A stretch of DNA of 64,000 bases from Terriglobia bacterium (GTDB lineage: Bacteria > Acidobacteriota > Terriglobia > JAIQFV01), in contig JAIQFY010000020.1 in the NCBI GenBank assembly GCA_020072965.1, forward strand, positions 62,001 to 126,000, given 5' to 3'. This document shows positions 1 through 64,000 of the stretch, piece after piece; within the stretch, counting starts at the first letter, position 1; each line of letters starts with the position of its first letter. The notes under the pieces were generated by a model. It was not told the origin of the DNA. It did not search any database and saw only the letters and a list, made by a program, of their open reading frames with translations. Made by a program: the position numbers and the translations under genes.

Positions 1-156
1 GCGGACTTTGACCGGCAGGACGTGCAGGAAGAGGTTGCCGAAAACGGCCAGGCTGCGGGTGCGATTCGTGCGTGCGGGGCCGCGTCGGAAGATGGATTTC
101 CAAACACGAGTGCTCCTCAACTGATCGAGTGCGCGCTGCGCCGAATTCATGATCAT
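1..156 (-). CDS. Cytochrome b, N-terminal fragment (cut by window edge)
   Basis: The first 52 codons of a minus-strand gene run off the window start. The peptide contains W-K-S-I-F-R-R, then an Arg/Thr-rich stretch and F-L-H-V-L-P-V-K-V-R, the segment that precedes the first membrane helix of bacterial cytochrome b/b6-type subunits. The start is the ATG at 156, placed 5 nt after GAGGA-like bases; a second in-frame ATG lies at 150. It begins 8 nt behind the Rieske stop, the usual order for the quinol:acceptor oxidoreductase of the cytoplasmic membrane. The haem-ligating histidines lie outside the window, so the identity rests on the short N-terminus plus the Rieske neighbour. Confidence 0.72.
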   Translation of the reverse strand, partial: MIMNSAQRALDQLRSTRVWKSIFRRGPARTNRTRSLAVFGNLFLHVLPVKVR

Positions 157-164
157 CGGTTTCC

Positions 165-674
165 TCAGACTTTCAAAACCTGCGTCTGCTGGACGATCTC
201 CAGAGTGTCCACGAGCAGATCGCCATCGGGGGTCAACCGGACGGCGAAATGGGTCAGGGGGCGAGGAGCGGGACCCGCCTCTACCGAGCCTTCGCGTTTG
301 AATTTGCTCCCGTGACAGGGGCAAGCGATCATATTGAGTTCCGGTTTCCACTGCGTGATACAGCCGAGGTGCGTGCAAATGGCTGACTCAGCGTAAAAAC
401 CTTCCGGCGTTCTGACGATATACACCTGTTGATCCGGCAGATAGGTGACTGAATTCACCGGGTAGTCATCCGGCGGGCCGATTCGAAAACTCGTGGGAGG
501 CTCAAACAGAACATTGGGGGAAAGGTACCGTGTGGTCACCACGATCGAGCCAATCCCTGCGACCCCCAGTGCCATCGCCGTAATTTCACTGAGAAAGTTA
601 CGCCGGGAGGAACCCGATGCTTCCTCCGCCGGGTTCGGGACCTGCGCTCCGGTTGAATCCTTGGGATTGGTCAC
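165..674 (-). CDS. Rieske 2Fe-2S subunit of a cytochrome bc-type complex
   Basis: A 169-aa protein with a twin-arginine-like N-terminus (R24-R25-N-F-L) followed by one hydrophobic anchor at about residues 30-48. The cluster-binding motifs are complete: C-T-H-L-G-C at 100-105 and C-P-C-H-G-S at 118-123, giving ligands C100, H102, C118 and H121, with C105 and C120 as the expected disulfide. It transfers electrons from quinol at the periplasmic face. The GTG start at 674 overlaps the stop of the upstream FAD/Fe-S gene (GTGA), so the two are translationally coupled, and cytochrome b follows directly. The start could be a little further in, but the coupling supports 674. Confidence 0.93.
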   Translation of the reverse strand: MTNPKDSTGAQVPNPAEEASGSSRRNFLSEITAMALGVAGIGSIVVTTRYLSPNVLFEPPTSFRIGPPDDYPVNSVTYLPDQQVYIVRTPEGFYAESAICTHLGCITQWKPELNMIACPCHGSKFKREGSVEAGPAPRPLTHFAVRLTPDGDLLVDTLEIVQQTQVLKV

Positions 675-1348
675 GGCTGGGACACCTCAAGTTCGATGAC
701 ATCAGGATCGTGTTCGAAAACTTCGAAGGCTTCCATGGTGATCGTCTGGACAGGACACCGTTCCGCACACAAGCCGCACCGAATACAAATGGTTTCATCT
801 TTCACCATCATGGAGCCTTCGGAAGCCGGGAGATCCGCGGCATCCAAATGCTGCAAGGTTCCTTCAAGCGAGGGGGCTTCGGCGACGAGGCGTGCCTGGG
901 TCTCGCCTGAAACTTCCAGTTGGCTCAGCGGAACAAGCGTCAGGCAGTTCTCAGGGCATACATCCACGCAGCCGCCGCATAAAATACACTCGGTGCCTTT
1001 GTCTTCATTCCCCTCAAAGATAGTGTTGATCCAGCACTGGAGGCATCGCGACGCCTCCTGCTTCGCTTGCTCTTCGGTATAACCGCTCTCAACCTCCGTA
1101 ATGCCCGTTCTCCGATCGAGGGGGATCGTGGGAACGGGAAGACGGGAATACTCATCGTAGTTGTCGACCATCTGGTGATGGTCGAGCACGGTGATCTGCA
1201 CATACTTGGGTTTGGGTATCCACTGACCACCCTGCAGGTACCGGTCGATCTGTTCTGCGGCTTTTTTCCCGTCCGCGACGGCGCTGATAATCAAACGAGG
1301 GCCGAAGGCGATGTCTCCTGCGGTGAAGATCCCCGGGGCAGTGGTCAT
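671..1348 (-). CDS. FAD/4Fe-4S oxidoreductase, C-terminal part (after frameshift)
   Basis: This 225-aa frame is the C-terminal part of the gene that begins at 2589. It starts inside the GltD-family motif T-A-P-G-I-F-T-A-G-D, which closes the flavin fold, and continues into a 4Fe-4S domain: C-L-Q-C, then C-I-L-C-G-G-C-V-D-V-C-P, then C-I-R-C-G-L-C-A-E-R-C-P. Codons upstream of its ATG in the same frame still read sensible family sequence (D-F-D-P-E-T-L), so 1348 is not a true start. The frame change lies at the GGG run 1369-1371. If the sequence is right, this half could only be made by frameshifting or internal initiation. It ends coupled to the Rieske gene. Confidence 0.85.
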   Translation of the reverse strand: MTTAPGIFTAGDIAFGPRLIISAVADGKKAAEQIDRYLQGGQWIPKPKYVQITVLDHHQMVDNYDEYSRLPVPTIPLDRRTGITEVESGYTEEQAKQEASRCLQCWINTIFEGNEDKGTECILCGGCVDVCPENCLTLVPLSQLEVSGETQARLVAEAPSLEGTLQHLDAADLPASEGSMMVKDETICIRCGLCAERCPVQTITMEAFEVFEHDPDVIELEVSQP

Positions 1349-2589
1349 CAGCGTTTCGGGATCGAAATCCCGTCCTCGGAGCGAAGAAACGAAAGGTCAG
1401 AAGCCTGTCCAATAGCGAGGATGACGGTGTCACAGGTTATGATGCTTTCCGTCCCCTCCTCGAACGTCGGATTAAAACGATGCTGGGAGTCGAAAACCGA
1501 AGTGCAGTGGACCGTCTCCAGCCCGGTCACCTTGCCGTTCTGGCCCGTAAATCGCTTGGGCCCCCGCGAAGGATGAATGGTCAGCCCCTCGCGCTGCGCC
1601 TCTTCGATCTCCTCCTCGAAGGCCGGCATCTCCTTTCGGGATTCAAGGCACACCATGTGGACCTCAAGGGCACCCAGGCGCAACGCCGTCCGCGTGACGT
1701 CAGTCAACTCTTTCATGGCCACCTGCAGTTCGCTGTCGCTCAAGCTATCCGGCAAGAGAGATGATGTGAGCGTCTCCAGGGTCTGTTGCTGCTGCTGGCG
1801 CAGGGCAGAGCGGGCGACATCGATGGCGACGTTGCCGCCCCCGATTACCGCCACCCGTTTACCGATAGAAAACCGGTACCCGAGATTGACATTCAACAAG
1901 AAATCGACGCCCTTGATAACGCCGTCCAGGTCGTGACCCGGGATCGGCAAGTCCCGGCTGCGGTGCAGCCCGATGGCAAGAAGGATGGCTTTGAATCCTT
2001 CCGCCTTAAGATCCTGAAGAGAAAAATTGCCGAGCCGCGAATTCAACCGGAGCTCGGGGCCGAGGTCGAGGATCTCCCGGATCTGCGCCTGCACGACGTC
2101 TCTCGGCAAGCGGTATTCAGGGATCCCCAGGTGGAGCATTCCCCCCGGAACGGAAGATGCTTCAAAGATCGTGACCGGATATCCGAGCAACGCCAGATCG
2201 TGTGCTGCGGAAAGGCCGGCTGGGCCCGAACCAATGACCGCCACGCGCTCCGAGTGTGTGATTTTCGGTTTGTTGGGAAACACATCGACGGGATTGCGCG
2301 ATTCCGGGCCATACCGCTCGGTAACGAACCGTTTTAATGCGCGGATCGAAATCGGAGAATCAAGCGCCCCGCGCCGGCAGGCGGTTTCACAAGGATGGCC
2401 GCAAACCCGGCCGCAGATCGACGCCAGGGGATTGGGACTGCGGGCATAGCGGTACGCTTCCTCGTACTTCCCCTGCGCAATCAAGGACACGTAGCGGCCC
2501 GCCTGGGTGTGAACCGGACAGGCCTGCATACAAGGGAAGTTCGACTCCAGCCAGTCCAGGTCGACTAGTTTTGACCGGGATTCTCCCAC
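1348..2589 (-). CDS. FAD/4Fe-4S oxidoreductase (GltD-like), N-terminal part
   Basis: A 413-aa frame related to the small subunit of glutamate synthase and to NAD(P)H-dependent FAD oxidoreductases. It has an N-terminal Fe-S region with C-M-Q-A-C-P and C-G-R-V-C-G-H-P-C-E-T-A-C, an FAD-binding G-S-G-P-A-G-L-S-A-A, and a second dinucleotide fold G-G-G-N-V-A-I-D. It terminates six codons after S-E-D-G-I where family members run on, and the remainder continues in another frame. GTG start at 2589, after an AGGAG-containing stretch. Its place ahead of Rieske and cytochrome b suggests that it feeds electrons from NAD(P)H or ferredoxin into, or draws them from, that complex (inference). Confidence 0.87.
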   Translation of the reverse strand: MGESRSKLVDLDWLESNFPCMQACPVHTQAGRYVSLIAQGKYEEAYRYARSPNPLASICGRVCGHPCETACRRGALDSPISIRALKRFVTERYGPESRNPVDVFPNKPKITHSERVAVIGSGPAGLSAAHDLALLGYPVTIFEASSVPGGMLHLGIPEYRLPRDVVQAQIREILDLGPELRLNSRLGNFSLQDLKAEGFKAILLAIGLHRSRDLPIPGHDLDGVIKGVDFLLNVNLGYRFSIGKRVAVIGGGNVAIDVARSALRQQQQQTLETLTSSLLPDSLSDSELQVAMKELTDVTRTALRLGALEVHMVCLESRKEMPAFEEEIEEAQREGLTIHPSRGPKRFTGQNGKVTGLETVHCTSVFDSQHRFNPTFEEGTESIITCDTVILAIGQASDLSFLRSEDGISIPKR

Positions 2590-2651
2590 GCGAACACCTC
2601 TCCTCTATCAAGATCTTTGGAACACGCTATCGAACCTTGCTTCGAAGTCCA

Positions 2652-3278
2652 TCAGCGGTGAACCGTAAGGTTGGCTGTGGCGGTGCCGCTGGTGACCGTG
2701 ACCGCCTGGGTCGTCGGTTTGCCCTCTTCGCTCCAGGTCTTCAACGTGTAATTACCGGCGGGAACATCCTTGATTTCAAACTCGCCCTCCTTGCCCGTCA
2801 CGGCAAAGTAAGGGGTGGGAACCACCACCACGTATCCCGACATCTCCGGATGGACGTTGCATAGCAGCGGGGCCGCTCCCAGATCATTAAACGTAAAAGA
2901 TTTTTTCACCCCCTGGGGCCAGGTTCCCAGGTTGGACGCCAGCTTCTTGTTCCCACCCACTGACGGCCAGTAAACGTTGTGGCCCACGGAATCGCTATTG
3001 AGAAAATCAACGGCGGTCCCCTTGAGCACCACCACCACGTGCGGGATGAACGTCATCTTCTTCTGATCGATCACCACATGGGCGGAAGGTGCAGGGAAGG
3101 TCTTTCCGGAAATCTCATCGATGTACACCGCGATGGAGGCGGCCGAGCGCATCCCTTGGGCTGTCACTTTGCCCTGGATGTTCCCTGCGAAATTCGACGC
3201 GGGCACGCTGAGCAGGAACACGAAAAAGAACACGACGGACCAAATTCCGGGGGCTATCCGGTCTCTAAGACATTTCAT
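2652..3278 (-). CDS. Secreted cupredoxin with a C-terminal regulatory-like beta domain
   Basis: A 208-aa exported protein with a signal peptide (hydrophobic about 11-28, likely cut near A31). The middle is a plastocyanin/azurin-like fold with a complete type 1 copper set: H100 (G-H-N-V-Y-W) and C140, H143, M146 in L-C-N-V-H-P-E-M-S-G. The last 60 residues resemble a carboxypeptidase-regulatory beta sandwich (G-E-F-E-I-K-D-V-P-A-G-N-Y-T). The ATG at 3278 is preferred because TTGGAG lies 6 nt upstream. It probably acts as a periplasmic electron carrier linked to the Rieske/cytochrome b operon that follows about 60 bp later. Confidence 0.85.
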   Translation of the reverse strand: MKCLRDRIAPGIWSVVFFFVFLLSVPASNFAGNIQGKVTAQGMRSAASIAVYIDEISGKTFPAPSAHVVIDQKKMTFIPHVVVVLKGTAVDFLNSDSVGHNVYWPSVGGNKKLASNLGTWPQGVKKSFTFNDLGAAPLLCNVHPEMSGYVVVVPTPYFAVTGKEGEFEIKDVPAGNYTLKTWSEEGKPTTQAVTVTSGTATANLTVHR

Positions 3279-3346
3279 GGTTGGCTCCAATGGTTGACTT
3301 CATGGGTTTATCGTCCTGTATAGAAACAACAACGGATGGAAGCGGA

Positions 3347-4783
3347 TCAGAAGGAATAATCGATTCCCGCAACCGCTCCATTTGCGCGGAAAAACTGCCC
3401 GGCCTCACCAAAGGGCGTCTGCCAGCGGTGCTGATATTCGAACACCATTTTGAGATTCGCGCGGATCAAAAACTGAATGCCGGGTGAAAAACGATTGCGG
3501 GTGTCGTGCACGGACAACCCGTTCAGTTGGTCGGTCGGCGAGTTCACTGCGTCATAGCGCATGAGCCCGATTAGCCAGGGATAGAACCAGTATTGCGCCT
3601 GGACAAACCCGCCGCTAAAGGTCACAGGGGCGCCGTGGTCCAGAGTAAATGTCTCCGTGTTGGGGATCAGGTTGGAATCGTGCCCGTACATTCCCAGCCC
3701 GTACAACTCGAAGTTCTGATGCTTGAAACGGAAATCTCCTCCGACGCGATAGAACGGCTCATGGATCGTTCCAAAATCCGGAAAGAGCGACCGATCGACA
3801 TTCAAGGCGTTGCGCCCGTAGTAGTAGAAGGCCCCGAGGCGGAGCGAGGTGTGATCATGGGGCCCGGTCGGACCGGAGGCTTGAACTTCCTTTCGGGTGC
3901 TGTGATCCCGGTCAAAGTTGAACTTCTGCGAAACCCGGAAATAGACATCCTTGGTATTGCGGGCGGCCGTCGAATCATTGGATCCGTTGAGAAAGGAAAC
4001 CGACCACGAAAAATTCCCGTCGTGAGGATAGCCGCCAAATTCAATTCCGCGCTGCGTTGCGGCAAACACGAAGGGATTGCTGGTTGAGCCCTGGGACCCG
4101 GCGACGCTCGCCTGGTCGTAAATGTCATAACCCGTGGGATTGATGGTTCGCGCCCCCGTGAAGGGCAAGTCCAACTCGAACTGGCCAAACCGGATGTTGA
4201 GGGCGTCCTTGGGTAGATGAAAGAGGTGTCCCACATCATTGGCTTTCAAGTAACCGTCCCCGAGACCCCCATCAGCGCCCGATCCCCCCGTTGAAATGTC
4301 ATCATCAATCCAGAATGAAAGACTGGGTCCGAGGCTGCCGGCGGCAATGATCGTGAACGTGTTTGGCGTGAATAAATCCGTTCGCGGGAGGAACCCCAGC
4401 GCTAGCGGCTGCTTGCTGTTGTAGCTGGCGAAGCCGGAATAACGGAATCCGATGGGAATGCTTCCCGGCAGTTCGCCCGGATAAATCGCCTTGGGAAAGG
4501 CTTGGCGCTGCGCCGCCGCCCCCAATAGGACGGGAGGCTCCTTTACAAAGGTCTCATCATCCTTGGGGAACTTAAAACCATTCTTCTTGAACGCTTCGCC
4601 GAAGTCGTTCAACTCGGGATAATTGTTGTGGCATGTGGCACAGGATGTTTGATATTTGCGCGCAAATGCGGGGATTGCGTACGCGTTGGGAACCGGCCTC
4701 AAGAGCAGATAGAATAGAGTAATTCCAAAAACGACAAGGGCCCCCATCAGCACACCGGTACCTAGCTTTCGATAGCGGGACAT
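3347..4783 (-). CDS. Mono-haem c domain fused to an outer-membrane beta-barrel-like protein
   Basis: A 478-aa protein with an N-terminal hydrophobic segment (about 9-28) and one haem c motif, C48-A-T-C-H52, followed by N-N-Y-P-E-L-N-D-F-G. The rest is rich in alternating aromatic/polar strands, G-F-R-Y-S-G-F and N-I-R-F-G-Q-F-like segments, and ends in Phe (A-G-I-D-Y-S-F), as outer-membrane barrels do. A much longer open frame exists upstream, but the ATG at 4783 has AAGGAGGAG just before it and begins the signal sequence. It lies in the same direction as the cupredoxin and Rieske genes, 68 bp ahead of the cupredoxin, suggesting electron exchange at the cell envelope. The barrel assignment is from pattern only. 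Confidence 0.8.
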   Translation of the reverse strand: MSRYRKLGTGVLMGALVVFGITLFYLLLRPVPNAYAIPAFARKYQTSCATCHNNYPELNDFGEAFKKNGFKFPKDDETFVKEPPVLLGAAAQRQAFPKAIYPGELPGSIPIGFRYSGFASYNSKQPLALGFLPRTDLFTPNTFTIIAAGSLGPSLSFWIDDDISTGGSGADGGLGDGYLKANDVGHLFHLPKDALNIRFGQFELDLPFTGARTINPTGYDIYDQASVAGSQGSTSNPFVFAATQRGIEFGGYPHDGNFSWSVSFLNGSNDSTAARNTKDVYFRVSQKFNFDRDHSTRKEVQASGPTGPHDHTSLRLGAFYYYGRNALNVDRSLFPDFGTIHEPFYRVGGDFRFKHQNFELYGLGMYGHDSNLIPNTETFTLDHGAPVTFSGGFVQAQYWFYPWLIGLMRYDAVNSPTDQLNGLSVHDTRNRFSPGIQFLIRANLKMVFEYQHRWQTPFGEAGQFFRANGAVAGIDYSF

Positions 4784-4932
4784 AAAAACTCCTCCTTTGT
4801 ATCGATCGAGGGTTAAGAGTCTGATCGAACTTTGCTCGTAAGACATCGCTTTACCATAGGCGACGGCTGGCTTTATTACGATGAAGTAACAAGAGTGCTG
4901 AGGAACGTTAGATTGAAAGAAGGAATGATGAC

Positions 4933-5349
4933 TTATGAGACCGGTGGAGCTCGATCTGCGGTTGAAGCGAAGATCTGAAACGAGGGTGAGCAAGGCAAAG
5001 AAGGAATGCCGGTAATAAGACGATTTGAAGCCGGATCCAGGTAAATGGGGTTGGAGAGGGAGGCATTTTCGAAACTTGACCACACGCAGGCAGCACAAGA
5101 GACCCCGTCAGAATTCTGAATCAAAGGCCCCCCACTGCTTACGTGAGGGAAGGGCTCGGCAGGATTCGCAAGGAACTCGAGCGAGAGTTGACACACATGG
5201 AAATCGTCCGAGGCCGAGAGGACGGGGAACACCAAGAGGGTTATCACAAGCCAGGCAAGGGTTGCACACCCGCGGCTTCTCGGAAGTGTGCTGGAATGTG
5301 AGCTGTCTTGTGCTGGCCCGGTTCTTTTCAAACCCGCCTCGAATTGCAT
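4933..5349 (-). CDS. Small exported hypothetical protein
   Basis: A 138-aa protein not recognised by name. It has a Ser/Arg-rich start, one hydrophobic stretch (L-A-W-L-V-I-T-L-L-V-F about 35-50) that looks like a signal or anchor, and a later C-A-A-C pair in V-S-C-A-A-C-V-W-S, similar in feel to small metal-related exported proteins (DUF2946-like, weak). The ATG at 5349 is chosen over the longer frame to 5436 because it precedes the hydrophobic segment closely. It lies 150 bp ahead of the haem/barrel gene on the same strand, so it may belong to the same transcription unit. Confidence 0.5.
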   Translation of the reverse strand: MQFEAGLKRTGPAQDSSHSSTLPRSRGCATLAWLVITLLVFPVLSASDDFHVCQLSLEFLANPAEPFPHVSSGGPLIQNSDGVSCAACVWSSFENASLSNPIYLDPASNRLITGIPSLPCSPSFQIFASTADRAPPVS

Positions 5350-5390
5350 GGTCTCGCGTTTAAAGTCAGACAATGAGTTCTTCCATCCGA

Positions 5391-5759
5391 TCAGGTCTGT
5401 TGTGTTTCCAACCGCTTGATGGTTGTGGCGAGCCATTCCCGCAGGACTTGCTCGAGGCGGTCTTTATCGCCACTCTCTTGAAGTGACGCAATCGTATCTC
5501 CCGTGTTGTTCAACGGAATATGGTGGCAGGGTAGCTCCCTTCCCGCGCGATCGGCCGGGACAAAATCCATGAGAAAACAGTGATAACAAGGCTCGCGCTC
5601 TTCTTCCTGGCGGCCGAAATTTAAGCAGGTGACCGAGTCACGCAAGTAAAGAGGTTCCACACGAGGCGTTCGGACAGATCGTCCATAACCGCCGTCCTGC
5701 AAAACGTTCAGTTCAAGTTTGAGTTTGTCGACGATTTCAAGTCTTCGGAACTCATTCAT
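5391..5759 (-). CDS. Small Cys/His-rich protein with PCHHIPLN motif (copy A)
   Basis: A 122-aa cytoplasmic-looking protein. Key features are D-S-V-T-C-L-N-F-G, P-C-Y-H-C-F-L-M-D-F-V-P, and P-C-H-H-I-P-L-N followed by a helical tail with L-R-E-W-L. The two Cys/His groups could hold a metal ion. I have a sense that such proteins recur in Acidobacteria, but I know no function. The ATG at 5759 begins M-N-E-F-R-R-L-E and is preferred over a start at 5798. A degenerate relative lies directly upstream (5898-6233), so this is a tandem pair. Confidence 0.6.
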   Translation of the reverse strand: MNEFRRLEIVDKLKLELNVLQDGGYGRSVRTPRVEPLYLRDSVTCLNFGRQEEEREPCYHCFLMDFVPADRAGRELPCHHIPLNNTGDTIASLQESGDKDRLEQVLREWLATTIKRLETQQT

Positions 5760-5897
5760 GGCCGTTTCCCCAGGATCCAGGTCGCCTCCGCGCTCCATCC
5801 AGGGAGCGCCGGTTCAAATAGGGTTTAGAAAGCGCTTTGCTAAGGTACCCATCCTGATTGTACTCAGAAATCGAAGAGATGTCTCAAATAAATTCGC

Positions 5898-6233
5898 CTA
5901 GGTCTGCTCCATGGGTCTTTTCATCAGTTGAATTTCATACAATAGAGTGGTCCACAGCGCTGATTCCCATACCAGGGGTTTTTTGTTGAGAGGAAGTTCC
6001 CTGATCCACCCCAGGAGTTTCGCGTGAAGGCGGTGCGTGTCCTCCTTCTCCCTGATTGATGCGATGGTTTCGCATGAGCTATTCAGGGGGATGTGGTGAC
6101 AGGGAACTCTCCGGGCCTTCTGCTGCTCTGGGATGATCGGCCACAGGGAGCATAGGTCTCGTCTACAGGATCGGGCGCGACCCCCGCACTCGAAACTGAG
6201 AATGGCTTGAACTGGGTTGGTTTGTTCCATCTC
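5898..6233 (-). CDS. Small Cys/His-rich protein with PCHHIPLN motif (copy B, diverged)
   Basis: An 111-aa relative of the next gene downstream. The shared core is V-P-C-H-H-I-P-L-N-S, then E-T-I-A-S-I-R-E and an R-L-x3-L-x-W-I-R helix. The first Cys motif is reduced (S-F-E-C-G-G and R-R-D-L-C-S-L-W), and the N-terminal 40 residues of copy A are missing. The C-terminus instead carries an unrelated 35-residue extension. The ATG at 6233 is chosen. It may be a decaying paralogue or a shortened functional variant. A product is not known. Confidence 0.5.
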   Translation of the reverse strand, partial: EMEQTNPVQAILSFECGGRARSCRRDLCSLWPIIPEQQKARRVPCHHIPLNSSCETIASIREKEDTHRLHAKLLGWIRELPLNKKPLVWESALWTTLLYEIQLMKRPMEQT

Positions 6234-6607
6234 GACCTTCCGCCAAACCAATTGATCCCGGCACCCACCGAGTCAACTCAGGATATCTTAATCCTAACGG
6301 AACAAGCAATTCATTTTCCACAAGGGGATGAATCCGGCTCCATGATTAAGGTGGGCAGGTGGATCGGTTTATCAGACGACAAAGATCAAAGGGCAGTTTC
6401 CAATCTCAGGTACTATTTTCAAGGCCTTACAAGAGAATTCAAATTCCCGCCTAGTTCACATCTCTCAAATTTTAGGCCCCCTGAGCTGGGACTTGCGCTA
6501 TAATTATTCGTTATAGTCTTCAACCACCGAAGGACCGTAACGTTCCAAATGTAACAGAACTGTTGCGCTGCAACTCCGGGCGCGAATCCGAGATCCAGGA
6601 GAATCTT

Positions 6608-6835
6608 GTGCTGATGATGGTGATCAATCTGTTGCTGGGACTGGCGGCAGTGGCTGGAATTGTCTGGGATATATCGACCGGGCAAATCGGTTCCATGGAT
6701 GGGAACTTCCTGGCAGTTGTCTGCCTGCTCCTGGCGATGATTTTTTTGGGAGGTTTTTTCTCCGGCCTTCGCAATGGAGACCTCGGGCAGATCCTGGAAC
6801 GGATTCGGCACAAGGCTACTGAGAGGAAAGGATAA
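6608..6835 (+). CDS. Small two-helix membrane protein
   Basis: A 75-aa protein with two hydrophobic helices (about 3-20 and 30-50) and a charged C-terminal tail (R-I-R-H-K-A-T-E-R-K). The GTG at 6608 is the likely start, with AGGAG 6 nt upstream; a start at 6563 would add a hydrophilic, non-conserved-looking stretch. It lies 98 bp ahead of an ABC permease and may be co-transcribed with it. No family recognised. Confidence 0.5.
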   Translation: MLMMVINLLLGLAAVAGIVWDISTGQIGSMDGNFLAVVCLLLAMIFLGGFFSGLRNGDLGQILERIRHKATERKG

Positions 6836-6933
6836 TCGTCAAATTTTTTTGTAGCCATTGAAGGTTTTCGAAACCTTGCTCACCTCGTCACCCGCTTCGA
6901 TTCAAACAGGACTCGAAATCCAACTCCTGAGAA

Positions 6934-7845
6934 ATGCCGGTTCCGCGGAACTCTTCAGATAATGCGCAAATTGTTATGACCTTGACGACCGCCCCGCCCC
7001 GCACTGCTGGCGACTCACCCATGGGGAAGTCGCACGATTATTCCCCGGGCGACCAATTCATTCTTCCAATGGTCTCGCTTTCGTGGCGCGAGTTGATTCG
7101 ATTCTACAGACAGAAGCATCGACTCCTGGGTGCCCTGGCAACTCCCCTGGTTTTTTGGTTGTTGATTGGGGCGGGGCTGGGGGCTTCCTTTCACCCGCCG
7201 GATTCAGTCCTCCCCCGTGGAGCGACGGCCATCGAATATCTTTATCCCGGAACCCTGGTCTTGATTCTGCTATTCACATCTATCTTCTCTACGATTTCGG
7301 TCATCGAAGATCGTCGCGAAGGATTTCTTCAGTCGGTGTTGGTGGCCCCAGCTTCACCGGCAGCCATTGTGCTCGGAAAGATACTGGGAGGCACAATCGT
7401 CGCGCTCCTGCAGGGGATACTTTTTCTACTTCTTGCCCCATGGGTTGGAATCCAGGTCACGGTGATTTCAGGGCTCGTCCTGGTCGCGCTCGTGTGTTTG
7501 ATTTCATTTGGGCTGACCGCATTAGGACTGACCCTGGCCTGGCGAATGCAATCCACCCAAGGGTTTCACGCCCTGATGAATCTGGTACTGATCCCATTGT
7601 GGTTATTATCGGGGGCCTTTTTCCCTGCCTCCGGAGCTCCCCGCATTTTAAAATGGACCTTGAGATTGAACCCGATTTCCTATGCGGTGTCCTCATTGCG
7701 CCGCGGTCTCTATTGGAATACCGGAACCCCTCTGGAGGAGCCTTCCATGGGGCTTTGCGTTCTGGTGGTGAGCTTGTTCGCCCTCGTCCTTTTCGTCGCT
7801 GCAGTCAGGATTGCTTCCGTCGAAACAGTGGGGGACTTGAAATGA
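6934..7845 (+). CDS. ABC-2 type transporter permease
   Basis: A 303-aa integral membrane protein with about six helices. After a 45-residue polar N-terminus comes the ABC-2 coupling region, with W-R-E-L-I-R-F-Y-R, then E-D-R-R-E-G-F-L-Q-S-V-L-V-A-P and L-N-P-I-S-Y-A-V at the end, all typical of the drug/polysaccharide or NatB/DrrB-like permeases. No ATPase gene is adjacent, so it must borrow one or work with a distant partner. Its stop overlaps the SCO start (ATGA), a strong coupling that suggests a role in oxidase or copper-site assembly. The start is uncertain; ATG 6979 is possible. Confidence 0.85.
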   Translation: MPVPRNSSDNAQIVMTLTTAPPRTAGDSPMGKSHDYSPGDQFILPMVSLSWRELIRFYRQKHRLLGALATPLVFWLLIGAGLGASFHPPDSVLPRGATAIEYLYPGTLVLILLFTSIFSTISVIEDRREGFLQSVLVAPASPAAIVLGKILGGTIVALLQGILFLLLAPWVGIQVTVISGLVLVALVCLISFGLTALGLTLAWRMQSTQGFHALMNLVLIPLWLLSGAFFPASGAPRILKWTLRLNPISYAVSSLRRGLYWNTGTPLEEPSMGLCVLVVSLFALVLFVAAVRIASVETVGDLK

Positions 7846-8489
7846 GTATCGAGTTGGCAGGAATTCGAAAAACCTTGATGGTACTGGCGCTTGCCCTGGG
7901 TGTTTCTATCATCGGACTCGCTGTTTTTTCGTGGAGGACAGCGGGGATGAAGGCGCGACCGGAGCTTCCTGATTATGGAGCGGTACCCCCCTTCTCTTTG
8001 ACCGACCGGACCGGGCGGCCGGTGCGCCTGTCTGATTTGGAGGGGAAGGTGTGGGTGGTTGATTTCATCTTCACCACTTGCCCGGGTCCGTGTCCGGTCA
8101 TGACAAGCCAGATGAAACGGCTGCAGGACGAATTGAAAGGGAACCCTCGCGTGCGGCTCGTGTCCATTACGGTGGATCCAGAGACCGACACCCCCGCAGT
8201 CCTTTCAAAATACGCCGCCGCCGTCGGGGGCGATCCCGAACGGTGGTTCTTTCTGACGGGCCCCAAGAATGAGATTCGCGATCTGGCGAACCAGGGCCTT
8301 CATCTCGCCGTCACGGAGAATCCCGATGCGGCATCAAATCCTGGACAGGGAGCGATCATTCACAGCACTCGCTTTGTGCTGGTCGATGGCCGGGCACACA
8401 TCCGGGGTTATTTTGACAGCACCGACGATCAGTTCCTCCAGGAGCTGGCCCGGGGGATTGACCGTCTGCTGGGAGAAAAATCCAGTTGA
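7842..8489 (+). CDS. SCO1/SenC family copper chaperone
   Basis: A 215-aa membrane-anchored thioredoxin-fold protein. One helix lies at about 11-30, followed by the SCO signature T-C80-P-G-P-C84-P with the third copper ligand H174 in I-I-H-S-T-R-F. These ligands deliver copper to, or reduce, the CuA site of cytochrome oxidases. The ATG at 7842 overlaps the permease stop; the long open frame further upstream is not coding in this frame. The DUF420 gene follows with a 4-bp overlap (TTGA). No oxidase subunit is visible in the window. Confidence 0.93.
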   Translation: MSIELAGIRKTLMVLALALGVSIIGLAVFSWRTAGMKARPELPDYGAVPPFSLTDRTGRPVRLSDLEGKVWVVDFIFTTCPGPCPVMTSQMKRLQDELKGNPRVRLVSITVDPETDTPAVLSKYAAAVGGDPERWFFLTGPKNEIRDLANQGLHLAVTENPDAASNPGQGAIIHSTRFVLVDGRAHIRGYFDSTDDQFLQELARGIDRLLGEKSS

Positions 8490-8902
8490 TTTCGATCACT
8501 GAACTGCCGGCTCTCAATGCCACCTTAAACGGAGTCAGTGCGGCCCTTTTGGCGGGCGGGTTCCTCTCGATTCTGAATCGAAAGATCCTCCTCCATAAGA
8601 TCTTCATGCTGTCGGCCTTTTTCACGTCGACTGTTTTCTTGGTGTCCTATCTGACCTACCATGCTCACGTCGGTTCGGTGCGATTCAATCATTTCGGTTG
8701 GATTCGGCCGGTATACTTCAGTATCCTTCTTACTCACACGATCCTGGCAGCTCTCATCGTTCCACTGGTGCTTGTCACATTGTCCCGGGCCTTGAAGGGA
8801 AAATTTGAGAAACACAAGAAGATTGCGCGATGGACACTCCCGCTGTGGTTCTATGTCTCGGTGACGGGCGTGGTGATTTACTGGATGCTTTACCGGATGT
8901 GA
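8486..8902 (+). CDS. DUF420 membrane protein
   Basis: A 138-aa protein with four predicted helices and the DUF420 hallmarks L-P-x-L-N-A-x-L-N-G near the start, L-H-K-x-x-M, S-Y-L-T-Y-H and R-P-V-Y-F-S-I-L-L-T-H-T. DUF420 (YozB/CtaM-like) proteins are found next to haem-copper oxidase assembly genes and help oxidase maturation in some Firmicutes. TTG start at 8486 overlapping the SCO stop, with GGGAG upstream. The conserved histidines H64-like and H95-like could bind haem or metal (inference). Confidence 0.88.
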   Translation: MISITELPALNATLNGVSAALLAGGFLSILNRKILLHKIFMLSAFFTSTVFLVSYLTYHAHVGSVRFNHFGWIRPVYFSILLTHTILAALIVPLVLVTLSRALKGKFEKHKKIARWTLPLWFYVSVTGVVIYWMLYRM

Positions 8903-9056
8903 GAGTTGTGAGCACCTTTGAAAAGTAAGCAGGGCGTTTCAACGCAGAGGCCGCTGAGACTATAAAGCATCGAATACTGTTTTTGAGATTCCTCGCGTAT
9001 TCGGCGTCTCCGCGTTCAGTGGGTTTGTCGAGACACTGCAAGTTAGGATGAATTAA
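8903..9056. other. Intergenic stretch with diverged inverted CGCAGAG-type repeat
   Basis: Positions about 8940-9022 carry A-A-C-G-C-A-G-A-G-G-C-C-G-C-T-G-A-G-like bases and a rough reverse complement about 50 bases later (GCGTCTCCGCGTT). A similar pattern occurs near 31625-31745. No gene seen. Confidence 0.4.
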
Positions 9057-9929
9057 ATGGACGAGACACTACAAGCCGATCACTTGCCGAATCCGCAGGT
9101 TCAGAGAAAGAGACCCCGATGGTCGATGATCCTGATTCTGCTGGCGGCCTGGCTCGTCACCTTGATGCCTTTCCTCTTTTGGAAAGCCACCTGGTTTGGC
9201 ACTCGTCTCAGCGACGCTCAGCTTGCCAATTACTTGAGTGACAATAAAAACCCCAGACACGCGCAGCACGCCCTGGTTCAGGTCTCGGACCGGATGTCGC
9301 GCGGCGACCGGGGTGTGGTTCAGTTCTACCCGCAAATGGTCGCCCTGGCAGACAGTCCTGTGGTGGAATTGCGCATGACGGCGGCCTGGGTGATGGGGCA
9401 GGACAACAACTACGAACCATTCCACAGAGCCCTCCTCAATCTGGTGAATGATCAAGATCCCCTGGTTCGATGGAATGCGGCGCTGGCACTGGTTCGTTTC
9501 AAAGATGATACCGGACGGCCTGCACTACACGAAATACTCCGGCCGTTCACCATCTATGCACCCGCTGCGGGAATTTTCAAAGAGCGGTTGAAACCCGGGG
9601 ATACGGTGAACCGGGGCACTCTGATGGCGCGCATCACTGCTGCTACGTCCGACGAGCCTGTAGAAATTCGCTCCCCCATTTCCGGACGGATTACCTCGCA
9701 ACTCGTCTCTAGTGGCAGAAGTCTTGCCGCCGGCACCCCGGTATTCATCCTCTCCCCCGACGAAAAGCAGGTTTGGGAAGCGCTTCGCGCCTTGTACCTG
9801 ATCGGCGTGCCTTCCGACCTTCCCGATGTCCAACCGTTCACCCACCCCATGGTATACATGTCTGACCGCATCCAACAGCAAGCCCAACTCACCGTCGAAG
9901 CCATTCAAAGGCGTCAGACGGCAAATTAG
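9057..9929 (+). CDS. Membrane-anchored HEAT-repeat plus lipoyl/HlyD-like domain protein
   Basis: A 290-aa protein with one helix at about 23-42, facing its bulk to the periplasm. Residues about 60-160 form HEAT-like helices (P-V-V-E-L-R-M-T-A-A-W-V-M-G, then P-L-V-R-W-N-A-A-L-A-L-V-R). Residues about 165-235 look like a biotinyl/lipoyl barrel-sandwich as in membrane fusion proteins (Y-A-P-A-A-G-I-F, L-K-P-G-D-T-V-N-R-G, I-R-S-P-I-S-G-R-I). No lipoyl-lysine motif is visible, so it is more like an adaptor hairpin. It follows the SCO/DUF420 genes by 154 bp. A role in oxidase assembly or export is inference. Confidence 0.65.
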   Translation: MDETLQADHLPNPQVQRKRPRWSMILILLAAWLVTLMPFLFWKATWFGTRLSDAQLANYLSDNKNPRHAQHALVQVSDRMSRGDRGVVQFYPQMVALADSPVVELRMTAAWVMGQDNNYEPFHRALLNLVNDQDPLVRWNAALALVRFKDDTGRPALHEILRPFTIYAPAAGIFKERLKPGDTVNRGTLMARITAATSDEPVEIRSPISGRITSQLVSSGRSLAAGTPVFILSPDEKQVWEALRALYLIGVPSDLPDVQPFTHPMVYMSDRIQQQAQLTVEAIQRRQTAN

Positions 9930-9960
9930 AAGGGGCTTTGAGGATTCGAGTGGTAAAGTG

Positions 9961-10158
9961 TTGGGGTCGCATCTCCATAATCCATTTTCCAGCTCACCCA
10001 AGGCAGACCGGATCGTGGACGGTCAACTCAAGGTGACGTGAGTCTCAGGGCTCGACGTCAAGTTTTGCCGACTTGGGGGATCGTCCAACATGACTTTCAT
10101 AGGGAGGGGTCGCCGTTCTGACCCAATATGAAAATGGATTATGGAGATGCGACCCCAA
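9961..10158. repeat. 198-bp MITE-like element with 29-bp perfect terminal inverted repeats
   Basis: Bases 9961-9989 (TTGGGGTCGCATCTCCATAA...) are repeated as an exact reverse complement at 10130-10158. The 140-bp interior has no gene. No clear target-site duplication was seen. The right end sits exactly where the IS110-type transposase homology stops, so the element, or the rearrangement that made it, seems to have cut that gene. Confidence 0.75.
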
Positions 10159-10488
10159 TAACTTCAGACCCAAACGCAGCAGATGCGCTAACCACTGCGC
10201 GTCGCTCCAATCGTTGGTGTACTTGATCCCGCTGTACTGCTCGTTGCCGGCCGGATGGGCCAGGTGCACCTTCCAGCCCGCCTCCATCAGCCCATCCACC
10301 AGCCAGTACCAGTTGTAAGTCGATTCCACGACGATCCCGACTAATGACCCTCGAAACGGTTCCAGCGCGGGCAGCACCACACTCAGCACGTTGGCCTGCT
10401 TGCGCCGCAGCACCACCTGGTCCTGTTCGTCGCTCACGATCAGATAATTGTTGTTGGAATGTAAGTCAATTCTTGCGTACAATCTCAT
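10045..10488 (-). pseudogene. IS110-family transposase, N-terminal fragment
   Basis: The frame opens with M-R-L-Y-A-R-I-D-L-H-S, the RuvC-like DEDD start of IS110 transposases, followed by V-V-E-S-T-Y-N-W-Y-W-L-V and N-D-W-S-D-A-Q-W-L-A-H-L-L. Homology ends near codon 110, of the roughly 330-400 expected; the last 35 codons come from the inverted-repeat element. The C-terminal serine domain is absent, so it is inactive. The ATG at 10488 is the real start. The non-coding stretch upstream (10489-10700) may be what is left of the IS end. Confidence 0.82.
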
Positions 10489-10535
10489 GGCGTGTTGTCT
10501 CGCTTTCTCCCTCCCGTACCCCGGGAGGGGAAGGT

Positions 10536-10572
10536 AAGCTGTCTTTTGTTTGTCGCAAAAGACAGCTTTTTT
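10536..10572 (+). terminator. Rho-independent-like hairpin
   Basis: A 12-bp perfect stem AAGCTGTCTTTT / AAAAGACAGCTT with a 9-nt loop, followed by TTTTTTG. It lies just upstream of the IS110 fragment and reads as a plus-strand terminator. It could instead be a structural remnant of the IS non-coding end. Confidence 0.55.
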
Positions 10573-10749
10573 GTTAGGCCGGCCGGAGCTGGAAGGCCCG
10601 CCTTCGGGGATTTCCCCCGCCGGCACCGTGGCGCTCAGGTCGCTCTTCAGCGTTGCCCTATCCTCCCGGTGCTAGCCAAGAGGGTACGCCTTTCTGGGGA
10701 TTTCCTTTGCCCAAAAGCAATAAACTTACTCCACAACTTTGAGATGTAT

Positions 10750-10984
10750 AGGCCTGGACATAGGACAGAAGGATGGGTGGCGGCAAGGACGACATATCGA
10801 GAGAGAGGACTCGTCTCAAAGGTTCGCAGCGAGTGTATAATTCCCTAGTGAACCTGCACGCATAAAGAGGTCGCGTCCTTGCAACCTTCCCCCGTGAATG
10901 CAACTCCAGTGGCGAGATCGTTGCGCGTTCAATGAGAAGGAGGTTGGCACAAGACCCGCTCCACTTTGTCCTATGTCCAGGCCT
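10750..10984. repeat. 235-bp element with 18-bp perfect inverted ends
   Basis: AGGCCTGGACATAGGACA at 10750-10767 recurs as its exact reverse complement at 10967-10984. The interior has no convincing gene. A run CCCTTTTTTTCTTTTTTTCC directly follows the right end. It resembles a non-autonomous element and is distinct in sequence from the one at 9961-10158. Confidence 0.7.
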
Positions 10985-11037
10985 GACCCTTTTTTTCTTT
11001 TTTTCCTGGAACACTGTCGGGTGACGTAGATAAGAAG

Positions 11038-11238
11038 GTGAACTTGGGGGCTTCAGGTAATTCTGAAGAGGTTACCGTTGGCGGGGCCTATGGCGAAGGG
11101 GTCGTTGTTGGCGGCGAGGTTACGAACAGTGGCTTTAGTGAAGTTACTCACGCAATTGAGGACGCCATAATCAAAGATGCGAAAGAAAAGATTGATCAGT
11201 TAAAGCAAACGATAGACAAGGCGAAGAAATCCGACTGA
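11038..11238 (+). CDS. Small hypothetical protein with helical C-terminus
   Basis: A 66-aa frame from GTG 11038. The first half is Gly/Val-rich (V-T-V-G-G-A-Y-G-E-G-V-V-V-G-G), the second half a charged coiled-coil-like helix (A-I-I-K-D-A-K-E-K-I-D-Q-L-K). It begins about 50 bp behind the inverted-repeat element, so an original N-terminus might have been removed. A short membrane protein follows in the same direction. Function unknown. Confidence 0.4.
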   Translation: MNLGASGNSEEVTVGGAYGEGVVVGGEVTNSGFSEVTHAIEDAIIKDAKEKIDQLKQTIDKAKKSD

Positions 11239-11296
11239 GCTTAGACTCGTGTTTTCGGAGATGCCAAGAGCACGACTGGCAGCGAGAGGGGTTCCA

Positions 11297-11509
11297 ATGA
11301 CTTTTTTCGATGTACTGGCACTGATAGTAGGAGTTATCGCGATCGTGATCGGGTGTGTGGGAAAGACCTTTTACTATGCAAAGAGCTTGAAGTTTGTCAG
11401 CCTATCCGACAAGCGCGCCCCTACATGGCAAGGACGAGCGATGTTCCTAGGCGTCGGCGTGCTCTTCCTCATTATAGAGCTGAAGCACCTGTTTTTCGAA
11501 GGCAAATGA
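11297..11509 (+). CDS. Small two-helix membrane protein
   Basis: A 70-aa protein beginning M-T-F-F-D-V-L-A-L, with helices at about 4-22 and 48-64 and a basic loop with K-R-A-P-T-W-Q-G-R between them. The ATG at 11297 is chosen over the longer frame from 11249, which adds only hydrophilic residues. A terminator hairpin begins at its stop. Not recognised. Confidence 0.5.
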   Translation: MTFFDVLALIVGVIAIVIGCVGKTFYYAKSLKFVSLSDKRAPTWQGRAMFLGVGVLFLIIELKHLFFEGK

Positions 11510-11567
11510 ATGCGGAGGGTCAGGTCTCCGCAATCTGCATTTGAAGAGGCACCTCCGCATTTTTTTC
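11509..11567 (+). terminator. Rho-independent terminator
   Basis: AATGCGGAGG at 11509-11518 pairs with CCTCCGCATT at 11552-11561, and seven T residues end the right arm. It directly follows the small membrane protein gene. Confidence 0.6.
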
Positions 11568-11677
11568 ATTCGCGATCTTCAGCTAACCACCGCGCTGGCG
11601 CTCGCCCGTCAGCAAAAAACAGGGTCAGACCCCTGAGTATCCTGACTATCTTGTTTATTTGCTTTGCGGTGTCGGGA

Positions 11678-12028
11678 TCAGCGAGAGAATTTGATTCCGA
11701 GGTTTTTTTCGACTTCTTCGGTGGGGACCATGTCGATGGCGTCCCACGGGCACCCATCCAGGAAAGCGCCATCGGGACCCTTGCTGGTGCATTTCTTGCA
11801 GCCAATGCAAGTTTGCGGGTCCACTTCAATGCGGCCGAATGGAGGGTGGTCTTCGTCTGGAACCCAATACATGCACTCTTCCACCGGGCAATATTCAACA
11901 CATGCGGGAGACCCGGCACAACCGGTACAATTCTCCGTGATGACAGCCAGTTCTTTGGGAATCTTCTTCCGAGGGGTTGTCAGTCCCTTGGACTTGGGTT
12001 CGCTCTTGATTACCTCAGTCGACTCCAT
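11678..12028 (-). CDS. 4Fe-4S dicluster ferredoxin
   Basis: A 116-aa protein with two Cys clusters: C-T-G-C-A-G-S-P-A-C-V-E-Y-C-P and C-I-G-C-K-K-C followed by an insert and D-G-C-P-W-D-A-I. The spacing is looser than in classic 2[4Fe-4S] ferredoxins, with inserts inside both motifs, which is common among respiratory-type ferredoxins. The ATG at 12028 has AGGAG 8 nt upstream. It stands alone, but could serve the FAD/Fe-S oxidoreductase at the start of the window (inference). Confidence 0.88.
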   Translation of the reverse strand: MESTEVIKSEPKSKGLTTPRKKIPKELAVITENCTGCAGSPACVEYCPVEECMYWVPDEDHPPFGRIEVDPQTCIGCKKCTSKGPDGAFLDGCPWDAIDMVPTEEVEKNLGIKFSR

Positions 12029-12480
12029 GCGTGCAGTCTCCTCTTAATTCACGGTGTCATCAGGGTCGCAAAGCATCTTATGTGACCTTCGCGATCCAGT
12101 CAAGTTGGCAATCAAACCCTGACTCGAATGGCGCTAAGACAAGAGGCTTGGGGTTCCGATTTGACTCAGTCCCGGAGAAGATACTTGTGATAACCCGAGT
12201 CGACAAAACGAGTCGCCTCAGACTGGGCTCCTCCGGGCTTGCCCTTACGCGGCAAATAAAACCCCGGACTTGAAGGAACCCTTTCAGGGTAATCCATGAA
12301 TCAATCAAAAATCCCAAACCCAGGGTTGCCCAAGGGGCAACCCTGGGCTATTGAAGGGTTCCCCTTCAGGGAACCGAAACAATCAACAGCCCAACTTCTT
12401 AAGTAAGCGCCGTCCCAGCCTGACTCTAATCTCATCACCAGAGACCTTCGATGGCCAACCCGGCCGCGCACCGGCCCAAC
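12029..12480. other. Intergenic stretch, no gene seen apart from a hairpin
   Basis: Open frames here look random. Several short GGGTTCC/GGAACCC-type complementary pieces lie at 12274-12375 around the strong hairpin at 12319-12347. The rest holds nothing recognisable. Confidence 0.5.
12319..12347 (-). terminator. Strong hairpin, terminator of the upstream minus-strand gene
   Basis: A 13-bp perfect stem CCCAGGGTTGCCC / GGGCAACCCTGGG with a 3-nt loop. Read on the minus strand it is followed by TTTGGGATTTTTG, so it would end transcripts of the MauE/thioredoxin gene. Confidence 0.6.
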
Positions 12481-13374
12481 TTAGCTCGAATTCTTCTGAT
12501 CCTGCGTTCGGGCGGCCGCCACCGCCTTGAGCACGTCCTCAGGAGAAGGCATGTCTCCATCCCATCGGGCCACAATCGAATCCCCGCGGCGCAATTCCAT
12601 CATGGGAACCGCCTTTGTCATCAGCCAAAGGTAGTTGAACGGGATTCTTGTGTACTGGAGCCTGAGATTGCCCTGCCCCAGGAAATCCGCAATCTGCGCG
12701 TCGGTTTCAGCGCCGAGGTAGGTCTGGATGGGTGGCAGGTTGGGCGTCTCTCCAATGCGGTTGAGTCGCTCGGAGTTGGCAATGCAGTGTGGACATGTGG
12801 CGCTCAGATAGATGATGATGTTCAATTGCCCCTGGATCGTCTGGTCAACCGAGGAAACTTTTGAACGGGCATCGATTTCCGAATAGGTGGCCGTGCCAAT
12901 GCACAATAGAGTAATGATGACGGAAATAATTTTTCGTCCTGCCAGCTCGAGAGTCCGGCGACGGTATTTGAATGTCACCAGGGTCATCAGCAAAAGGATC
13001 GTGTCTTGCCAGAGCACCGAAGCAGGTCCTCCCCGGTCGAAGGAGCCGAAACAGCCGCAATCATGTCCCTTCAACTCATTCCATCGAAAGCCGGTTGCGG
13101 CGAGAAAGATGACCAACAAACAGGCCACGGCCCCCAGTGCCAGTGTTCTCTGGAAACCGGTGATCAAACAGATCCCGATGAATGCCTCGAGAACGACCAT
13201 GAAAAAGGCGGCAGGAAGGTCAAGGGATCCCGGCAGGATCTTGTAATAGCTGATTTGAATGGCGAACTGTCGGATATCCCATGCCTTCAAAAAAGCGGCG
13301 ATGATGAACACCAGCCCGATCAACCACACCAGAGGTGTCACCCATCGGCTGGCTTTTTGAAAATCCATTTCCAT
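12481..13374 (-). CDS. MauE/DoxX-like membrane domain fused to a thioredoxin-like domain
   Basis: A 297-aa protein. Residues about 10-160 form four or more helices of the MauE/DoxX type, with a C106-G-C108-F-G pair in G-H-D-C-G-C-F-G. Residues about 185-290 are a thioredoxin fold with active site C194-P-H-C197. Such fusions, analogous to VKOR-thioredoxin fusions, are expected to do thiol oxidation or reduction across the membrane. The ATG at 13374 has AGGGAG 5 nt upstream and is preferred over the longer frame. Its partner is not visible. Confidence 0.82.
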   Translation of the reverse strand: MEMDFQKASRWVTPLVWLIGLVFIIAAFLKAWDIRQFAIQISYYKILPGSLDLPAAFFMVVLEAFIGICLITGFQRTLALGAVACLLVIFLAATGFRWNELKGHDCGCFGSFDRGGPASVLWQDTILLLMTLVTFKYRRRTLELAGRKIISVIITLLCIGTATYSEIDARSKVSSVDQTIQGQLNIIIYLSATCPHCIANSERLNRIGETPNLPPIQTYLGAETDAQIADFLGQGNLRLQYTRIPFNYLWLMTKAVPMMELRRGDSIVARWDGDMPSPEDVLKAVAAARTQDQKNSS

Positions 13375-13605
13375 GCATTCTCCCTGGGCCGTGAACGGTG
13401 CTCCCACCGTGTGAAATCGTAACCTGTTGCAGCGAATTGAGTCAAGTCGCGGAATTGCCGGGTGGTTCGCGCAGGCCCCGCAAGTACCGGGTACCGAAAC
13501 GAGAGGAATAACGCGCTGATGACAGGCGAGTAACGATCAAACCAATTGACCGCTTCGCCGCAAGCCGCTATTATATGTTGATTTTTGAGGCTGGAGGAAG
13601 GCACC

Positions 13606-14346
13606 GTGGGGAAAACACATCTCACCCGTCATGAACTGCTTAAACAGGATGAATTCCTCGTCACCGTGACAGGGACCTGGGAATATCTCCAGGTACATGC
13701 GCGGGAAATTTTACTGGGCATTGGCACCGTTGCGGTGGTCGTGGTCGCGGTTTTTGGGATATCGTGGTTCATGAGGAACAGGCAACAGGTGAGCAATGAG
13801 GATATCAGTAACGCCATTCAACTTTATAGTTCGCCTCTTGTCACGGACAAGCAGCGAGCCCCGCTGGGTCCGAACCAACGCATCTTTGCCACCGCCCAGG
13901 AAAAATACACCAAGGCAGAGCAGGAATTTGCCCGTCTCAACCGCAAGTACAGCGGCCAGGTGATTGGAGAGACTGCGGCCTATTATGATGCTATGTGCAA
14001 GTACCATCTGGGGGATGCTTCGGGGGCGGTTCAACAATTGGAGGCCCTCACAAAGGCTTCGGGGAACGTGGAGACTGGTGCCCTGGCAAAGTTCGCATTG
14101 GCCCAAATCTACTCGGCGCAAAAGAACACATCCCAGGCGACCGGATTGCTGCAGCAGCTGATCGACCACCCGACGGTCACGGTTCCCAAAGTCACTTCCA
14201 TGATGGCTCTGGCTGAATACTACCAAGCCATCAATGACAAGAACGCCGCAATTCAGCTTTATAAAAAGATTCAAACCGAATTTCCTAGCTTCCAGATTCA
14301 AGGTGAAGTGCGGTCCCGCCTGCTGGAGTTGGGGTCTGCCTCCTAG
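13606..14346 (+). CDS. Membrane-anchored TPR protein (YfgM-like)
   Basis: A 246-aa protein with one N-terminal helix (about 35-58: L-L-G-I-G-T-V-A-V-V-V-V-A-V) and a periplasmic TPR-type region with G-E-T-A-A-Y-Y-D-A-M, L-A-K-F-A-L-A-Q-I-Y and M-A-L-A-E-Y-Y. The layout matches YfgM/DUF2133 proteins, which associate with the Sec translocon and periplasmic chaperones. GTG at 13606 is chosen, with GGAGG 8 nt upstream. A terminator follows 36 bp after the stop, so it is likely a single-gene unit. Confidence 0.75.
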   Translation: MGKTHLTRHELLKQDEFLVTVTGTWEYLQVHAREILLGIGTVAVVVVAVFGISWFMRNRQQVSNEDISNAIQLYSSPLVTDKQRAPLGPNQRIFATAQEKYTKAEQEFARLNRKYSGQVIGETAAYYDAMCKYHLGDASGAVQQLEALTKASGNVETGALAKFALAQIYSAQKNTSQATGLLQQLIDHPTVTVPKVTSMMALAEYYQAINDKNAAIQLYKKIQTEFPSFQIQGEVRSRLLELGSAS

Positions 14347-14382
14347 GCGATTTTCGGTATTAAAATTTCGACCGTAATTCTC

Positions 14383-14412
14383 AATCCAGGTCTTGAGCCT
14401 GGATTTTTTGTT
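14383..14412 (+). terminator. Rho-independent terminator
   Basis: Stem AATCCAGG / CCTGGATT with loop TCTTGAG, followed by TTTTTGTTTT. Confidence 0.75.
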
Positions 14413-14681
14413 TTACACGGGCTGTTTTTTCCCTATGGCCCCCAGGTTGAAAGAGTTTACTGTGGCCTTAATTCGCCATGGGACTACGGCTTTCGGTTCG
14501 ATCCTTTCAAAGGAATTGAGAACCCGAGATGAAGTGTTTTCGAGCAGGGGAGGGAAGCTTGACAAAGAGGGGTTGGTTGCTATAATGCGTTGTTTTGCAT
14601 GTCCGTTCGAGCTTCGCAGGGGCGCAGCGCCGCACGCTCGGCGAGGGTGTTGCTGATTACGCGATGGGCTGGTAATTTTAA

Positions 14682-15209
14682 ATGTATATCGCCCTCAAAG
14701 ACCTGGCGATCCAGCCGATTGTCATCTCCGAAGCATTAGAACCGGGGGTTGTCGACCTCCGTTCTGCCGATTTCAGACAGATCGGGCTTTTGAGCGTCGA
14801 AGCCGTGGCCTCGCTGGTGAGCGAGGAGGTTCGCATCAAGGGGACGCTGGAGGTGGAGATCGAGACCGCCTGCTCCCGATGCCTGGAGAGCATGCGAGTC
14901 CCGGTTAAGAAGTCATTCGATCTCTTTTATCGTTCGCACAAGAGCGTGGGTCCCGTTGAGCGGGATGAGGAGATTGAATTAAAACGACCGGACCTGGATG
15001 TAGGTTTCTACGTCGGAGCGGGACTGGAATTTGTTGACACTCTTCGGGAGCAGATTCTCATTGAGCTTCCGATGAAACCCATTTGTCAAACGGGTTGCCG
15101 GGGACTGTGTCCCCATTGTGGTGCCAACCGGAACACAGCGCCCTGCAGTTGTGCGGAAGAGGTATTCGATCCCCGATGGGCTGGTTTAAGCATTCTGAAG
15201 AGGTCCTAA
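14682..15209 (+). CDS. yceD: YceD family (DUF177) protein
   Basis: A 175-aa protein with the family's C-S-R-C-L-E motif (about 67-72) in E-T-A-C-S-R-C-L-E and a C-terminal C-x3-C-x-x-C group (C-Q-T-G-C-R-G-L-C-P-H-C-G-A-N). YceD is co-encoded with ribosomal protein L32 in most bacteria, and roles in 23S rRNA accumulation have been described. It begins the yceD-rpmF-plsX-fab group. ATG 14682 has no obvious ribosome-binding site. Confidence 0.9.
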   Translation: MYIALKDLAIQPIVISEALEPGVVDLRSADFRQIGLLSVEAVASLVSEEVRIKGTLEVEIETACSRCLESMRVPVKKSFDLFYRSHKSVGPVERDEEIELKRPDLDVGFYVGAGLEFVDTLREQILIELPMKPICQTGCRGLCPHCGANRNTAPCSCAEEVFDPRWAGLSILKRS

Positions 15210-15296
15210 GTTCCAGCCCGGGATCCTGCGGAGGCCGAATCCGGCGGGCCCGGCTTTCAGGACAGGGGATTTCAAGTTGAAGAAAGGAAGAAGATC

Positions 15297-15479
15297 ATGC
15301 CAAATCCTAAGCGCAGGCATTCGAAGGCGCGGACGGCTCGACGTCGGGCGCACGACGCCTTGACCTCGCCCTCCTTCTCCGAATGTCCGAACTGCCACGA
15401 GATGAAATTGCCTCACCGGGCATGTCCGAAATGCGGATATTACAACGGGAAGGAAGTCATTGAAGTCGAGGCCGAGTAG
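15297..15479 (+). CDS. rpmF: 50S ribosomal protein L32
   Basis: A 60-aa basic protein beginning M-P-N-P-K-R-R-H-S-K, with the zinc-binding C-P-N-C and C-P-K-C-G-Y-Y motifs of the four-cysteine L32 type. AAAGGAAG lies before the ATG. It is a ribosome structural protein; its pairing with yceD and plsX is the usual bacterial order. Confidence 0.97.
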   Translation: MPNPKRRHSKARTARRRAHDALTSPSFSECPNCHEMKLPHRACPKCGYYNGKEVIEVEAE

Positions 15480-15639
15480 GTTTCAGTGCCCTTTGACCCG
15501 GCGGAGGCCGTAGTGAGATTCGTGACAGGGAGACCAAACCCTCTCGCGGGATCAAGCACGCCGGGGGAGCTCCGAGATTGAGTCCGCGAAAGATCGAACG
15601 TGCAAATCATCTTGAGATTTTTTGCCGCTCCTACTGCTT

Positions 15640-16710
15640 ATGATCAAGATCGCCGTTGACGCCATGGGCAGCGATCATGCCCCGCACAGTGAAGTGGAAG
15701 GCGCCATGGCCGCCGTCGAAGAATTTCCCGTCGCGGTGGTTTTAGTGGGGCCGGAGCAGATTATCCATGCCGAGCTCAAGCGTCGCCACTGCCCGCGCCA
15801 TCTCCCCATTGAAGTACAGAACGCCTCCCAGGTCGTGACGATGGAGGACATGGCCGCGGCCAGCTTCCGTAAGAAACGCGATTCCTCGATTCATGTGTCC
15901 GCCCGGTTGGTGCGGGAGGGGAAGGCCGCGGGCGTGGTCAGTGCCGGCAATACCGGCGCCGTGATGACGACTTCCAAGATCGTCATGGGGGTGCTCCCGT
16001 CGGTCGATCGTCCCGGGCTCGCCGCGGTTTTTCCCACCTCGAAAGGGAAGCCCGCCATTCTCCTTGATGTTGGCGCCAACGTCGATTGCAAGCCCTTTCA
16101 TCTCGAACAATTCGCCATCATGGGCGATGTCTATTCCCGCGTCATATTCAATGTGGCCCGCCCCCGCGTGGGGCTGCTTTCGATCGGAGAGGAGGCCTCC
16201 AAGGGAAACGATTTAACCAAAGAGGTGTATGGCCTCCTGAAAAAATCATCGTTGAATTTCATCGGAAATGTTGAGGGTCGGGATCTCTACAACGGGTCCT
16301 GCGATGTGATCGTCTGCGATGGTTTCACCGGCAACGTGGCCCTCAAAGTGAGCGAGGGTCTGGTGGAGGCTATATCGACGCTTCTTCGAGAGGAGCTTTC
16401 CGCCACGTTGACATCCAAGATGGGCTATGTTCTTTCTCAAAAGGCATTTGCCAACTTCAAGCGACGTCTGGACTATTCCGAATATGGCGGGGCTCCCTTA
16501 TTGGGTCTCAAGGAGGTTTGCATCATTTGTCATGGACGGTCGAATGGGCATGCTATTAAGAATGCCATCCGGGTGGCTTATGAATTCTGCAATAACAAAT
16601 TGAGCGAGAGAATCGAAGCCGAAGTCGCCCGCATCACTGCCACCGGAGAAGTTCGAGACCCCCGGCTCTCTGTCTCCAGTGAATTGCCCTCACCACGGAG
16701 AATTCATTGA
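15640..16710 (+). CDS. plsX: Phosphate acyltransferase PlsX
   Basis: A 356-aa cytosolic protein that converts acyl-ACP and phosphate to acyl-phosphate, the donor for PlsY in phosphatidic acid synthesis. It opens with [14 protein letters not shown] and contains [16 protein letters not shown] and [11 protein letters not shown], all family hallmarks. ATG 15640 is preferred over 15622 because the conserved M-I-K-I-A start sits there. Its stop overlaps the fabD TTG start by 4 bp. The 160 bp ahead of it hold no gene. Confidence 0.97.
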
Positions 16711-17660
16711 GCAAGATCGCTTACATTTTCCCGGGGCAAGCATCGCAATATGCAGGCATGGGCAGGGAACTCGCAGAAAAATTTCCCGTCGCCCATCAGG
16801 TTTTTGAAGAGGCAGACCGGGCCCTCGGGTTTCAGATCAGCAAACTCTGCTTTGACGGGCCGGAGGAAGAACTCCAGCTGACCATGAACACTCAGCCGGC
16901 CATCCTCGCGGTTTCGGTCGCTGCCTACCGGGTCCTTGAAGAGAAAGGATTGCAGCCGGAAGTGGTGGCCGGCCACAGCCTGGGGGAGTACTCTGCCCTG
17001 GTGGCCGCCGGCGCGATCCGTCTCTCCGATGCCATTCAGACCATCCACAACCGCGGGATTTACATGCAGGAGGCAGTTCCCGTGGGGGAGGGCGCTATGG
17101 CGGCGATTCTGGGCTTGCCCCTGGACTGCGTCTATCAAATCTGTGCCGATGCGCGGTGGGATGAAGAGTGCTCTGCGGCCAACCTCAACTCGCCTTCCCA
17201 GATTGTGATCGCCGGATCCAAGAGCGCCGTGGAGCGGGCGGTCAAGCTGGCCACCGAGGCGGGAGCAAAACGCGCGATCCTTTTGAACGTCAGCGCTCCC
17301 TTCCATTGCCGGTTGATGATGCCCGCGCAGGACCGGCTGGAGCACGATCTGATGCGGATGGATTTCGAGGATCTGAAGTTCCCGCTGGTGACCAACGTGG
17401 ACGCGGAATTCATTACCACCGGCCTGGCGGCCCGCACGTCCCTGGTGCGGCAGGTGTCCTCTCCCGTGATGTGGGAAGACTCGATCCGCGCCATGATGGC
17501 CCGGGGTGTGGACACCTTTGTGGAAGTCGGGCCGGGGCGTGTTTTGTCGGGGGTGGTCAGGCAGATTGACCGAACTCCCAAAACGCTCAATGTCGAAGAT
17601 GAAAAGAGTTTGACTGCCACGCTCGAGGCTTTGCACGACGCCGTGAGAACTGGCCGTTGA
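16707..17660 (+). CDS. fabD: Malonyl-CoA:ACP transacylase
   Basis: A 317-aa enzyme that loads malonyl groups onto ACP. It shows F-P-G-Q-A-S-Q near the N-terminus, the nucleophile motif [10 protein letters not shown], the N-L-N-S-P-S-Q segment and the catalytic His in A-P-F-H-C-R-L-M. The end [11 protein letters not shown] is typical. TTG start at 16707 overlapping plsX (TTGA). Confidence 0.97.
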
Positions 17661-17771
17661 ATCCGAACACAACTTGAAGACTCTCCTCTAGTGGAAGGCG
17701 AAAGATGTTGCCGGGTCGGGACGTTGCTTATGCCCCGGCCGCGGGATTGGCATCCTTGCCTGAAGAAAAAC

Positions 17772-18512
17772 ATGTTGCTTGAAAATAAAGTGGCAGTGGT
17801 GACGGGTGCATCGCAGGGGATCGGACGCACCATCGCACTGGTCCTGGCGGAGGCCGGGGCCACAGTGGTGGCGCTGGCACGCCAGGTGGAAAAATTGAAC
17901 GCCCTGCGCGCCGAAATTGAAGCCTTGGGGCGACAGGCGGTTGTGATACAATGCGACGTTTCCTCCGCGGAGGAAATCAAGCGGACATTTGAAGGAATTA
18001 TCAAGCAACTGGGACGAGTGGATGTCCTGGTCAACAATGCCGGAATCACCCGCGACGGCCTGATCATGCGCATGAAGCGGGAAGATTGGGACGCGGTGAT
18101 CGCGACCAATCTCACCAGCGTCTTTCACACCATCCAGGAAGCGCTCAAATCCATGGTGCGACAGCGGTCCGGCCGGATCATCAATATTACCTCGGTGGTG
18201 GCGCAGTCGGGCAATGCCGGGCAAGCCAATTACGTCGCTGCCAAATCGGGCCTGATCGGCCTGACAAAATCGATCGCCCTGGAAGTGGCCTCCCGCAACA
18301 TTACCGTCAACGCGGTGGCGCCGGGTTTCATCGACACCGCAATGACAGCCGGACTGCCGGAGGCGACCCGGCAGAAATTGCTGGACATGATCCCCCTCAA
18401 ACGCATGGGGACGGATCGGGAGGTGGCCTGGGCGGTGAAGTTCCTGGCGTCGGACGAAGCCGCGTACATCACCGGCCAGGTCCTGGGCGTTAACGGGGGG
18501 ATGTACATGTAA
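17772..18512 (+). CDS. fabG: 3-oxoacyl-ACP reductase
   Basis: A 246-aa short-chain dehydrogenase that reduces beta-ketoacyl-ACP with NADPH. It has T-G-A-S-Q-G-I-G at the cofactor site, N-N-A-G-I-T, the catalytic Ser in I-T-S-V-V and Tyr-Lys in Y-V-A-A-K, and ends G-Q-V-L-G-V-N-G-G-M-Y-M. ATG 17772 starts M-L-L-E-N-K-V-A-V-V-T-G; the open frame to 17691 adds nothing family-like. Confidence 0.96.
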   Translation: MLLENKVAVVTGASQGIGRTIALVLAEAGATVVALARQVEKLNALRAEIEALGRQAVVIQCDVSSAEEIKRTFEGIIKQLGRVDVLVNNAGITRDGLIMRMKREDWDAVIATNLTSVFHTIQEALKSMVRQRSGRIINITSVVAQSGNAGQANYVAAKSGLIGLTKSIALEVASRNITVNAVAPGFIDTAMTAGLPEATRQKLLDMIPLKRMGTDREVAWAVKFLASDEAAYITGQVLGVNGGMYM

Positions 18513-18626
18513 TAGAACGCCGGAGGGTTGATTTTGAGTCCCTGACTGTTCCCGGGTCAGGCGCGGGATCGAGCCGGGCTCAAAATGAGTCATTCGGAAT
18601 AATCTGATTGCCCACAAGGAGGAACG

Positions 18627-18872
18627 ATGGTCATGGCAGCAAATGTTGAAGAAAAAGTGAAGCAGATTATTGTGGAACAACTCGGCGTGGATGAGGCCGA
18701 AGTGACCCCCACTGCGTCCTTTGTCGATGATCTCGGCGCTGATTCACTGGACACGGTGGAACTGGTGATGGCCTTTGAAGAAGGGTTCAATATAGAGATT
18801 CCCGACGAAGATGCAGAGAAGATCGCCACGGTCAAGGACGCCGTCGACTACATTCAGGCCCACGCAAAATAA
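18627..18872 (+). CDS. acpP: Acyl carrier protein
   Basis: An 81-aa acidic protein with the phosphopantetheine site [10 protein letters not shown] (Ser about 38-40). AGGAGG lies 5 nt before the ATG. It sits between fabG and fabF as in most bacteria. A second Met two codons later could also start it. Confidence 0.97.
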
Positions 18873-18907
18873 ACGAAAGGAATGGAGTCGTCAGACTGCA
18901 TTTTTCT

Positions 18908-20164
18908 ATGAACGCCATGAACAAAAGGCGGGTGGTCGTCACAGGAGTCGGGCTGGTATCTGCTGTGGGCATTGGGACCCAGGAGTGCTGGGACGCCCTG
19001 CTCGCGGGTAAGAGTGGGGCCGCTCGTATCACACTTTTTGATCCCACTCAGTTCTCCACCCAGTTTGCTTGCGAGGTGAAGGGATTCGATCCCTTCCTTT
19101 ACATCGAAAAAAAAGAAGTGAAGAAAATGGGGCGCTTCATCCATTTTGCCATTGCGGCCTCGGATTTCGCGATGAAGCAGTCCGGCCTTCAAGTGGATGG
19201 AGGCAATGCGGAGCGCGTGGGTGTCTACATTGGGTCCGGCATCGGGGGGTTCGATGTGATCGAGCGTGAGCATACCGAACTGCTTCGTGGGGGACCTCGA
19301 AAGATCTCGCCCTTCTTCATTCCCGCTGCCATCGTCAATCTGGCTTCGGGCCAGGTCTCCATTCGCTTTCGGGCCAAAGGTCCGAACTCGGCGACTTGCA
19401 CGGCCTGTTCCTCGAGCGCCCATGCCGTCGGGGATTCATTTCGCCTGATTCAGCGCGGGGATGCCGATGCCATGATCTGCGGGGGCTCCGAAGCCGCCAT
19501 CACACCCATGGGGGTCGGAGGATTCGCATCCATGCGCGCCCTCTCCATCCGAAATGATTCACCGGCGACCGCCAGCCGGCCCTTTGACAGGGACCGCGAT
19601 GGTTTTGTCATCGGGGAGGGATCGGGCCTCCTGATTCTGGAGGAGTTGGAGTTCGCCCGGCGCCGCGGTGCGAGGATCTTGTCCGAGGTGGTGGGTTACG
19701 GAATGTCCGGAGACGCTTTTCACATCACCCAGCCCTCGGAAGACGGAGACGGGGCAGTGCGGGTAATGCAAATTACTCTGAAGGACGCGGGTGCCAGGCC
19801 GGAAGAGATCGACTACATTAACGCCCATGGAACCTCTACGCCTTTTAATGACAAGACCGAAACCCTGGCCATTAAGAAAGTGTTCGGCGAGCATGCCAGG
19901 AAGATCGCGGTGAGCTCAACCAAGTCGATGACCGGCCACCTCCTGGGAGGCGCAGGCGGATTTGAAGCGGCCGTATTGGCGCTGTCCATTCACTGTCAGT
20001 GCGTTCCCCCGACAATTAATTACCAAACCCCGGACCCGGAGTGCGATCTTGATTACGTCCCGCTCAAGTCGAGAAATATGAAAATCGATTACGCCCTCTC
20101 CAACTCCTTCGGTTTCGGCGGTACCAATGCTGCATTGCTGATGAAACGATATTCTGGAGATTAG
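18908..20164 (+). CDS. fabF: 3-oxoacyl-ACP synthase II
   Basis: A 418-aa condensing enzyme that elongates acyl-ACP with malonyl-ACP. The active-site Cys is in T-A-C-S-S-S-A-H-A, and the two histidines are in N-A-H-G-T-S-T-P and M-T-G-H-L-L-G-G-A-G-G. It ends N-S-F-G-F-G-G-T-N-A. The ATG at 18908 or 18917 is possible. It lies 36 bp after acpP. The rnc gene that often follows is not present; 364 bp without a clear gene lead to etfB. Confidence 0.96.
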   Translation: MNAMNKRRVVVTGVGLVSAVGIGTQECWDALLAGKSGAARITLFDPTQFSTQFACEVKGFDPFLYIEKKEVKKMGRFIHFAIAASDFAMKQSGLQVDGGNAERVGVYIGSGIGGFDVIEREHTELLRGGPRKISPFFIPAAIVNLASGQVSIRFRAKGPNSATCTACSSSAHAVGDSFRLIQRGDADAMICGGSEAAITPMGVGGFASMRALSIRNDSPATASRPFDRDRDGFVIGEGSGLLILEELEFARRRGARILSEVVGYGMSGDAFHITQPSEDGDGAVRVMQITLKDAGARPEEIDYINAHGTSTPFNDKTETLAIKKVFGEHARKIAVSSTKSMTGHLLGGAGGFEAAVLALSIHCQCVPPTINYQTPDPECDLDYVPLKSRNMKIDYALSNSFGFGGTNAALLMKRYSGD

Positions 20165-20528
20165 CGCAGTGGCAGCGAATAAGACGTGACGTTTTTTGAG
20201 TCCATAGCCCCCCGGGCAATCAATCCCCGACCTGTCCACGACGCTGAGAAGAAATCAAATCCCCTCCAGTTGCAGGGTTCGACGGAATGCCCTCCGCCAT
20301 CCTGGAATGGATATAAGTCAGGTGGAATTGAAGGAGCCCTCATTCAGAAGTTTCTTCGTGATCCCGGGATGAATGTAACGACGGCCGGATCCTTCAAACC
20401 CAAGTGGAAGGAGAACGCAGAGGCTCAGATCCAGGAGTGTGTCAATCCCATTATGTGGTCGCGACTTGATCCCTTGAGCCTTCGTTGACGGGCATCCCCC
20501 GGTTCCATTCGAGATTGAGGACTTCATT
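20165..20528. other. Intergenic stretch, no gene seen
   Basis: Between fabF and etfB. Open frames of up to 100 codons exist on both strands but show no family features or good ribosome-binding site. No hairpin terminator recognised. Confidence 0.5.
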
Positions 20529-21314
20529 ATGAACATCATTGTTTGTATCAAGCAGGTTCCCAGCCGTGAGGCCTCGCTTCGGATCAATGTCGAGCAGACA
20601 TGGATCCGCGAGGAAGACCTTTCCTTTGAAACGAACGAAAGTGACATTTACGCCCTTGAGGCGGCGCTGCAGCTCAAAGAAAAGATGGGAGGGGAGGTCG
20701 TCGCCTGCACCCTCGGACCGGCGTCGGCGCACTCTGTGATCCGCGAAGCCCTGGCCAAGGGTGCGGAACGGGCCCTGCATCTGAGCGATGCCGCCTTTGT
20801 GGGGCTGGATGCCTTTGCTACGGCTCGTGTCATGGCGGCGGTTTTCAAGAAGGAAAAATTTGATCTGATTGTGACTGGGCTTCAATCGGATGATCACGGA
20901 TTTGGCCAGACTGGGGTCATCCTGGCCGAGGTCCTGAATCTTCCGCACACCACTTTGGTCATGGGAGTTGAGGTCCTCGATGGCGGCGCTCGGGTCAAGA
21001 TCAAACGGGAACTGGAAAGCGGATGGTTCCAGTGGCTCGAACTCCCTCTGCCGGCCGTTCTCACCATCCAGTCGGGCATCAATCAACCCCGCTATGCCAG
21101 CCTGAAAGGGATCATGGGAGTTAAGAAGAAGGAGATCAAGTTGATCGACTTGGCTGCGACGGGACTCACCCCATCGGACTTGGCCCCCCGACAATCCATT
21201 CGAAAAGTTTACGTGCCGCAGAAAGCCAAACAGACTCAATTCCTGGATGGTACTCCCAAGGAAGCGGCCGCGAAGCTTGTGGATAAGCTGAAAAACGAAG
21301 CACGCGTTATTTAG
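20529..21314 (+). CDS. etfB: Electron transfer flavoprotein beta subunit
   Basis: A 261-aa soluble subunit that binds AMP and pairs with EtfA to pass electrons from acyl-CoA dehydrogenases to the quinone pool. The start M-N-I-I-V-C-I-K-Q-V-P, T-L-G-P-x-x-A, L-I-V-T-G-L-Q-S-D-D and G-Q-T-G are typical. GAGG precedes ATG 20529 by 7 nt. The etfA gene follows after 209 bp of dispersed repeat rather than directly. Confidence 0.95.
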   Translation: MNIIVCIKQVPSREASLRINVEQTWIREEDLSFETNESDIYALEAALQLKEKMGGEVVACTLGPASAHSVIREALAKGAERALHLSDAAFVGLDAFATARVMAAVFKKEKFDLIVTGLQSDDHGFGQTGVILAEVLNLPHTTLVMGVEVLDGGARVKIKRELESGWFQWLELPLPAVLTIQSGINQPRYASLKGIMGVKKKEIKLIDLAATGLTPSDLAPRQSIRKVYVPQKAKQTQFLDGTPKEAAAKLVDKLKNEARVI

Positions 21315-21324
21315 GTGTCAGGTT

Positions 21325-21515
21325 CCGGGTGCCGGGTGTCAGGGTAAAGAAGCTAGAAGTCAGGATTCGGAGGCCGGAAGTCAGATGTCAGAAGTCGGAG
21401 GCCGGAAGGTGGAAAGCAGAGCTGAAAACGTCAAATCGTAGGGTTTTAACTTTGAACTTTGAACCTTGAACCTTGAACTGGGTTTTTGGACTTTGGACTC
21501 GCATCTTGACAAGGT
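21325..21515 (+). repeat. Dispersed two-part intergenic repeat, copy 1
   Basis: A GGAAGTCAGA/GTCGGAGGCCGG-like block at about 21340-21410, then a TTTGAACTTTGAACCTTGAA-like block at about 21450-21490. The middle stretch GCTGAAAACGTCAAATCGTA reappears, nearly unchanged and inverted, in copy 2 at 23990-24002. It separates etfB from etfA. Confidence 0.75.
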
Positions 21516-21523
21516 GAATCTTT

Positions 21524-22513
21524 ATGCCAGATGGAATTTTTGTTTTTATTGAACAACGTGATGGGAAAATGAACCGGAATTCCTGGGAGGCCCTTGTTGC
21601 AGGACAGGAGCTGGGACAGGGGTTAGGTCTGAAGGTTTATGCGGGGGTCTTTGGGAAGGGCATCAGTTCGATCGCCGAAGCGGTGGCGGAGAAGAAGCTG
21701 GACCAGGTCTTCACGGTCGAACATCCGCTGCTGGAGAGCTACACTCCGGATGGGTATGCCCTTGCTTTCCAGCAAGCCATCCAGCAGGTTGACCCCAGGT
21801 TCGTCCTCATGAGTCATACGTATGAGGTGCGCGACTTTGCCCCCAAGCTCGCGGCGTCCATGGGCAGGGCACTCGTAGGCGACGTCATCGCTTACTGTCA
21901 TGAAGAGGGCCAACTCATCTTTGTCCGCCAGGTGTTTCAAGGAAAGATGAATGCCGATGTGAAAATCGAACACGATCCGCCTTATCTTGTTTCCTTTCAG
22001 GCGGGTGCGTTTCGCGGGGATACAGTGGCAGCGGGCGAATCCAAGGCTGCCATAAAACCGCTCTCTGTCACTCTGGAGCCGTCTCAGATCCGGACCAAAT
22101 CCCTGGAAGTGTTCCGCGAGGCAAAGCAGGCCGTAGATCTCAGCCAGGCCGAAAAAATAGTGGCGATTGGTCGCGGCATCAAGAAGGTGGAGAATATTGA
22201 GATGGCCCGCGCCTTGGCCGAGGCGCTGGGCGCCGAGTTGGCGGCGTCGCGTCCCATTTGTGATAGCGGCTGGCTGCCGATGGACCGGCAGGTGGGAAGC
22301 TCCGGTCAGACCGTCTCCCCCAAACTCTATTTAGCGATTGGGATCTCGGGGGCCACTCAACATCTGGTCGGTATGAAGTCATCGCGGACGATTGTGGCGA
22401 TCAACAAGGACGCTGATGCCCCCATTTTTGAAGTGGCCGATTTCGGCATCGTGGCAGACCTGTTTGAGATACTCCCCGCGTTGACCGAGGCCGTGAAGGC
22501 CGCCCGCGGCTAG
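21524..22513 (+). CDS. etfA: Electron transfer flavoprotein alpha subunit
   Basis: A 329-aa FAD-binding subunit. The N-terminal E-Q-R-D-G-K-M-N-R-N-S-W-E-A-L, the S-H-T-Y-E-V-R-D-F-A-P-K-L-A segment and the C-terminal flavin motifs (R-P-I-C-D-S-G-W, G-I-S-G-A-T-Q-H-L-V-G-M, A-I-N-K-D-A-D-A-P-I-F) are all present. AAGGTGA precedes ATG 21524. It is the partner of etfB. Confidence 0.96.
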   Translation: MPDGIFVFIEQRDGKMNRNSWEALVAGQELGQGLGLKVYAGVFGKGISSIAEAVAEKKLDQVFTVEHPLLESYTPDGYALAFQQAIQQVDPRFVLMSHTYEVRDFAPKLAASMGRALVGDVIAYCHEEGQLIFVRQVFQGKMNADVKIEHDPPYLVSFQAGAFRGDTVAAGESKAAIKPLSVTLEPSQIRTKSLEVFREAKQAVDLSQAEKIVAIGRGIKKVENIEMARALAEALGAELAASRPICDSGWLPMDRQVGSSGQTVSPKLYLAIGISGATQHLVGMKSSRTIVAINKDADAPIFEVADFGIVADLFEILPALTEAVKAARG

Positions 22514-22571
22514 AGATTCGGAAGGACAACTCCCGGGGTCCGGCGGGATTTTCAGCCGTTCGCTGGAAAAT

Positions 22572-22841
22572 GTGGGGGGGCATCCTGCCTTCAGACGCGA
22601 GGGCTCCTTGGATTCCAACAAAAAAATTCCAGCCTCCTCGAATTCCGGAAAAAGAATATTTCCGCGGAGAGAGGACGAAATTGTCCCCCCATCGAGTGAG
22701 CATGAACTCTATGGCAGAGGAACACGTCGTCCCGGAGCGAATCAACCCCTTTGCGATATCTGTGGTCATCCACTGGTCCAGCGCAACTGCAAGCTGATTT
22801 GCACCAACTGTGGATTTCGACGGGACTGCTCGGATCCGTGA
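22572..22841 (+). CDS. Small zinc-ribbon protein (NCKLICTNCGFRRDCSDP type)
   Basis: Up to 89 aa, with a polar N-terminus and a C-terminal zinc ribbon: C-D-I-C-G-H-P-L-V-Q-R-N-C-K-L-I-C-T-N-C-G, then R-R-D-C-S-D-P at the end. I recognise this ending from short uncharacterised proteins of several phyla but know no function. The start is open: GTG 22572 or TTG 22608 (with GAGGG upstream). It follows etfA by 58 bp in the same direction. Confidence 0.65.
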   Translation: MGGHPAFRREGSLDSNKKIPASSNSGKRIFPRREDEIVPPSSEHELYGRGTRRPGANQPLCDICGHPLVQRNCKLICTNCGFRRDCSDP

Positions 22842-23107
22842 CACGGCTTCAAGGATTCTGTGAAGTTTGGCTCATATACTTGGCCTTCTTCCATTGTGGT
22901 TCACGCCCCACTTCTGCTCCTGACCCATCAGAACATCAACCCCCAATACTTTCATTGAGTGCAGGCCGTTGCATTTGGGCGAATAGCGTCTTAGTGGGGG
23001 GGGAATGGAGAAAAAAGGATTTGGAATCGTCCGGGCTGACAAATGAGCCTCAAAACAGTATATTGACTGCTGACAGACGGATGACTGAAACCCGATGAAA
23101 CTGACCC

Positions 23108-23884
23108 ATGTCTGAACAGATAACCGAAACAGCTGAAATAAAGGCCGCGGCCGCAGAACAGGGAGCGGCGAAACGGGACCATCAATTACACGGATCTCCG
23201 CGGGCGTGGACGCGATGGCAACGGTTCCAGATCTGGGCGGCGGCGTATGTTGGCTACGGGCTCATTGAACTCATTGGGAGAACACTGAGGTTCGAATCAC
23301 GCGGGGATGAGAACCTGGAGGCGATTTACAGGGCCGGACACCGCGCCATCTTCGCCTTTTGGCACAATCGTATCTTTGGGGCCACCTGGTATTACCGCAG
23401 GCGTGGCATTGTGGTGATGACTTCACAGAATTTCGATGGAGAATATATTGCGCGCTTCATCAAAATGCATGGCTACGGGACAGCGCGTGGTTCCAGTTCG
23501 CGGGGAGGGATGCGAGCGCTCGCCGAAATGGCGAGGTGCCTGAAACAGGGAAGTGATGTGGGATTCACTATTGATGGACCCCGTGGGCCGCTTTACCAGG
23601 CCAAGATGGGGCCGGTATTGCTGGCTCGCAAGACGGGCGATGCGATCTTCTGCTTTCATGTCTCATACGAGAAGAAGTGGGTTCTGGGAGGCAGCTGGGA
23701 TCACTTTCAGATCCCCAAACCTTTCAGCCGCGCTTTGATCATCAATGCCCCGCCCATATATATCGATCCGGCTGCTGACAAAGCGGCCTTACGAACAAAG
23801 CATCAAGAGATGCAGCACCTGCTGGATAGGATCCGCGAGGAGGGAGATTCCTTCTGGGCAGACAGTTCGAGAAGGAATAGCTAA
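23108..23884 (+). CDS. DUF374 / lysophospholipid acyltransferase-like protein
   Basis: A 258-aa protein with a 45-residue polar lead and one hydrophobic segment. The LPLAT signature appears as F-W-H-N-R-I-F, and the later T-I-D-G-P-R-G-P box is diagnostic of DUF374 proteins. R-G-S-S-S-R-G-G lies between them. Relatives include KDO-dependent lipid A acyltransferase-like enzymes, so acyl transfer in envelope lipid synthesis is probable. A repeat block begins at its stop. Confidence 0.87.
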   Translation: MSEQITETAEIKAAAAEQGAAKRDHQLHGSPRAWTRWQRFQIWAAAYVGYGLIELIGRTLRFESRGDENLEAIYRAGHRAIFAFWHNRIFGATWYYRRRGIVVMTSQNFDGEYIARFIKMHGYGTARGSSSRGGMRALAEMARCLKQGSDVGFTIDGPRGPLYQAKMGPVLLARKTGDAIFCFHVSYEKKWVLGGSWDHFQIPKPFSRALIINAPPIYIDPAADKAALRTKHQEMQHLLDRIREEGDSFWADSSRRNS

Positions 23885-24160
23885 AAGCAAATTCCAAATT
23901 CCAAAGTCCAAAATCCAATTAAATTCCAAAGACCAAAAACCAAAGACCCAGTTCAACGTTCCAAGTTTAAAGTCAAAACCCTACGATTCCACGTTTTCAG
24001 CTCTGCCCTCCGACTTCCGACTTCTGGCTTCCTGCCTCTCACATCCGACCTCCGACATCCAATTTCTGGCCTCTGGCTTCCGGCTTCTGGTGCCTGACTT
24101 CTGGCTTCTGCCTTCCGACTTCCGACTTTGTTCCCCTGACACCCGACACCTGACCCCTGA
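23885..24160 (-). repeat. Dispersed two-part intergenic repeat, copy 2 (inverted)
   Basis: AAATTCCAAAGACC-type words at 23885-23975, then CTTCCGACTTCTGG-type words at 24005-24135, then ACACCCGACACCTGACCCC. It is in reverse orientation to copy 1, and the segment 23955-24002 is close to the reverse complement of 21416-21465. It lies between the convergent 3' ends of the acyltransferase and the GH57 gene. Confidence 0.75.
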
Positions 24161-24163
24161 AGC

Positions 24164-26359
24164 CTATCCCAGCCGCGTCACCCGAACGGTGACCCAAGTG
24201 TGAAAGGTTTTTTGTATTGCAGAATCAAATTTCCAGTGAGGCAAAATCGCCGAACCCTCATAGATCAGTTCAAAGCCATCTTCCGACTGGGCGACGGCAT
24301 TCAGTGGAGTGATCCACCATGTGGTCGGTCCGGGAACTTTAATTCCAATTCTGATTTTCTGATATTCGTCGACCAGAGCCACTTCATCGAGATCCTCACA
24401 GCACCCTTGCCAGCTCAGGGGCTCGTTTCTCTTCCCCAGCACGAAGTACCGGTCAGCCTCATCAGGGGCCAGGAGATTGAAGGCCAATTCCATTCCAATT
24501 TTCTTCTCCTCAGCCTCCGCTTTTCCCCATTCCATGTCCACTCTGCACGCGATTTCCAGTGCTTCGGCTTCGGGACTTATAAACTTGAACCGCTTTCGCA
24601 CCTTGGGAGTAGACTTACTGCCAAGACTCCTGAAGATAAGATCGTCGACCGAAATCGGGTGGGATAGCAGCGGGTTGTTGGTTGGCCTCGGGGAGGATAA
24701 GGGAGGGGCGAACGCCAATGAATATCTACCGGCGGCCAATTCGAAATCATCACCCAATGCGGTCGTCGCGAAGTCATCAAACTCTCTTGAGGAGGGAAAA
24801 CATATGACACGGAAGCAGTTTCTCGGGTAGGGGTCGTAGGTCAACGCCCGTTCAAGATGCGGTTGTTTGGCGAGCGGTCTCTCGTGAATGGTTTGGATCC
24901 CATCCCTCAGCACAAGGTTCTCTCCCGCGCCGGCGATCTTCTGGTGATAGGCTTCCTTGCGGCGTCTCAATGTGTTGATGACGTCCATTGAGCAGGGCTT
25001 AAAGTCCAGAAACTGCAATGTGGCTCCGTCATTGGGATCAAAGAGAGCCGAAAAATTTTGAGCCGAAATGTAGATTTCGTCCTCCTGATCGCAATCAAAA
25101 TCAGTGACCTCAACAACCGTCCTGACGAAGCCGGTCAGACTGTGCTCCACCTCGTCCGCCAAGGACTCGGCCGCGCTGATGTTGCGCTGTGCCGAAAGCC
25201 GGAGATGCGGCGCATACAGGCCTCCAAAGACCCCGTGCCAGTAAGGATCGTTGCCTTGTGAGCGTAGAAGATGGTCGTAGGCCCGGTTCCACAGCGATAG
25301 TGCTTCATCGTGGGCATAAAGTCCGCGGTTTCGCAACTCCTCGAGACGATGACTGCAGCGGACCATTCGCTTGTGCAGGAGGTTCGCCTCTGGATAGCGC
25401 GAGAAGAAATTCCGGAAGAAACCGCCCCGGACAAATGGTTCCACAAGGTGTGCTCCGTCGGAGTGCTTCAAGAAAGTCTCCGCTGCTTCAAGCTGAAGCT
25501 GTTTCTCAGCGGGGAGCGCCCACGCCATCATTTCCGAATACGAGGCTGTGGGCAAATCGACCCGACCCAGGGGGTGGAATGCTTCCAAATACTCGCCGGC
25601 CGGGACCACCTCGATCCACTCGTGATTCTCTTCGAGGGCCTGGAAGAATCGATCCAGCCAGGCGTTTTGATAGACGTGTTCATAGGTGTGCGGCCACGCT
25701 CCGAACTTTTCAAGATCGTCGGCCATCACGACCAGTCGATCGCCATGTTTTTCGGAGACCGAACGAAGGTGATCGATGGTTTCCGAGGGCTCGCGGAATG
25801 GAATAAAATACCGCAAGCGTTTGCTCCCGGCCACGACGCGAACCGTGTTTCCAAGATCCTCAGCAGTATAGTAGCCGAATAAATCATCAGGTGACAATCC
25901 CGCCAGCAGGAAATGGGTATCGTCAAGGCACAGGTAGTCTACATGCGCCCGGGCGAGGATTGAAGGGAGCTGGGGCTCCCATACCCGCTCCGGCAGCCAC
26001 ACCCCACGAGGCCTGAGCCCGAACCTTAGCTTCAGATATTCACCCAGCCGTTCGAGCTGGGCCAGGGCGTCGCGCCCGGGGATCAGCGGGAGGATGGGTT
26101 CATAGAATCCTCCCCCCATCAGCTCGACCTGACGCCGTGCGATCAATCCACGAAGCATGTCGAAATACTCCGGACGATGGCGCTCGATCCATTCCAACAG
26201 GGCCCCTGAAAAATGCAGAGTGAGCCGGATATGGGGATGAAGTTCCAGCCTTTGGAGAAAAGGAAGGTAGGCATGCCGGTAGGCATCCTCGATCACTTCG
26301 TGGAAGTTGCCCGCGGGTTGATGGGCATGGATTACAAGAGAAAAATAGATCTTGTTCAT
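24164..26359 (-). CDS. GH57 glycoside hydrolase / 4-alpha-glucanotransferase
   Basis: A 731-aa protein. The catalytic barrel begins M-N-K-I-Y-F-S-L-V-I-H-A-H-Q-P-A-G-N-F, with nucleophile E124 in V-W-L-P-E-R-V-W-E-P and acid/base D214 in M-A-D-D-L-E-K-F-G, positions nearly the same as E123 and D214 of the Thermococcus litoralis 4-alpha-glucanotransferase. The long C-terminal half (about 400-731) is the DUF1925/DUF1926-type beta domain (L-S-W-Q-G-C-C-E-D-L, P-G-P-T-T-W-W-I-T-P). It probably remodels alpha-1,4-glucans such as glycogen in the cytoplasm. No other glycogen gene is nearby. Confidence 0.9.
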   Translation of the reverse strand: MNKIYFSLVIHAHQPAGNFHEVIEDAYRHAYLPFLQRLELHPHIRLTLHFSGALLEWIERHRPEYFDMLRGLIARRQVELMGGGFYEPILPLIPGRDALAQLERLGEYLKLRFGLRPRGVWLPERVWEPQLPSILARAHVDYLCLDDTHFLLAGLSPDDLFGYYTAEDLGNTVRVVAGSKRLRYFIPFREPSETIDHLRSVSEKHGDRLVVMADDLEKFGAWPHTYEHVYQNAWLDRFFQALEENHEWIEVVPAGEYLEAFHPLGRVDLPTASYSEMMAWALPAEKQLQLEAAETFLKHSDGAHLVEPFVRGGFFRNFFSRYPEANLLHKRMVRCSHRLEELRNRGLYAHDEALSLWNRAYDHLLRSQGNDPYWHGVFGGLYAPHLRLSAQRNISAAESLADEVEHSLTGFVRTVVEVTDFDCDQEDEIYISAQNFSALFDPNDGATLQFLDFKPCSMDVINTLRRRKEAYHQKIAGAGENLVLRDGIQTIHERPLAKQPHLERALTYDPYPRNCFRVICFPSSREFDDFATTALGDDFELAAGRYSLAFAPPLSSPRPTNNPLLSHPISVDDLIFRSLGSKSTPKVRKRFKFISPEAEALEIACRVDMEWGKAEAEEKKIGMELAFNLLAPDEADRYFVLGKRNEPLSWQGCCEDLDEVALVDEYQKIRIGIKVPGPTTWWITPLNAVAQSEDGFELIYEGSAILPHWKFDSAIQKTFHTWVTVRVTRLG

Positions 26360-26682
26360 GTGATTTCACTCGGAACGCATCTGCGAGGAACAGTCGCTAA
26401 GTCAACTGCACATCAAGCTCGGAGGCTAGCATGAACATCTTGCAGAGATTCTGGCGAAAAACCGCCTTGCCATGAAGAGCGCAAAATCCGCAGCCAGGAG
26501 CTCTGAAATTATCATCGGAGGAAAAAAATTGCCACCCGTATTTCATCGTCGATTGAAGGAGAGGCAGGAGTAATATCCCGATAGGACCGTCCCCTCGCGA
26601 CAGACATTGCAACATCCGGGAAGTCTGACCGCGTGTCCCGTCCCGCGATTGGATTTCACCGAAACCGCGGCTTAAACTTGCG
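26360..26682. other. Intergenic stretch, nothing recognised
   Basis: It holds the promoter side of the GH57 gene and the 3' side of the permease pseudogene. No gene or clear hairpin seen. Confidence 0.45.
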
Positions 26683-27638
26683 TTACGATTTCGTCCGATT
26701 GATCCACCACGCATAAAGTGGCAGCCCCGCCATTATGATCAGCGCTCCGACGCCAATGGTCTGTGGACTCGTCACAAAAACGTTCACGACCATCGCCAGG
26801 CTGGCAAGAACAAAAATGGCGGGGAGTACCGGATAACCTCAGGCTTTGAATCCTTCCGGTTCTGCTGCCTGCCTTCGTCTCAATACAAAAAGCGAGGCGA
26901 CGGCGCCTCCTGAGAAAAGCAGGATTGCAAAACCGGTGTAAATCAGGAGTTGCTCAAAGATCCCGCAAAGCACAAGAATTCCACTCCAGAGTGCTGGAAC
27001 GAGAATCGAGATGGCGGGAGTTCGGAACCGGGGATGGACCCGTGCGGCGGATCGGAAGAATAGGCCATCCTGTGCCATGGCATAGTAGTTCGCGGACCCG
27101 TAATGATCCAAGCGCTGAGACCGCCGGCCAGGGACAGCAGAATAAGGACCGTCACGGCGTCTTCCATATGACTGCCGAACAACGCCCGGGCCACCCGGTC
27201 TCCCACATGGATCTGGCCTGACAGCTGTTCGGGAGCGAGGGCGAAGAGATAGAGCGCGTTCAAAAGGAGATAGAGAATCGTCACGACCCCTGTGCCGATC
27301 AGGAGAGTGCGCGGCACATTGCGCCGCGGATCGCGAAGCTCTTCGGACACGTACGTGGCGGCATTCCAGCCGCTGTAGGTAAACATGACCGGAACAAGGG
27401 CCAGCATCCAGTCCGAAGCACCCAGTGGGCCGGTTGAATGGAGGAAGTTTCCCTTCGATCCTGAGCCCCACGCGAAGCCGAGAGCAATAAACATGAGCAG
27501 AGCTATCACCAGTAAACTGGTGAGGCGTTTTGTACCAGTCGCCCTGGTCGAAGGCCGCAGATATGGATTGAGGAGAGCAAGAGTCAATAGAACCCTCATT
27601 TTATGTCCCAATTGTTTGAACAAAGAAAATGACCTCAT
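26683..27638 (-). pseudogene. APC-family amino acid permease, decayed
   Basis: Permease sequence runs from about 27560 down to a TAA at 26683. The first frame has F-T-Y-S-G-W-N-A-A-T-Y-V-S-E-E, typical APC sequence, then breaks near 27090 after I-I-T-G-P-R. The next frame continues Y-Y-A-M-A-Q-D-G-L-F-F with A-A-R-V-H-P-R-F-R-T-P, then meets a TGA at 26839, after which the same frame still reads G-Y-P-V-L-P-A-I-F-V and ends W-W-I-N-R. The N-terminal half of the usual 450 residues is absent. One truncation, one frameshift and one stop make it non-functional. Confidence 0.85.
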
Positions 27639-28174
27639 TTCGATGCAACCGCAGTCCTGATGTGAGTATTGGTTCAGAAATGGTCGGAATTGATAGAGTT
27701 ATTGCTGCTCGATAAGCTATAGATTTCTATGATGTCAATCTCTGATGGATTCTTTCACCCCAATAATCACAGTTTCATCAGCGCAAAGCGTAATGAAAGT
27801 CCGAAACTTCAGATTTTGGAATTTGTTTACAAATAAATCTGATTTTTCGGATTTCCAGGGGGCAGGGACGGGGGATCCTTCTGGAAACCATCTTGATCCT
27901 GTTGACAAATCACGATAAATAATTCACAAGCACGCCAGAACACTTTGGCAAGTTAGATGCTCGTCTTTTCTTTAAGATTTGAGGTTAAGCACTCCGCCGT
28001 TAGTGCTAAGTAGTTGGAGATAAGTGGGGACTTTCGAACCATGTCGTATTAATTCAAGTCAATTGTAGAGTAAACAGGGATGCGTAGGAGACTCGTGTTC
28101 CACCTTTAACCCCGAGACTAAAGAGCTCATCCCGGCTCTGAGGTTTTTTGGATACAAATACAGGAGGAGACAAT
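27639..28174. other. AT-rich leader region of the TonB-dependent receptor
   Basis: 535 bp without a gene, richer in A/T than its surroundings. A TTGACA occurs near 27903, but no well-spaced -10 box was found. The region ends in AGGAGGAGA before the receptor start. Confidence 0.4.
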
Positions 28175-31100
28175 ATGTTAAGCAAATGGAAGAGAGGCTC
28201 GGTCGCAGGTGCGCTTGCGGTGAGTCTGTTCGCTGTTCTGCTGCTCATAGCATCGGTCACCTTGTGGGCACAGGGCTTCGATGGAACTCTTCGCGGCACC
28301 GTGAAGGACTCGTCCGGCGCGGTCATAGCCAATGCGACAGTTATTGCAACCAATGATGCGACCAAAGCAGCGCGGTCTGTGGAAACGACGTCGGACGGAA
28401 CTTTTAATTTTCCTAATCTTCAGGTCGGATCGTACACAGTGACAGTTGAAGTCAAGGGATTTAAGAAATCTGTCCGGAAGGGGGTGGAGGTTAAAGCCAA
28501 CCAGGTCGTTGAAGTTTCCGCTGCGCTCGAAGTCGGTTCTCTCGAGACGGTTGTCGAAGTGGCGGCGGGAGCAGAGCTGATTCAAACCACCTCTTCGCAG
28601 GTCGGTGGATCGGTCAGCGAGCGTGCGGTCATTGATCTTCCCAATCCTTCCCTGGGTGGCTCGCCACTCAATCTCTCCATCATTTTCCCCAATACGACCA
28701 CCCAGTCGGGAGGCATGGCGGGGGAAGGGGGATCGATTGGCGGCACTCGACCCCGCAACAATAACTTTACGATTGATGGGGTCGACAATAATGACGTCTC
28801 GATAACGGGTCATCTTTCACCCGTGATTCAGGATGCGGTGGCGGAGTTCGTGCTGCTGACCAACCAGTTCAGTGCGGAATACGGACATTCGTCAGGCGGT
28901 CAGTTTAATATCATCACGAAATCGGGCAGCAATGAAATGCACGGTGATGCCCACTATTACTTTCAGAACAGAAAGATGAATGCCTTCGACAATCTGTCGA
29001 AGGCGGCCATTCCGGATCGGTTGGCGGCGGGTCTTCCGGCTAAGCCGCGCTTTGATTTCAACCGGGTTGGAGGGACGTTGGGTGGCCCGATTATTAAGAA
29101 TAAGTTGTTCATCTTTGGGGCTTACGAATACCAGACTCGCGGGCGTGAAGCCTCGGGAGTCTCGATCCTGGCGCCCACGGCTTCCGGATTGTCCACTCTG
29201 AACGCGCTTGCCGTCAATTCAGCGGTCCGCGAGATACTGGCGCAGGTTCCCACCGCAGGTGCGGCGACTTCAAGCATTGTGGTCAACGGGCAAACCGTTC
29301 CGATTGGGACCCTCCAATTGTTTGCGCCGGATTTCTTTGCGCAACACGATTTCCAGATCAACGTGGATTTTAATACCGCAAAACACCAATACCGGGGCCG
29401 CTTTTTGTACGATCGCTTCCGGGCGCCCAATATTAACCCTGAAGGACCCCTCCCACAATTTTCCGGTTCGCAATTTGCTGACAACCGCAAGGTGCTGTTC
29501 ACGGACATCTGGGCGATCAATAACCGGGTGGTCAACGATTTTAGAACCTCATACTCGCGTAATGTCAACGGCTTCGGAGTTCCGGACCAATTCAAGAATT
29601 TCCCGAATGCCATCATTGCGGATCTGGGCCTAAATATGGGTCCTGAGGGCAACTCCCCCCAGGGAGGGACTCAAAACATTTACCAAATTCTCGATAACAT
29701 TAGTTATACAAGGGGAAAACACCAGTTGAAATTTGGAGTGGAGTTCCGTAACTGGATCGCTCCGTCAGATTTCCTTCCGCGGGCACGAGGCGAGTGGGGC
29801 TACGAGAATTTCTCTCAACTTATCAACGATCAGATCCCCACGGGATTGAATGGCGCGCTTCGAGGAGCCGGTTCTGGATTCTTTGCCGGGAATCAGAGTG
29901 CGATTTACTGGTTTGTCCAGGATGATTTCAAGGTAAGCTCGCGGTTGACCTTTAACCTGGGCCTTCGATATGAGTACGCGTCCAATCCCCGCGATGCTTC
30001 GCTCCAGGCACTGAATTCGATTGCCAGTGTTCCCGGCCTGGTTGACTTCCGCGTTCCGAAGACAGACCGAAACAATTTTGCTCCCCGATTCGGTTTTGCC
30101 TTTGATCCCAAGGGGGATGGCAAGATGGCGATCCGCGGCGGCTTTGGGATCTCTTATGATGTCACCTTCCAGAACCTGACGCTCCTGCAGCTCCCACCTC
30201 AACTTCAAACTGAGCAGAATCCCAATCTTACTTGTGCATTGTCGAATCCTCCGGCCTGGTGTCCCAATGGCCCGGGCTTTCTTGCAGGAGGTGGTTTGTT
30301 AGCGGTCAATGTTCCTCCCACCACGGTGGCTGATGCGCGCACCGCCACGCAGTCTGTCATCGTTGATACGGTGGCCCCGAAGATTCTTACCTGGAGCTTG
30401 AGTGTCCAGCGGCAGTTTGGCAAAGACTGGGAAGTGGAAGTCCGCTACCTCGGGACTCGCGCCGACCATTTGCCGGTACAGATCCGAGAGAACTCGATCT
30501 CAGTCTTTGATATCAATCCGAACCTGGCGTTGCCCACTTTTTTCAGCGCCTCTCAAGTTCCTTCGAAGTTCTCCCTTTCGGCGCCTACACAGCAGGACGT
30601 TTTTGACGCCGAGAACTTGCGTTACGTAGCGCAGGGATTTGACGGGGGCTTGCTCACCGCGTTCCCGCCGGTTGGAAACTCGATCTACCACGGTGGTTCG
30701 ATCGATGTGAACCGTCGCTTCGGCCAGGGAATCTTCCTGAAAGCAAACTACACCTGGTCCCACGTCATTGACGATTCCACCAATGAGTTGTTCACGAGCC
30801 GCGTGAATCCTCGCCGCCCGCAGAATCCATTCAACATGAGGGATGAACGGGGGAACTCCGCTCTGGACAAGCCACACAAGTTCACTTTCGGGTGGACCTA
30901 TGAACTGCCCAAGGTGAGAGTGGAAAGTGCCTTTGCCAAGAAGGTACTTCATGGATGGCAGATCAATGGGACTTATCTGGCCGAGTCGGGTCAACCTATC
31001 ACTGCGCTTTCGGGAATCGATGCCAACGGGGACTTTGATTCCGCCGGCGACCGTGCCCTTCTCAATCCGAACGGGATTGGATTGACGGGGACGGGCGTAA

Positions 31101-31534
31101 GCTATATCCTCCGGAACCCCGCCACGGGCTCCACCTCGCTCTGCAATCCGGCGACGTCTGATTGTGACAGCACGCGCACCGTGGGTTATGTCGCCAACAA
31201 CCCGACGGCCCGGTTTGTGGTCGCGGAGACGGGAACCAAGGCCGCGGGTACGGTGGGAAGGAATACCATTCGGACCCCGGGGCTCAACAACTGGAATATT
31301 TCGATCTTCAAAAACACATATATTTCCGAAAAGAAATACATCCAGTTCCAGCTGCAGATGCTGAATGCCTTCAACCATCGCCAACCCGCCCTGGGTGCAG
31401 GCAGTGTCTTTGGGTTCCTTGACAATGCCCTCAGCACCACCTATTCGAATGTGTCCAGTTCGAATTTTTTGAATGCGGGGCAATTCAATGCGGGGAATCG
31501 AACTATTCAACTGGCATTGAAACTGGTCTTCTAA
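28175..31534 (+). CDS. Oar-like TonB-dependent receptor with carboxypeptidase-regulatory N-domain
   Basis: An 1119-aa outer-membrane protein. A signal peptide (about 8-32, ending L-W-A-Q) is followed by a CarboxypepD_reg-like sandwich (T-L-R-G-T-V-K-D-S-S-G-A-V-I), a plug with N-N-N-F-T-I-D-G-V-D-N-N-D and F-S-A-E-Y-G-H-S-S-G-G-Q-F-N, then a long barrel ending in L-A-L-K-L-V-F. Proteins of this build are abundant in Acidobacteria and are linked to uptake of large substrates; the substrate cannot be told here. ATG 28175 has AGGAGGAGA 5 nt upstream. A strong terminator follows, so it is a single-gene unit. Confidence 0.93.
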   Translation: MLSKWKRGSVAGALAVSLFAVLLLIASVTLWAQGFDGTLRGTVKDSSGAVIANATVIATNDATKAARSVETTSDGTFNFPNLQVGSYTVTVEVKGFKKSVRKGVEVKANQVVEVSAALEVGSLETVVEVAAGAELIQTTSSQVGGSVSERAVIDLPNPSLGGSPLNLSIIFPNTTTQSGGMAGEGGSIGGTRPRNNNFTIDGVDNNDVSITGHLSPVIQDAVAEFVLLTNQFSAEYGHSSGGQFNIITKSGSNEMHGDAHYYFQNRKMNAFDNLSKAAIPDRLAAGLPAKPRFDFNRVGGTLGGPIIKNKLFIFGAYEYQTRGREASGVSILAPTASGLSTLNALAVNSAVREILAQVPTAGAATSSIVVNGQTVPIGTLQLFAPDFFAQHDFQINVDFNTAKHQYRGRFLYDRFRAPNINPEGPLPQFSGSQFADNRKVLFTDIWAINNRVVNDFRTSYSRNVNGFGVPDQFKNFPNAIIADLGLNMGPEGNSPQGGTQNIYQILDNISYTRGKHQLKFGVEFRNWIAPSDFLPRARGEWGYENFSQLINDQIPTGLNGALRGAGSGFFAGNQSAIYWFVQDDFKVSSRLTFNLGLRYEYASNPRDASLQALNSIASVPGLVDFRVPKTDRNNFAPRFGFAFDPKGDGKMAIRGGFGISYDVTFQNLTLLQLPPQLQTEQNPNLTCALSNPPAWCPNGPGFLAGGGLLAVNVPPTTVADARTATQSVIVDTVAPKILTWSLSVQRQFGKDWEVEVRYLGTRADHLPVQIRENSISVFDINPNLALPTFFSASQVPSKFSLSAPTQQDVFDAENLRYVAQGFDGGLLTAFPPVGNSIYHGGSIDVNRRFGQGIFLKANYTWSHVIDDSTNELFTSRVNPRRPQNPFNMRDERGNSALDKPHKFTFGWTYELPKVRVESAFAKKVLHGWQINGTYLAESGQPITALSGIDANGDFDSAGDRALLNPNGIGLTGTGVSYILRNPATGSTSLCNPATSDCDSTRTVGYVANNPTARFVVAETGTKAAGTVGRNTIRTPGLNNWNISIFKNTYISEKKYIQFQLQMLNAFNHRQPALGAGSVFGFLDNALSTTYSNVSSSNFLNAGQFNAGNRTIQLALKLVF

Positions 31535-31557
31535 CTTAACAGTTGGAGGTTTTTTCC

Positions 31558-31588
31558 AAGGGGAAGCTTCGGCTTCCCCTTCTTTTGT
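31558..31588 (+). terminator. Rho-independent terminator with TTCG loop
   Basis: Stem AAGGGGAAGC / GCTTCCCCTT around a TTCG tetraloop, followed by CTTTTGTTTG. It ends the receptor transcript 24 bp after the stop. Confidence 0.85.
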
Positions 31589-31609
31589 TTGGAAGAGGAG
31601 GGATGTCTA

Positions 31610-31770
31610 CACGACCTGGGGGCCACCCCTCAACCGCAAAGAACGCCATGCGGGCGCAAAGGCCGCAAAGAGTTGGCCCTTGACGTTTGGACATTCTCCT
31701 TCTTGTGTTCTTGGCGCCTGCTTGGCGCCCTCTGCGGTTGGTTCTTTCTCAGTTCGAGGGGGCGTTCATA
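31610..31770. repeat. CCGCAAAG-type inverted repeat in intergenic space
   Basis: CAACCGCAAAGAACGC-like bases near 31630 face CTTGGCGCCCTCTGCGGTTG near 31720-31741, forming an imperfect large dyad. Similar bases occur at about 8940-9022. Confidence 0.45.
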
Positions 31771-31871
31771 ATGAACAAAAGTGAGTCCCGGATTGACGGC
31801 TCAATAATCAAACCTGTTGACTTCTCTTTCTCGCTTCAATACGATTTCTCTGATACTCCAGCCTGATCTTC

Positions 31872-34466
31872 ATGAGACTCACATCAGGTACGCGTCTTGG
31901 TTCTTACGAAATCATCTCTCCCCTGGGTGCTGGCGGGATGGGTGAGGTTTATCTCGCTCAGGATACGAAGCTGGACCGAACGGTTGCACTGAAAATTCTT
32001 CCGGCCGCCTTTGCCTCAGATCCCCACCGGCTGCAGCGTTTTCTGCGGGAAGCCAAGGCAGCCTCTTCGCTGAACCATCCCAATATCCTGACCATCTACG
32101 AGGTTTCGGCCGCGGAGCCCTTTCCGTTGATTGCGGCCGAGTATATTGAGGGAGAGACGTTGCGCCGACACCTCGCCCGAAGGCGGATGTCCATTCTGGA
32201 ATCGTTGGATGTGGCGATCCAGGTGGCCAGCGCTCTATCGGCTGCGCATTCGGTAGGCATCATTCATCGCGACATCAAGCCTGAAAACATCATGTTGCGC
32301 CCGGATGAGTACGTCAAGGTTCTTGACTTCGGGCTTGCCAAGGTTCTGGAACCGGAGAAGGCGGAAGACCCGACAGTACTTGGCACCATCACGCAGTTCA
32401 ATTCAGAACCGGGGTTGGTGTTGGGAACGGCCCGATATATGTCGCCGGAGCAGGCCCGGGGATTGGAGACTGATGGAAGGACAGATCTGTGGAGTCTGGG
32501 AGTGGTGCTCTTCGAAATGGTCGCCGGCACTGTCCCGTTTGGAGGGAATGTTTCGACCGAGATAATCGCTTCAGTCCTGGTCATGGAGCCTCCGCCTCTG
32601 GCGCGGTTCTCCCGGGAAGTTCCCGAGGAATTGGAGCGGATTGTGACGAAGGCCCTGGCGAAAAACAGGGAAGAGCGTTTTCAGACGGCCAGGGACTTCC
32701 TCCTTGACTTGAAGGGGCTGAAGAAACGGCTGGAAACTGACACCGAACGGATACGCCGGGGGCAATTCAGTTGGGAGAGCGGCCAGGGGACACCGGGAAG
32801 TGATGACCCGGCGGCAATCAGCTCAGGCGACCACATGACTCCGTGGTCGAGAACGAGCGGCATAAAGCTTGCATCCGGTCCGTCGGGACTTGTAGCGAGG
32901 ATCAAAGCACACAAGGCAATTGCAGCCATCGTGTTGGCTGCTTTGGGAGTTGCCATCTTTGTCTCCTATACCTACTTTCTCCGCAACACTCTGAATTCGA
33001 TTGATTCCATCGCGGTGCTGCCGTTCTCCAATGCAGACCCCGATCCGGAAACGCAGTATTTCTCAGACGGGATAACGGAGAACACGATCAACAGCCTTTC
33101 TCAGCTGCCCCATCTCGCTGTGATTGCCGGGAGTTCGGTGTTTCGCTATAAGGGCCAGGAGATCGACCCCCAGACCGTAGGCAGGAGACTTAAGGTCCAG
33201 GCAGTGCTGACCGGAAGGGTGATTCGTCGGAATGATGATCTGACGATCAGTGTTGAACTGGTTGATGTCCGGAATAATCATCATCTGTGGGGAGAACAGT
33301 ACAACCGCAAGATTTCGGGCATCCTCTCCCTTCAGTCGGAACTCGCCGGAGATATCTGCGAGAAGCTCCGTTCCACCTTGACCCGCGAAGAGCATGATCG
33401 GGCAACCCGGCATTACACGGAGAACACCGAGGCTTACAATCTCTATACTAAAGGCCGCTATTACTGGAATCGGAGGACGGGAGAAGACGTCAAAACAAGT
33501 ATTGAATACTTCGAAAAGGCGATCGCCCTGGATCCGCGTTATGCCCAGGCATATGCAGGGCTGGCAGACGCCTACATCGCCCTTCCTGTCTACAGCGATG
33601 TTCAGCTCAACGACGCCCTCCCGAAAGCTAAAAATGCAGCATTGAAGGCGCTCGCCATCGATGACACCTTGGCCGAAGCCCATACCTCGCTGGCAGGATC
33701 GATCGGACAGGACGACTGGTATTTTAAGGGAGCCGAAAAGGAATTTAGGCGGGCCATTGCATTGAATCCGAACTACGCCACCGCCCGTCAGTGGTATGCC
33801 CAATTCTTATCCACCATGGGTCGCCATGCCGAGGCGTTCGATCAGATCAGACAAGCCCGGGAACTGGATCCCCTCTCCCTGATTATCCAGACCAGTGTGG
33901 GTAATACTCTCCTCAAGGCCCGTCTGTACGACCAGGGGATCGAGCAGCTCGAAAAGGCGATTGAGATGGATAGGAACTTCTACCGGGCCCATCTCTACCT
34001 GGGAAACGCTTATCTCGAAAAGGGAATGTATGACCGCGCCATCGGGGAATTCAAAATCGCCGCCGTCCTTTCGGGAGAAGAAAGTCCAGAGGAAGCCGCA
34101 ACGCGGGCAACTGCGCTCATGAGAGCTTACGAAACTTCAGGGGCGAAGGGGTATTGGGCCCAGCAACTCAACTATCTGGAAGAGGAGATGAAAACCCGGC
34201 ATGTGTCGCCCTACAAGATGGCTTTCGCTTATGCATGGCTTGGTGAATCCAACCTGGCCATCGAATGGCTGCAAAAAGCATTCCAGGAACGGGATATTAA
34301 TTTTTTGAACCTCAAGATCGATCCGCAATTTGACTCCCTCCGCACTGACCAGCGCGTACTTCAACTGATGCGCCGCGTCGAACTTCCGGAATGGTCTGGA
34401 AGCGACTCCAATGCCGGTCCAGACAAACGCAATCTCGCGGTGAGCACCTTACACCCGATCCAGTGA
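31872..34466 (+). CDS. Ser/Thr protein kinase with TolB-like and TPR domains
   Basis: An 864-aa membrane protein. A Hanks-type kinase (1-270) has G-A-G-G-M-G-E-V-Y, K41 in V-A-L-K, H132-R-D-I-K-P-E-N and D152-F-G-L-A-K. A helix lies at about 350-372. Beyond it, S-I-A-V-L-P-F-S-N and Y-F-S-D-G-I-T-E mark a TolB/FlgO-like N-domain (about 375-500) as seen in adenylate cyclase-type regulators, then several TPR units up to the end (A-L-D-P-R-Y-A-Q-A-Y-A-G-L-A-D-A-Y). It is expected to sense or scaffold outside the membrane and phosphorylate inside. Targets are unknown. Confidence 0.93.
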   Translation: MRLTSGTRLGSYEIISPLGAGGMGEVYLAQDTKLDRTVALKILPAAFASDPHRLQRFLREAKAASSLNHPNILTIYEVSAAEPFPLIAAEYIEGETLRRHLARRRMSILESLDVAIQVASALSAAHSVGIIHRDIKPENIMLRPDEYVKVLDFGLAKVLEPEKAEDPTVLGTITQFNSEPGLVLGTARYMSPEQARGLETDGRTDLWSLGVVLFEMVAGTVPFGGNVSTEIIASVLVMEPPPLARFSREVPEELERIVTKALAKNREERFQTARDFLLDLKGLKKRLETDTERIRRGQFSWESGQGTPGSDDPAAISSGDHMTPWSRTSGIKLASGPSGLVARIKAHKAIAAIVLAALGVAIFVSYTYFLRNTLNSIDSIAVLPFSNADPDPETQYFSDGITENTINSLSQLPHLAVIAGSSVFRYKGQEIDPQTVGRRLKVQAVLTGRVIRRNDDLTISVELVDVRNNHHLWGEQYNRKISGILSLQSELAGDICEKLRSTLTREEHDRATRHYTENTEAYNLYTKGRYYWNRRTGEDVKTSIEYFEKAIALDPRYAQAYAGLADAYIALPVYSDVQLNDALPKAKNAALKALAIDDTLAEAHTSLAGSIGQDDWYFKGAEKEFRRAIALNPNYATARQWYAQFLSTMGRHAEAFDQIRQARELDPLSLIIQTSVGNTLLKARLYDQGIEQLEKAIEMDRNFYRAHLYLGNAYLEKGMYDRAIGEFKIAAVLSGEESPEEAATRATALMRAYETSGAKGYWAQQLNYLEEEMKTRHVSPYKMAFAYAWLGESNLAIEWLQKAFQERDINFLNLKIDPQFDSLRTDQRVLQLMRRVELPEWSGSDSNAGPDKRNLAVSTLHPIQ

Positions 34467-34559
34467 GCGTGAAGCTGAATTCCGAATCCGCTGCAGGGCA
34501 GATCCTGCGGAGGCGGGTGAACCCAAGGGTCGGAATGGGTTCAAACCTCGGAATGTGGT

Positions 34560-35231
34560 TCAAGGCTTCATCCAAACCTGCTTTTGCAGGAATTGAACCA
34601 GGTCGAGGGACTTTACGCGGAAGCGGTCGAACTGGACCAGCATCGCATCGACAGGGTCTTGGTGCTCTGGGACCAGATCCAGGACCATCCTGCGGACCCG
34701 CTGGAGTGTCCGCTCCCCAAACCACATGGACTTCAAGGACTCGAGGATTTGATCGAGTTGGGACGGACTGAGAATGCGGCTCTCCACCATTTTACGAAGC
34801 CAAAATCGGATGTGAACCAGGGGTTCTGAGAACGGGCGGTACGGGGGCTCCTGTTCATGCAGCAGGGCGACCTCATCATCCCGAAAATCCTCGTGTTGCA
34901 AGAAACATTCATAGACCTGCCCGTAACCACGCACACCCAGGTTCCTCATCTCATAGGCACGAATTGCCCCCATCGAAGAGAGGCCCCACACCCGCCATCC
35001 TTTTGCGACTGCGTCCCGAATCTCCGCATGGCCGATCGCGAGGCGTTGATGAAAGACCCCATCAACCAGAATGATGGTACCCGGTTGAAAAGATGAGACG
35101 AGTTCCTCGACATCGCCCCGCTGTGCTGGCGGGAGCGGATAAACCCCATTCGGAGGGATCACTCCGGCGGTTTGAGCCCCGTGAAGGGTTGGTCCAGCAT
35201 ACAGGAAACAGTTAGAGGCGGTCCCTGACAT
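34560..35231 (-). CDS. tfuA: TfuA-like protein
   Basis: A 223-aa cytoplasmic protein with the TfuA core: Y-A-G-P-T-L near the start, I-I-L-V-D-G-V-F (about 53-60), S-S-M-G-A-I-R-A-Y-E-M (about 85-95) and D-D-E-V-A-L-L-H (about 117-124). TfuA proteins partner YcaO enzymes in making peptide thioamides (thioviridamide-type RiPPs, methyl-coenzyme M reductase), probably by helping deliver sulfur. The ATG at 35231 lies inside the end of ycaO (20-bp overlap), so the two are translationally coupled; the frame could open earlier (35351), but the family sequence begins at 35231. It is the last gene of the operon. Confidence 0.9.
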   Translation of the reverse strand: MSGTASNCFLYAGPTLHGAQTAGVIPPNGVYPLPPAQRGDVEELVSSFQPGTIILVDGVFHQRLAIGHAEIRDAVAKGWRVWGLSSMGAIRAYEMRNLGVRGYGQVYECFLQHEDFRDDEVALLHEQEPPYRPFSEPLVHIRFWLRKMVESRILSPSQLDQILESLKSMWFGERTLQRVRRMVLDLVPEHQDPVDAMLVQFDRFRVKSLDLVQFLQKQVWMKP

Positions 35232-36438
35232 AATCTCGAAGACGTGGTCCGATGCGGGTTGTGGTCTCCTTGAAACATTCGAGACCCGGTACCAGGATCC
35301 GGACCACCTGGAGAGGGGATCCGGGCTCTGTGTAGGCCACTCGAAGGACATGATGAAATCCGTTCCTTCGAAGGGATGCCATCAACACGCCCAGCGACGA
35401 TTCCAGGTCGGTAAGAGAGGCGGAGCTGTCTGCCGTGTCTTCATAGAGAAGTTTGGGATGCTCTCTTGCGACCCTCCGTGTAAGCCTTTGCGCGTACTTT
35501 GCCGGTGAGTCTTTTGAGCCGTCCTCAACGCGATGGTATCGTTCCCGCAAGTCATCCCGTCCCCCGTGAATAAAGGACAGGCGGCTCTGCAGGGCCTCAC
35601 AGACCGCCCGCGTCAGGGCGACTTCTCTGGAGGGGTTACAGCCAAACCCGCCGTTGATAAACAGGGGAGTGGAACATTTCGGTTCAACGACGAAAGCCAT
35701 GAAAAAGGGGAGTTCAAAACAATTTTTCACATAGCGCACGTAAAGCTTTAATCCCACAGCGCTGAGATTGGTTTCGATGCGGCGTATCGCAGGTGGCAAG
35801 CTGCTGGTCTGGACCAGGCAGGACTGGTCGTCAACAAAGTAGAAGGAGAGGACGTCGCGCTCAATCACCTCCGCCAGCCCGTGGACGGTCGCTTCCAGGA
35901 CCGAATTTCCGGAACACAGACCGTTGGTGTTCGAGCCGAAGTATTCTTCCCTGCCTGCGTCATCAGGGAATGGGAAAAAAACGAGCTCTGCCGGGACCAG
36001 ATACCGATCCCCGGTGTCCACATCGTGCGCCTCGACACAGCTCATGGGGGCATCGAGGTCGATGGACACATTCATCATGGGGCAGAAATCGAGGATGGCT
36101 TCAGGACGGGTGGAACCGTCATACAGATCTCTTGCCGGCCTTCGTAGAACCTTAAGCGACGAGCGGTGATGCTCTGCAAAGGCGTACTCGATCGACTCCA
36201 TGTAGGCGCCCACCCGGGCTTCCTCTGTAGAAAGCCCCTTGCCCGCATTGACACACAATGATCCCTGCTGAGCGTCTGGACGAATGCTCACAAAGACCGG
36301 AACCCCCGCAACGTCGAGTCGCGTAATGTCAGTCACCCGTGATATTCCCAGCCTTTGGGAGATGGTCCGGGCACGAGATAGTGTGACATCCAGGGGTTCC
36401 GCGCGAAGGCTCGAGCTGTATCGAAAGACCTGGGACAA
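35212..36438 (-). CDS. ycaO: YcaO-domain enzyme (probable thioamide-forming cyclodehydratase family)
   Basis: A 408-aa protein of the ATP-dependent YcaO family, which activates backbone amides. The segment S-T-E-E-A-R-V-G-A-Y-M-E-S-I-E-Y (70-85) is the first ATP/Mg motif but ends E-S-I-E-Y, where E-x-x-E-R is usual. The second, H-G-L-A-E-V-I-E-R-D (186-195), and the third, R-A-V-C-E-A-L-Q-S-R (277-286), look intact. No proline-rich C-terminus of the azoline type is seen. TTG start at 36438, with GGTGAG 5 nt ahead, 13 bp behind the small repeat protein, and overlapping tfuA. Together this suggests thioamidation, not heterocycle formation (inference). Confidence 0.9.
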   Translation of the reverse strand: MSQVFRYSSSLRAEPLDVTLSRARTISQRLGISRVTDITRLDVAGVPVFVSIRPDAQQGSLCVNAGKGLSTEEARVGAYMESIEYAFAEHHRSSLKVLRRPARDLYDGSTRPEAILDFCPMMNVSIDLDAPMSCVEAHDVDTGDRYLVPAELVFFPFPDDAGREEYFGSNTNGLCSGNSVLEATVHGLAEVIERDVLSFYFVDDQSCLVQTSSLPPAIRRIETNLSAVGLKLYVRYVKNCFELPFFMAFVVEPKCSTPLFINGGFGCNPSREVALTRAVCEALQSRLSFIHGGRDDLRERYHRVEDGSKDSPAKYAQRLTRRVAREHPKLLYEDTADSSASLTDLESSLGVLMASLRRNGFHHVLRVAYTEPGSPLQVVRILVPGLECFKETTTRIGPRLRDYVRDRL

Positions 36439-36451
36439 GCTCGCTCACCCC

Positions 36452-36745
36452 TTATTTGGATCGGGTCTTCTTGACCTTCTTGGTCATCAAGCTCAGTTTC
36501 ACGTGCTCAGAATCATAAGCCGCGCCGGCTGTAACAAGGCCCTCGCGCAAATGCTCCGTGAATCGGGCGATGGTCGCCGGATCAAGATGAACCTTAGCGC
36601 TGGATTTCATCTTCATCTTCTTGGTGTCCACATCATAAGCTGCACCGATTCCGGCGAATGCTTTTCGCAAACTGGATTCGATCTGCAGAACCGTCTTTGC
36701 ATCAAGAGTGACTTTTGCTTTGGGTCCAGGTTTCTTTGTGGACAT
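36452..36745 (-). CDS. 97-aa Lys-rich two-repeat protein, candidate YcaO/TfuA substrate
   Basis: A 97-aa protein with no Cys, made of two imperfect copies of a 28-residue unit at 11-38 and 51-78 (period 40). Both begin K-V-x-L-D, contain L-R at the middle and end G-A-A-Y-D; 13 of 28 positions are identical. The N-terminus S-T-K-K-P-G-P-K and the C-terminus V-K-K-T-R-S-K are basic. AAGGAG lies 9 nt ahead of ATG 36745, which rules out the longer frame to 36790. The stop is 13 bp from ycaO, so it is the first gene of that operon and by position the likely precursor or partner. I do not recognise the family, and no leader/core split or double-Gly motif is visible. Confidence 0.8.
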   Translation of the reverse strand: MSTKKPGPKAKVTLDAKTVLQIESSLRKAFAGIGAAYDVDTKKMKMKSSAKVHLDPATIARFTEHLREGLVTAGAAYDSEHVKLSLMTKKVKKTRSK

Positions 36746-37081
36746 CGGGGTAGTCTCCTTGTGGTTGAAGTGAGTCGGTCGATTATACATGCTCGATCCC
36801 TGGGGTCATACAGCAAAAGCACGGCCTGCCCGCGAACACAGGGGAACCGGGGGCAAAGGCGCTGTGGGAGCACCTCCTCTCACTCGGGAGGAAATTCCGG
36901 GGAGGGGCCTGCTTTGGCGGCGGCCCCCAACCGGGGATCCGCTGGACTGCATGAAGCGCTGACAGCCAAACAAGAATTCTATGGAATGTCATCGCACCCC
37001 CTCTCCCGGTGACTGAGATCAGACCCAAATATGATGTTCTGAACCCGGTCAAATCGCAAATGGATCCGTTGGAGAGAGAGG
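36746..37081. other. Promoter side of the ycaO-tfuA operon, no gene seen
   Basis: 336 bp between the end of the esterase/TPR gene and the small repeat protein on the same strand. A minus-strand frame of 100 codons crosses it but reads Pro/Cys-rich low-quality sequence and overlaps the small gene. No hairpin terminator clearly seen. Confidence 0.4.
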
Positions 37082-38497
37082 TCACTTTTTCTTCAAGCTT
37101 TCGAGAATGCTGAGAAAGGAAGGATCACCGCGGATCAGTTCAAGATCGGGGTCGCTTTCCAGTGTTTCCACCTCGGTAAAACCCTTCTCGACGGCGTTCT
37201 TCAAGGCACCCAGGGCCTCCTTCTTTTTTCCGTCTCGGGAATAGGCGCAGGCAAGATGGTAAAACAATCCCGGATTCTCCGGCTTGATTTGGGCCGCAAG
37301 CAGGAATTTGAATGCAGCAAGCCCGTAATCGCGGACCCGAAAATGTTGCATCGCCTCCTGGCTCAGCTCGACCAGAAAGAGATTGAGGACGCGCCGGGCA
37401 ACCAAACGGCCTGACGTATTCTCGTTTTCTCCGGCCACCCGCTTCAAACTGGTGATCTCCTGGGTCAGTTCGTTGAGGACGAAGGAACGGTCTTGAGTGC
37501 GTCGATAACTCTCCTCCAGGCTCAAAAACTTCCTCCTGAACTGGTCTTGATGCTCCTCCTGTTCCCTTTCCTCCTTGAGAGCCAGCCTCATTTCTTTTGA
37601 TTTTCCTAACTGCGCCTTCCTGCTTTCAGAGGAGGTGACGTCTCGAAGCCCCTTAAAGTCCTCCGCCAGCGCCTGGTATTCGAGAAAAGCCTCGTACACC
37701 TTGTTGGATGACTCATCGAGCCGGGCGACTTCTGTTGCTGTCCTGAACATCTCGTCGAGGAGGGCTTCGTTGATCTCTCGCAGGCCTGATTTCATCGCTT
37801 GTAATTCCATCCATCCCACGGCCTCCAGGCAAACCCTGGGAGGAGGCCAATCGTGGCCGCCCTCGAAGGTCGCCATCCGGTGAGGAATCTTCAAACGTTC
37901 CAGGGCTTCCTCCAGCTGTCTCATCTCGAAGAAATTAAAGTCCTCGAGCCCGGCAGTCCCAAAGTACACGAAGGGAAGAGAAGGGGACGGCTTAAGTTCC
38001 GAAGGGAAACCGGCGCCACAACCAATCACTCCCGCCACCTGTCCTCTCAGCGAGTGGGCCACCGAGACTGCAACGCGGGCGCCCCCCGAAAACCCGGTGA
38101 GATACACGCGGTTCTCATTGATAGCAAATCGGGCTTGAGTGTCTTCAAATAATGCACGGATGGCGGCAATGATCGGCTCGGGCGGGCCGTTGCGGGAATT
38201 GTTTGAGCCCGCCACAATGTATCCGTACTTCTCCGCGGCTTCTTTGAAACGCTCCACAGGCAGGCGCCCCCGGGCTCCCGCATCAAAGGCATAAAGAATC
38301 GGCCACTTTCTCCCGGGAGTGTAGTGCGGGGGAAGATACAGGGCGTACGTCTGATGGGGATCGGCTTGGCACGCGACCCTGTCAATGATCTGTCCTCGGG
38401 GGAAATTCTCCGGGGAAGGGGCGCACACAAAAGATGAGGTGGACACCAGAAACAAGAAAAGGGAAATCCTCAGCGGGAGCAGAACGGGACTTCTCAT
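37082..38497 (-). CDS. Exported alpha/beta-hydrolase with C-terminal TPR
   Basis: A 471-aa protein with a signal peptide (M-R-S-P-V-L-L-P-L-R-I-S-L-F-L-F). The first half is an esterase/PHB-depolymerase-like hydrolase with the nucleophile in L-T-G-F-S-G-G-A-R and a late His in F-E-G-G-H-D-W-P-P. The middle (about 260-370) is charged and helical, and the end carries TPR-like P-E-N-P-G-L-F-Y-H-L-A-C-A-Y-S-R. ATG 38497 overlaps the stop of the GGDEF gene (ATGA), so the two are co-translated. The substrate is not known. Confidence 0.8.
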   Translation of the reverse strand: MRSPVLLPLRISLFLFLVSTSSFVCAPSPENFPRGQIIDRVACQADPHQTYALYLPPHYTPGRKWPILYAFDAGARGRLPVERFKEAAEKYGYIVAGSNNSRNGPPEPIIAAIRALFEDTQARFAINENRVYLTGFSGGARVAVSVAHSLRGQVAGVIGCGAGFPSELKPSPSLPFVYFGTAGLEDFNFFEMRQLEEALERLKIPHRMATFEGGHDWPPPRVCLEAVGWMELQAMKSGLREINEALLDEMFRTATEVARLDESSNKVYEAFLEYQALAEDFKGLRDVTSSESRKAQLGKSKEMRLALKEEREQEEHQDQFRRKFLSLEESYRRTQDRSFVLNELTQEITSLKRVAGENENTSGRLVARRVLNLFLVELSQEAMQHFRVRDYGLAAFKFLLAAQIKPENPGLFYHLACAYSRDGKKKEALGALKNAVEKGFTEVETLESDPDLELIRGDPSFLSILESLKKK

Positions 38498-40077
38498 AAC
38501 GGTTGGAGAGGGGAGGGGAGGACGCAATTCCGGCCGCTTTGTTTGGCCTTGTACAGGAACTCGTCCGCCGAACGGATGAGGTCACCGGGAGAGCCCGCAT
38601 CCTCGGGATAGGTGGCGACACCGAAACTGGCAGTGGCACGGTGTGGCCCCTCATGATTAGGTCCCCAAAAGAGGGCTTCCTGCGTTTTGTGGCGAAGCTT
38701 CTCTGCCACAATCAACGCATCAGGGAGGGCTGTATTCGGAAGGATGGCGCTGAACTCGTCCCCTCCGTAGCGGGCAATGATATCACTGTCACGCAAGGAC
38801 TTCGTCAGGAGCGCAGACACCTGCTTGAGAATGGCGTCCCCGGTCTGGTGACCATGGTCGTCGTTGATGGATTTGAAATGATCGATGTCGCACATGATAA
38901 AGGAGCATGGTCTGCTGAGACGGTTCATGCGGTGCAGCTCCAGTTCAAGCTGCTCCATCAGGAAGCGATGATTGTAGAGACCCGTCAGCCCGTCGCGATT
39001 TGCGCGGACATCGACCCACCGGGCATTGGCGAGGGCAATCGAGGCGTAATCCGCCACGGCCGACAAAACCCGTTCGTCATTGCGAGTGAACCCATTCAAG
39101 CGTCCACTTTGGACGTCGAGAACGGCAAAGACCTCCCCCTGGCGCTTCAAGGGCAACGCCAGCTCCGAAACGATTGGGCAATCCGAAATGAGATTTGCCG
39201 TCGTATAGCGACTGTCCTGTTGCACGTTTCCGACGTTGGTCATTTCCCCCCGCAATGCTACCCATACCGTGATCCCGGGTCCCGACAGAGGCAGACGCTT
39301 GTCGTCTGAATTGTCTTTGGCGACAAATCCCTTTTGAGCACGGAGGGCCAGCTCTTGAGTGGTATTTTCAACGGTCCACAGCGAACAGTTCGCATAGCCG
39401 AATTTCTCCTTGATGATAGCTAAAATCTGCTCTACGAGTTGATCAACCACCAGGGTGGAGACGAGCGTTTTCCCCATTTCCTGGAGCGCCGCGACCTCCT
39501 TTACCGTCGCAATATGCTTCTCCCGCTGTCGCTTGGTTCGCTCCATGACAAGGCAGCTGAATACCACGACCAGGAAGAACACGGTTACTCGTACGCCTTC
39601 TGCCTGCGGGTCCAGGGTCTCATGCTGGGAGAGGTGCAACAAGAGCGTAAGATAGGAGATGACAAAGAGAGAGCTGATTACAAGGCCGTCGCGAAGGCCC
39701 ACCAGACTCACCATGAAAACAAAGGGAAGAAATGTGACGGAGAAGAGAAGGCTTCGGGCTTCATGGGCCACATAGAGATAATAGGTGAGCCACAGAATAG
39801 AGAGGACAACGGGCGTATAAATGAAATGGGGGTCGAATGTAAGCCTTTCGTCCAGTCGGCTTTGAAGGGCAAAGAGCAACAACAGGGTGTTGGCCAGGAA
39901 GAATACAAAGCACCACACCAACTCGCGCTGGCTGGTGGTGCTGAGTTCGAGCCATCGGCACAACCACAACACCATGATGCCGAGCAGATAGCCCACCGCT
40001 GCCAGCAGGACTCCACGGCGTTTGGTGCGCCGGGCTGCCTCCTGAGAAGAGACGCTGTCGAACGCCTGAGCCGTCAT
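38494..40077 (-). CDS. Membrane GAF-GGDEF diguanylate cyclase
   Basis: A 527-aa protein: six membrane helices (about 25-180), a short linker, a GAF domain (about 205-345), and a GGDEF domain with R-Y-G-G-D-E-F around 430-436 and D-G-L-T-G-L-Y-N-H-R-F at its start. The intact signature predicts c-di-GMP synthesis from two GTP. An R-x-x-D inhibitory site at the usual place five residues ahead (R-D-S-D-I-I-A-R-Y-G-G-D) is visible as R-D-S-D, so product feedback is likely. It is coupled to the exported hydrolase downstream. Confidence 0.93.
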   Translation of the reverse strand: MTAQAFDSVSSQEAARRTKRRGVLLAAVGYLLGIMVLWLCRWLELSTTSQRELVWCFVFFLANTLLLLFALQSRLDERLTFDPHFIYTPVVLSILWLTYYLYVAHEARSLLFSVTFLPFVFMVSLVGLRDGLVISSLFVISYLTLLLHLSQHETLDPQAEGVRVTVFFLVVVFSCLVMERTKRQREKHIATVKEVAALQEMGKTLVSTLVVDQLVEQILAIIKEKFGYANCSLWTVENTTQELALRAQKGFVAKDNSDDKRLPLSGPGITVWVALRGEMTNVGNVQQDSRYTTANLISDCPIVSELALPLKRQGEVFAVLDVQSGRLNGFTRNDERVLSAVADYASIALANARWVDVRANRDGLTGLYNHRFLMEQLELELHRMNRLSRPCSFIMCDIDHFKSINDDHGHQTGDAILKQVSALLTKSLRDSDIIARYGGDEFSAILPNTALPDALIVAEKLRHKTQEALFWGPNHEGPHRATASFGVATYPEDAGSPGDLIRSADEFLYKAKQSGRNCVLPSPLQPL

Positions 40078-40185
40078 CGTGGTCTTTTGCTTGTTGGTTA
40101 AATACAGGAGATCTTCAACTCGGATCCCGGAAGGGTTCCTTCAGGAAACCCGGTCAGTTTAACATAAACAGTTGCCCATTGCGTC

Positions 40186-40345
40186 TCCTTCGAGTCCAAA
40201 GGCCAAAGTCCAAGGTTCAAGCACCCAGTTCCAAGTTCCAAGTTCAAGGTTCAAAGTTAAAACCCCTCCTTCTTATTGCGGCCTCAGGCCTCCGACTTTC
40301 GACCTCTGATCTCTGACGGCTGAGAACTGACAACTGCTCTCCCCC
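40186..40345 (-). repeat. Dispersed two-part intergenic repeat, copy 3
   Basis: GGCCAAAGTCCAAGGTTCAA and CCAAGTTCCAAGTTCAAGG words, then GGCCTCAGGCCTCCGACTTT-type words, ending in CCCCCGACACCC. Same orientation and block order as copy 2. It lies upstream of the GGDEF gene, next to the terminator at 40354. Confidence 0.7.
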
Positions 40346-40353
40346 CGACACCC

Positions 40354-40393
40354 AAAAAGAAATGCCCACTCAGATGGGAATAATCCGAGTGGG
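40354..40393 (-). terminator. Rho-independent terminator (minus strand)
   Basis: GCCCACTC at 40364-40371 pairs with GAGTGGGC at 40386-40393. On the minus strand the hairpin is followed by ATTTCTTTTT. It lies 20 bp behind the small membrane protein at 40414-40533. Confidence 0.8.
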
Positions 40394-40413
40394 CACCGGG
40401 TTTGGCTTGAACT

Positions 40414-40533
40414 CTATCTCAATCGCAAGGATTGAACCTGTTCACGCTTCCCTCTGCCGGATATCTTGGATCGCAAAGCGGCCACCACGGCCCCTGTTGA
40501 GACCAAGCCCGCGACGACTAGGAAAAATGTCAT
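40414..40533 (-). CDS. 39-aa membrane peptide
   Basis: A short frame M-T-F-F-L-V-V-A-G-L-V-S-T-G-A-V-V-A-A-L then a basic tail with R-S-K-I-S-G-R-G-K-R. One hydrophobic helix plus a positive tail fits a small inner-membrane protein. No strong ribosome-binding site was found, but a clean terminator follows on the same strand, so a transcript is likely. It could instead be a small RNA. Confidence 0.4.
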   Translation of the reverse strand: MTFFLVVAGLVSTGAVVAALRSKISGRGKREQVQSLRLR

Positions 40534-40820
40534 GTTGCGTGGTCATCTACCTTTCTACAGTGTGGGCGGAGTCTCGAGTCGAGCGGCGCGCTGCGTTCAC
40601 TGTTGATTAACTCAGAACCCGAAGCGAGCATATCATCTCCAGATCAATTTTTCAATTCGATCAACGGTGCTGGATTCCGGAGGAGGAGATGGGGAAGTGA
40701 GGGGTCTGATTCTAGGGCTTGCAATCATCGATAGGCTGTGAAACCATAAGTCGCGGTTCCGCAAACCCGATCGAGCCTTGCAAATCCAGCACTGCCCGTT
40801 TCCGAGTGATCAAGGACAGC

Positions 40821-41690
40821 ATGAAAGATCCATTTGCCCCCTCTCCTTCCAACTCAGGGGCGGCCGGCAAGAAATCCAAAAAGTCAATGGGATCCGTTCG
40901 TCCGGATCCCTTTACCCTCTCGGAGTCGGAGATGTTGAGTCAGTTGCCCCAGGCGATTGGTCCAAGCCTTTTCCTGGACCATTTCACTTTCGACGAAGTG
41001 TCCGCCCAAATTGAATCGACCAGCTTTTTGTCGGCCATGAAAAAGAAGGGCGTGCCGATTCCGCGGGTGGAACTCATGCGCGTTGATCCGGATGAGCACC
41101 GTCTCATCGTATTTGACGATTCTGAATCCGAGCCGGTGAAAATGATCGAACTCCGGCTCGCGCTGACGCGGATGGAAGTTCCCGCCCTGGCGGGGTATTC
41201 TACCCTGCCCAGTCTGTTTGAGATGCTCGCGATTAACTGGGTCATGATGCAGAATCCGAGGGCTGCTTTCACTGAGAATCGTCCCCAGCTTCCCGGGCAG
41301 GAACATCCCGGTTTGGGGCTGGGTCAAAAATGCCAGGAGTTCCTGGTTCATCTGGGCGCCGAACTCCGGCGGGATGGATTGGTCAATCATCCCCAATATT
41401 TCCACAACGCGATGTTTTACCGGGATGAATACTATTTCATTGATCCCAGGCGACAGGGCGAGCTGCTGGCCATGTTCCGTGATCTTGCCAGGTACCCGAT
41501 CGGTATGGCGTCCCAGGCGATTGCGGACGGCAGGCTCATAGATGTACAGCGGCAGATTCGGGTTGAATGGGACCCCGAAGGTATGGTCTGCCCGATTCAC
41601 AACCCCCTCGGCGATTATTTCCAAAGTCGGGAGTACCGCGAGGCTGTCCAGAGAACACTCTCCTCGTGCATGTATGACCTTGTCCTTTAG
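40821..41690 (+). CDS. Conserved-looking hypothetical protein
   Basis: A 289-aa soluble protein of unknown role. The first 30 residues are Ser/Lys/Pro-rich; the rest has D-E-H-R-L-I-V-F-D-D, G-L-G-L-G-Q-K-C-Q-E-F-L, R-R-D-G-L-V-N-H-P-Q-Y-F-H-N-A-M-F-Y and P-I-H-N-P-L-G-D-Y. No named domain recognised. The ATG at 40821 is preferred; the frame extends to 40719. A TPR protein follows 170 bp later on the same strand. Confidence 0.6.
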   Translation: MKDPFAPSPSNSGAAGKKSKKSMGSVRPDPFTLSESEMLSQLPQAIGPSLFLDHFTFDEVSAQIESTSFLSAMKKKGVPIPRVELMRVDPDEHRLIVFDDSESEPVKMIELRLALTRMEVPALAGYSTLPSLFEMLAINWVMMQNPRAAFTENRPQLPGQEHPGLGLGQKCQEFLVHLGAELRRDGLVNHPQYFHNAMFYRDEYYFIDPRRQGELLAMFRDLARYPIGMASQAIADGRLIDVQRQIRVEWDPEGMVCPIHNPLGDYFQSREYREAVQRTLSSCMYDLVL

Positions 41691-41861
41691 CTGCGAAAGG
41701 GATGTGAAGACGGTCCGGAGAATAGAGACGTCGGTGCCTGGAAACCGAATGAAGGTCAAACTTGATTTCTGTCTCTCTCGGCGTCATGATTTTCAATGCC
41801 ACAGACCAGGATCGCGGATCTGTTATCAGCTCCGAACCCGGAGGCATTAAGGGGGCGCACT

Positions 41862-42998
41862 ATGAAACGGTATCAGATTGGCATTGTTCACGTGGTTTTG
41901 ATTCTGCTTTTCACGACGGCGGCACTGTCACAATCTCAGCCGCCTGCCGCGATGATCGTGGCCGGATCACCTGAAGACAAGGCCTTGCGTGAGGTGGAAA
42001 ATGAGCCGGATGCCGCGAAGCGGATTCAGTTGCTGGATCAGTTCGTCAAGGATTTCCCCGCGATGGTGCAGGCGCCGGATGTAAACCAGATCTACGTTTT
42101 TGCCTATCAACAGCTGAAAAACAACATCAAGCTGATTGAGTACTCCGAAAAAGTCCTGGCGGTTAAACCCAATGACATTGATGTCCTGCCATTGGCCATC
42201 AATGCGATGCTGGAACAGCCCAGCCTGCTTGACAAAGCGTGGGAGTATGCGAAGCGATATCACACCCTGTCGCAAAACCTGGATTCGGCTAATATGGGGA
42301 GGACGCTCGGTGATCAGGATCGGACTCGCATCCAGGCCGACGCTAAGGCGCTGTACGGTGCCACGCGACAACAGAAGGAATATGCGATTTTGCAGGCCGC
42401 ATACCAGGAAGCGAACAACGACAAGAAGATCTCCGACCTGGAAAAGTTTGTCCAGGAGTTCCCGGACTCGCCCCAGGTCTGCAGCGCTTATTCGATCATT
42501 GCTGTAACCTATCTCCAAAAGCGCGATATCGCCAAGAGCGTAGAAAATGCGGAAAAATGCCTTCAGGCCAACCCGGACGATCTGGATATGCGGGTCCTTC
42601 TCGCTGATTTGCAGATCGAGGACAAGACCAAGACCAAAGAGACAGCGGAATTGATTCGAAAAGCAATTGAGCTTGCGGATGCCCTGGAATCAAAGCCGGC
42701 CCCCGAGGGCCAGAACGAAGCGGACTGGACGAAGCGTAAGCGCTATCTTCGCGGGTCCGCTCACGGCTTGCGCGGATACCTCGATATGAAATCGGGGCAG
42801 TATGCAAAGGCCCTGCCGGACTTGGAACTTGCCTACAAGCTGCTGGGTGATGATCCCACCATCCTATACCGGCTTGGGTTTGCACTCGCCAAGCTGCGAA
42901 AAACCAGCGAAGCAGAAATTTACCTGTCCCGGGCCGCAAAAATGCCTGGTCCATACCAGCAGGCTGCCAAGAAAGCATTGGGTGAGTTGGGGCGTTAA
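41862..42998 (+). CDS. Exported TPR protein
   Basis: A 378-aa protein with a signal peptide (I-V-H-V-V-L-I-L-L-F-T-T-A-A-L-S) and TPR-like helices: L-D-Q-F-V-K-D-F-P, A-Y-S-I-I-A-V-T-Y-L-Q-K-R, and L-A-Y-K-L-L-G-D-D-P-T-I-L-Y-R-L-G-F-A. ATG 41862 starts the signal directly. Probably a periplasmic scaffold. A 21-bp tandem repeat begins just behind its stop. Confidence 0.75.
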   Translation: MKRYQIGIVHVVLILLFTTAALSQSQPPAAMIVAGSPEDKALREVENEPDAAKRIQLLDQFVKDFPAMVQAPDVNQIYVFAYQQLKNNIKLIEYSEKVLAVKPNDIDVLPLAINAMLEQPSLLDKAWEYAKRYHTLSQNLDSANMGRTLGDQDRTRIQADAKALYGATRQQKEYAILQAAYQEANNDKKISDLEKFVQEFPDSPQVCSAYSIIAVTYLQKRDIAKSVENAEKCLQANPDDLDMRVLLADLQIEDKTKTKETAELIRKAIELADALESKPAPEGQNEADWTKRKRYLRGSAHGLRGYLDMKSGQYAKALPDLELAYKLLGDDPTILYRLGFALAKLRKTSEAEIYLSRAAKMPGPYQQAAKKALGELGR

Positions 42999-43011
42999 GA
43001 GGAGTCAGCGA

Positions 43012-43108
43012 GCAGTGAGCAGCAGGCAGTGGGCAGTGAGCAGCAGGCAGTGGGCAGTGAGCAGCAGGCAGTGGGCAGTGAGCAGCAGGCAGTGGGCAGT
43101 GCGCAGTG
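43012..43108. repeat. 21-bp tandem repeat, four copies
   Basis: GCAGTGAGCAGCAGGCAGTGG occurs four times without change at 43012-43095, then decays (GCAGTGCGCAGTG). A related inverted stretch lies at 43242-43283, 130 bp away, so the pair could fold into a large stem. Confidence 0.85.
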
Positions 43109-43241
43109 AACACCCACCAAGAATTGACGGAAATTTGAACCATAACATACGGGGGATCAGAAACACATAACCAGGGGCGCGATTCAACGGCTGGCTATGG
43201 TCGTTCAAGAGGGAATCGACAATGATTCCCGCTCCTTTCCG

Positions 43242-43283
43242 CCCACTGCCCACTGCGCACTGCCCACGGCCTGCTGCGCACTG
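43242..43283. repeat. Inverted relative of the 21-bp repeat
   Basis: CCCACTGCCCACTGCGCACT and following bases; its reverse complement resembles the 43012-43108 array. It ends just ahead of the ABC ATPase ribosome-binding site. Confidence 0.65.
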
Positions 43284-43300
43284 TTCCTTGGAGTCTAACG

Positions 43301-44281
43301 ATGCCGGCAATGCTTGAGGTTAGAAATCTAAAAAAGGTGTTTTCGATTAACCCCGGACGCGGGGCAAGGAAATCGGGGGCATCCAAAACGGTCACCGCGG
43401 TGGATGGTATTAATTTCACCGTGAATGAGGGGGAAGTCTTCGGATTGCTTGGGCCCAATGGCGCCGGCAAGACCACGACCATTGGCATTCTGACCACCCG
43501 CATTACTCCCACCGAAGGGACTGGCTTCATTGCCGGGATTGACGTGGCCCGGGAGCCCATTCGCGCCAAACGGATTATTGCGGTGGTCCCCCAGAAGATG
43601 AATTTGGATCTCAGTCTCAAGGTCCGTGAAAATCTGACTTTCCACGCCGCATATTTTGGCATGGCCAAGAAAACGCGGGAAGAGCGCGCCGACGAGATGT
43701 TAGAATGGCTGCAGCTCAAGGACCGCGCAAACGATCGCATTGATCGATTGTCCGGGGGGATGACCCAGCGCGTCATGATCGCCCGCGCGCTTATGCATGA
43801 TCCCAGGATCCTCTTTCTCGACGAAGCGACGGTGGGCCTGGATCCCCAGTCCCGGCTTTTGATCTGGGAGAAGATCAAGGATCTCAACCGCAAGGGCCTG
43901 ACCATCATCCTCACCACCCACCACATGGAAGAGGCCGATGAGCTCTGCCAGCGAGTCGCCGTCATCGATCACGGGAAGATCATTGCGCTCGACACCCCGG
44001 GGAATCTGAAGAAAATGATCCCGGGAGGCGAGGTCATTGAGATCCATTTGGCTTCAAACAATGACCCCTTGCTGGCAACCCTGAATGCCATCCCGGAGGT
44101 GCAGCGCGTGGAGCCACTCGATGGGATGGTCCGCCTCTACGTGACGCCGGGATCGAAACTGCTCACCCGCCTGGTGTCCATTGTGGAAGACCACCAATGC
44201 GAACTGCTCGATGTCCGGGTGTCTCATCCGACCCTTGAGAATGTGTTCATATTTCTGACGGGGAAAGGACTGCGGGAATGA
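43301..44281 (+). CDS. ABC transporter ATPase (DrrA/NatA type)
   Basis: A 326-aa ATP-binding subunit with Walker A G-P-N-G-A-G-K-T-T, signature L-S-G-G-M-T-Q-R, Walker B I-L-F-L-D-E-A and switch T-T-H-H. The C-terminal 80 residues (about 240-326) are the extension typical of DrrA-type exporters. TTGGAG precedes ATG 43301 by 7 nt. The permease follows with a 4-bp overlap (ATGA), giving a two-gene exporter; the substrate is not known. Confidence 0.94.
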   Translation: MPAMLEVRNLKKVFSINPGRGARKSGASKTVTAVDGINFTVNEGEVFGLLGPNGAGKTTTIGILTTRITPTEGTGFIAGIDVAREPIRAKRIIAVVPQKMNLDLSLKVRENLTFHAAYFGMAKKTREERADEMLEWLQLKDRANDRIDRLSGGMTQRVMIARALMHDPRILFLDEATVGLDPQSRLLIWEKIKDLNRKGLTIILTTHHMEEADELCQRVAVIDHGKIIALDTPGNLKKMIPGGEVIEIHLASNNDPLLATLNAIPEVQRVEPLDGMVRLYVTPGSKLLTRLVSIVEDHQCELLDVRVSHPTLENVFIFLTGKGLRE

Positions 44282-45048
44282 ATTTTACGACTTTTCTGGC
44301 CCTGATGCGCCGAGACACCTTGGTGGCGATGCGGGACATCACATCCTTCCTGGTGCGGACACTTGCCCAGCCCATTTTTCTGTTGTTCATCTTTGGGAAT
44401 GTGATGACCCGCATGAGCCTGGTCACCGGCGGGTTCAAAGAGATCCTCGTCCCGGGGGTCACCGCTCTCACCATGTTATTTGCCGGCATGCAAGCGGTGA
44501 CTCTGCCTCTGGTACTGGACTTGGGATACACAAAGGAGATCGAGGATCGCGTGCTGTCTCCGATCGGCGTGCATTTCATCGCCCTTGAGAAAATGGTCAT
44601 GGGGACACTCCATTCGATCCTTTCAGGGCTGCTGGTGCTGCCCCTGGCCAAGGTGATGCTGCCCGGCGGCGTGAGCTTGAATTTGCATCAGTGGGAATTG
44701 ACGATCGCCCTTGCCGTTCTGATCGGATTGGTGTCCTCCGCGCTCGGTTTGACCATCGGGAGTTACATCAGGCCGGAAAAGGTCGGACTGATGTTCTCGC
44801 TGATCGTTGCCCCCATTATTTTCTTTGGCTGTACGTACTATCCCTGGGTAGCACTCTACCGCATCCCTTGGATGAAGAAGCTGGTGCTCATCAACCCGCT
44901 CGTGTACATGGCAGAAGGACTGCGCGCTGCCATCACACCCAGCATCCCCCATATGCCGTTATTCTGGATTCTTACCGGCCTGACCGTGAGCCTGGTCCTT
45001 TTTACATGGCTTGGATTGACCGGATTTTACCGGCGGGTGATTGATTAA
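44278..45048 (+). CDS. ABC-2 type transporter permease
   Basis: A 256-aa protein with six helices, beginning M-N-F-T-T-F-L-A-L-M-R-R-D and containing E-I-E-D-R-V-L-S-P-I and I-N-P-L-V-Y-M-A-E-G-L-R, as in DrrB/NodJ-like permeases. It pairs with the ATPase before it and ends next to the copy 4 repeat. Confidence 0.93.
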   Translation: MNFTTFLALMRRDTLVAMRDITSFLVRTLAQPIFLLFIFGNVMTRMSLVTGGFKEILVPGVTALTMLFAGMQAVTLPLVLDLGYTKEIEDRVLSPIGVHFIALEKMVMGTLHSILSGLLVLPLAKVMLPGGVSLNLHQWELTIALAVLIGLVSSALGLTIGSYIRPEKVGLMFSLIVAPIIFFGCTYYPWVALYRIPWMKKLVLINPLVYMAEGLRAAITPSIPHMPLFWILTGLTVSLVLFTWLGLTGFYRRVID

Positions 45049-45225
45049 GAAGTTCAAAGTTCCAAGTCCAAACTCCAAAGTCTAAAAACCCAGTTCAAAG
45101 TTTAAGGTTCAAAGTCAAACCCTTAATGCTTCCTCCGGCTTCCGGCCTCTTGCTTCCGACTTCAGACCTCCGACTTCCGGTGTCCGGCTGCTCTTATCCA
45201 ACACCTAAGGCCCGATCCCTGCCAC
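45049..45225 (-). repeat. Dispersed two-part intergenic repeat, copy 4
   Basis: AAGTTCAAAGTTCCAAGTCC-type words, then GCTTCCGACTTCAGACCTCC-type words. Same block order as copies 2 and 3. It lies between the convergent 3' ends of the ABC permease and the propeller gene. Confidence 0.7.
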
Positions 45226-45229
45226 CCGC

Positions 45230-46279
45230 CTACGGCTTCCGGCCCCCGACCACCAGGAGTTCGAAAGATCCAGGCACGATGCTGGGCCGCGGCCGCGGCT
45301 GCTCCGGTGTGGGCGCAGGTGGAGGACCAAACTGGGCCGTGACAAGGTAGATGTTGTGCGTCTTGGGATCGAGCGCCATGGTGCGGGCACCGCGCGCTGT
45401 CTCGACATTTTGCACTACACTGAATTTGTCGGGAGAATCTTCATGTACCACCGTCAATGTCCCATCACCGCCATTAGAGCTGAAGGCCAGCTGGGTATCC
45501 GGATCAAATACGTTGGCATCGACCCCGGTCCCGATGGGCAGCGTGGTAATCACCTTTCCGTTGTCGGCATCCATGACCGCCATCATCTTATTCCGGCATC
45601 CGATGAAGAGCCTTCGATGTTGTTTATCGAGGGCCATGCCGGAGGGTTCTTCGCATGGCGCCAAAGCCCAGCGGGTCTTCAAGGTGAGTTTCTGGGAGTC
45701 GAGGACGGCGACTTCACTCTTGTCTTCAAGGTTGACGAAGATCCGGCCGTTCCCGTCAGCCGTCGCAAACTCCGGTCGTCCACCCAGTGGAATACTGCCT
45801 GCCACAGTTCCGGCGGCGGCATCGATCGCAGTCGTGTCGTTGCTTCTCCCGTTAAAAGTGAACACCCGCTTGGAAGCCGGGTCATAGATAATCGCATCCG
45901 GATTATCTCCGGTTTTGACTGAACCCAAGGATTTGAGGCTCTTCAAATCGAAAATGGTTGCAGTCCCTTCCCGGCCGTTGCTGGTGAAACCACGACCCAA
46001 TTCCGGAACGAGGGCAATGCCGTGCACGCCCGGGGTGTTAGGAATCTCTCCCACCGCGGTACTGGTATCCAGATCCACAACCATGACCCGGGTGGAACGT
46101 GATATATAGACCCGGTGGGCGCCGCTATCCACTATGAGGTAATCCCATCCTCCCTCTCCACCCAGTGTGATTTTTTTAAGGACCTGGTATTCCTCTCTTG
46201 GTGATGCGACAGCAGCAATGCGGATCAACAACCCCAAGATGAGACAAGCAAGAACCGTTCTGATGCAGCGAACTCTCAT
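45230..46279 (-). CDS. Exported YncE-like beta-propeller protein
   Basis: A 349-aa protein with a signal peptide (about 5-26) and a seven-bladed propeller pattern: D-Y-L-I-V-D-S-G-A-H-R-V-Y-I-S, G-I-A-L-V-P-E-L-G-R-G-F, I-Y-D-P-A-S-K-R-V-F. YVTN/YncE proteins are periplasmic or extracellular with poorly known roles. ATG 46279 has GGAGGA ahead. The C-terminus is Pro-rich (P-P-P-A-P-T-P-E-Q-P-R). Confidence 0.85.
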   Translation of the reverse strand: MRVRCIRTVLACLILGLLIRIAAVASPREEYQVLKKITLGGEGGWDYLIVDSGAHRVYISRSTRVMVVDLDTSTAVGEIPNTPGVHGIALVPELGRGFTSNGREGTATIFDLKSLKSLGSVKTGDNPDAIIYDPASKRVFTFNGRSNDTTAIDAAAGTVAGSIPLGGRPEFATADGNGRIFVNLEDKSEVAVLDSQKLTLKTRWALAPCEEPSGMALDKQHRRLFIGCRNKMMAVMDADNGKVITTLPIGTGVDANVFDPDTQLAFSSNGGDGTLTVVHEDSPDKFSVVQNVETARGARTMALDPKTHNIYLVTAQFGPPPAPTPEQPRPRPSIVPGSFELLVVGGRKP

Positions 46280-46351
46280 AATATCCTCCCTCGGATTCAA
46301 GCGATTTGTAAGTTAAGGTAACGTCCCGGAGGTAGGCCGGGACGATCGGCT

Positions 46352-49300
46352 TCAATTATCCCTTCCTCGAGTCAGATAGAAGTGAACGGCCGGGGTGATC
46401 AACAGTGACAACAGCATCGAAATCAAGACCCCACCGATCACCGCAATGGCCAGCGGTTGAAGCATCTGGGATCCGGCCCCCCATGCCAGCGCCAGCGGCA
46501 GCATACCCGCCACTGTCGCCATGGCGGTCATCACGATGGGGCGTAGACGCCGCCGGGCGGATCGAAACATGGCATCCTCGGAGGAGAATCCTAGTCTCCG
46601 GTATCTCTGGTCGGCGTCGAGCAGCAGAATCCCATTTTTCGCCACGATCCCGACGACCATAATGAGCCCCATGAAAGAGGAGATGTTGAAGGTAGTGCGT
46701 GTGATCAACAAGGCCAGGAGGACTCCGGAAGTGGAAAGCAAGGCAGAGGGCAGGATGGAAAGCGGCGCCGCAAAGCTGCGGAATTCGAACAGCAGGACGG
46801 TGAAGACAAGAACGATCGCAAGGACCAGAACCAGCATAAGATCGCGAAACGAACGCTGCTGTTCCTGATAGGTTCCGCCATATTCAACACGAATCCCCGC
46901 CGGCAGGTGAAGGCCCGCCACTGCATCCTGAACTTTCGCGATTGAGCTCCCTAAATCTCTCCCCTCCAAGCGCGCGGTCACCGCCACATCCCGCTGGAGA
47001 TTTTCCCGCCGAATCTCAGTCTGACCAGGAAGATCCGTGACGGATGCCAGCGATCCCAGGGTCGCGGTTCGTCCGTTGGAACTGTTCAGCAGAGTTGCGC
47101 TCATCGCCTCAAGCGAGGTGCGGTTGCGGGCTGGGAAACGGACGCGAATCGTATAGGACCGGTCATTGGCGACGACGGGCGTCGATGCCGGTGCGCCCTC
47201 AAGGATGGCGGCCGCATCGGTGGCCACCTCTTCCAGCGTGAATCCGGATCGAGCGGCCAGCATGGGATCCACCTGGAACGCCACCGCGGGCCCGCTGATC
47301 GTGTTGTCAATCCCATTGAGAATGTCGACCACGCCGGGAATTTTACCGATTGCTTCGGCCACCTTCGGAGCCCATTGTCGGAGCAATTCGGCATCCGGCG
47401 AGAACAATTTGATCTGAATGGGTTCCGGGGCGCCGGTCAAATCGCCGATCATGTCCTGCAACAACTGGATGAACTCCACGTCGATCCCGGGTTCCTGCTC
47501 CGCGATCTTTGATCTAATCTCCGCGATGACCTCATCAATACTCCGGCTGCGGCGCGGCTTCAGTTTGACCGAAATATCTCCGGTGTTGGCTTCCGTCACC
47601 GCAGCCAGTCCCAGCTGCAGCCCGGTGCGGCGGGACGTGTTTTCGACTTCCGGCATCGAGCGGGCCATGCGCTCGAGGTGGCCAACCACGCGATTGGTCT
47701 CCGCCAGTGAGCTTCCGGCGGGCATAATGTAGTCCAGCACAAAATCTCCCTCGTCCATCGCTGGCAGCAAGTCCGTTCCCAACGACCGGTAACACAGAAA
47801 GGTGGCGCCGATCAGAACGACGGTCCCGGCGACCATCCACCAGGGATGATCGAGAGCAAAATGCAAGTAACGCTCGTAAAAGCGGACGACCCTGCCGAAG
47901 TACCGGCCGACGGGCACCTCTTCCTGGGCGGTCAGCGTTTGCCCATCCAGAACGGGGTTTCCCTGACCCTCTGGCATTGTGTCCGCTGACCCCGGCAAGG
48001 ACGGGGACGACCTTCGGGATTCGCGAATGAAATATTGACTCAGGTTTGGAGTCCAGGTCAGGGCCAGGGCCAGCGAGGTGAACAACGAGGCCGCCACGGT
48101 CACCGCGAGCGCCCGAAAGAAGATCCCGGTAACCCCTGCTATCGAGATCAGAGGCAGGAAAACAACCACCGGCGTGATCGTGGATCCCACCAACGGAGCC
48201 GTGATTTCCTTGAGAGCGCTCTGGATGGCCTCAAGACGAGATTGCCCCGAATCGCGATGCATCACGATGTTTTCCACTACCACGATGGCGTCGTCAATCA
48301 CCAGGCCCACGGCTGCCGCCAGTCCTCCCAGGGTCATCAGATCGAAGTTTTCGCCAAGCAGCTTGAGCACAATAAAGGTCACCAGCACGGTCACCGGGAT
48401 CACCAGCCCGGCGACCACGGAGGTCCCCCAGTCCCGCAGAAAAAGGACCATGATTCCTGAAACGAGAATCAACCCGATGAGAATGGCATCGCGGACGCTC
48501 TTGATGGATTCGGTCACAATAATGGATTGATCATAAAAAGGCTGCAGTTCAACTCCCGGAGGCAGTGTGCGAAGAATCTGGGCGATCTCCGCATGGACAC
48601 TTTCGGCGACGCGTACCGTATTACTGTCGGGCTGCCGGTTGATGTTCAGCAGCACGGCCGGTTTACCGTTTGCGGTGACTACAGTATAAACCGGTCTGAC
48701 TGAGGGCGACACGCCGGCAACATCGCCAACGTGGACCGGAAGTCCAGCGGGCGTCGTCTTGACAACAATCGCCGCGATCTGATCCGGACTGCGCACTTGT
48801 CCATTGACGAGGCTGAGGTAGAGCTGGTGGTTCTGTTCAAGCAAGCCCGGCGATTCGATCATGTTGGTGCGACGCACCGCATCCAGGAGATCAGAGACAG
48901 TCACATTGGATGCAAGCAACTTGGCCGGATCAGGTGTGATTTCAAATTCCGGTTCCTGCCCCCCCTGGACGATGACCGTGGCGACACCTTCCAGGCGGTT
49001 GAGACGCGGTTTTAACTCGTAAGTCGCCAGCTCCCAAAGCGCGGTCTGTGGCACGCGCTCGGAAGTCAGGCTGTACCCCATGATCGGGAAGCTGGCAAAC
49101 GTCAGGCGATGGGTTTCAATCTTCGCTCCCGGCGGGAGCAACGGCTGGGCCCGCGACAGGGCGGCGTCCACCAGTTGAAGCGTCTGGAGCATGTCGACCT
49201 GCCAGTTGAAAAACAGATCAATCTCTGCCGTTCCCCGGCTGGTGATGGACCATACTTTCTGCAGTCCCGGAACACTGTTGACCGCCTCTTCCAGCGGTCG

Positions 49301-49537
49301 GGTGACCGACACCAGCATCTGGTCGATCGGCGTGACCCCGGTGTCGACACCAATCACAATGCGGGGGAAATTTGTTTCGGGAAATACGGAAATCGGGATG
49401 GTAAACGCGAGATAACCACCCACCAGGGCCAGGGTGACGATCAAAAAGAGGATTGGCTTGGAGTGTCGCACGAACCAAAAGGCCGGCTGCTGCATGGAGT
49501 CTTTTTTCTGGGCGCGATCGGGGAATCGAGAGCTCAT
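46352..49537 (-). CDS. RND-family efflux permease
   Basis: A 1061-aa inner-membrane pump of the CusA/AcrB superfamily: about 12 helices, two large periplasmic loops, and the helix-4 motif G-L-V-I-D-D-A-I-V-V-V-E-N with the paired Asp residues of proton transfer. G-E-N-F-D-L-M-T-L-G-G is also typical. A 40-residue Pro/Ser-rich insert lies near residue 510. It is the last gene of the efflux operon; substrate class (metal or organic) is not settled, as no clear metal-binding Met cluster was noticed. Confidence 0.93.
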   Translation of the reverse strand: MSSRFPDRAQKKDSMQQPAFWFVRHSKPILFLIVTLALVGGYLAFTIPISVFPETNFPRIVIGVDTGVTPIDQMLVSVTRPLEEAVNSVPGLQKVWSITSRGTAEIDLFFNWQVDMLQTLQLVDAALSRAQPLLPPGAKIETHRLTFASFPIMGYSLTSERVPQTALWELATYELKPRLNRLEGVATVIVQGGQEPEFEITPDPAKLLASNVTVSDLLDAVRRTNMIESPGLLEQNHQLYLSLVNGQVRSPDQIAAIVVKTTPAGLPVHVGDVAGVSPSVRPVYTVVTANGKPAVLLNINRQPDSNTVRVAESVHAEIAQILRTLPPGVELQPFYDQSIIVTESIKSVRDAILIGLILVSGIMVLFLRDWGTSVVAGLVIPVTVLVTFIVLKLLGENFDLMTLGGLAAAVGLVIDDAIVVVENIVMHRDSGQSRLEAIQSALKEITAPLVGSTITPVVVFLPLISIAGVTGIFFRALAVTVAASLFTSLALALTWTPNLSQYFIRESRRSSPSLPGSADTMPEGQGNPVLDGQTLTAQEEVPVGRYFGRVVRFYERYLHFALDHPWWMVAGTVVLIGATFLCYRSLGTDLLPAMDEGDFVLDYIMPAGSSLAETNRVVGHLERMARSMPEVENTSRRTGLQLGLAAVTEANTGDISVKLKPRRSRSIDEVIAEIRSKIAEQEPGIDVEFIQLLQDMIGDLTGAPEPIQIKLFSPDAELLRQWAPKVAEAIGKIPGVVDILNGIDNTISGPAVAFQVDPMLAARSGFTLEEVATDAAAILEGAPASTPVVANDRSYTIRVRFPARNRTSLEAMSATLLNSSNGRTATLGSLASVTDLPGQTEIRRENLQRDVAVTARLEGRDLGSSIAKVQDAVAGLHLPAGIRVEYGGTYQEQQRSFRDLMLVLVLAIVLVFTVLLFEFRSFAAPLSILPSALLSTSGVLLALLITRTTFNISSFMGLIMVVGIVAKNGILLLDADQRYRRLGFSSEDAMFRSARRRLRPIVMTAMATVAGMLPLALAWGAGSQMLQPLAIAVIGGVLISMLLSLLITPAVHFYLTRGRDN

Positions 49538-49597
49538 GGAAGAAGGTTCCCGTTGCGGTCTTGTCGTAGCGACGGGACCGCGGTTCCCAGCCTCACC

Positions 49598-50911
49598 TCA
49601 AGGCTGGCTGGCGGAGGAGTCTCCAAATTTGATCTTTGTGTTGTCGGGTAATCCATAGGCCCCGGTCGTGACGACCCGTTCGCCGGATTTGAGTCCCTGC
49701 GTAACTTGCACCTCGCCGCCTTGACGAATGCCCACCGTGACCTTCTGGAGATGGGCGCGGCCATCGCTGCCGGCCACCATAACTGAGGTGGAACCCTCTT
49801 CGGCGGTCAGAATGGAAACTGCAGGCACAACCACCGCCTTCGGGATTTCCTGGGCAACCATTGAAACCTGCACGGTCTCACCCGGTTTAAGTTGGTGTCC
49901 TGCATTCGCCGCCTGGACCCAGATCTCCACGGTGGTGCTGTTGGGATCGACAGCCGGACTGACAACCGTCACCTTCCCGGAAAGATCGTCAGAAATACCT
50001 GGTCCTGATATCGTCGCCGGATTTCCGACTTTTAAGACGGCAGCTTCCTGCTGTGGAATGTGGGCACGGGCGATGATTTGAGAGATGTCCATAACTGTGA
50101 TCAGCGGAGTTCCGGCGTTCGCCATTTCTCCCGGGTAAAACGGCCGGTCGGTGACGACTCCATCAATGGGGCTGCGAATTTCGGAGTATCCCAGTTGAGC
50201 TTTGGATGCCAGATATTTTCCCTCCGCGGAGGTCAGTTGCCCCTTGGCTGCCTTAAGCCCCTGCGGTTTGCCCACAGACTTCAGCGCATTAAAGTGTTTC
50301 AAAGATATTTCATATTGGGCCCGGGCCTGCGTGAAGGCGACTAAAGCCTGATCCAGTTCCTTTCGGGGCAGCGCACCCTGGCGGTAAAGAGTTTGCCGGC
50401 TTTCGTAGACCTTTTGCACAGCATCGAGAGCCTCTTTGGTCTGCTGGACATCGAGCTCCGCTTTTTGCATTTCTTCGGGAAGATTCGCGGCCGTTGTGCT
50501 TTCGTAGCTGGCTTGGGCCTGCTCGTAGATGCCTTTGTTCTCAGTCTCGGCCGCCGCAAGATCGCTGTTTTCGAGCACAGCGAGCAGCTGACCACGATGA
50601 ACGGGGCTGCCCCGTTGAACATGAAACTCGCGGACGGGAGCGCTGATTTTCGGAGTCAATGCGGCTTGGTGCAGAGGAAAGAGAATGGCGTCTGCCGTGA
50701 CAATCCGCTTAATGGTGGTCTCACGTGCCACCACGGTCTGGACAGAAACAACCGGTTCCTTTTCGGCAGGCTCCTTGGAGCAGCCCAGGGCGACCCCGAG
50801 CCAAATCAAAAGCCCCCCAAGAACCAGATTCCGGACGGGGATGGATTGTGGCGGATCTTGCCTTTCCAACTGGGGTCTTCGTTTTGAGGGTCCAGCAATC
50901 TCTTTGGACAT
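49598..50911 (-). CDS. RND efflux membrane fusion protein (HlyD/CusB-like)
   Basis: A 437-aa periplasmic adaptor. A basic N-terminus and hydrophobic segment (about 28-43), which ends G-C-S-K as a possible lipobox, lead to a lipoyl half V-H-R-G-Q-L-L-A-V, a long hairpin (about 135-225), the second lipoyl half I-R-S-P-I-D-G-V-V-T, and beta-barrel domains. It bridges the RND pump to TolC. It begins 3 nt behind the TolC-like stop and ends 60 bp before the pump. Confidence 0.93.
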   Translation of the reverse strand: MSKEIAGPSKRRPQLERQDPPQSIPVRNLVLGGLLIWLGVALGCSKEPAEKEPVVSVQTVVARETTIKRIVTADAILFPLHQAALTPKISAPVREFHVQRGSPVHRGQLLAVLENSDLAAAETENKGIYEQAQASYESTTAANLPEEMQKAELDVQQTKEALDAVQKVYESRQTLYRQGALPRKELDQALVAFTQARAQYEISLKHFNALKSVGKPQGLKAAKGQLTSAEGKYLASKAQLGYSEIRSPIDGVVTDRPFYPGEMANAGTPLITVMDISQIIARAHIPQQEAAVLKVGNPATISGPGISDDLSGKVTVVSPAVDPNSTTVEIWVQAANAGHQLKPGETVQVSMVAQEIPKAVVVPAVSILTAEEGSTSVMVAGSDGRAHLQKVTVGIRQGGEVQVTQGLKSGERVVTTGAYGLPDNTKIKFGDSSASQP

Positions 50912-50914
50912 TTT

Positions 50915-52318
50915 TCAAAAACTCCCAGTCAGCGTCTGCAGGGCGGCAAGCGCGACACGGAAGCGCATCTCCCCGTCATCATAGGCATTTCGATTCTGGG
51001 TCAAAGTGTTCTGGGCATCGACAACCTCCAGGACCGAGGCTTCTCCAGCCTGGTAGCGCAGCGTTGTCAGCCGCAGGCTGTCGGCGGCAAGTTCAGCGGA
51101 GCTGCGCAACGTTTCGAGTTGGTCATGGGACGCTGCAGCCTCGCCGAAAAAGGACCGAAGATTACTCAAGAGCTGGCGCTGGGCAAACGTCAGTTCTACG
51201 CGAGCCTGTTGTCGGCGCAGATCCGCCTGGTGCACCTTGCTCCTGGTAGCACCCCAGTTCCACAGCGGAATACTCACCGTTGCGATGGCTGCGGATCCCA
51301 CATTGGGAATACCCTCCGTCTTGGTGGCAAAACGCGTCGCGTCGATCCCGTAAAAATAATCCAAACTCAGCGAAGGAAGGTAGCCGGCTTTGGCGACCCG
51401 CATCTCTTGGCTTGCGACCTGAAGCGCTGACAGGGCGGCGCGAAGGTCGGGATTATTCTGCTGAGCCAACTGTTGAACTTCGGCGAATGGTGGCAAAGGC
51501 GGGGCATGTTCAAGATCATCCACGACCATGAAATTCTGGTTAAAATCAGGAAACAGCAGGATTCCCAGCGACAGGCGGGTCCTTTCCATCGTCACTCGAG
51601 CTTCAGAGAGGTCCCGCTGGCGGTCGTTAAACTGGAGTTGAGCCTTGATCACATCGGAACGAGCCACCTCTCCGCCACTCTCGAGATCTTGTGTAATTTT
51701 CAAAAATCGTCGAGCTTCTTCTGCCGCCTGTTGAACCGTGGCAAACCGGCGCTGCGCCACAATCACTGCGTAATAACTCTGCACCACTGTAACAGTCAGC
51801 CCGCGCGCCGCAATTTCCGATTTGGCCTTTGCTACCGCCTCCGCGGCCTGTGAACGCCGGTATTCGGCGAACTGAGATAATCCAAACGCCTGATGCACAT
51901 CGGCCTGGCTGAGATATTCATGAACCCCGTTGTTGGCAATGAACCGACCCGTGGGAGTCCCGTTCCCCTGAGTGTACAGGTACTGAGTGGTATAGAGGGC
52001 ATTGGGCAAGAGCGCTGCCCGGGCCTGGACCTGATCCTCGCGTGCCAATTGGTATTCAATAATTGCCGCCTGGAATTGAGGGCTGTTCAGCCGGGCACGG
52101 TCGAGGGCATCCTGCAAGGTAATCGTCAGAGGAGCCGAAGTTTGGTCGGGCGTCTGGCTGCTCGCAACCTTCTTGGGCTCGTCCTTCGCTTTCTCGTCCG
52201 CTGCCATCACCGGTGCAAGAAAATGGAATGCCAGGAGCGCCGCTGAAATGGTTTTTGCAATCGGGGAAACAACCGTAAGAAACGAACACACATTGAAACG
52301 GAAATGAGTTCGGGTCAT
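50915..52318 (-). CDS. TolC-family outer-membrane efflux protein
   Basis: A 467-aa exported protein with a signal peptide ending A-A, then the two OEP repeats with long helices (A-L-D-R-A-R-L-N-S-P-Q, Y-Q-L-A-R-E-D, V-V-Q-S-Y-Y-A-V). The N-terminal linker is charged (A-D-E-K-A-K-D-E-P-K-K). GGAGGCG precedes ATG 52318 by 6 nt. It is the first gene of the three-gene efflux operon; order TolC-MFP-RND. Confidence 0.92.
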   Translation of the reverse strand: MTRTHFRFNVCSFLTVVSPIAKTISAALLAFHFLAPVMAADEKAKDEPKKVASSQTPDQTSAPLTITLQDALDRARLNSPQFQAAIIEYQLAREDQVQARAALLPNALYTTQYLYTQGNGTPTGRFIANNGVHEYLSQADVHQAFGLSQFAEYRRSQAAEAVAKAKSEIAARGLTVTVVQSYYAVIVAQRRFATVQQAAEEARRFLKITQDLESGGEVARSDVIKAQLQFNDRQRDLSEARVTMERTRLSLGILLFPDFNQNFMVVDDLEHAPPLPPFAEVQQLAQQNNPDLRAALSALQVASQEMRVAKAGYLPSLSLDYFYGIDATRFATKTEGIPNVGSAAIATVSIPLWNWGATRSKVHQADLRRQQARVELTFAQRQLLSNLRSFFGEAAASHDQLETLRSSAELAADSLRLTTLRYQAGEASVLEVVDAQNTLTQNRNAYDDGEMRFRVALAALQTLTGSF

Positions 52319-52456
52319 CTCTCGCCTCCGAAGATCGGGGATTCATGGCTAAGGCAAAGCCGATTCTAACGGCGAAGATCAATTCAAGGAAACAAAAAAG
52401 CAGCGAATGGCTTGGTTAATGCAAGGGCTGTCGTAGTGAGGGAACCCCAGTTCGTT

Positions 52457-53185
52457 CTATTGTTTTTGAAAACCATACCGGGTGAGCCAAAGGGATCCGT
52501 CCCTGACAAGGCCAATACCGGGCGCATAGAATTTATATTCTTTGTTCTTGGGTTCCAAAGGGGTGGTCTCTTCCACCTTGATACAGCCCAGAAATTCGCC
52601 GAGGGGAGTCTTGATGGCCTCTTGAGCGCTGATGATCTCGGCCCTATCCATGGCAATGCCGGGGGCGATCTCCTGAAAGTACTTTTCACCCACACGAATC
52701 GTTCCGGGCATCATAAGCCCGAATCTGGCCCTCATCACGCCCGCCTGCCACGATCCCGAGTGACCCACCACCCTACCACTCCTGTAAATATCGACATCTT
52801 CACCGAAGTAGAACACACTGTTTGTGGGCGTGTAGATCGCAAAATAATTTTTGGAGACTTCGATCAATTCTCCATTTTCAGTCTCCTTCTCCTCCACCCC
52901 GCGAGTTTGCACGTTTCCAATCTTCTTGGTCTCCCGAAGAACTGTAATGGTCAGACGCACTTTGGCCCCGTGATCCTCTCCCTCCAGGATGAGCTGATAT
53001 CCTGGCTGAAGGATGAAATTTGGATTCCTCCCGGAAGTCTGAAATTTGGACTCATCCACCGTAAAAGCATTGGTCCATCCTTCTGACTCGGCGCTTCGAT
53101 TCTTCCGCGGAGTTTCCTGGCCACGGTACATCACAGAGTTTCCGAGGGCAATAAGCAGACACAAGGAAGAAACAGTACGGCCCAT
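52457..53185 (-). CDS. Exported hypothetical protein
   Basis: A 242-aa protein with a short signal peptide (V-S-S-L-C-L-L-I-A-L-G) and a beta-rich body with Y-F-G-E-D-V-D-I-Y, G-S-W-Q-A-G-V and G-C-I-K-V-E-E-T-T-P-L-E. The last part, Y-A-P-G-I-G-L-V-R-D-G, is typical of uncharacterised exported proteins of Acidobacteria and Planctomycetes. AGGAGG lies just ahead of ATG 53185. It is not clearly tied to the efflux operon (138 bp away). Confidence 0.65.
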   Translation of the reverse strand: MGRTVSSLCLLIALGNSVMYRGQETPRKNRSAESEGWTNAFTVDESKFQTSGRNPNFILQPGYQLILEGEDHGAKVRLTITVLRETKKIGNVQTRGVEEKETENGELIEVSKNYFAIYTPTNSVFYFGEDVDIYRSGRVVGHSGSWQAGVMRARFGLMMPGTIRVGEKYFQEIAPGIAMDRAEIISAQEAIKTPLGEFLGCIKVEETTPLEPKNKEYKFYAPGIGLVRDGSLWLTRYGFQKQ

Positions 53186-53286
53186 CCCATTGCCTCCTCT
53201 CGGATCGACACCGTGATATTGACCGCTGAATTCTGAGAACCTTTGCAGTTTACCTTGAATTCAGGTTATCGAGGGAGGCGAAAACC

Positions 53287-53358
53287 ATGAGTAGCGATTT
53301 TGGAAGTGGACGTGAAATCGATGGTCCGGGTTCAGAAGGGAAGCAGACTAAAAAATAG
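53287..53358 (+). CDS. 23-aa micro-ORF before a terminator
   Basis: M-S-S-D-F-G-S-G-R-E-I-D-G-P-G-S then E-G-K-Q-T-K-K and a stop. GGGAGG lies 9 nt ahead of the ATG, and TTGCAG with 17 nt to TTATCG is a possible promoter before it (weak). A terminator hairpin begins at the stop codon. It may be a small peptide gene or part of a small RNA. Confidence 0.35.
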   Translation: MSSDFGSGREIDGPGSEGKQTKK

Positions 53359-53412
53359 CGGGAGGTGAGCGCTGCGTTGACAACGCTCAGACCTCCCGCA
53401 TGTCATTTTCTT
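53358..53412 (+). terminator. Rho-independent-like hairpin
   Basis: GCGGGAGGT at 53358-53366 pairs with ACCTCCCGC at 53391-53399, with an inner GAGCG/CGCTC stem, followed by ATTTTCTTTTC. Confidence 0.7.
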
Positions 53413-53903
53413 TTCTCGCAGACGAAAGCTGAGCGGAACAGCCACTAATTTTGATTGCATGTGGAATTTTTGATACAGTCCTCCCGTCGTTAATCGCGCA
53501 ACAGACAATTTAATAATGACGTTGTCCAAGAGGGCATCAAGCTCTCCGACGTGATTGAGCACGGGCGATCGAGTTCACCCAGACATGATCCGGATCATCC
53601 CGATTGCTTCTGGCGGAAACATTCGACACCAAACGTCAGTTCTCGATTTAGGACGGTTCTGTTATTGGATACCGGTCTTGTGAGACATCTGCTTTGGCGG
53701 GGCTGTCCCCGCGATGAATCCGCCGCGGCGGACCCCCCTACGTCGAATCTTGCGCGATTCTCTAACATGTTCAATGATGTTCGTATTAGATTGTCGGCGT
53801 GGCGTCGGCGGAGCAAGAAGCCGCCAGGATCATCGGTTCACATCGATGCAAGCTAGCGCAGAGCACGGGAATCAATTCATTGAAATCTCCGGGAGGAAAA
53901 CAT
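53413..53903. other. Intergenic stretch with a half-copy of the CCGCCGCGG palindrome
   Basis: No gene seen ahead of the CocE-like frame. Bases about 53728-53748 (CCGCCGCGGCGGACCCCCCT) match one half of the 32-bp palindrome at 61148-61179 except for one base. Confidence 0.4.
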
Positions 53904-55843
53904 ATGAAGCGTGAACGAATCATGGGCTTTCTGCTCGTGCTCTCTTGCATTTTTGGGTTGGGGCAAGCCTTTTCTCAGACCTCAAGATCTGATCAAAGAG
54001 AGCAAGAGAAATCCCAGGCTCAAACGGAGGATCAGAGGGGGAAGTATCCCGCCTTGCCGAGCGAAACGCCACCCGAGTTCAAGCGCGCCACGGACAGCTT
54101 TGAGTACGTCCGGCGCGATGTCATGATCCCCATGCGCGACGGGGTGAAATTGCACACCGTCATCCTGCTCCCGAAGGGCGCGGGTGGTGCACCGATGCTG
54201 CTGACACGCACGCCCTACGACGCCACCAAGCTGACGAGTCACGCAGAGACTTCCCATCTCGGCCCGATCCTCGAAGGCTACGACAACGCCGTCGACGTGA
54301 TTGTCGAGGGCGGTTACATCCGCGTGGTCCAGGACGTCCGCGGCAAGCACGGCTCGGAAGGGGACTACATGATGAACCGCCCACAGCACGGGCCGCTGAA
54401 CCCAACTCCGGTGGATCACTCCACCGACACCTACGACACCATCGACTGGCTGGTCAAGAACGTTCCAGAGTCCAACGGCAAGGTCGGCATTCTCGGCATC
54501 TCTTACGACGGCTTCACCCCACTGATGGCGCTAATCCATCCGCACCCGGCGTTGAAGGTGTCCGTGCCGATGAATCCGATGGTGGACGGCTGGATGGGCG
54601 ACGACTGGTTTCACAATGGCGCTTTTCGCGAGCTGGGCATGGCTTACATCCTGGACCAGGAGGCGACGCGCAAGTCGGAGCCCCAGTGGTGGACAAGCCA
54701 CTTCGATGATTACGACACGTTCATGGAATCGGGATCGGCGGGCGAACTCGGCCGCCGCCGGGGGCTCGAGCAGGTTGGCTTCTGGAGGAACATCCTCGCG
54801 CATCCAAGCTACGACGCCTTTTGGCGCGACCAGGCGGTGGACAAAATCCTGGCGGCGGAGCCGCTGAAGGTTCCGGTAATGCTTGTCGGCAGCCTGTGGG
54901 ACCAGGAGGACATCTACGGCGCCATCGCCGTGTACAAGGCGATCAAACCCAAGGACACGGACAACGACAAGGTTTTCCTGGTGCTGGGCCCGTGGCATCA
55001 CGGCGGGAGATCCTCCGCCCGTTCCTGGATCAATACTTGAAAGATGGCGCGCCCAAGGCTGACGTCGCTTCGGTCATGGCGTTTGAGACCGGCACGAATA
55101 TGTGGCGGAGATTGTCGGCTTGGCCCGCCGGCTGCACTTCCGGCTGCGCGATCCAGCCAACGCCGCTCTATCTTTCCGCAGGATTGAATCTCGTCTTCGC
55201 CGCACCCAGCAAGGACGACGCGGCGTTCGACGAATACGTCTCTGACCCCAGCAAGCCCGTTCCGTTTCACGCGCGCCCCGTTCCGCCCTCGAGCTTCGAT
55301 GGCGGCAAGAGCTGGCGCGAGTGGCTGGTGAGCGATCAGCGCGAGGCATCGGGCCGGCCGGATGTCCTCACGTTCGTCTCCGGCATCCTCAAATCCCCAT
55401 TGAAGATCAGCGGAGAGCCGCTCGTCCACCTTGTCGCCTCAACCAGTGGGACGGATTCCGACTGGGTGGTCAAGCTGATTGACGTCTACCCCGACGAAGT
55501 GGCCGCCCAGCCTGAAATGGGCGGATATCAACTGATGGTTTCCGCCGACATCTTCCGCGGCCGCTACCGAGAGAACCTGGAAACGGCAAAACCCATTGCA
55601 GCGGACCAGCCGCTACTGTACCGGTTCGCCCTTCCCACCGCGAACCACGTCTTTCTGCCGGGGCACCGCATCATGGTACAGGTCCAGTCGAGCTGGTTTC
55701 CCCTCTACGACCGCAATCCTCAAAGCTTTGTACCCAACATCTTCTGGGCGAAGCCTGCGGATTACCGCAAGGCGGTGCAGCGGATCTACCACGCCCCCGA
55801 CCAGGCGAGTTTTATTGAGCTTCCTCTGGTTAGGTCGCATTGA
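53904..55843 (+). pseudogene. CocE/NonD family X-Pro dipeptidyl-peptidase-like hydrolase, broken
   Basis: The 5' frame (53904-55040) has a signal peptide, the nucleophile in G-I-S-Y-D-G, L-V-G-S-L-W-D-Q-E-D and the His in L-G-P-W-H-H-G. At about 55003-55006 it runs into another frame that goes on R-E-I-L-R-P-F-L-D-Q-Y and carries the C-terminal jelly-roll domain to 55843. By memory of the family, 40-60 residues between G-P-W-H-H-G and E-I-L-R-P-F-L are missing, so a deletion took the frame with it. GGGAGG precedes ATG 53904. The GC-rich codon use differs from that of the genes before it, hinting at transfer. Confidence 0.8.
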
Positions 55844-56059
55844 GGGTAGACGGGAATGCAGAAGCTAGTGGGCTTGGTCTCAAAATTGACCATGAATCAT
55901 TGACAGGGTACTTCGTTGGCTCTTGAGACCAGCACCCACGAATCTTTGACTTCGCGAACGCATTGCTCGACGTGACCTTCCTGATCAGGCCGCTTGAATC
56001 ATGAGCAAGCTTCGAATTATACTGCTCGCCAACATTCAAGCTCTTCTTGGAGCCCATCA
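55844..56059. other. Intergenic stretch, nothing recognised
   Basis: Short space between the broken hydrolase and the restriction-enzyme stub. A CTCAAAATTGACC...GGCTCTTGAGACC-like direct/inverted patch at 55880-55935 is the only pattern seen. Confidence 0.35.
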
Positions 56060-56302
56060 TTGCCCAGTTCAATTGAGGCCCTAAAGGGCCGATTACAAAA
56101 ACTCATTACCAAATTCCAAGCCGACCGGGAGTACTACCTTTCCAGCGAGTACCTCGAAGCGCAGGCCCGCGTGGACTTCGTCACAGCATTCTTCGGGTCA
56201 GGCACCGACATTCGACATTTTTGCTCGCTGCACAGCATTCTTCGGGTCAGGCACCGACATTCGACATTTTTGCTCGCTGTGATGACTCTGCAGGGCGGTT
56301 AA
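56060..56302 (+). pseudogene. N-terminal stub of a type IIG restriction-modification enzyme
   Basis: The first 45 codons from TTG 56060 (GGAG 7 nt ahead) read L-K-G-R-L-Q-K-L-I-T-K-F and E-Y-L-E-A-Q-A-R-V-D-F-V, the N-terminal pattern of Eco57I-like restriction/methylase proteins. Homology stops at F-F-G-S-G where the 49-bp tandem duplication begins, and the frame ends at 56302. The remaining several hundred residues are absent. Confidence 0.6.
56182..56279. repeat. Perfect 49-bp tandem duplication
   Basis: CACAGCATTCTTCGGGTCAG... at 56182-56230 is repeated exactly at 56231-56279. The identity of the copies points to a recent event. Confidence 0.95.
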
Positions 56303-56323
56303 TTTGTTTCTTCGTCAAGCCGT

Positions 56324-57409
56324 TCAGGGTTGTGTGAGATCGAATCGTTTTTTGAGGTAGTTGAGTCGCGAGAATGGGATCCTCCCTTCGTGCTGCAAGC
56401 GACCCACCACAATACCCGCCGAAATACCAAGGGAATCCGCAAGGGCCTGGATTCCGGGTTCTGAAAAATTCGATGCAGCACTGAATCGCCGCCATTGGGG
56501 CTCGGGGATGAGGTGGTTTGTTGCGAAGGCGTTCGCTTCTCGCTCTTTGTCATTTCCACCGGCGCCATCCTCCAGGAACACGTCGCGTTTGCCATGCAAC
56601 GCCACATGACCCGCCTCGTGGAAGAAGGTGAACCAGAAAATGTCTTCCACCTTGTACCTACAACTCAATTGGATGATCGGATGACCGGCCACCCATCTTA
56701 CCGCACCATGGATTGAAGTATGGGGAAGCTCCTCCACGAAAACGACGGCTACGCCGGCCTTGCGACACGCCGCTACCAAGGACCGTTTCAACCCAGCGGG
56801 ACGCACCTTCATGAGGCCGCGCATACGACCAAGCTGTTTCTTGAAGACGGTCCTTTCGAATGCCGGCAGGTCTAGTTTCCTAGCCTCGACTTCTCCTAAA
56901 CGCAACCAGGCCGCCGTGGATTCCGGGCAGGTACGGAAAGCAGAGGACCGGCGGTAAGATGCCGTGGGAGCCGTCCACACCTGGCTCCAGGCGGAAATGC
57001 TGCTCACGCCGAAAAATTGAAACATTGCACGAACCAAGTCGCCGCCTTCTCGCGATCCCGAGAGGACCCCGCGCTGGGTGAGCTCCTTGACGGGGAACCT
57101 TTTCACCCACTTTTTAGCAGCTTCCAGCGCTTTTTGTTCTTTCAAGGAGGCTAACGTTTGTCGGTAGTTTCGCTCCAGGTTGTTCCAAAACGAAGCCGGC
57201 AAGGCGAGCACGTGTTCCAGCTGCAAGGCAGTTTCTGCTGTGATAGCAGCCTTGCCCTTGATGATTTCGTTTATGGTTTTAAGAGGTCGCCCGGTGCGTT
57301 TCGCTAATTCAGCCTGCGAAAGACCGAGCGATTGAATTGTTTCAAGCAGGGTCGCGCCTGGAGCCACGGCGTAGTCCGGCTTAAACGCAATTCTCTTCTT
57401 AGCGATCAT
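56324..57409 (-). CDS. HigA-type antitoxin fused to ImmA/IrrE metallopeptidase
   Basis: A 361-aa protein. Residues about 15-75 form an XRE helix-turn-helix (L-G-L-S-Q-A-E-L-A-K-R-T-G-R-P), the HigA/VapI type. The rest is an ImmA/IrrE domain with the zinc motif F-H-E-A-G-H-V-A-L-H-G and the later E-A-N-A-F-A. It should repress its own operon and neutralise HigB, with a peptidase-like domain of unknown target. ATG 57409 overlaps the toxin stop by 11 bp and has GAGG ahead; the frame also opens at 57421. Confidence 0.9.
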   Translation of the reverse strand: MIAKKRIAFKPDYAVAPGATLLETIQSLGLSQAELAKRTGRPLKTINEIIKGKAAITAETALQLEHVLALPASFWNNLERNYRQTLASLKEQKALEAAKKWVKRFPVKELTQRGVLSGSREGGDLVRAMFQFFGVSSISAWSQVWTAPTASYRRSSAFRTCPESTAAWLRLGEVEARKLDLPAFERTVFKKQLGRMRGLMKVRPAGLKRSLVAACRKAGVAVVFVEELPHTSIHGAVRWVAGHPIIQLSCRYKVEDIFWFTFFHEAGHVALHGKRDVFLEDGAGGNDKEREANAFATNHLIPEPQWRRFSAASNFSEPGIQALADSLGISAGIVVGRLQHEGRIPFSRLNYLKKRFDLTQP

Positions 57410-57740
57410 GGTAGTCCTCAATTCTCAATACAATGACAGCACGCACCTCGCTGAGGTCGATGCCACCGTCCGCCTTCCGGGGAATGGGATCATGGTCAAC
57501 TCGGAACACGAGCCGCTCATTCGCGGAGATATCCACTGCGAACTGCTCGTCCAAGTTCCCGCCAAGCTGGTGGCAGCGCGCCGGGGGCATTCGACTAACG
57601 TCGGCCAGCTTGTCGGCGGCGGCTAGTTCCAGGAGCCTCTGTCGAATCTTTGCAGCGCGTGTCATTCCCCATTGACGGTTGGACAGGGATTCCGAGTTTG
57701 CCGCCTTCGCGAACTTGCCCGAATGAAAGCTTATTCTCAC
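57399..57740 (-). CDS. HigB/RelE-like toxin
   Basis: A 113-aa basic protein of the plasmid-maintenance killer type: Y/W-G-M-T-R-A-A-K-I-R-Q-R-L-L-E-L, M-P-P-A-R-C-H-Q-L, and E-R-L-V-F-R-V. HigB enzymes cut ribosome-bound mRNA. The start is the GTG at 57740, without a clear ribosome-binding site. Toxin first and antitoxin second is the higBA order, and the two overlap. The N-terminus F-H-S-G-K-F-A-K-A-A-N fits the family. Confidence 0.88.
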   Translation of the reverse strand: MRISFHSGKFAKAANSESLSNRQWGMTRAAKIRQRLLELAAADKLADVSRMPPARCHQLGGNLDEQFAVDISANERLVFRVDHDPIPRKADGGIDLSEVRAVIVLRIEDYHDR

Positions 57741-57764
57741 GGCTTGATTATGTCAACACTTTTA

Positions 57765-57781
57765 TTAACCCTTTGGGTTAA
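57765..57781. promoter_or_regulatory. Palindromic operator of the higBA-like operon
   Basis: TTAACCCTTTGGGTTAA is a perfect palindrome 25 bp ahead of the toxin start. A TATAAT reads on the minus strand just beyond it (about 57782-57790), so binding by the HTH antitoxin would block the promoter. The rest of 57782-58145 shows nothing else. Confidence 0.6.
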
Positions 57782-58145
57782 ATTATAATTATCCTCACGT
57801 CCTCTCGATGCACACCAAATCCGCGACGCCCGATACAGGCGAGCGCCTCGTATTAAGGAATATCGGAATGCCGTCCGATCATCTTGACCTTTGCTTACGG
57901 GGGTGGGTTGGCTATTTCAAACCAGAGCGACGGAGGACCAAAACAAGACTCGTCATATAATACATCGATATGATAGCCTACAGAGAAATCTCCGAACAGT
58001 CACCTATTATCTTGCGTCGTTTGGGAGCCTTTTTGGGCCCAGCAAAGCTCGAAGTTCGTGCATCTGGATTCTGCAATTGGCAGAGGGCGAACGCAAGGGT
58101 CAATAAGTAGGGACAGCGACCCGTTTGGGAAGGAGCCATCGAAGC

Positions 58146-59144
58146 ATGCGAGTATCGGGAGTTCTCACAGCGCTAATGTTTATGACGTTCCCTGTGGCCT
58201 TCCTGGCGCAGACGAAAGCGGATAACCCGCTCACGCCGCACCAGTTCCCGCTCGCCGAGCTGCCGATCGTCGCCCGCGTACTCCTGCCGAAGGAGCCCGA
58301 TTGGATAGCCCTAGGCTTTGGCTCGGTCTGGGTTGTGAACTACAAGCCGGACCGATTGTCGCGTGTGGATCCGGTTTCGGGCCGCCTCATCGCCGACATT
58401 CCCTTGGGGCCCGACGCGTGCCTCGGGGTAGTGATCACCCTTGAACGGGTTTGGGTGGCGACCTGCGGTGACGGCGTCGTCAACGAAATCGATCCGAGGA
58501 CCAACGCCGTCGTGCGGCGCATATCAGTTCCGATTACAACGGGACGAGAAGGCGCGTTCGCCGTGGCGGACGGCAGCTTCTGGATTCCGGTAAACCGTCC
58601 GGACGCGTCTTCATCTGTAGTCGCTCGGATCGACGCGGGATCGGGTCGCGTCCTGTATTCGATACCCGTCGGAGCAAGAACGGATGTAGTGATCGCGGGG
58701 TTCGGGGCCATCTGGGCTGCGAGCAGCGCCACTGATACGGTTTACCGGATCGATCCATCCCGCAACGTCGTCACAGCGCGCATCGCCGTCGGCCCCACTC
58801 CCAAGTTCATGGCCGCAGGTGAAGAGGCCGTTTGGGTTCAGAACCAAGCGGACGGCTCGGTTTCACGCGTGGACCCGCACACGAACCGCGAGGTCGTCCG
58901 GATCGAAGCCGGCGCTCCAACCAAGTGGGGAGACATTGCAACAGGTGATGGCGCCGTTTGGCTCAGCGTGAATGGAAAGCCCGTCACCCGCATCGACCCG
59001 CAGTCGAACCGTGTGACGCACCAGTTTGTCGGCGGCGACGGGGCCGACGCCATTCGATTTGGTGCGGGGGCGCTTTGGGTCGCCGACCACAAGCACGGTG
59101 AACTCTGGAAAATCAATGTTCGTGAACTTCGCCCGGCACCATGA
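58146..59144 (+). CDS. Exported YVTN/Vgb-like beta-propeller protein
   Basis: A 332-aa protein with a signal peptide (about 6-21) and a repeated blade motif: A-L-G-F-G-S-V-W-V-V-N, L-S-R-V-D-P-V-S-G-R-L, I-D-P-R-T-N-A-V-V-R-R-I, A-I-W-A-A-S. AAGGAG lies 10 nt ahead of ATG 58146. Similar proteins include virginiamycin B lyase-like propellers, but no catalytic residue pattern was established. Codon use is very GC-rich at third positions. Confidence 0.82.
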   Translation: MRVSGVLTALMFMTFPVAFLAQTKADNPLTPHQFPLAELPIVARVLLPKEPDWIALGFGSVWVVNYKPDRLSRVDPVSGRLIADIPLGPDACLGVVITLERVWVATCGDGVVNEIDPRTNAVVRRISVPITTGREGAFAVADGSFWIPVNRPDASSSVVARIDAGSGRVLYSIPVGARTDVVIAGFGAIWAASSATDTVYRIDPSRNVVTARIAVGPTPKFMAAGEEAVWVQNQADGSVSRVDPHTNREVVRIEAGAPTKWGDIATGDGAVWLSVNGKPVTRIDPQSNRVTHQFVGGDGADAIRFGAGALWVADHKHGELWKINVRELRPAP

Positions 59145-59173
59145 AGCCTCAAGAACGAGAGCGGCGAAGTAGT

Positions 59174-59299
59174 TTTGGTAGCCCCGCCACGGTTTCTGGT
59201 GGCGGGGGCGTTTGCGTGCGGGAGGCAGAGTGGTTGAATACATACCGGCCGCCGGCACAAGCCCCCGCCGGGTAGAGAGCACCCGGCGGGGCTACCAAA
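59174..59299. repeat. 126-bp palindromic-end element, copy 1
   Basis: It begins TTTGGTAGCCCCGCC and ends with the exact reverse complement GGCGGGGCTACCAAA. The inside has further GC-rich dyads (GGCGGGGGC / GCCCCCGCC). It lies about 30 bp behind the propeller stop. Confidence 0.85.
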
Positions 59300-59321
59300 G
59301 CAAGGCACGATCCGAAGTGGT

Positions 59322-59447
59322 TTTGGTAGCCCTGCCACGGTTTCTGGTGGCGGGGGCGTTTGCGTGCGGGAGGCAGGGTGGCTGAATACATACCGGCCAC
59401 AGGCACAAGCCCCCGCCGGGCAAAAAGCGCCGGGCGGGGCTACCAAA
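59322..59447. repeat. 126-bp palindromic-end element, copy 2
   Basis: A second copy, same length, with a few substitutions (CCTGCC for CCCGCC at the left end), 148 bp on from the first. The flanking GCAAGGCACGATC is repeated behind both, so the duplicated unit is 148 bp. Confidence 0.85.
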
Positions 59448-59548
59448 GCAAGGCACGATCGAATATCAAATCGAAAGGTCAGGCCGCCGAAACCCGACCA
59501 TTTCGACGGAAGGAGAATGGAATTTCGCTGTGATCCGGATGGTCCATC

Positions 59549-60964
59549 TCACTCCGATGAGAGCGCCTTCACGAGGCGGTACATGAATTCCATGCCGTCA
59601 AAAAACTCCCTCACCCCCATGCGTTCATCCTTCCCGTGGGCTCGCACGTCATTAATGTCATCAAAAAGTCCTGAGACACCATAAGTGGGAATACCGGCAA
59701 TGCGGAGATAGAGCCCATCGGTCCCTCCCGTGGACATGACCGGGACGACAGGCACGCCCGGCCAGAGCTCTGCGGTAATTCGATCGGTTGCTCGCACGAT
59801 CTCCGGCCTGAGCGGTGAAGGCGGGCTCGGATTGGGCTTGTTAACTGGAGAAATCGTGATCTTGTCGTCAGCCAGCACCCGGGCCAGTGTTCGTTGGACT
59901 TCCTGAGGGGATTCACCGGGGAGCAACCGGCAATTAACGGTGGCACGCGCGGTCTGAGGGAGTGCGTTGTCCGCATGTCCACCTTCCAGGCGGGTGGGGA
60001 CGCAGGTGGTTCGCATCAGGGAGTTGAAGTAGGGTGAGGCGGAAGCCAGGCGTGAAACGGCCGTGGGGCCAGGCGGGATCTGCGCGACCGCCCGCATATC
60101 GAGGGCTGCTTTCCCGGTCTCCACTTTGGACATCTGCTCGAAGTAGGCCCGTGTAGTTTCATTCAGCTTCACGGGGAAGTCGAACTTGGCGAGGCGCGTC
60201 AGCCCCTCCGCGAGCTCATAAATGGCGTTGTCCTTGACTGGAAGAGAGCTGTGCCCGCCCCGGTTCCTGGTCTCCAGGCGGAAGGTGAGATAAACCTTTT
60301 CACTCGTCTGCAACTCGTTGACCCAGTGCTTGCCGCTTTTGATCTCGCCGCCGCCTCCATCGGTGTTGAGACAATACTCTGCGTCGATCAGTTCACGGTG
60401 ATTCTGCAACAGCCAGGAGACGCCGTTCGAGTCGCCTCCTTCCTCGTCGGCCGTCAAGGCGACAATCAGGTCTCGATCCGGCTTGAACCCTTCCTGTTTG
60501 AGCCGTATGAAATTGGCGATCAGCAGAGCATCGCCCGATTTGATGTCGTTGGTGCCGCGTCCATAAAAATACCCGTCGCGCTCGAGGAACTTGAATGGAT
60601 CAAACGACCAGTCTTCGCGCCGCGCTTCGACCACATCGAGATGGGCCAGCAGAAGAATTGGTTTTCCTGAACCCGTACCGCGCAGGCGCGCGACCAGATT
60701 TCCCTTTCGCGGGTTCGGGCCGAGCACTTGAACATCTCCGGCAAGGAAGCCTGCGGCCCGAAGACGTGCCGCCATCGACTCGGCAGCCCGAGTCGTGTTG
60801 CCGGTGGAGTCGGTGGTGTTGATCTCGATCAATTCCTTGAAGATGTCACGAGCCAGTTCCTGTTGTGCCGAAAGCGGCGAACTGCCTGCTGCCGGCAAGG
60901 TCTGGGCTGAGATGCAGAGGGTCGAAAGCAGTAAAGAAGCCAGGAGCGCTCCGCCGAATTCCAT
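59549..60964 (-). CDS. Exported M20-family metallopeptidase
   Basis: A 471-aa protein with a signal peptide (L-L-A-S-L-L-L-S-T-L-C-I-S-A-Q). The dinuclear zinc site is visible: H in L-L-A-H-L-D-V-V, the bridging Asp in G-R-G-T-N-D-I-K-S-G, E-E in L-T-A-D-E-E-G-G, and a later D in L-N-T-D-G-G-G-G. A dimerisation domain follows (N-R-G-G-H-S-S-L-P), and a C-terminal H in N-D-V-R-A-H-G-K-D-E-R. It probably cleaves peptides or acyl-amino acids in the periplasm. GGAGG precedes ATG 60964. Confidence 0.93.
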   Translation of the reverse strand: MEFGGALLASLLLSTLCISAQTLPAAGSSPLSAQQELARDIFKELIEINTTDSTGNTTRAAESMAARLRAAGFLAGDVQVLGPNPRKGNLVARLRGTGSGKPILLLAHLDVVEARREDWSFDPFKFLERDGYFYGRGTNDIKSGDALLIANFIRLKQEGFKPDRDLIVALTADEEGGDSNGVSWLLQNHRELIDAEYCLNTDGGGGEIKSGKHWVNELQTSEKVYLTFRLETRNRGGHSSLPVKDNAIYELAEGLTRLAKFDFPVKLNETTRAYFEQMSKVETGKAALDMRAVAQIPPGPTAVSRLASASPYFNSLMRTTCVPTRLEGGHADNALPQTARATVNCRLLPGESPQEVQRTLARVLADDKITISPVNKPNPSPPSPLRPEIVRATDRITAELWPGVPVVPVMSTGGTDGLYLRIAGIPTYGVSGLFDDINDVRAHGKDERMGVREFFDGMEFMYRLVKALSSE

Positions 60965-61341
60965 CCCGGGGTCCTCCGTTCATGTTGTGTGACCGCCGAT
61001 TTATATCGGAACATTAAAACACAAATCCGGACAGCCACCTATTGCGGAATCGAAATCGGAGTTCACGCCATTCATACTAAGGAGGAGAAATCCCAGGAAC
61101 TAATACAAACCACGTTGAAAATGTTACAAAATCATGCGTGATTCAACGTAGGGGCGTCCGCCGCGGCGGACGCCCCTACCACGGAGATTGCACAATTACC
61201 CCGTGCAACTATGATTCCAATCACGTCTGCAAATGAGGTTGAAAGGTCTTGCTCACTGTATATCAGAGTGATATGGTCCCGAGAGTATTGCTTTTCCGTG
61301 GTAGACGTCATGTGCCCTATATGAGGCCAGAGGAATCGAAG
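60965..61341. other. Intergenic stretch with a GC palindrome
   Basis: Divergent promoter space between the M20 peptidase and the DUF3795 gene. It contains the palindrome at 61148-61179 and nothing else recognised. Confidence 0.45.
61148..61179. repeat. 32-bp perfect palindrome
   Basis: GTAGGGGCGTCCGCCG is directly followed by its reverse complement, with no loop. It looks like a REP-type sequence; a diverged half lies near 53728-53748. Confidence 0.85.
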
Positions 61342-61701
61342 ATGGATGTCATGATTGGATATTGCGGTTTGGCTTGCCGGAGCTGTCCAATCCATTTGGC
61401 AACTCTCGAGCCCGATGATTCCAAACGACGAACCATGCGAGCTTCCATTGCTCGTGTCTGCTCCGAACAGTACGGTCTGACCTTGTTGCCTGAGGACGTA
61501 TCGGATTGTGATGGATGCCGCTCCGACACGGGCCGTTTGTTCTCGGGCTGTGCACGCTGTGAGATCCGATCCTGTGCAATCAAGCGAAAGCTTGAGAGTT
61601 GTGCCTTCTGCGATGAGTACGCTTGCGACAAACTTCGATCTCACTTTGAGATGGATCCAACTGCCGAGGCGCGGCTTCAGGTACTCAGGAGTCAGAAGTA
61701 G
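61342..61701 (+). CDS. DUF3795 Cys-rich protein
   Basis: A 119-aa protein with the pattern of DUF3795: I-G-Y-C-G-L-A-C-R-S-C-P-I, C-D-G-C-R-S, G-C-A-R-C-E-I-R-S-C-A, and C-A-F-C-D-E-Y-A-C. The many cysteines suggest metal binding; function unknown. ATG 61342 is preferred because the family sequence begins there (M-D-V-M-I-G-Y-C-G-L). Confidence 0.85.
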   Translation: MDVMIGYCGLACRSCPIHLATLEPDDSKRRTMRASIARVCSEQYGLTLLPEDVSDCDGCRSDTGRLFSGCARCEIRSCAIKRKLESCAFCDEYACDKLRSHFEMDPTAEARLQVLRSQK

Positions 61702-62085
61702 CATGGATTGGATCCAGTTCATAATTTGACCACGGACGGGCACATGCCCTGGGTCAAGATGACGCTCGCAGCTCCCTGTGATTCACAGGCAGGTCCCTAA
61801 GCCTGGCGGCGCAGTCCGACGGCCACGAGCAACCACACAACGGACAGGACCGCAAATCCAAGTACGAGCGCAGCCGGCGCCTCGGCCAGACCCGTGCTGC
61901 TGACCCGGCATCGGGAACCCGCTTGAGCGATCAGCCACCGCTTTGAACAACAGTCCGAAAGGATATAACTCCGGATCCTGAACAGCATTTGGAAGTGATT
62001 GAATCCAACCTGAGATCCCAAAACTTTCGCTTTCAGACCCTTGGAACTTAGGCTACCATTCGCACGCATCCACGACACGGCTGCG
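61702..62085. other. Intergenic stretch with a possible gene-end remnant
   Basis: On the minus strand, 61797-61900 reads E-A-P-A-A-L-V-L-G-F-A-V-L then a hydrophobic run and R-R-Q-A-stop, like the anchor end of a sorted surface protein (CTERM-like). There is no gene body before it. The rest is featureless. Confidence 0.35.
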
Positions 62086-64000
62086 ATGGCTTTAACGATT
62101 GGCATGACGCTTGGCCCATACGAAATCACCGGTGCGCTTGGCGCCGGAGGGATGGGCGAAGTGTATCGCGCGCGGGACAAGAAGCTCGAACGCGACGTTG
62201 CACTAAAGGTATTGCCCGACGCTTTTGCCGCCGACCCGCAGCGCATGGCTCGGTTTGAGCGCGAAGCCAAAGTGCTCGCTTCTTTCAACCATCCCAACAT
62301 CGCTTCAATTTACGGCCTCGAAGATTCCGTCAACGGGCGCGCGCTCGTGATGGAATTGGTCGCAGGACCCACGCTGGCCGAGCGAATCGAGTCTGGCGCC
62401 ATTCCCGTCGATGAAGCCCTGCCCATCGCCAAGCAAGTCTGCGAGGCGCTTGAATGCGCGCACGAGCGCGGGATCATCCATCGGGACCTGAAGCCCGCCA
62501 ACGTTAAAGTCGCCTCCGATGGCACGGTGAAACTCCTGGACTTTGGGCTGGCTAAAGCAATTGAAGGAGATTCCGCAGCTTCTGAGAGCTTGAACTCCCC
62601 GACTGTCAGCGTCCGGGCAACACAAGCAGGTCTAATACTCGGCACGGCCGCGTACATGTCGCCGGAGCAAGCCAGGGGCAAGCCCGTCGATCCCCGCGCC
62701 GACATCTGGGCCTTTGGCGTTTTGTTGTTTGAGATGCTGTCGGGCCAACCGCTGTACTTCGGCGAAACAACCTCCGAAATCCTCGCGCAGGTCATTGAGC
62801 GCGAGCCAGACCTAATCCGATTGCCTCCGAGCACTCCGGGGCCGATCCGTGACCTGATTCGCCGCTGTTTAATTAAGAACCCGCGGCAAAGATTGCGTGA
62901 TATTGGCGATGCGCGGCTCGTGCTCGAAGAGTATCTGGCCAATCCCTCCGCGACGCAGCCGGTCATCGGGGCTGCAGCGCGTCCGGCTCGATCGTGGGCA
63001 TTCTTGTGGTTGTGCGGGGGCCTGGCCCTGGGCGCACTGGTGGCGGGTACCGTAGTCTGGAAGCTGAAGCCTGCGCCGCCGCCGCCCCCGATCATGCGCT
63101 TCAGTGCGGTCACCAACTTCACCGGTGTTGATGCAATGCCTGCTTTCTCACCCGACGGACGCTCCGTGGCTTTTTTGTCAAATCGGGGTGGTCAGTTCGA
63201 TATTTGGATGGGACTGATCACTGGTGGGAGCCCCGTCCGTCTCACCAACGACCCCAATCTCAAGGCGCGGCCTCACTGGTCACCCGATGGTTCTAAAGTC
63301 TCATACGGCCGCTTGAACGAAAGTGGTTTGTGGGATGTCTGGACGGTACCTGCATTGGGTGGGACACCACGCAAGTTTTTGACAAACGCGTCCGAAGCTG
63401 CCTGGTCACCCGATGGTCGCTCACTGGCCTACGCCAATTCCTCCACTCGAACGATTTGGATATGCGACGCGATGGGAAGCAATGGGCGCGCTTTGACTCA
63501 GCCCGAGAGTCAGATTTCCCACATCGAGCCCGCGTTTTCACATGATGGACAGATCATCGCGTTTGTCCGTCGACGCGCCGGCCCTCGCGGAGAGTTAGCA
63601 GCGGTAGATCTATCCTCGGGGAAAGTGGAGAGGCTAACCGACGATGGAGTTTCGGCTCGTTCACCCGTCTGGTCCTTAGACAATCGATTCGTTTATTTCG
63701 CGTCCGCCCGCGGTGGCACGATGAACCTTTGGAAGATTGCTGCACACGGCGGCCCCCCCGTGCAAATCACAGCCGGCCGGGGAGACGACTCCGAACTGGA
63801 TCTCTCCGCAGACGGTCAGAAGATTGTCTTTGCCAGTCACCGCTCCATCATCAATTTGTTGGAAGTGGCGGTGGACTCGACCACAGAAGCCGGCCGAAAA
63901 TGGCTTACCACCGACGCCGCCCGGAGCACATTCGCGCCCGCCTATTCCCCCAATGGCCGCCGGATTGCGTACTTTACCAATCGCAAAGGGGCCGAAAATG
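62086..64000 (+). CDS. Ser/Thr protein kinase with TolB/PD40 beta-propeller (cut by window end)
   Basis: The frame is open for 638 codons to the edge. The kinase domain has G-A-G-G-M-G-E-V-Y, K41 in V-A-L-K, H132-R-D-L-K-P-A-N, D152-F-G-L-A-K and Y-M-S-P-E-Q-A-R-G. One helix lies at about 305-325 after a linker, preceded and followed by Pro-rich bases. From about 345 on come PD40 repeats: F-S-P-D-G-R-S-V-A-F, W-S-P-D-G-S-K-V-S-Y, F-S-H-D-G-Q-I-I-A-F. This build is common in Acidobacteria and differs from the TPR kinase at 31872. The start could also be ATG 62104. Confidence 0.93.
   Translation, partial: MALTIGMTLGPYEITGALGAGGMGEVYRARDKKLERDVALKVLPDAFAADPQRMARFEREAKVLASFNHPNIASIYGLEDSVNGRALVMELVAGPTLAERIESGAIPVDEALPIAKQVCEALECAHERGIIHRDLKPANVKVASDGTVKLLDFGLAKAIEGDSAASESLNSPTVSVRATQAGLILGTAAYMSPEQARGKPVDPRADIWAFGVLLFEMLSGQPLYFGETTSEILAQVIEREPDLIRLPPSTPGPIRDLIRRCLIKNPRQRLRDIGDARLVLEEYLANPSATQPVIGAAARPARSWAFLWLCGGLALGALVAGTVVWKLKPAPPPPPIMRFSAVTNFTGVDAMPAFSPDGRSVAFLSNRGGQFDIWMGLITGGSPVRLTNDPNLKARPHWSPDGSKVSYGRLNESGLWDVWTVPALGGTPRKFLTNASEAAWSPDGRSLAYANSSTRTIWICDAMGSNGRALTQPESQISHIEPAFSHDGQIIAFVRRRAGPRGELAAVDLSSGKVERLTDDGVSARSPVWSLDNRFVYFASARGGTMNLWKIAAHGGPPVQITAGRGDDSELDLSADGQKIVFASHRSIINLLEVAVDSTTEAGRKWLTTDAARSTFAPAYSPNGRRIAYFTNRKGAEN

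Follow-up and report, generated by a model that had tools for sequence, protein, structure and literature searches.

A small basic protein encoded in one compact operon with a YcaO and a TfuA protein raises the question of whether it is the substrate of a thioamidation system and, if so, whether it is a peptide precursor or a protein that stays in the cell. The locus lies in a 64,000-nt stretch from a Terriglobia bacterium (GCA_020072965.1, JAIQFY010000020.1:62,001-126,000), called here the window, and coordinates below are window positions unless another locus is named. The relevant features, in the direction of transcription, are the following.

36782-36809, minus strand: promoter-like site ATGACC-16-TATAAT ahead of P0001, a consensus match only
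36755-36760, minus strand: Shine-Dalgarno sequence AAGGAG of P0001, 9 nt before the ATG, read directly from the sequence
36452-36745, minus strand: P0001, 97 aa, basic, pI 10.1; putative two-unit thioamidation substrate or precursor
36632-36715, minus strand: unit 1 of the internal repeat of P0001, KVTLDAKTVLQIESSLRKAFAGIGAAYD
36512-36595, minus strand: unit 2 of the internal repeat, KVHLDPATIARFTEHLREGLVTAGAAYD; resemblance to the precursor family lies in this copy
35212-36438, minus strand: ycaO, TTG start, 408 aa; nearest solved relative MJ1094 (6pe3)
34560-35231, minus strand: tfuA, 223 aa; solved relative 6xp8

The operon and its enzymes

The preliminary description had taken these genes for a compact minus-strand operon, and this holds: P0001, ycaO and tfuA occupy 34560-36745, with a 13-bp gap between the first two and a 20-bp overlap between the last two. 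The promoter-like site matches the consensus at 10 of 12 positions, where 1.2 such sites are expected by chance in the region, and an Rfam scan of 30000-41000 gave no match. The neighboring genes encode a Ser/Thr kinase with TPRs (31872-34466, convergent to the operon), an esterase-like protein and a GGDEF protein, in agreement with the earlier remark that no transporter, protease or other RiPP enzyme is adjacent. No peptidase, transporter, ThiS/ThiF or hydroxylase gene adjoins the operon, nor do other maturation or export genes, which are common though not universal in TfuA-type RiPP clusters; Malit et al. (2021; PMC8120280) mention known clusters that lack specific transporters.

Both enzymes match their Pfam families well above cut-off (YcaO PF02624, 1.4e-60; TfuA PF07812, 1.1e-35), and among NCBIfam models both score best, below cut-off, against those for McrA thioamidation. 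The McrA-glycine equivalogs TIGR03266 and NF033432 are not reached (199 vs 365 and 134.5 vs 235.2 bits, respectively), nor is NF040716, the equivalog of the uL16-type E. coli YcaO (39 vs 700 bits), and a TfuA is present here. Among solved structures, YcaO is closest to MJ1094 (1.5e-26, aligned over residues 19-401) and TfuA to 6xp8 (1.1e-18). The alignment with MJ1094 shows that YcaO retains MESIE, EVIERD and EALQSR, three conserved stretches that bind ATP-Mg in this family. The window YcaO lacks the PxPxP C-terminus that marks azoline-forming YcaOs. TfuA reportedly employs a Ser-Lys pair in the hydrolysis of thiocarboxylated ThiS (PMC13185837). The window protein retains SSMGA, and its Lys207 is invariant in a three-sequence comparison; SSMGA and Lys207 are its putative catalytic residues. 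Four ThiS-family places occur in the genome, none of them adjoining the operon. Judged by sequence, YcaO and TfuA are of the thioamide-forming type; the Pfam and McrA-type model matches and the MJ1094 alignment support the earlier view of them as a thioamidation pair, and with enzymes of this type a thioamidated substrate is the best reading.

The small protein and the precursors of its YcaO clade

The description of P0001 as a duplicated protein is borne out by its halves, which score 64 against each other when the best of 20,000 shuffles reaches 48. The two units are identical at 12 of 28 amino acids and 44 of 84 nucleotides; the duplication is real and, at the DNA level, old. P0001 has no meaningful match in Pfam, NCBIfam or the PDB, a search of 396 phylum genomes revealed no close relative and no copy separate from ycaO, and plasmid searches gave no match. 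It contains neither a GG-type cleavage site nor the APR/GPR core-repeat motif of thiovarsolins.

Relatives of the operon were collected with a GTDB contig scan by a three-sequence YcaO alignment (11 loci), by plasmid searches (two more) and by searches of Myxococcota (several more); viral contigs yielded no YcaO relative, and 296 genomes of the Chitinophaga family in Bacteroidota no further loci. A tree of 31 YcaO sequences places that of the window in a clade of 18 loci (support 100/100) that spans Myxococcota, Proteobacteria, Bacteroidota and Actinomycetota; the other acidobacterial YcaOs with TfuA are in a separate clade of 13 rows. Its closest partner in the tree is L011 of genome G398 (94/96), where no recognised peptide lies beside ycaO/tfuA; in L011 (4490-9344) the two genes are divergent and a gene for a PKHD-type 2OG-Fe(II) hydroxylase adjoins them. 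Elsewhere in the same genome another tfuA is adjoined by a canonical-looking RiPP precursor (L023 2018-2266, minus strand) with a VAGG site and a Cys-bearing tail (LTLKTEAVKRLTSNMLKDVAGGMIPLTRHSACATACTDC).

At most loci of the 18-locus clade a peptide of 50-80 aa directly adjoins ycaO-tfuA and combines a short beta-like stretch and a helix with a variable tail of small/acidic residues. It is upstream of ycaO in Pantoea, Kosakonia, Rouxiella, Yersinia, Paraburkholderia, Glaciimonas, Vibrio, Chitinophaga, Kitasatospora, Hoeflea and the myxococcal genome G1086, and downstream of tfuA in G660 and in G1053, which has two paralogous peptides. Several of the proteobacterial loci then carry genes for an HExxH protein, ThiS, ThiF and an MFS protein (the Pantoea HExxH protein scores 39.4 bits against the aKG-HExxH peptide hydroxylase model, with a cut-off of 40). 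Part of the precursor family lies in obvious RiPP clusters. At an Undibacterium locus, a ThiS-like gene, ycaO and tfuA are preceded by an ORF (L015 5145-5381, plus strand) for what may be a precursor with repeating cores (VEQTAMGFIT / IEQTAMGIV / VEQTAMGYVA).

Several comparisons bear on whether P0001 belongs with these peptides. In pairwise shuffle tests it resembled the G660 peptide (p=0.003; unit 2, p=0.0004) and the precursors of Kitasatospora (p=0.002), Hoeflea (p=0.001) and Glaciimonas (p=0.03), with no signal against the remaining precursors. A profile of the 10 first-found precursors scored 4 of 1000 shuffles above P0001. With a profile of 14 precursors that excluded P0001, part of which we had chosen partly on resemblance, P0001 scored 7.7 bits, a value matched by none of 3000 shuffles (1 of 2000 in a rerun) and similar in range to the leave-one-out scores of Kitasatospora (9.0), G660 (4.5) and G1086 (10.1). 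Unit 2 alone was equaled by none of 2000 shuffles and unit 1 alone gave no score. Among the window and locus ORFs outside the profile, only L023 2018-2266 slightly outscores P0001. An hhalign comparison of the precursor set with the P0001 units was weak (P about 0.04-0.05), P0001 did not stand out against a profile of the four Myxococcota peptides only, which 183 of 3000 shuffles matched equally well, and it exceeds most precursors in length and basicity. We conclude that P0001 is probably a distant member of the precursor family through unit 2, to which unit 1 is joined by the internal repeat. The earlier statement that it is not a known precursor type is not supported, since P0001 probably stands at the edge of the precursor family of its own YcaO clade. 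The preliminary description had proposed to ask whether homologues of P0001 are neighbors of ycaO-tfuA; the relatives recognised here are, and these were found through ycaO. The finding that it had named as a refutation, homologues mostly away from ycaO/tfuA, did not turn up in the 396 phylum genomes or the plasmids.

P0001 could instead be a helper that serves in recognition or as an adaptor, or that regulates the operon as a small DNA-binding protein built of two ribbon-helix-like units. Its V-x-L-D plus helix pattern, in our reading by eye, resembles the starts of ribbon-helix-helix proteins, and it is basic and first in the operon; but it matches no such family in Pfam, NCBIfam or the PDB, and its counterparts in the clade are peptides mostly of 50-65 aa with variable tails. 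We find this role quite doubtful, and a ribbon-helix-helix identity, without any family match, was set aside.

A minimal operon and the fate of its product

The explanation that we consider probable is a minimal thioamidated-RiPP-like operon in which P0001 is a substrate made of two fused precursor units. Each unit would consist of a short beta-like stretch (K-V-x-L-D), a recognition helix and a small/acidic segment (GAAYD...), the last being the likeliest region of modification; this shared GAAYD segment, our predicted site, follows the helix at the position where the other peptides begin their variable tails. TfuA would release sulfide from a thiocarboxylated ThiS-type carrier encoded elsewhere in the genome, and YcaO, using ATP, would exchange one or more backbone oxygens of P0001 for sulfur, with a predicted mass change of +15.98 Da per thioamide. 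Trimming or export, if any, would fall to unlinked genes. Sulfide delivery by TfuA and activation of a backbone amide with ATP by YcaO are predicted by analogy with characterised pairs, namely Std (PMC13174530), thiovarsolins (PMC6511847) and McrA (PMC5589413); we infer that P0001 is the substrate, where it is modified and what becomes of the product.

The preliminary description leaned toward a modified structural or regulatory protein, and P0001 might indeed be thioamidated and retained in the cell as a small basic protein of that kind, like McrA or uL16. Neither a protease nor an exporter is near the operon, P0001 is strongly basic at 97 aa, and its G660 homologue, whose ends are K-rich, is basic too and comes from a bare operon. 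Proteins are known YcaO targets, namely ribosomal uL16 in E. coli (PMC13063428) and McrA (PMC5589413), and a separate group of Myxococcota YcaO-TfuA pairs adjoins larger proteins of 78-282 aa. AlphaFold, however, gives P0001 no confident fold (pLDDT 50 and pTM 0.36 alone; pLDDT 65 and pTM 0.26 with eight relatives in the alignment); its low-confidence models, mainly two helices, suggest no compact fold, although this proves little. The lack of close relatives in the phylum genomes also suits a fast-evolving precursor. We do not favor retention and regard it as rather unlikely.

In that separate Myxococcota group (L067, L068, L081, L084, L088, L091, L095, L096, L097, L098 and L044) the larger protein is encoded directly upstream of ycaO and is mostly dissimilar between loci. 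At or near its C-terminus is a motif like C[YF][LVI][LV]N[LP] (for example GINCYVLNLSRFKR; TFLVNL in L044), which suggests a shared site at which larger protein substrates are modified or recognised. At many Myxococcota loci, among them L067, L081, L088, L091, L092, L095-L098 and L044, ycaO-tfuA has a protein kinase gene a few kb away, often at a similar distance upstream and in the same orientation; kinases are abundant in these genomes.

A more speculative proposal, to which we give little credence, is an export-free system of Acidobacteriota and Myxococcota in which YcaO-TfuA would modify a retained small basic protein, duplicated in the window, maybe under the control of an adjacent Ser/Thr kinase, and would serve regulation, not natural-product synthesis. 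A kinase is also encoded near ycaO-tfuA at L041 in G660 (9019-12780) and probably at L065 in G1086 (7538-9034), where the contig end truncates the gene; the encoded protein shares 45% identity with the C-terminal region of the L041 kinase. The recurrence at the window, L041 and L065 is suggestive only. We did not retain the neighboring kinase as a functional partner, since kinases are abundant (29 in the window's own genome and at least 123 in Myxococcota genomes), the gene is convergent here, and the recurrence was noticed post hoc.

The distribution of the operon bears on a further alternative. Its ycaO is the only one in its genome, TfuA was found in 5 of the 396 Acidobacteriota genomes sampled, the window's genome included, and neither the same-genus genome G396 nor the same-family genome G397 has a ycaO match. 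G396 is collinear with the window at 14259-26596, 31438-31769 and 37131-40247 and has only ~780 bp in place of 31770-37130; the operon and the adjoining kinase gene therefore lie in an accessory segment, either gained in the window lineage or lost in G396. The G+C content of the segment is not different, except in P0001 (0.50 vs 0.56). A second stretch absent from G396, 26597-31437, encodes an outer-membrane beta-barrel protein with a carboxypeptidase-regulatory-like domain. If YcaO-TfuA acted on an unlinked housekeeping protein, P0001 would be a bystander; the nearest NCBIfam models do concern McrA, a protein target rather than a peptide, and E. coli YcaO modifies an unlinked protein (PMC13063428). 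Absence of the operon from same-genus and same-family genomes argues against such a housekeeping role; the 13 bp between P0001 and ycaO and the recurrence of a small gene beside the pair across the clade speak against a bystander, and we judge this alternative very improbable.

Comparison with known systems

Read as a minimal precursor operon, the locus is most like the uncharacterised clusters of Pantoea, Paraburkholderia, Yersinia, Glaciimonas, Vibrio, Kitasatospora and Chitinophaga, which share its YcaO clade, its YcaO-TfuA order and a small peptide beside the pair with a beta-like stretch, a helix and a variable tail. In them the peptide has one unit and a tail such as GHNANND, whereas P0001 has two units, and many of these clusters have ThiS, ThiF, aKG-HExxH hydroxylase-like and MFS genes that the window operon is without. 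Three Myxococcota loci, L041 (G660), L065 (G1086) and L066 (G1053), are about equally bare, and their YcaOs are ~50% identical to that of the window. Their peptides carry a V-x-[LI]-D motif and are basic in G660 and G1086, but differ from P0001 in being single units or, in G1053, two separate genes, and in two of the three loci they are encoded downstream of tfuA, unlike the window arrangement.

The thiovarsolins (PMC6511847) also combine YcaO-TfuA with a repeat-built precursor. There short core repeats follow one leader, whereas P0001 repeats both the leader-like part and the tail, and none of the thiovarsolin-type amidinotransferase, ATP-grasp, heme-oxygenase-like and MFS genes adjoins the window operon. 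In McrA and uL16 thioamidation YcaO acts on a protein, and the HMM nearest to the window YcaO is of the McrA type, but the equivalog cut-offs are far above its scores (365 and 700 bits against 199 and 39). Malit et al. (2021; PMC8120280) sorted TfuA-related clusters into 613 families, with Acidobacteria among them; their main text describes neither the architecture of the window nor its YcaO clade.

The chemistry of thioamidation is already known, and so is the YcaO-TfuA pair in Acidobacteria, whose clusters the main text of PMC8120280 notes. As far as the main texts of the papers cited here go (supplements may list parts), the YcaO clade with its peptide family, its bare form in Acidobacteriota and Myxococcota, and the putative substrate of two fused units are new. 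The characterised substrate classes of YcaO-TfuA were counted as four by PMC13174530, which added one of its own, and in 2021 every known thioamidated RiPP from such pairs came from Actinobacteria, according to the main text of PMC8120280. With a putative substrate beside two enzymes, P0001-ycaO-tfuA is nearly the smallest system for reconstitution. Its two-unit substrate would be a direct probe of the recognition of leader-like and modified segments, and the operon lets one ask whether retained small proteins, too, undergo thioamidation.
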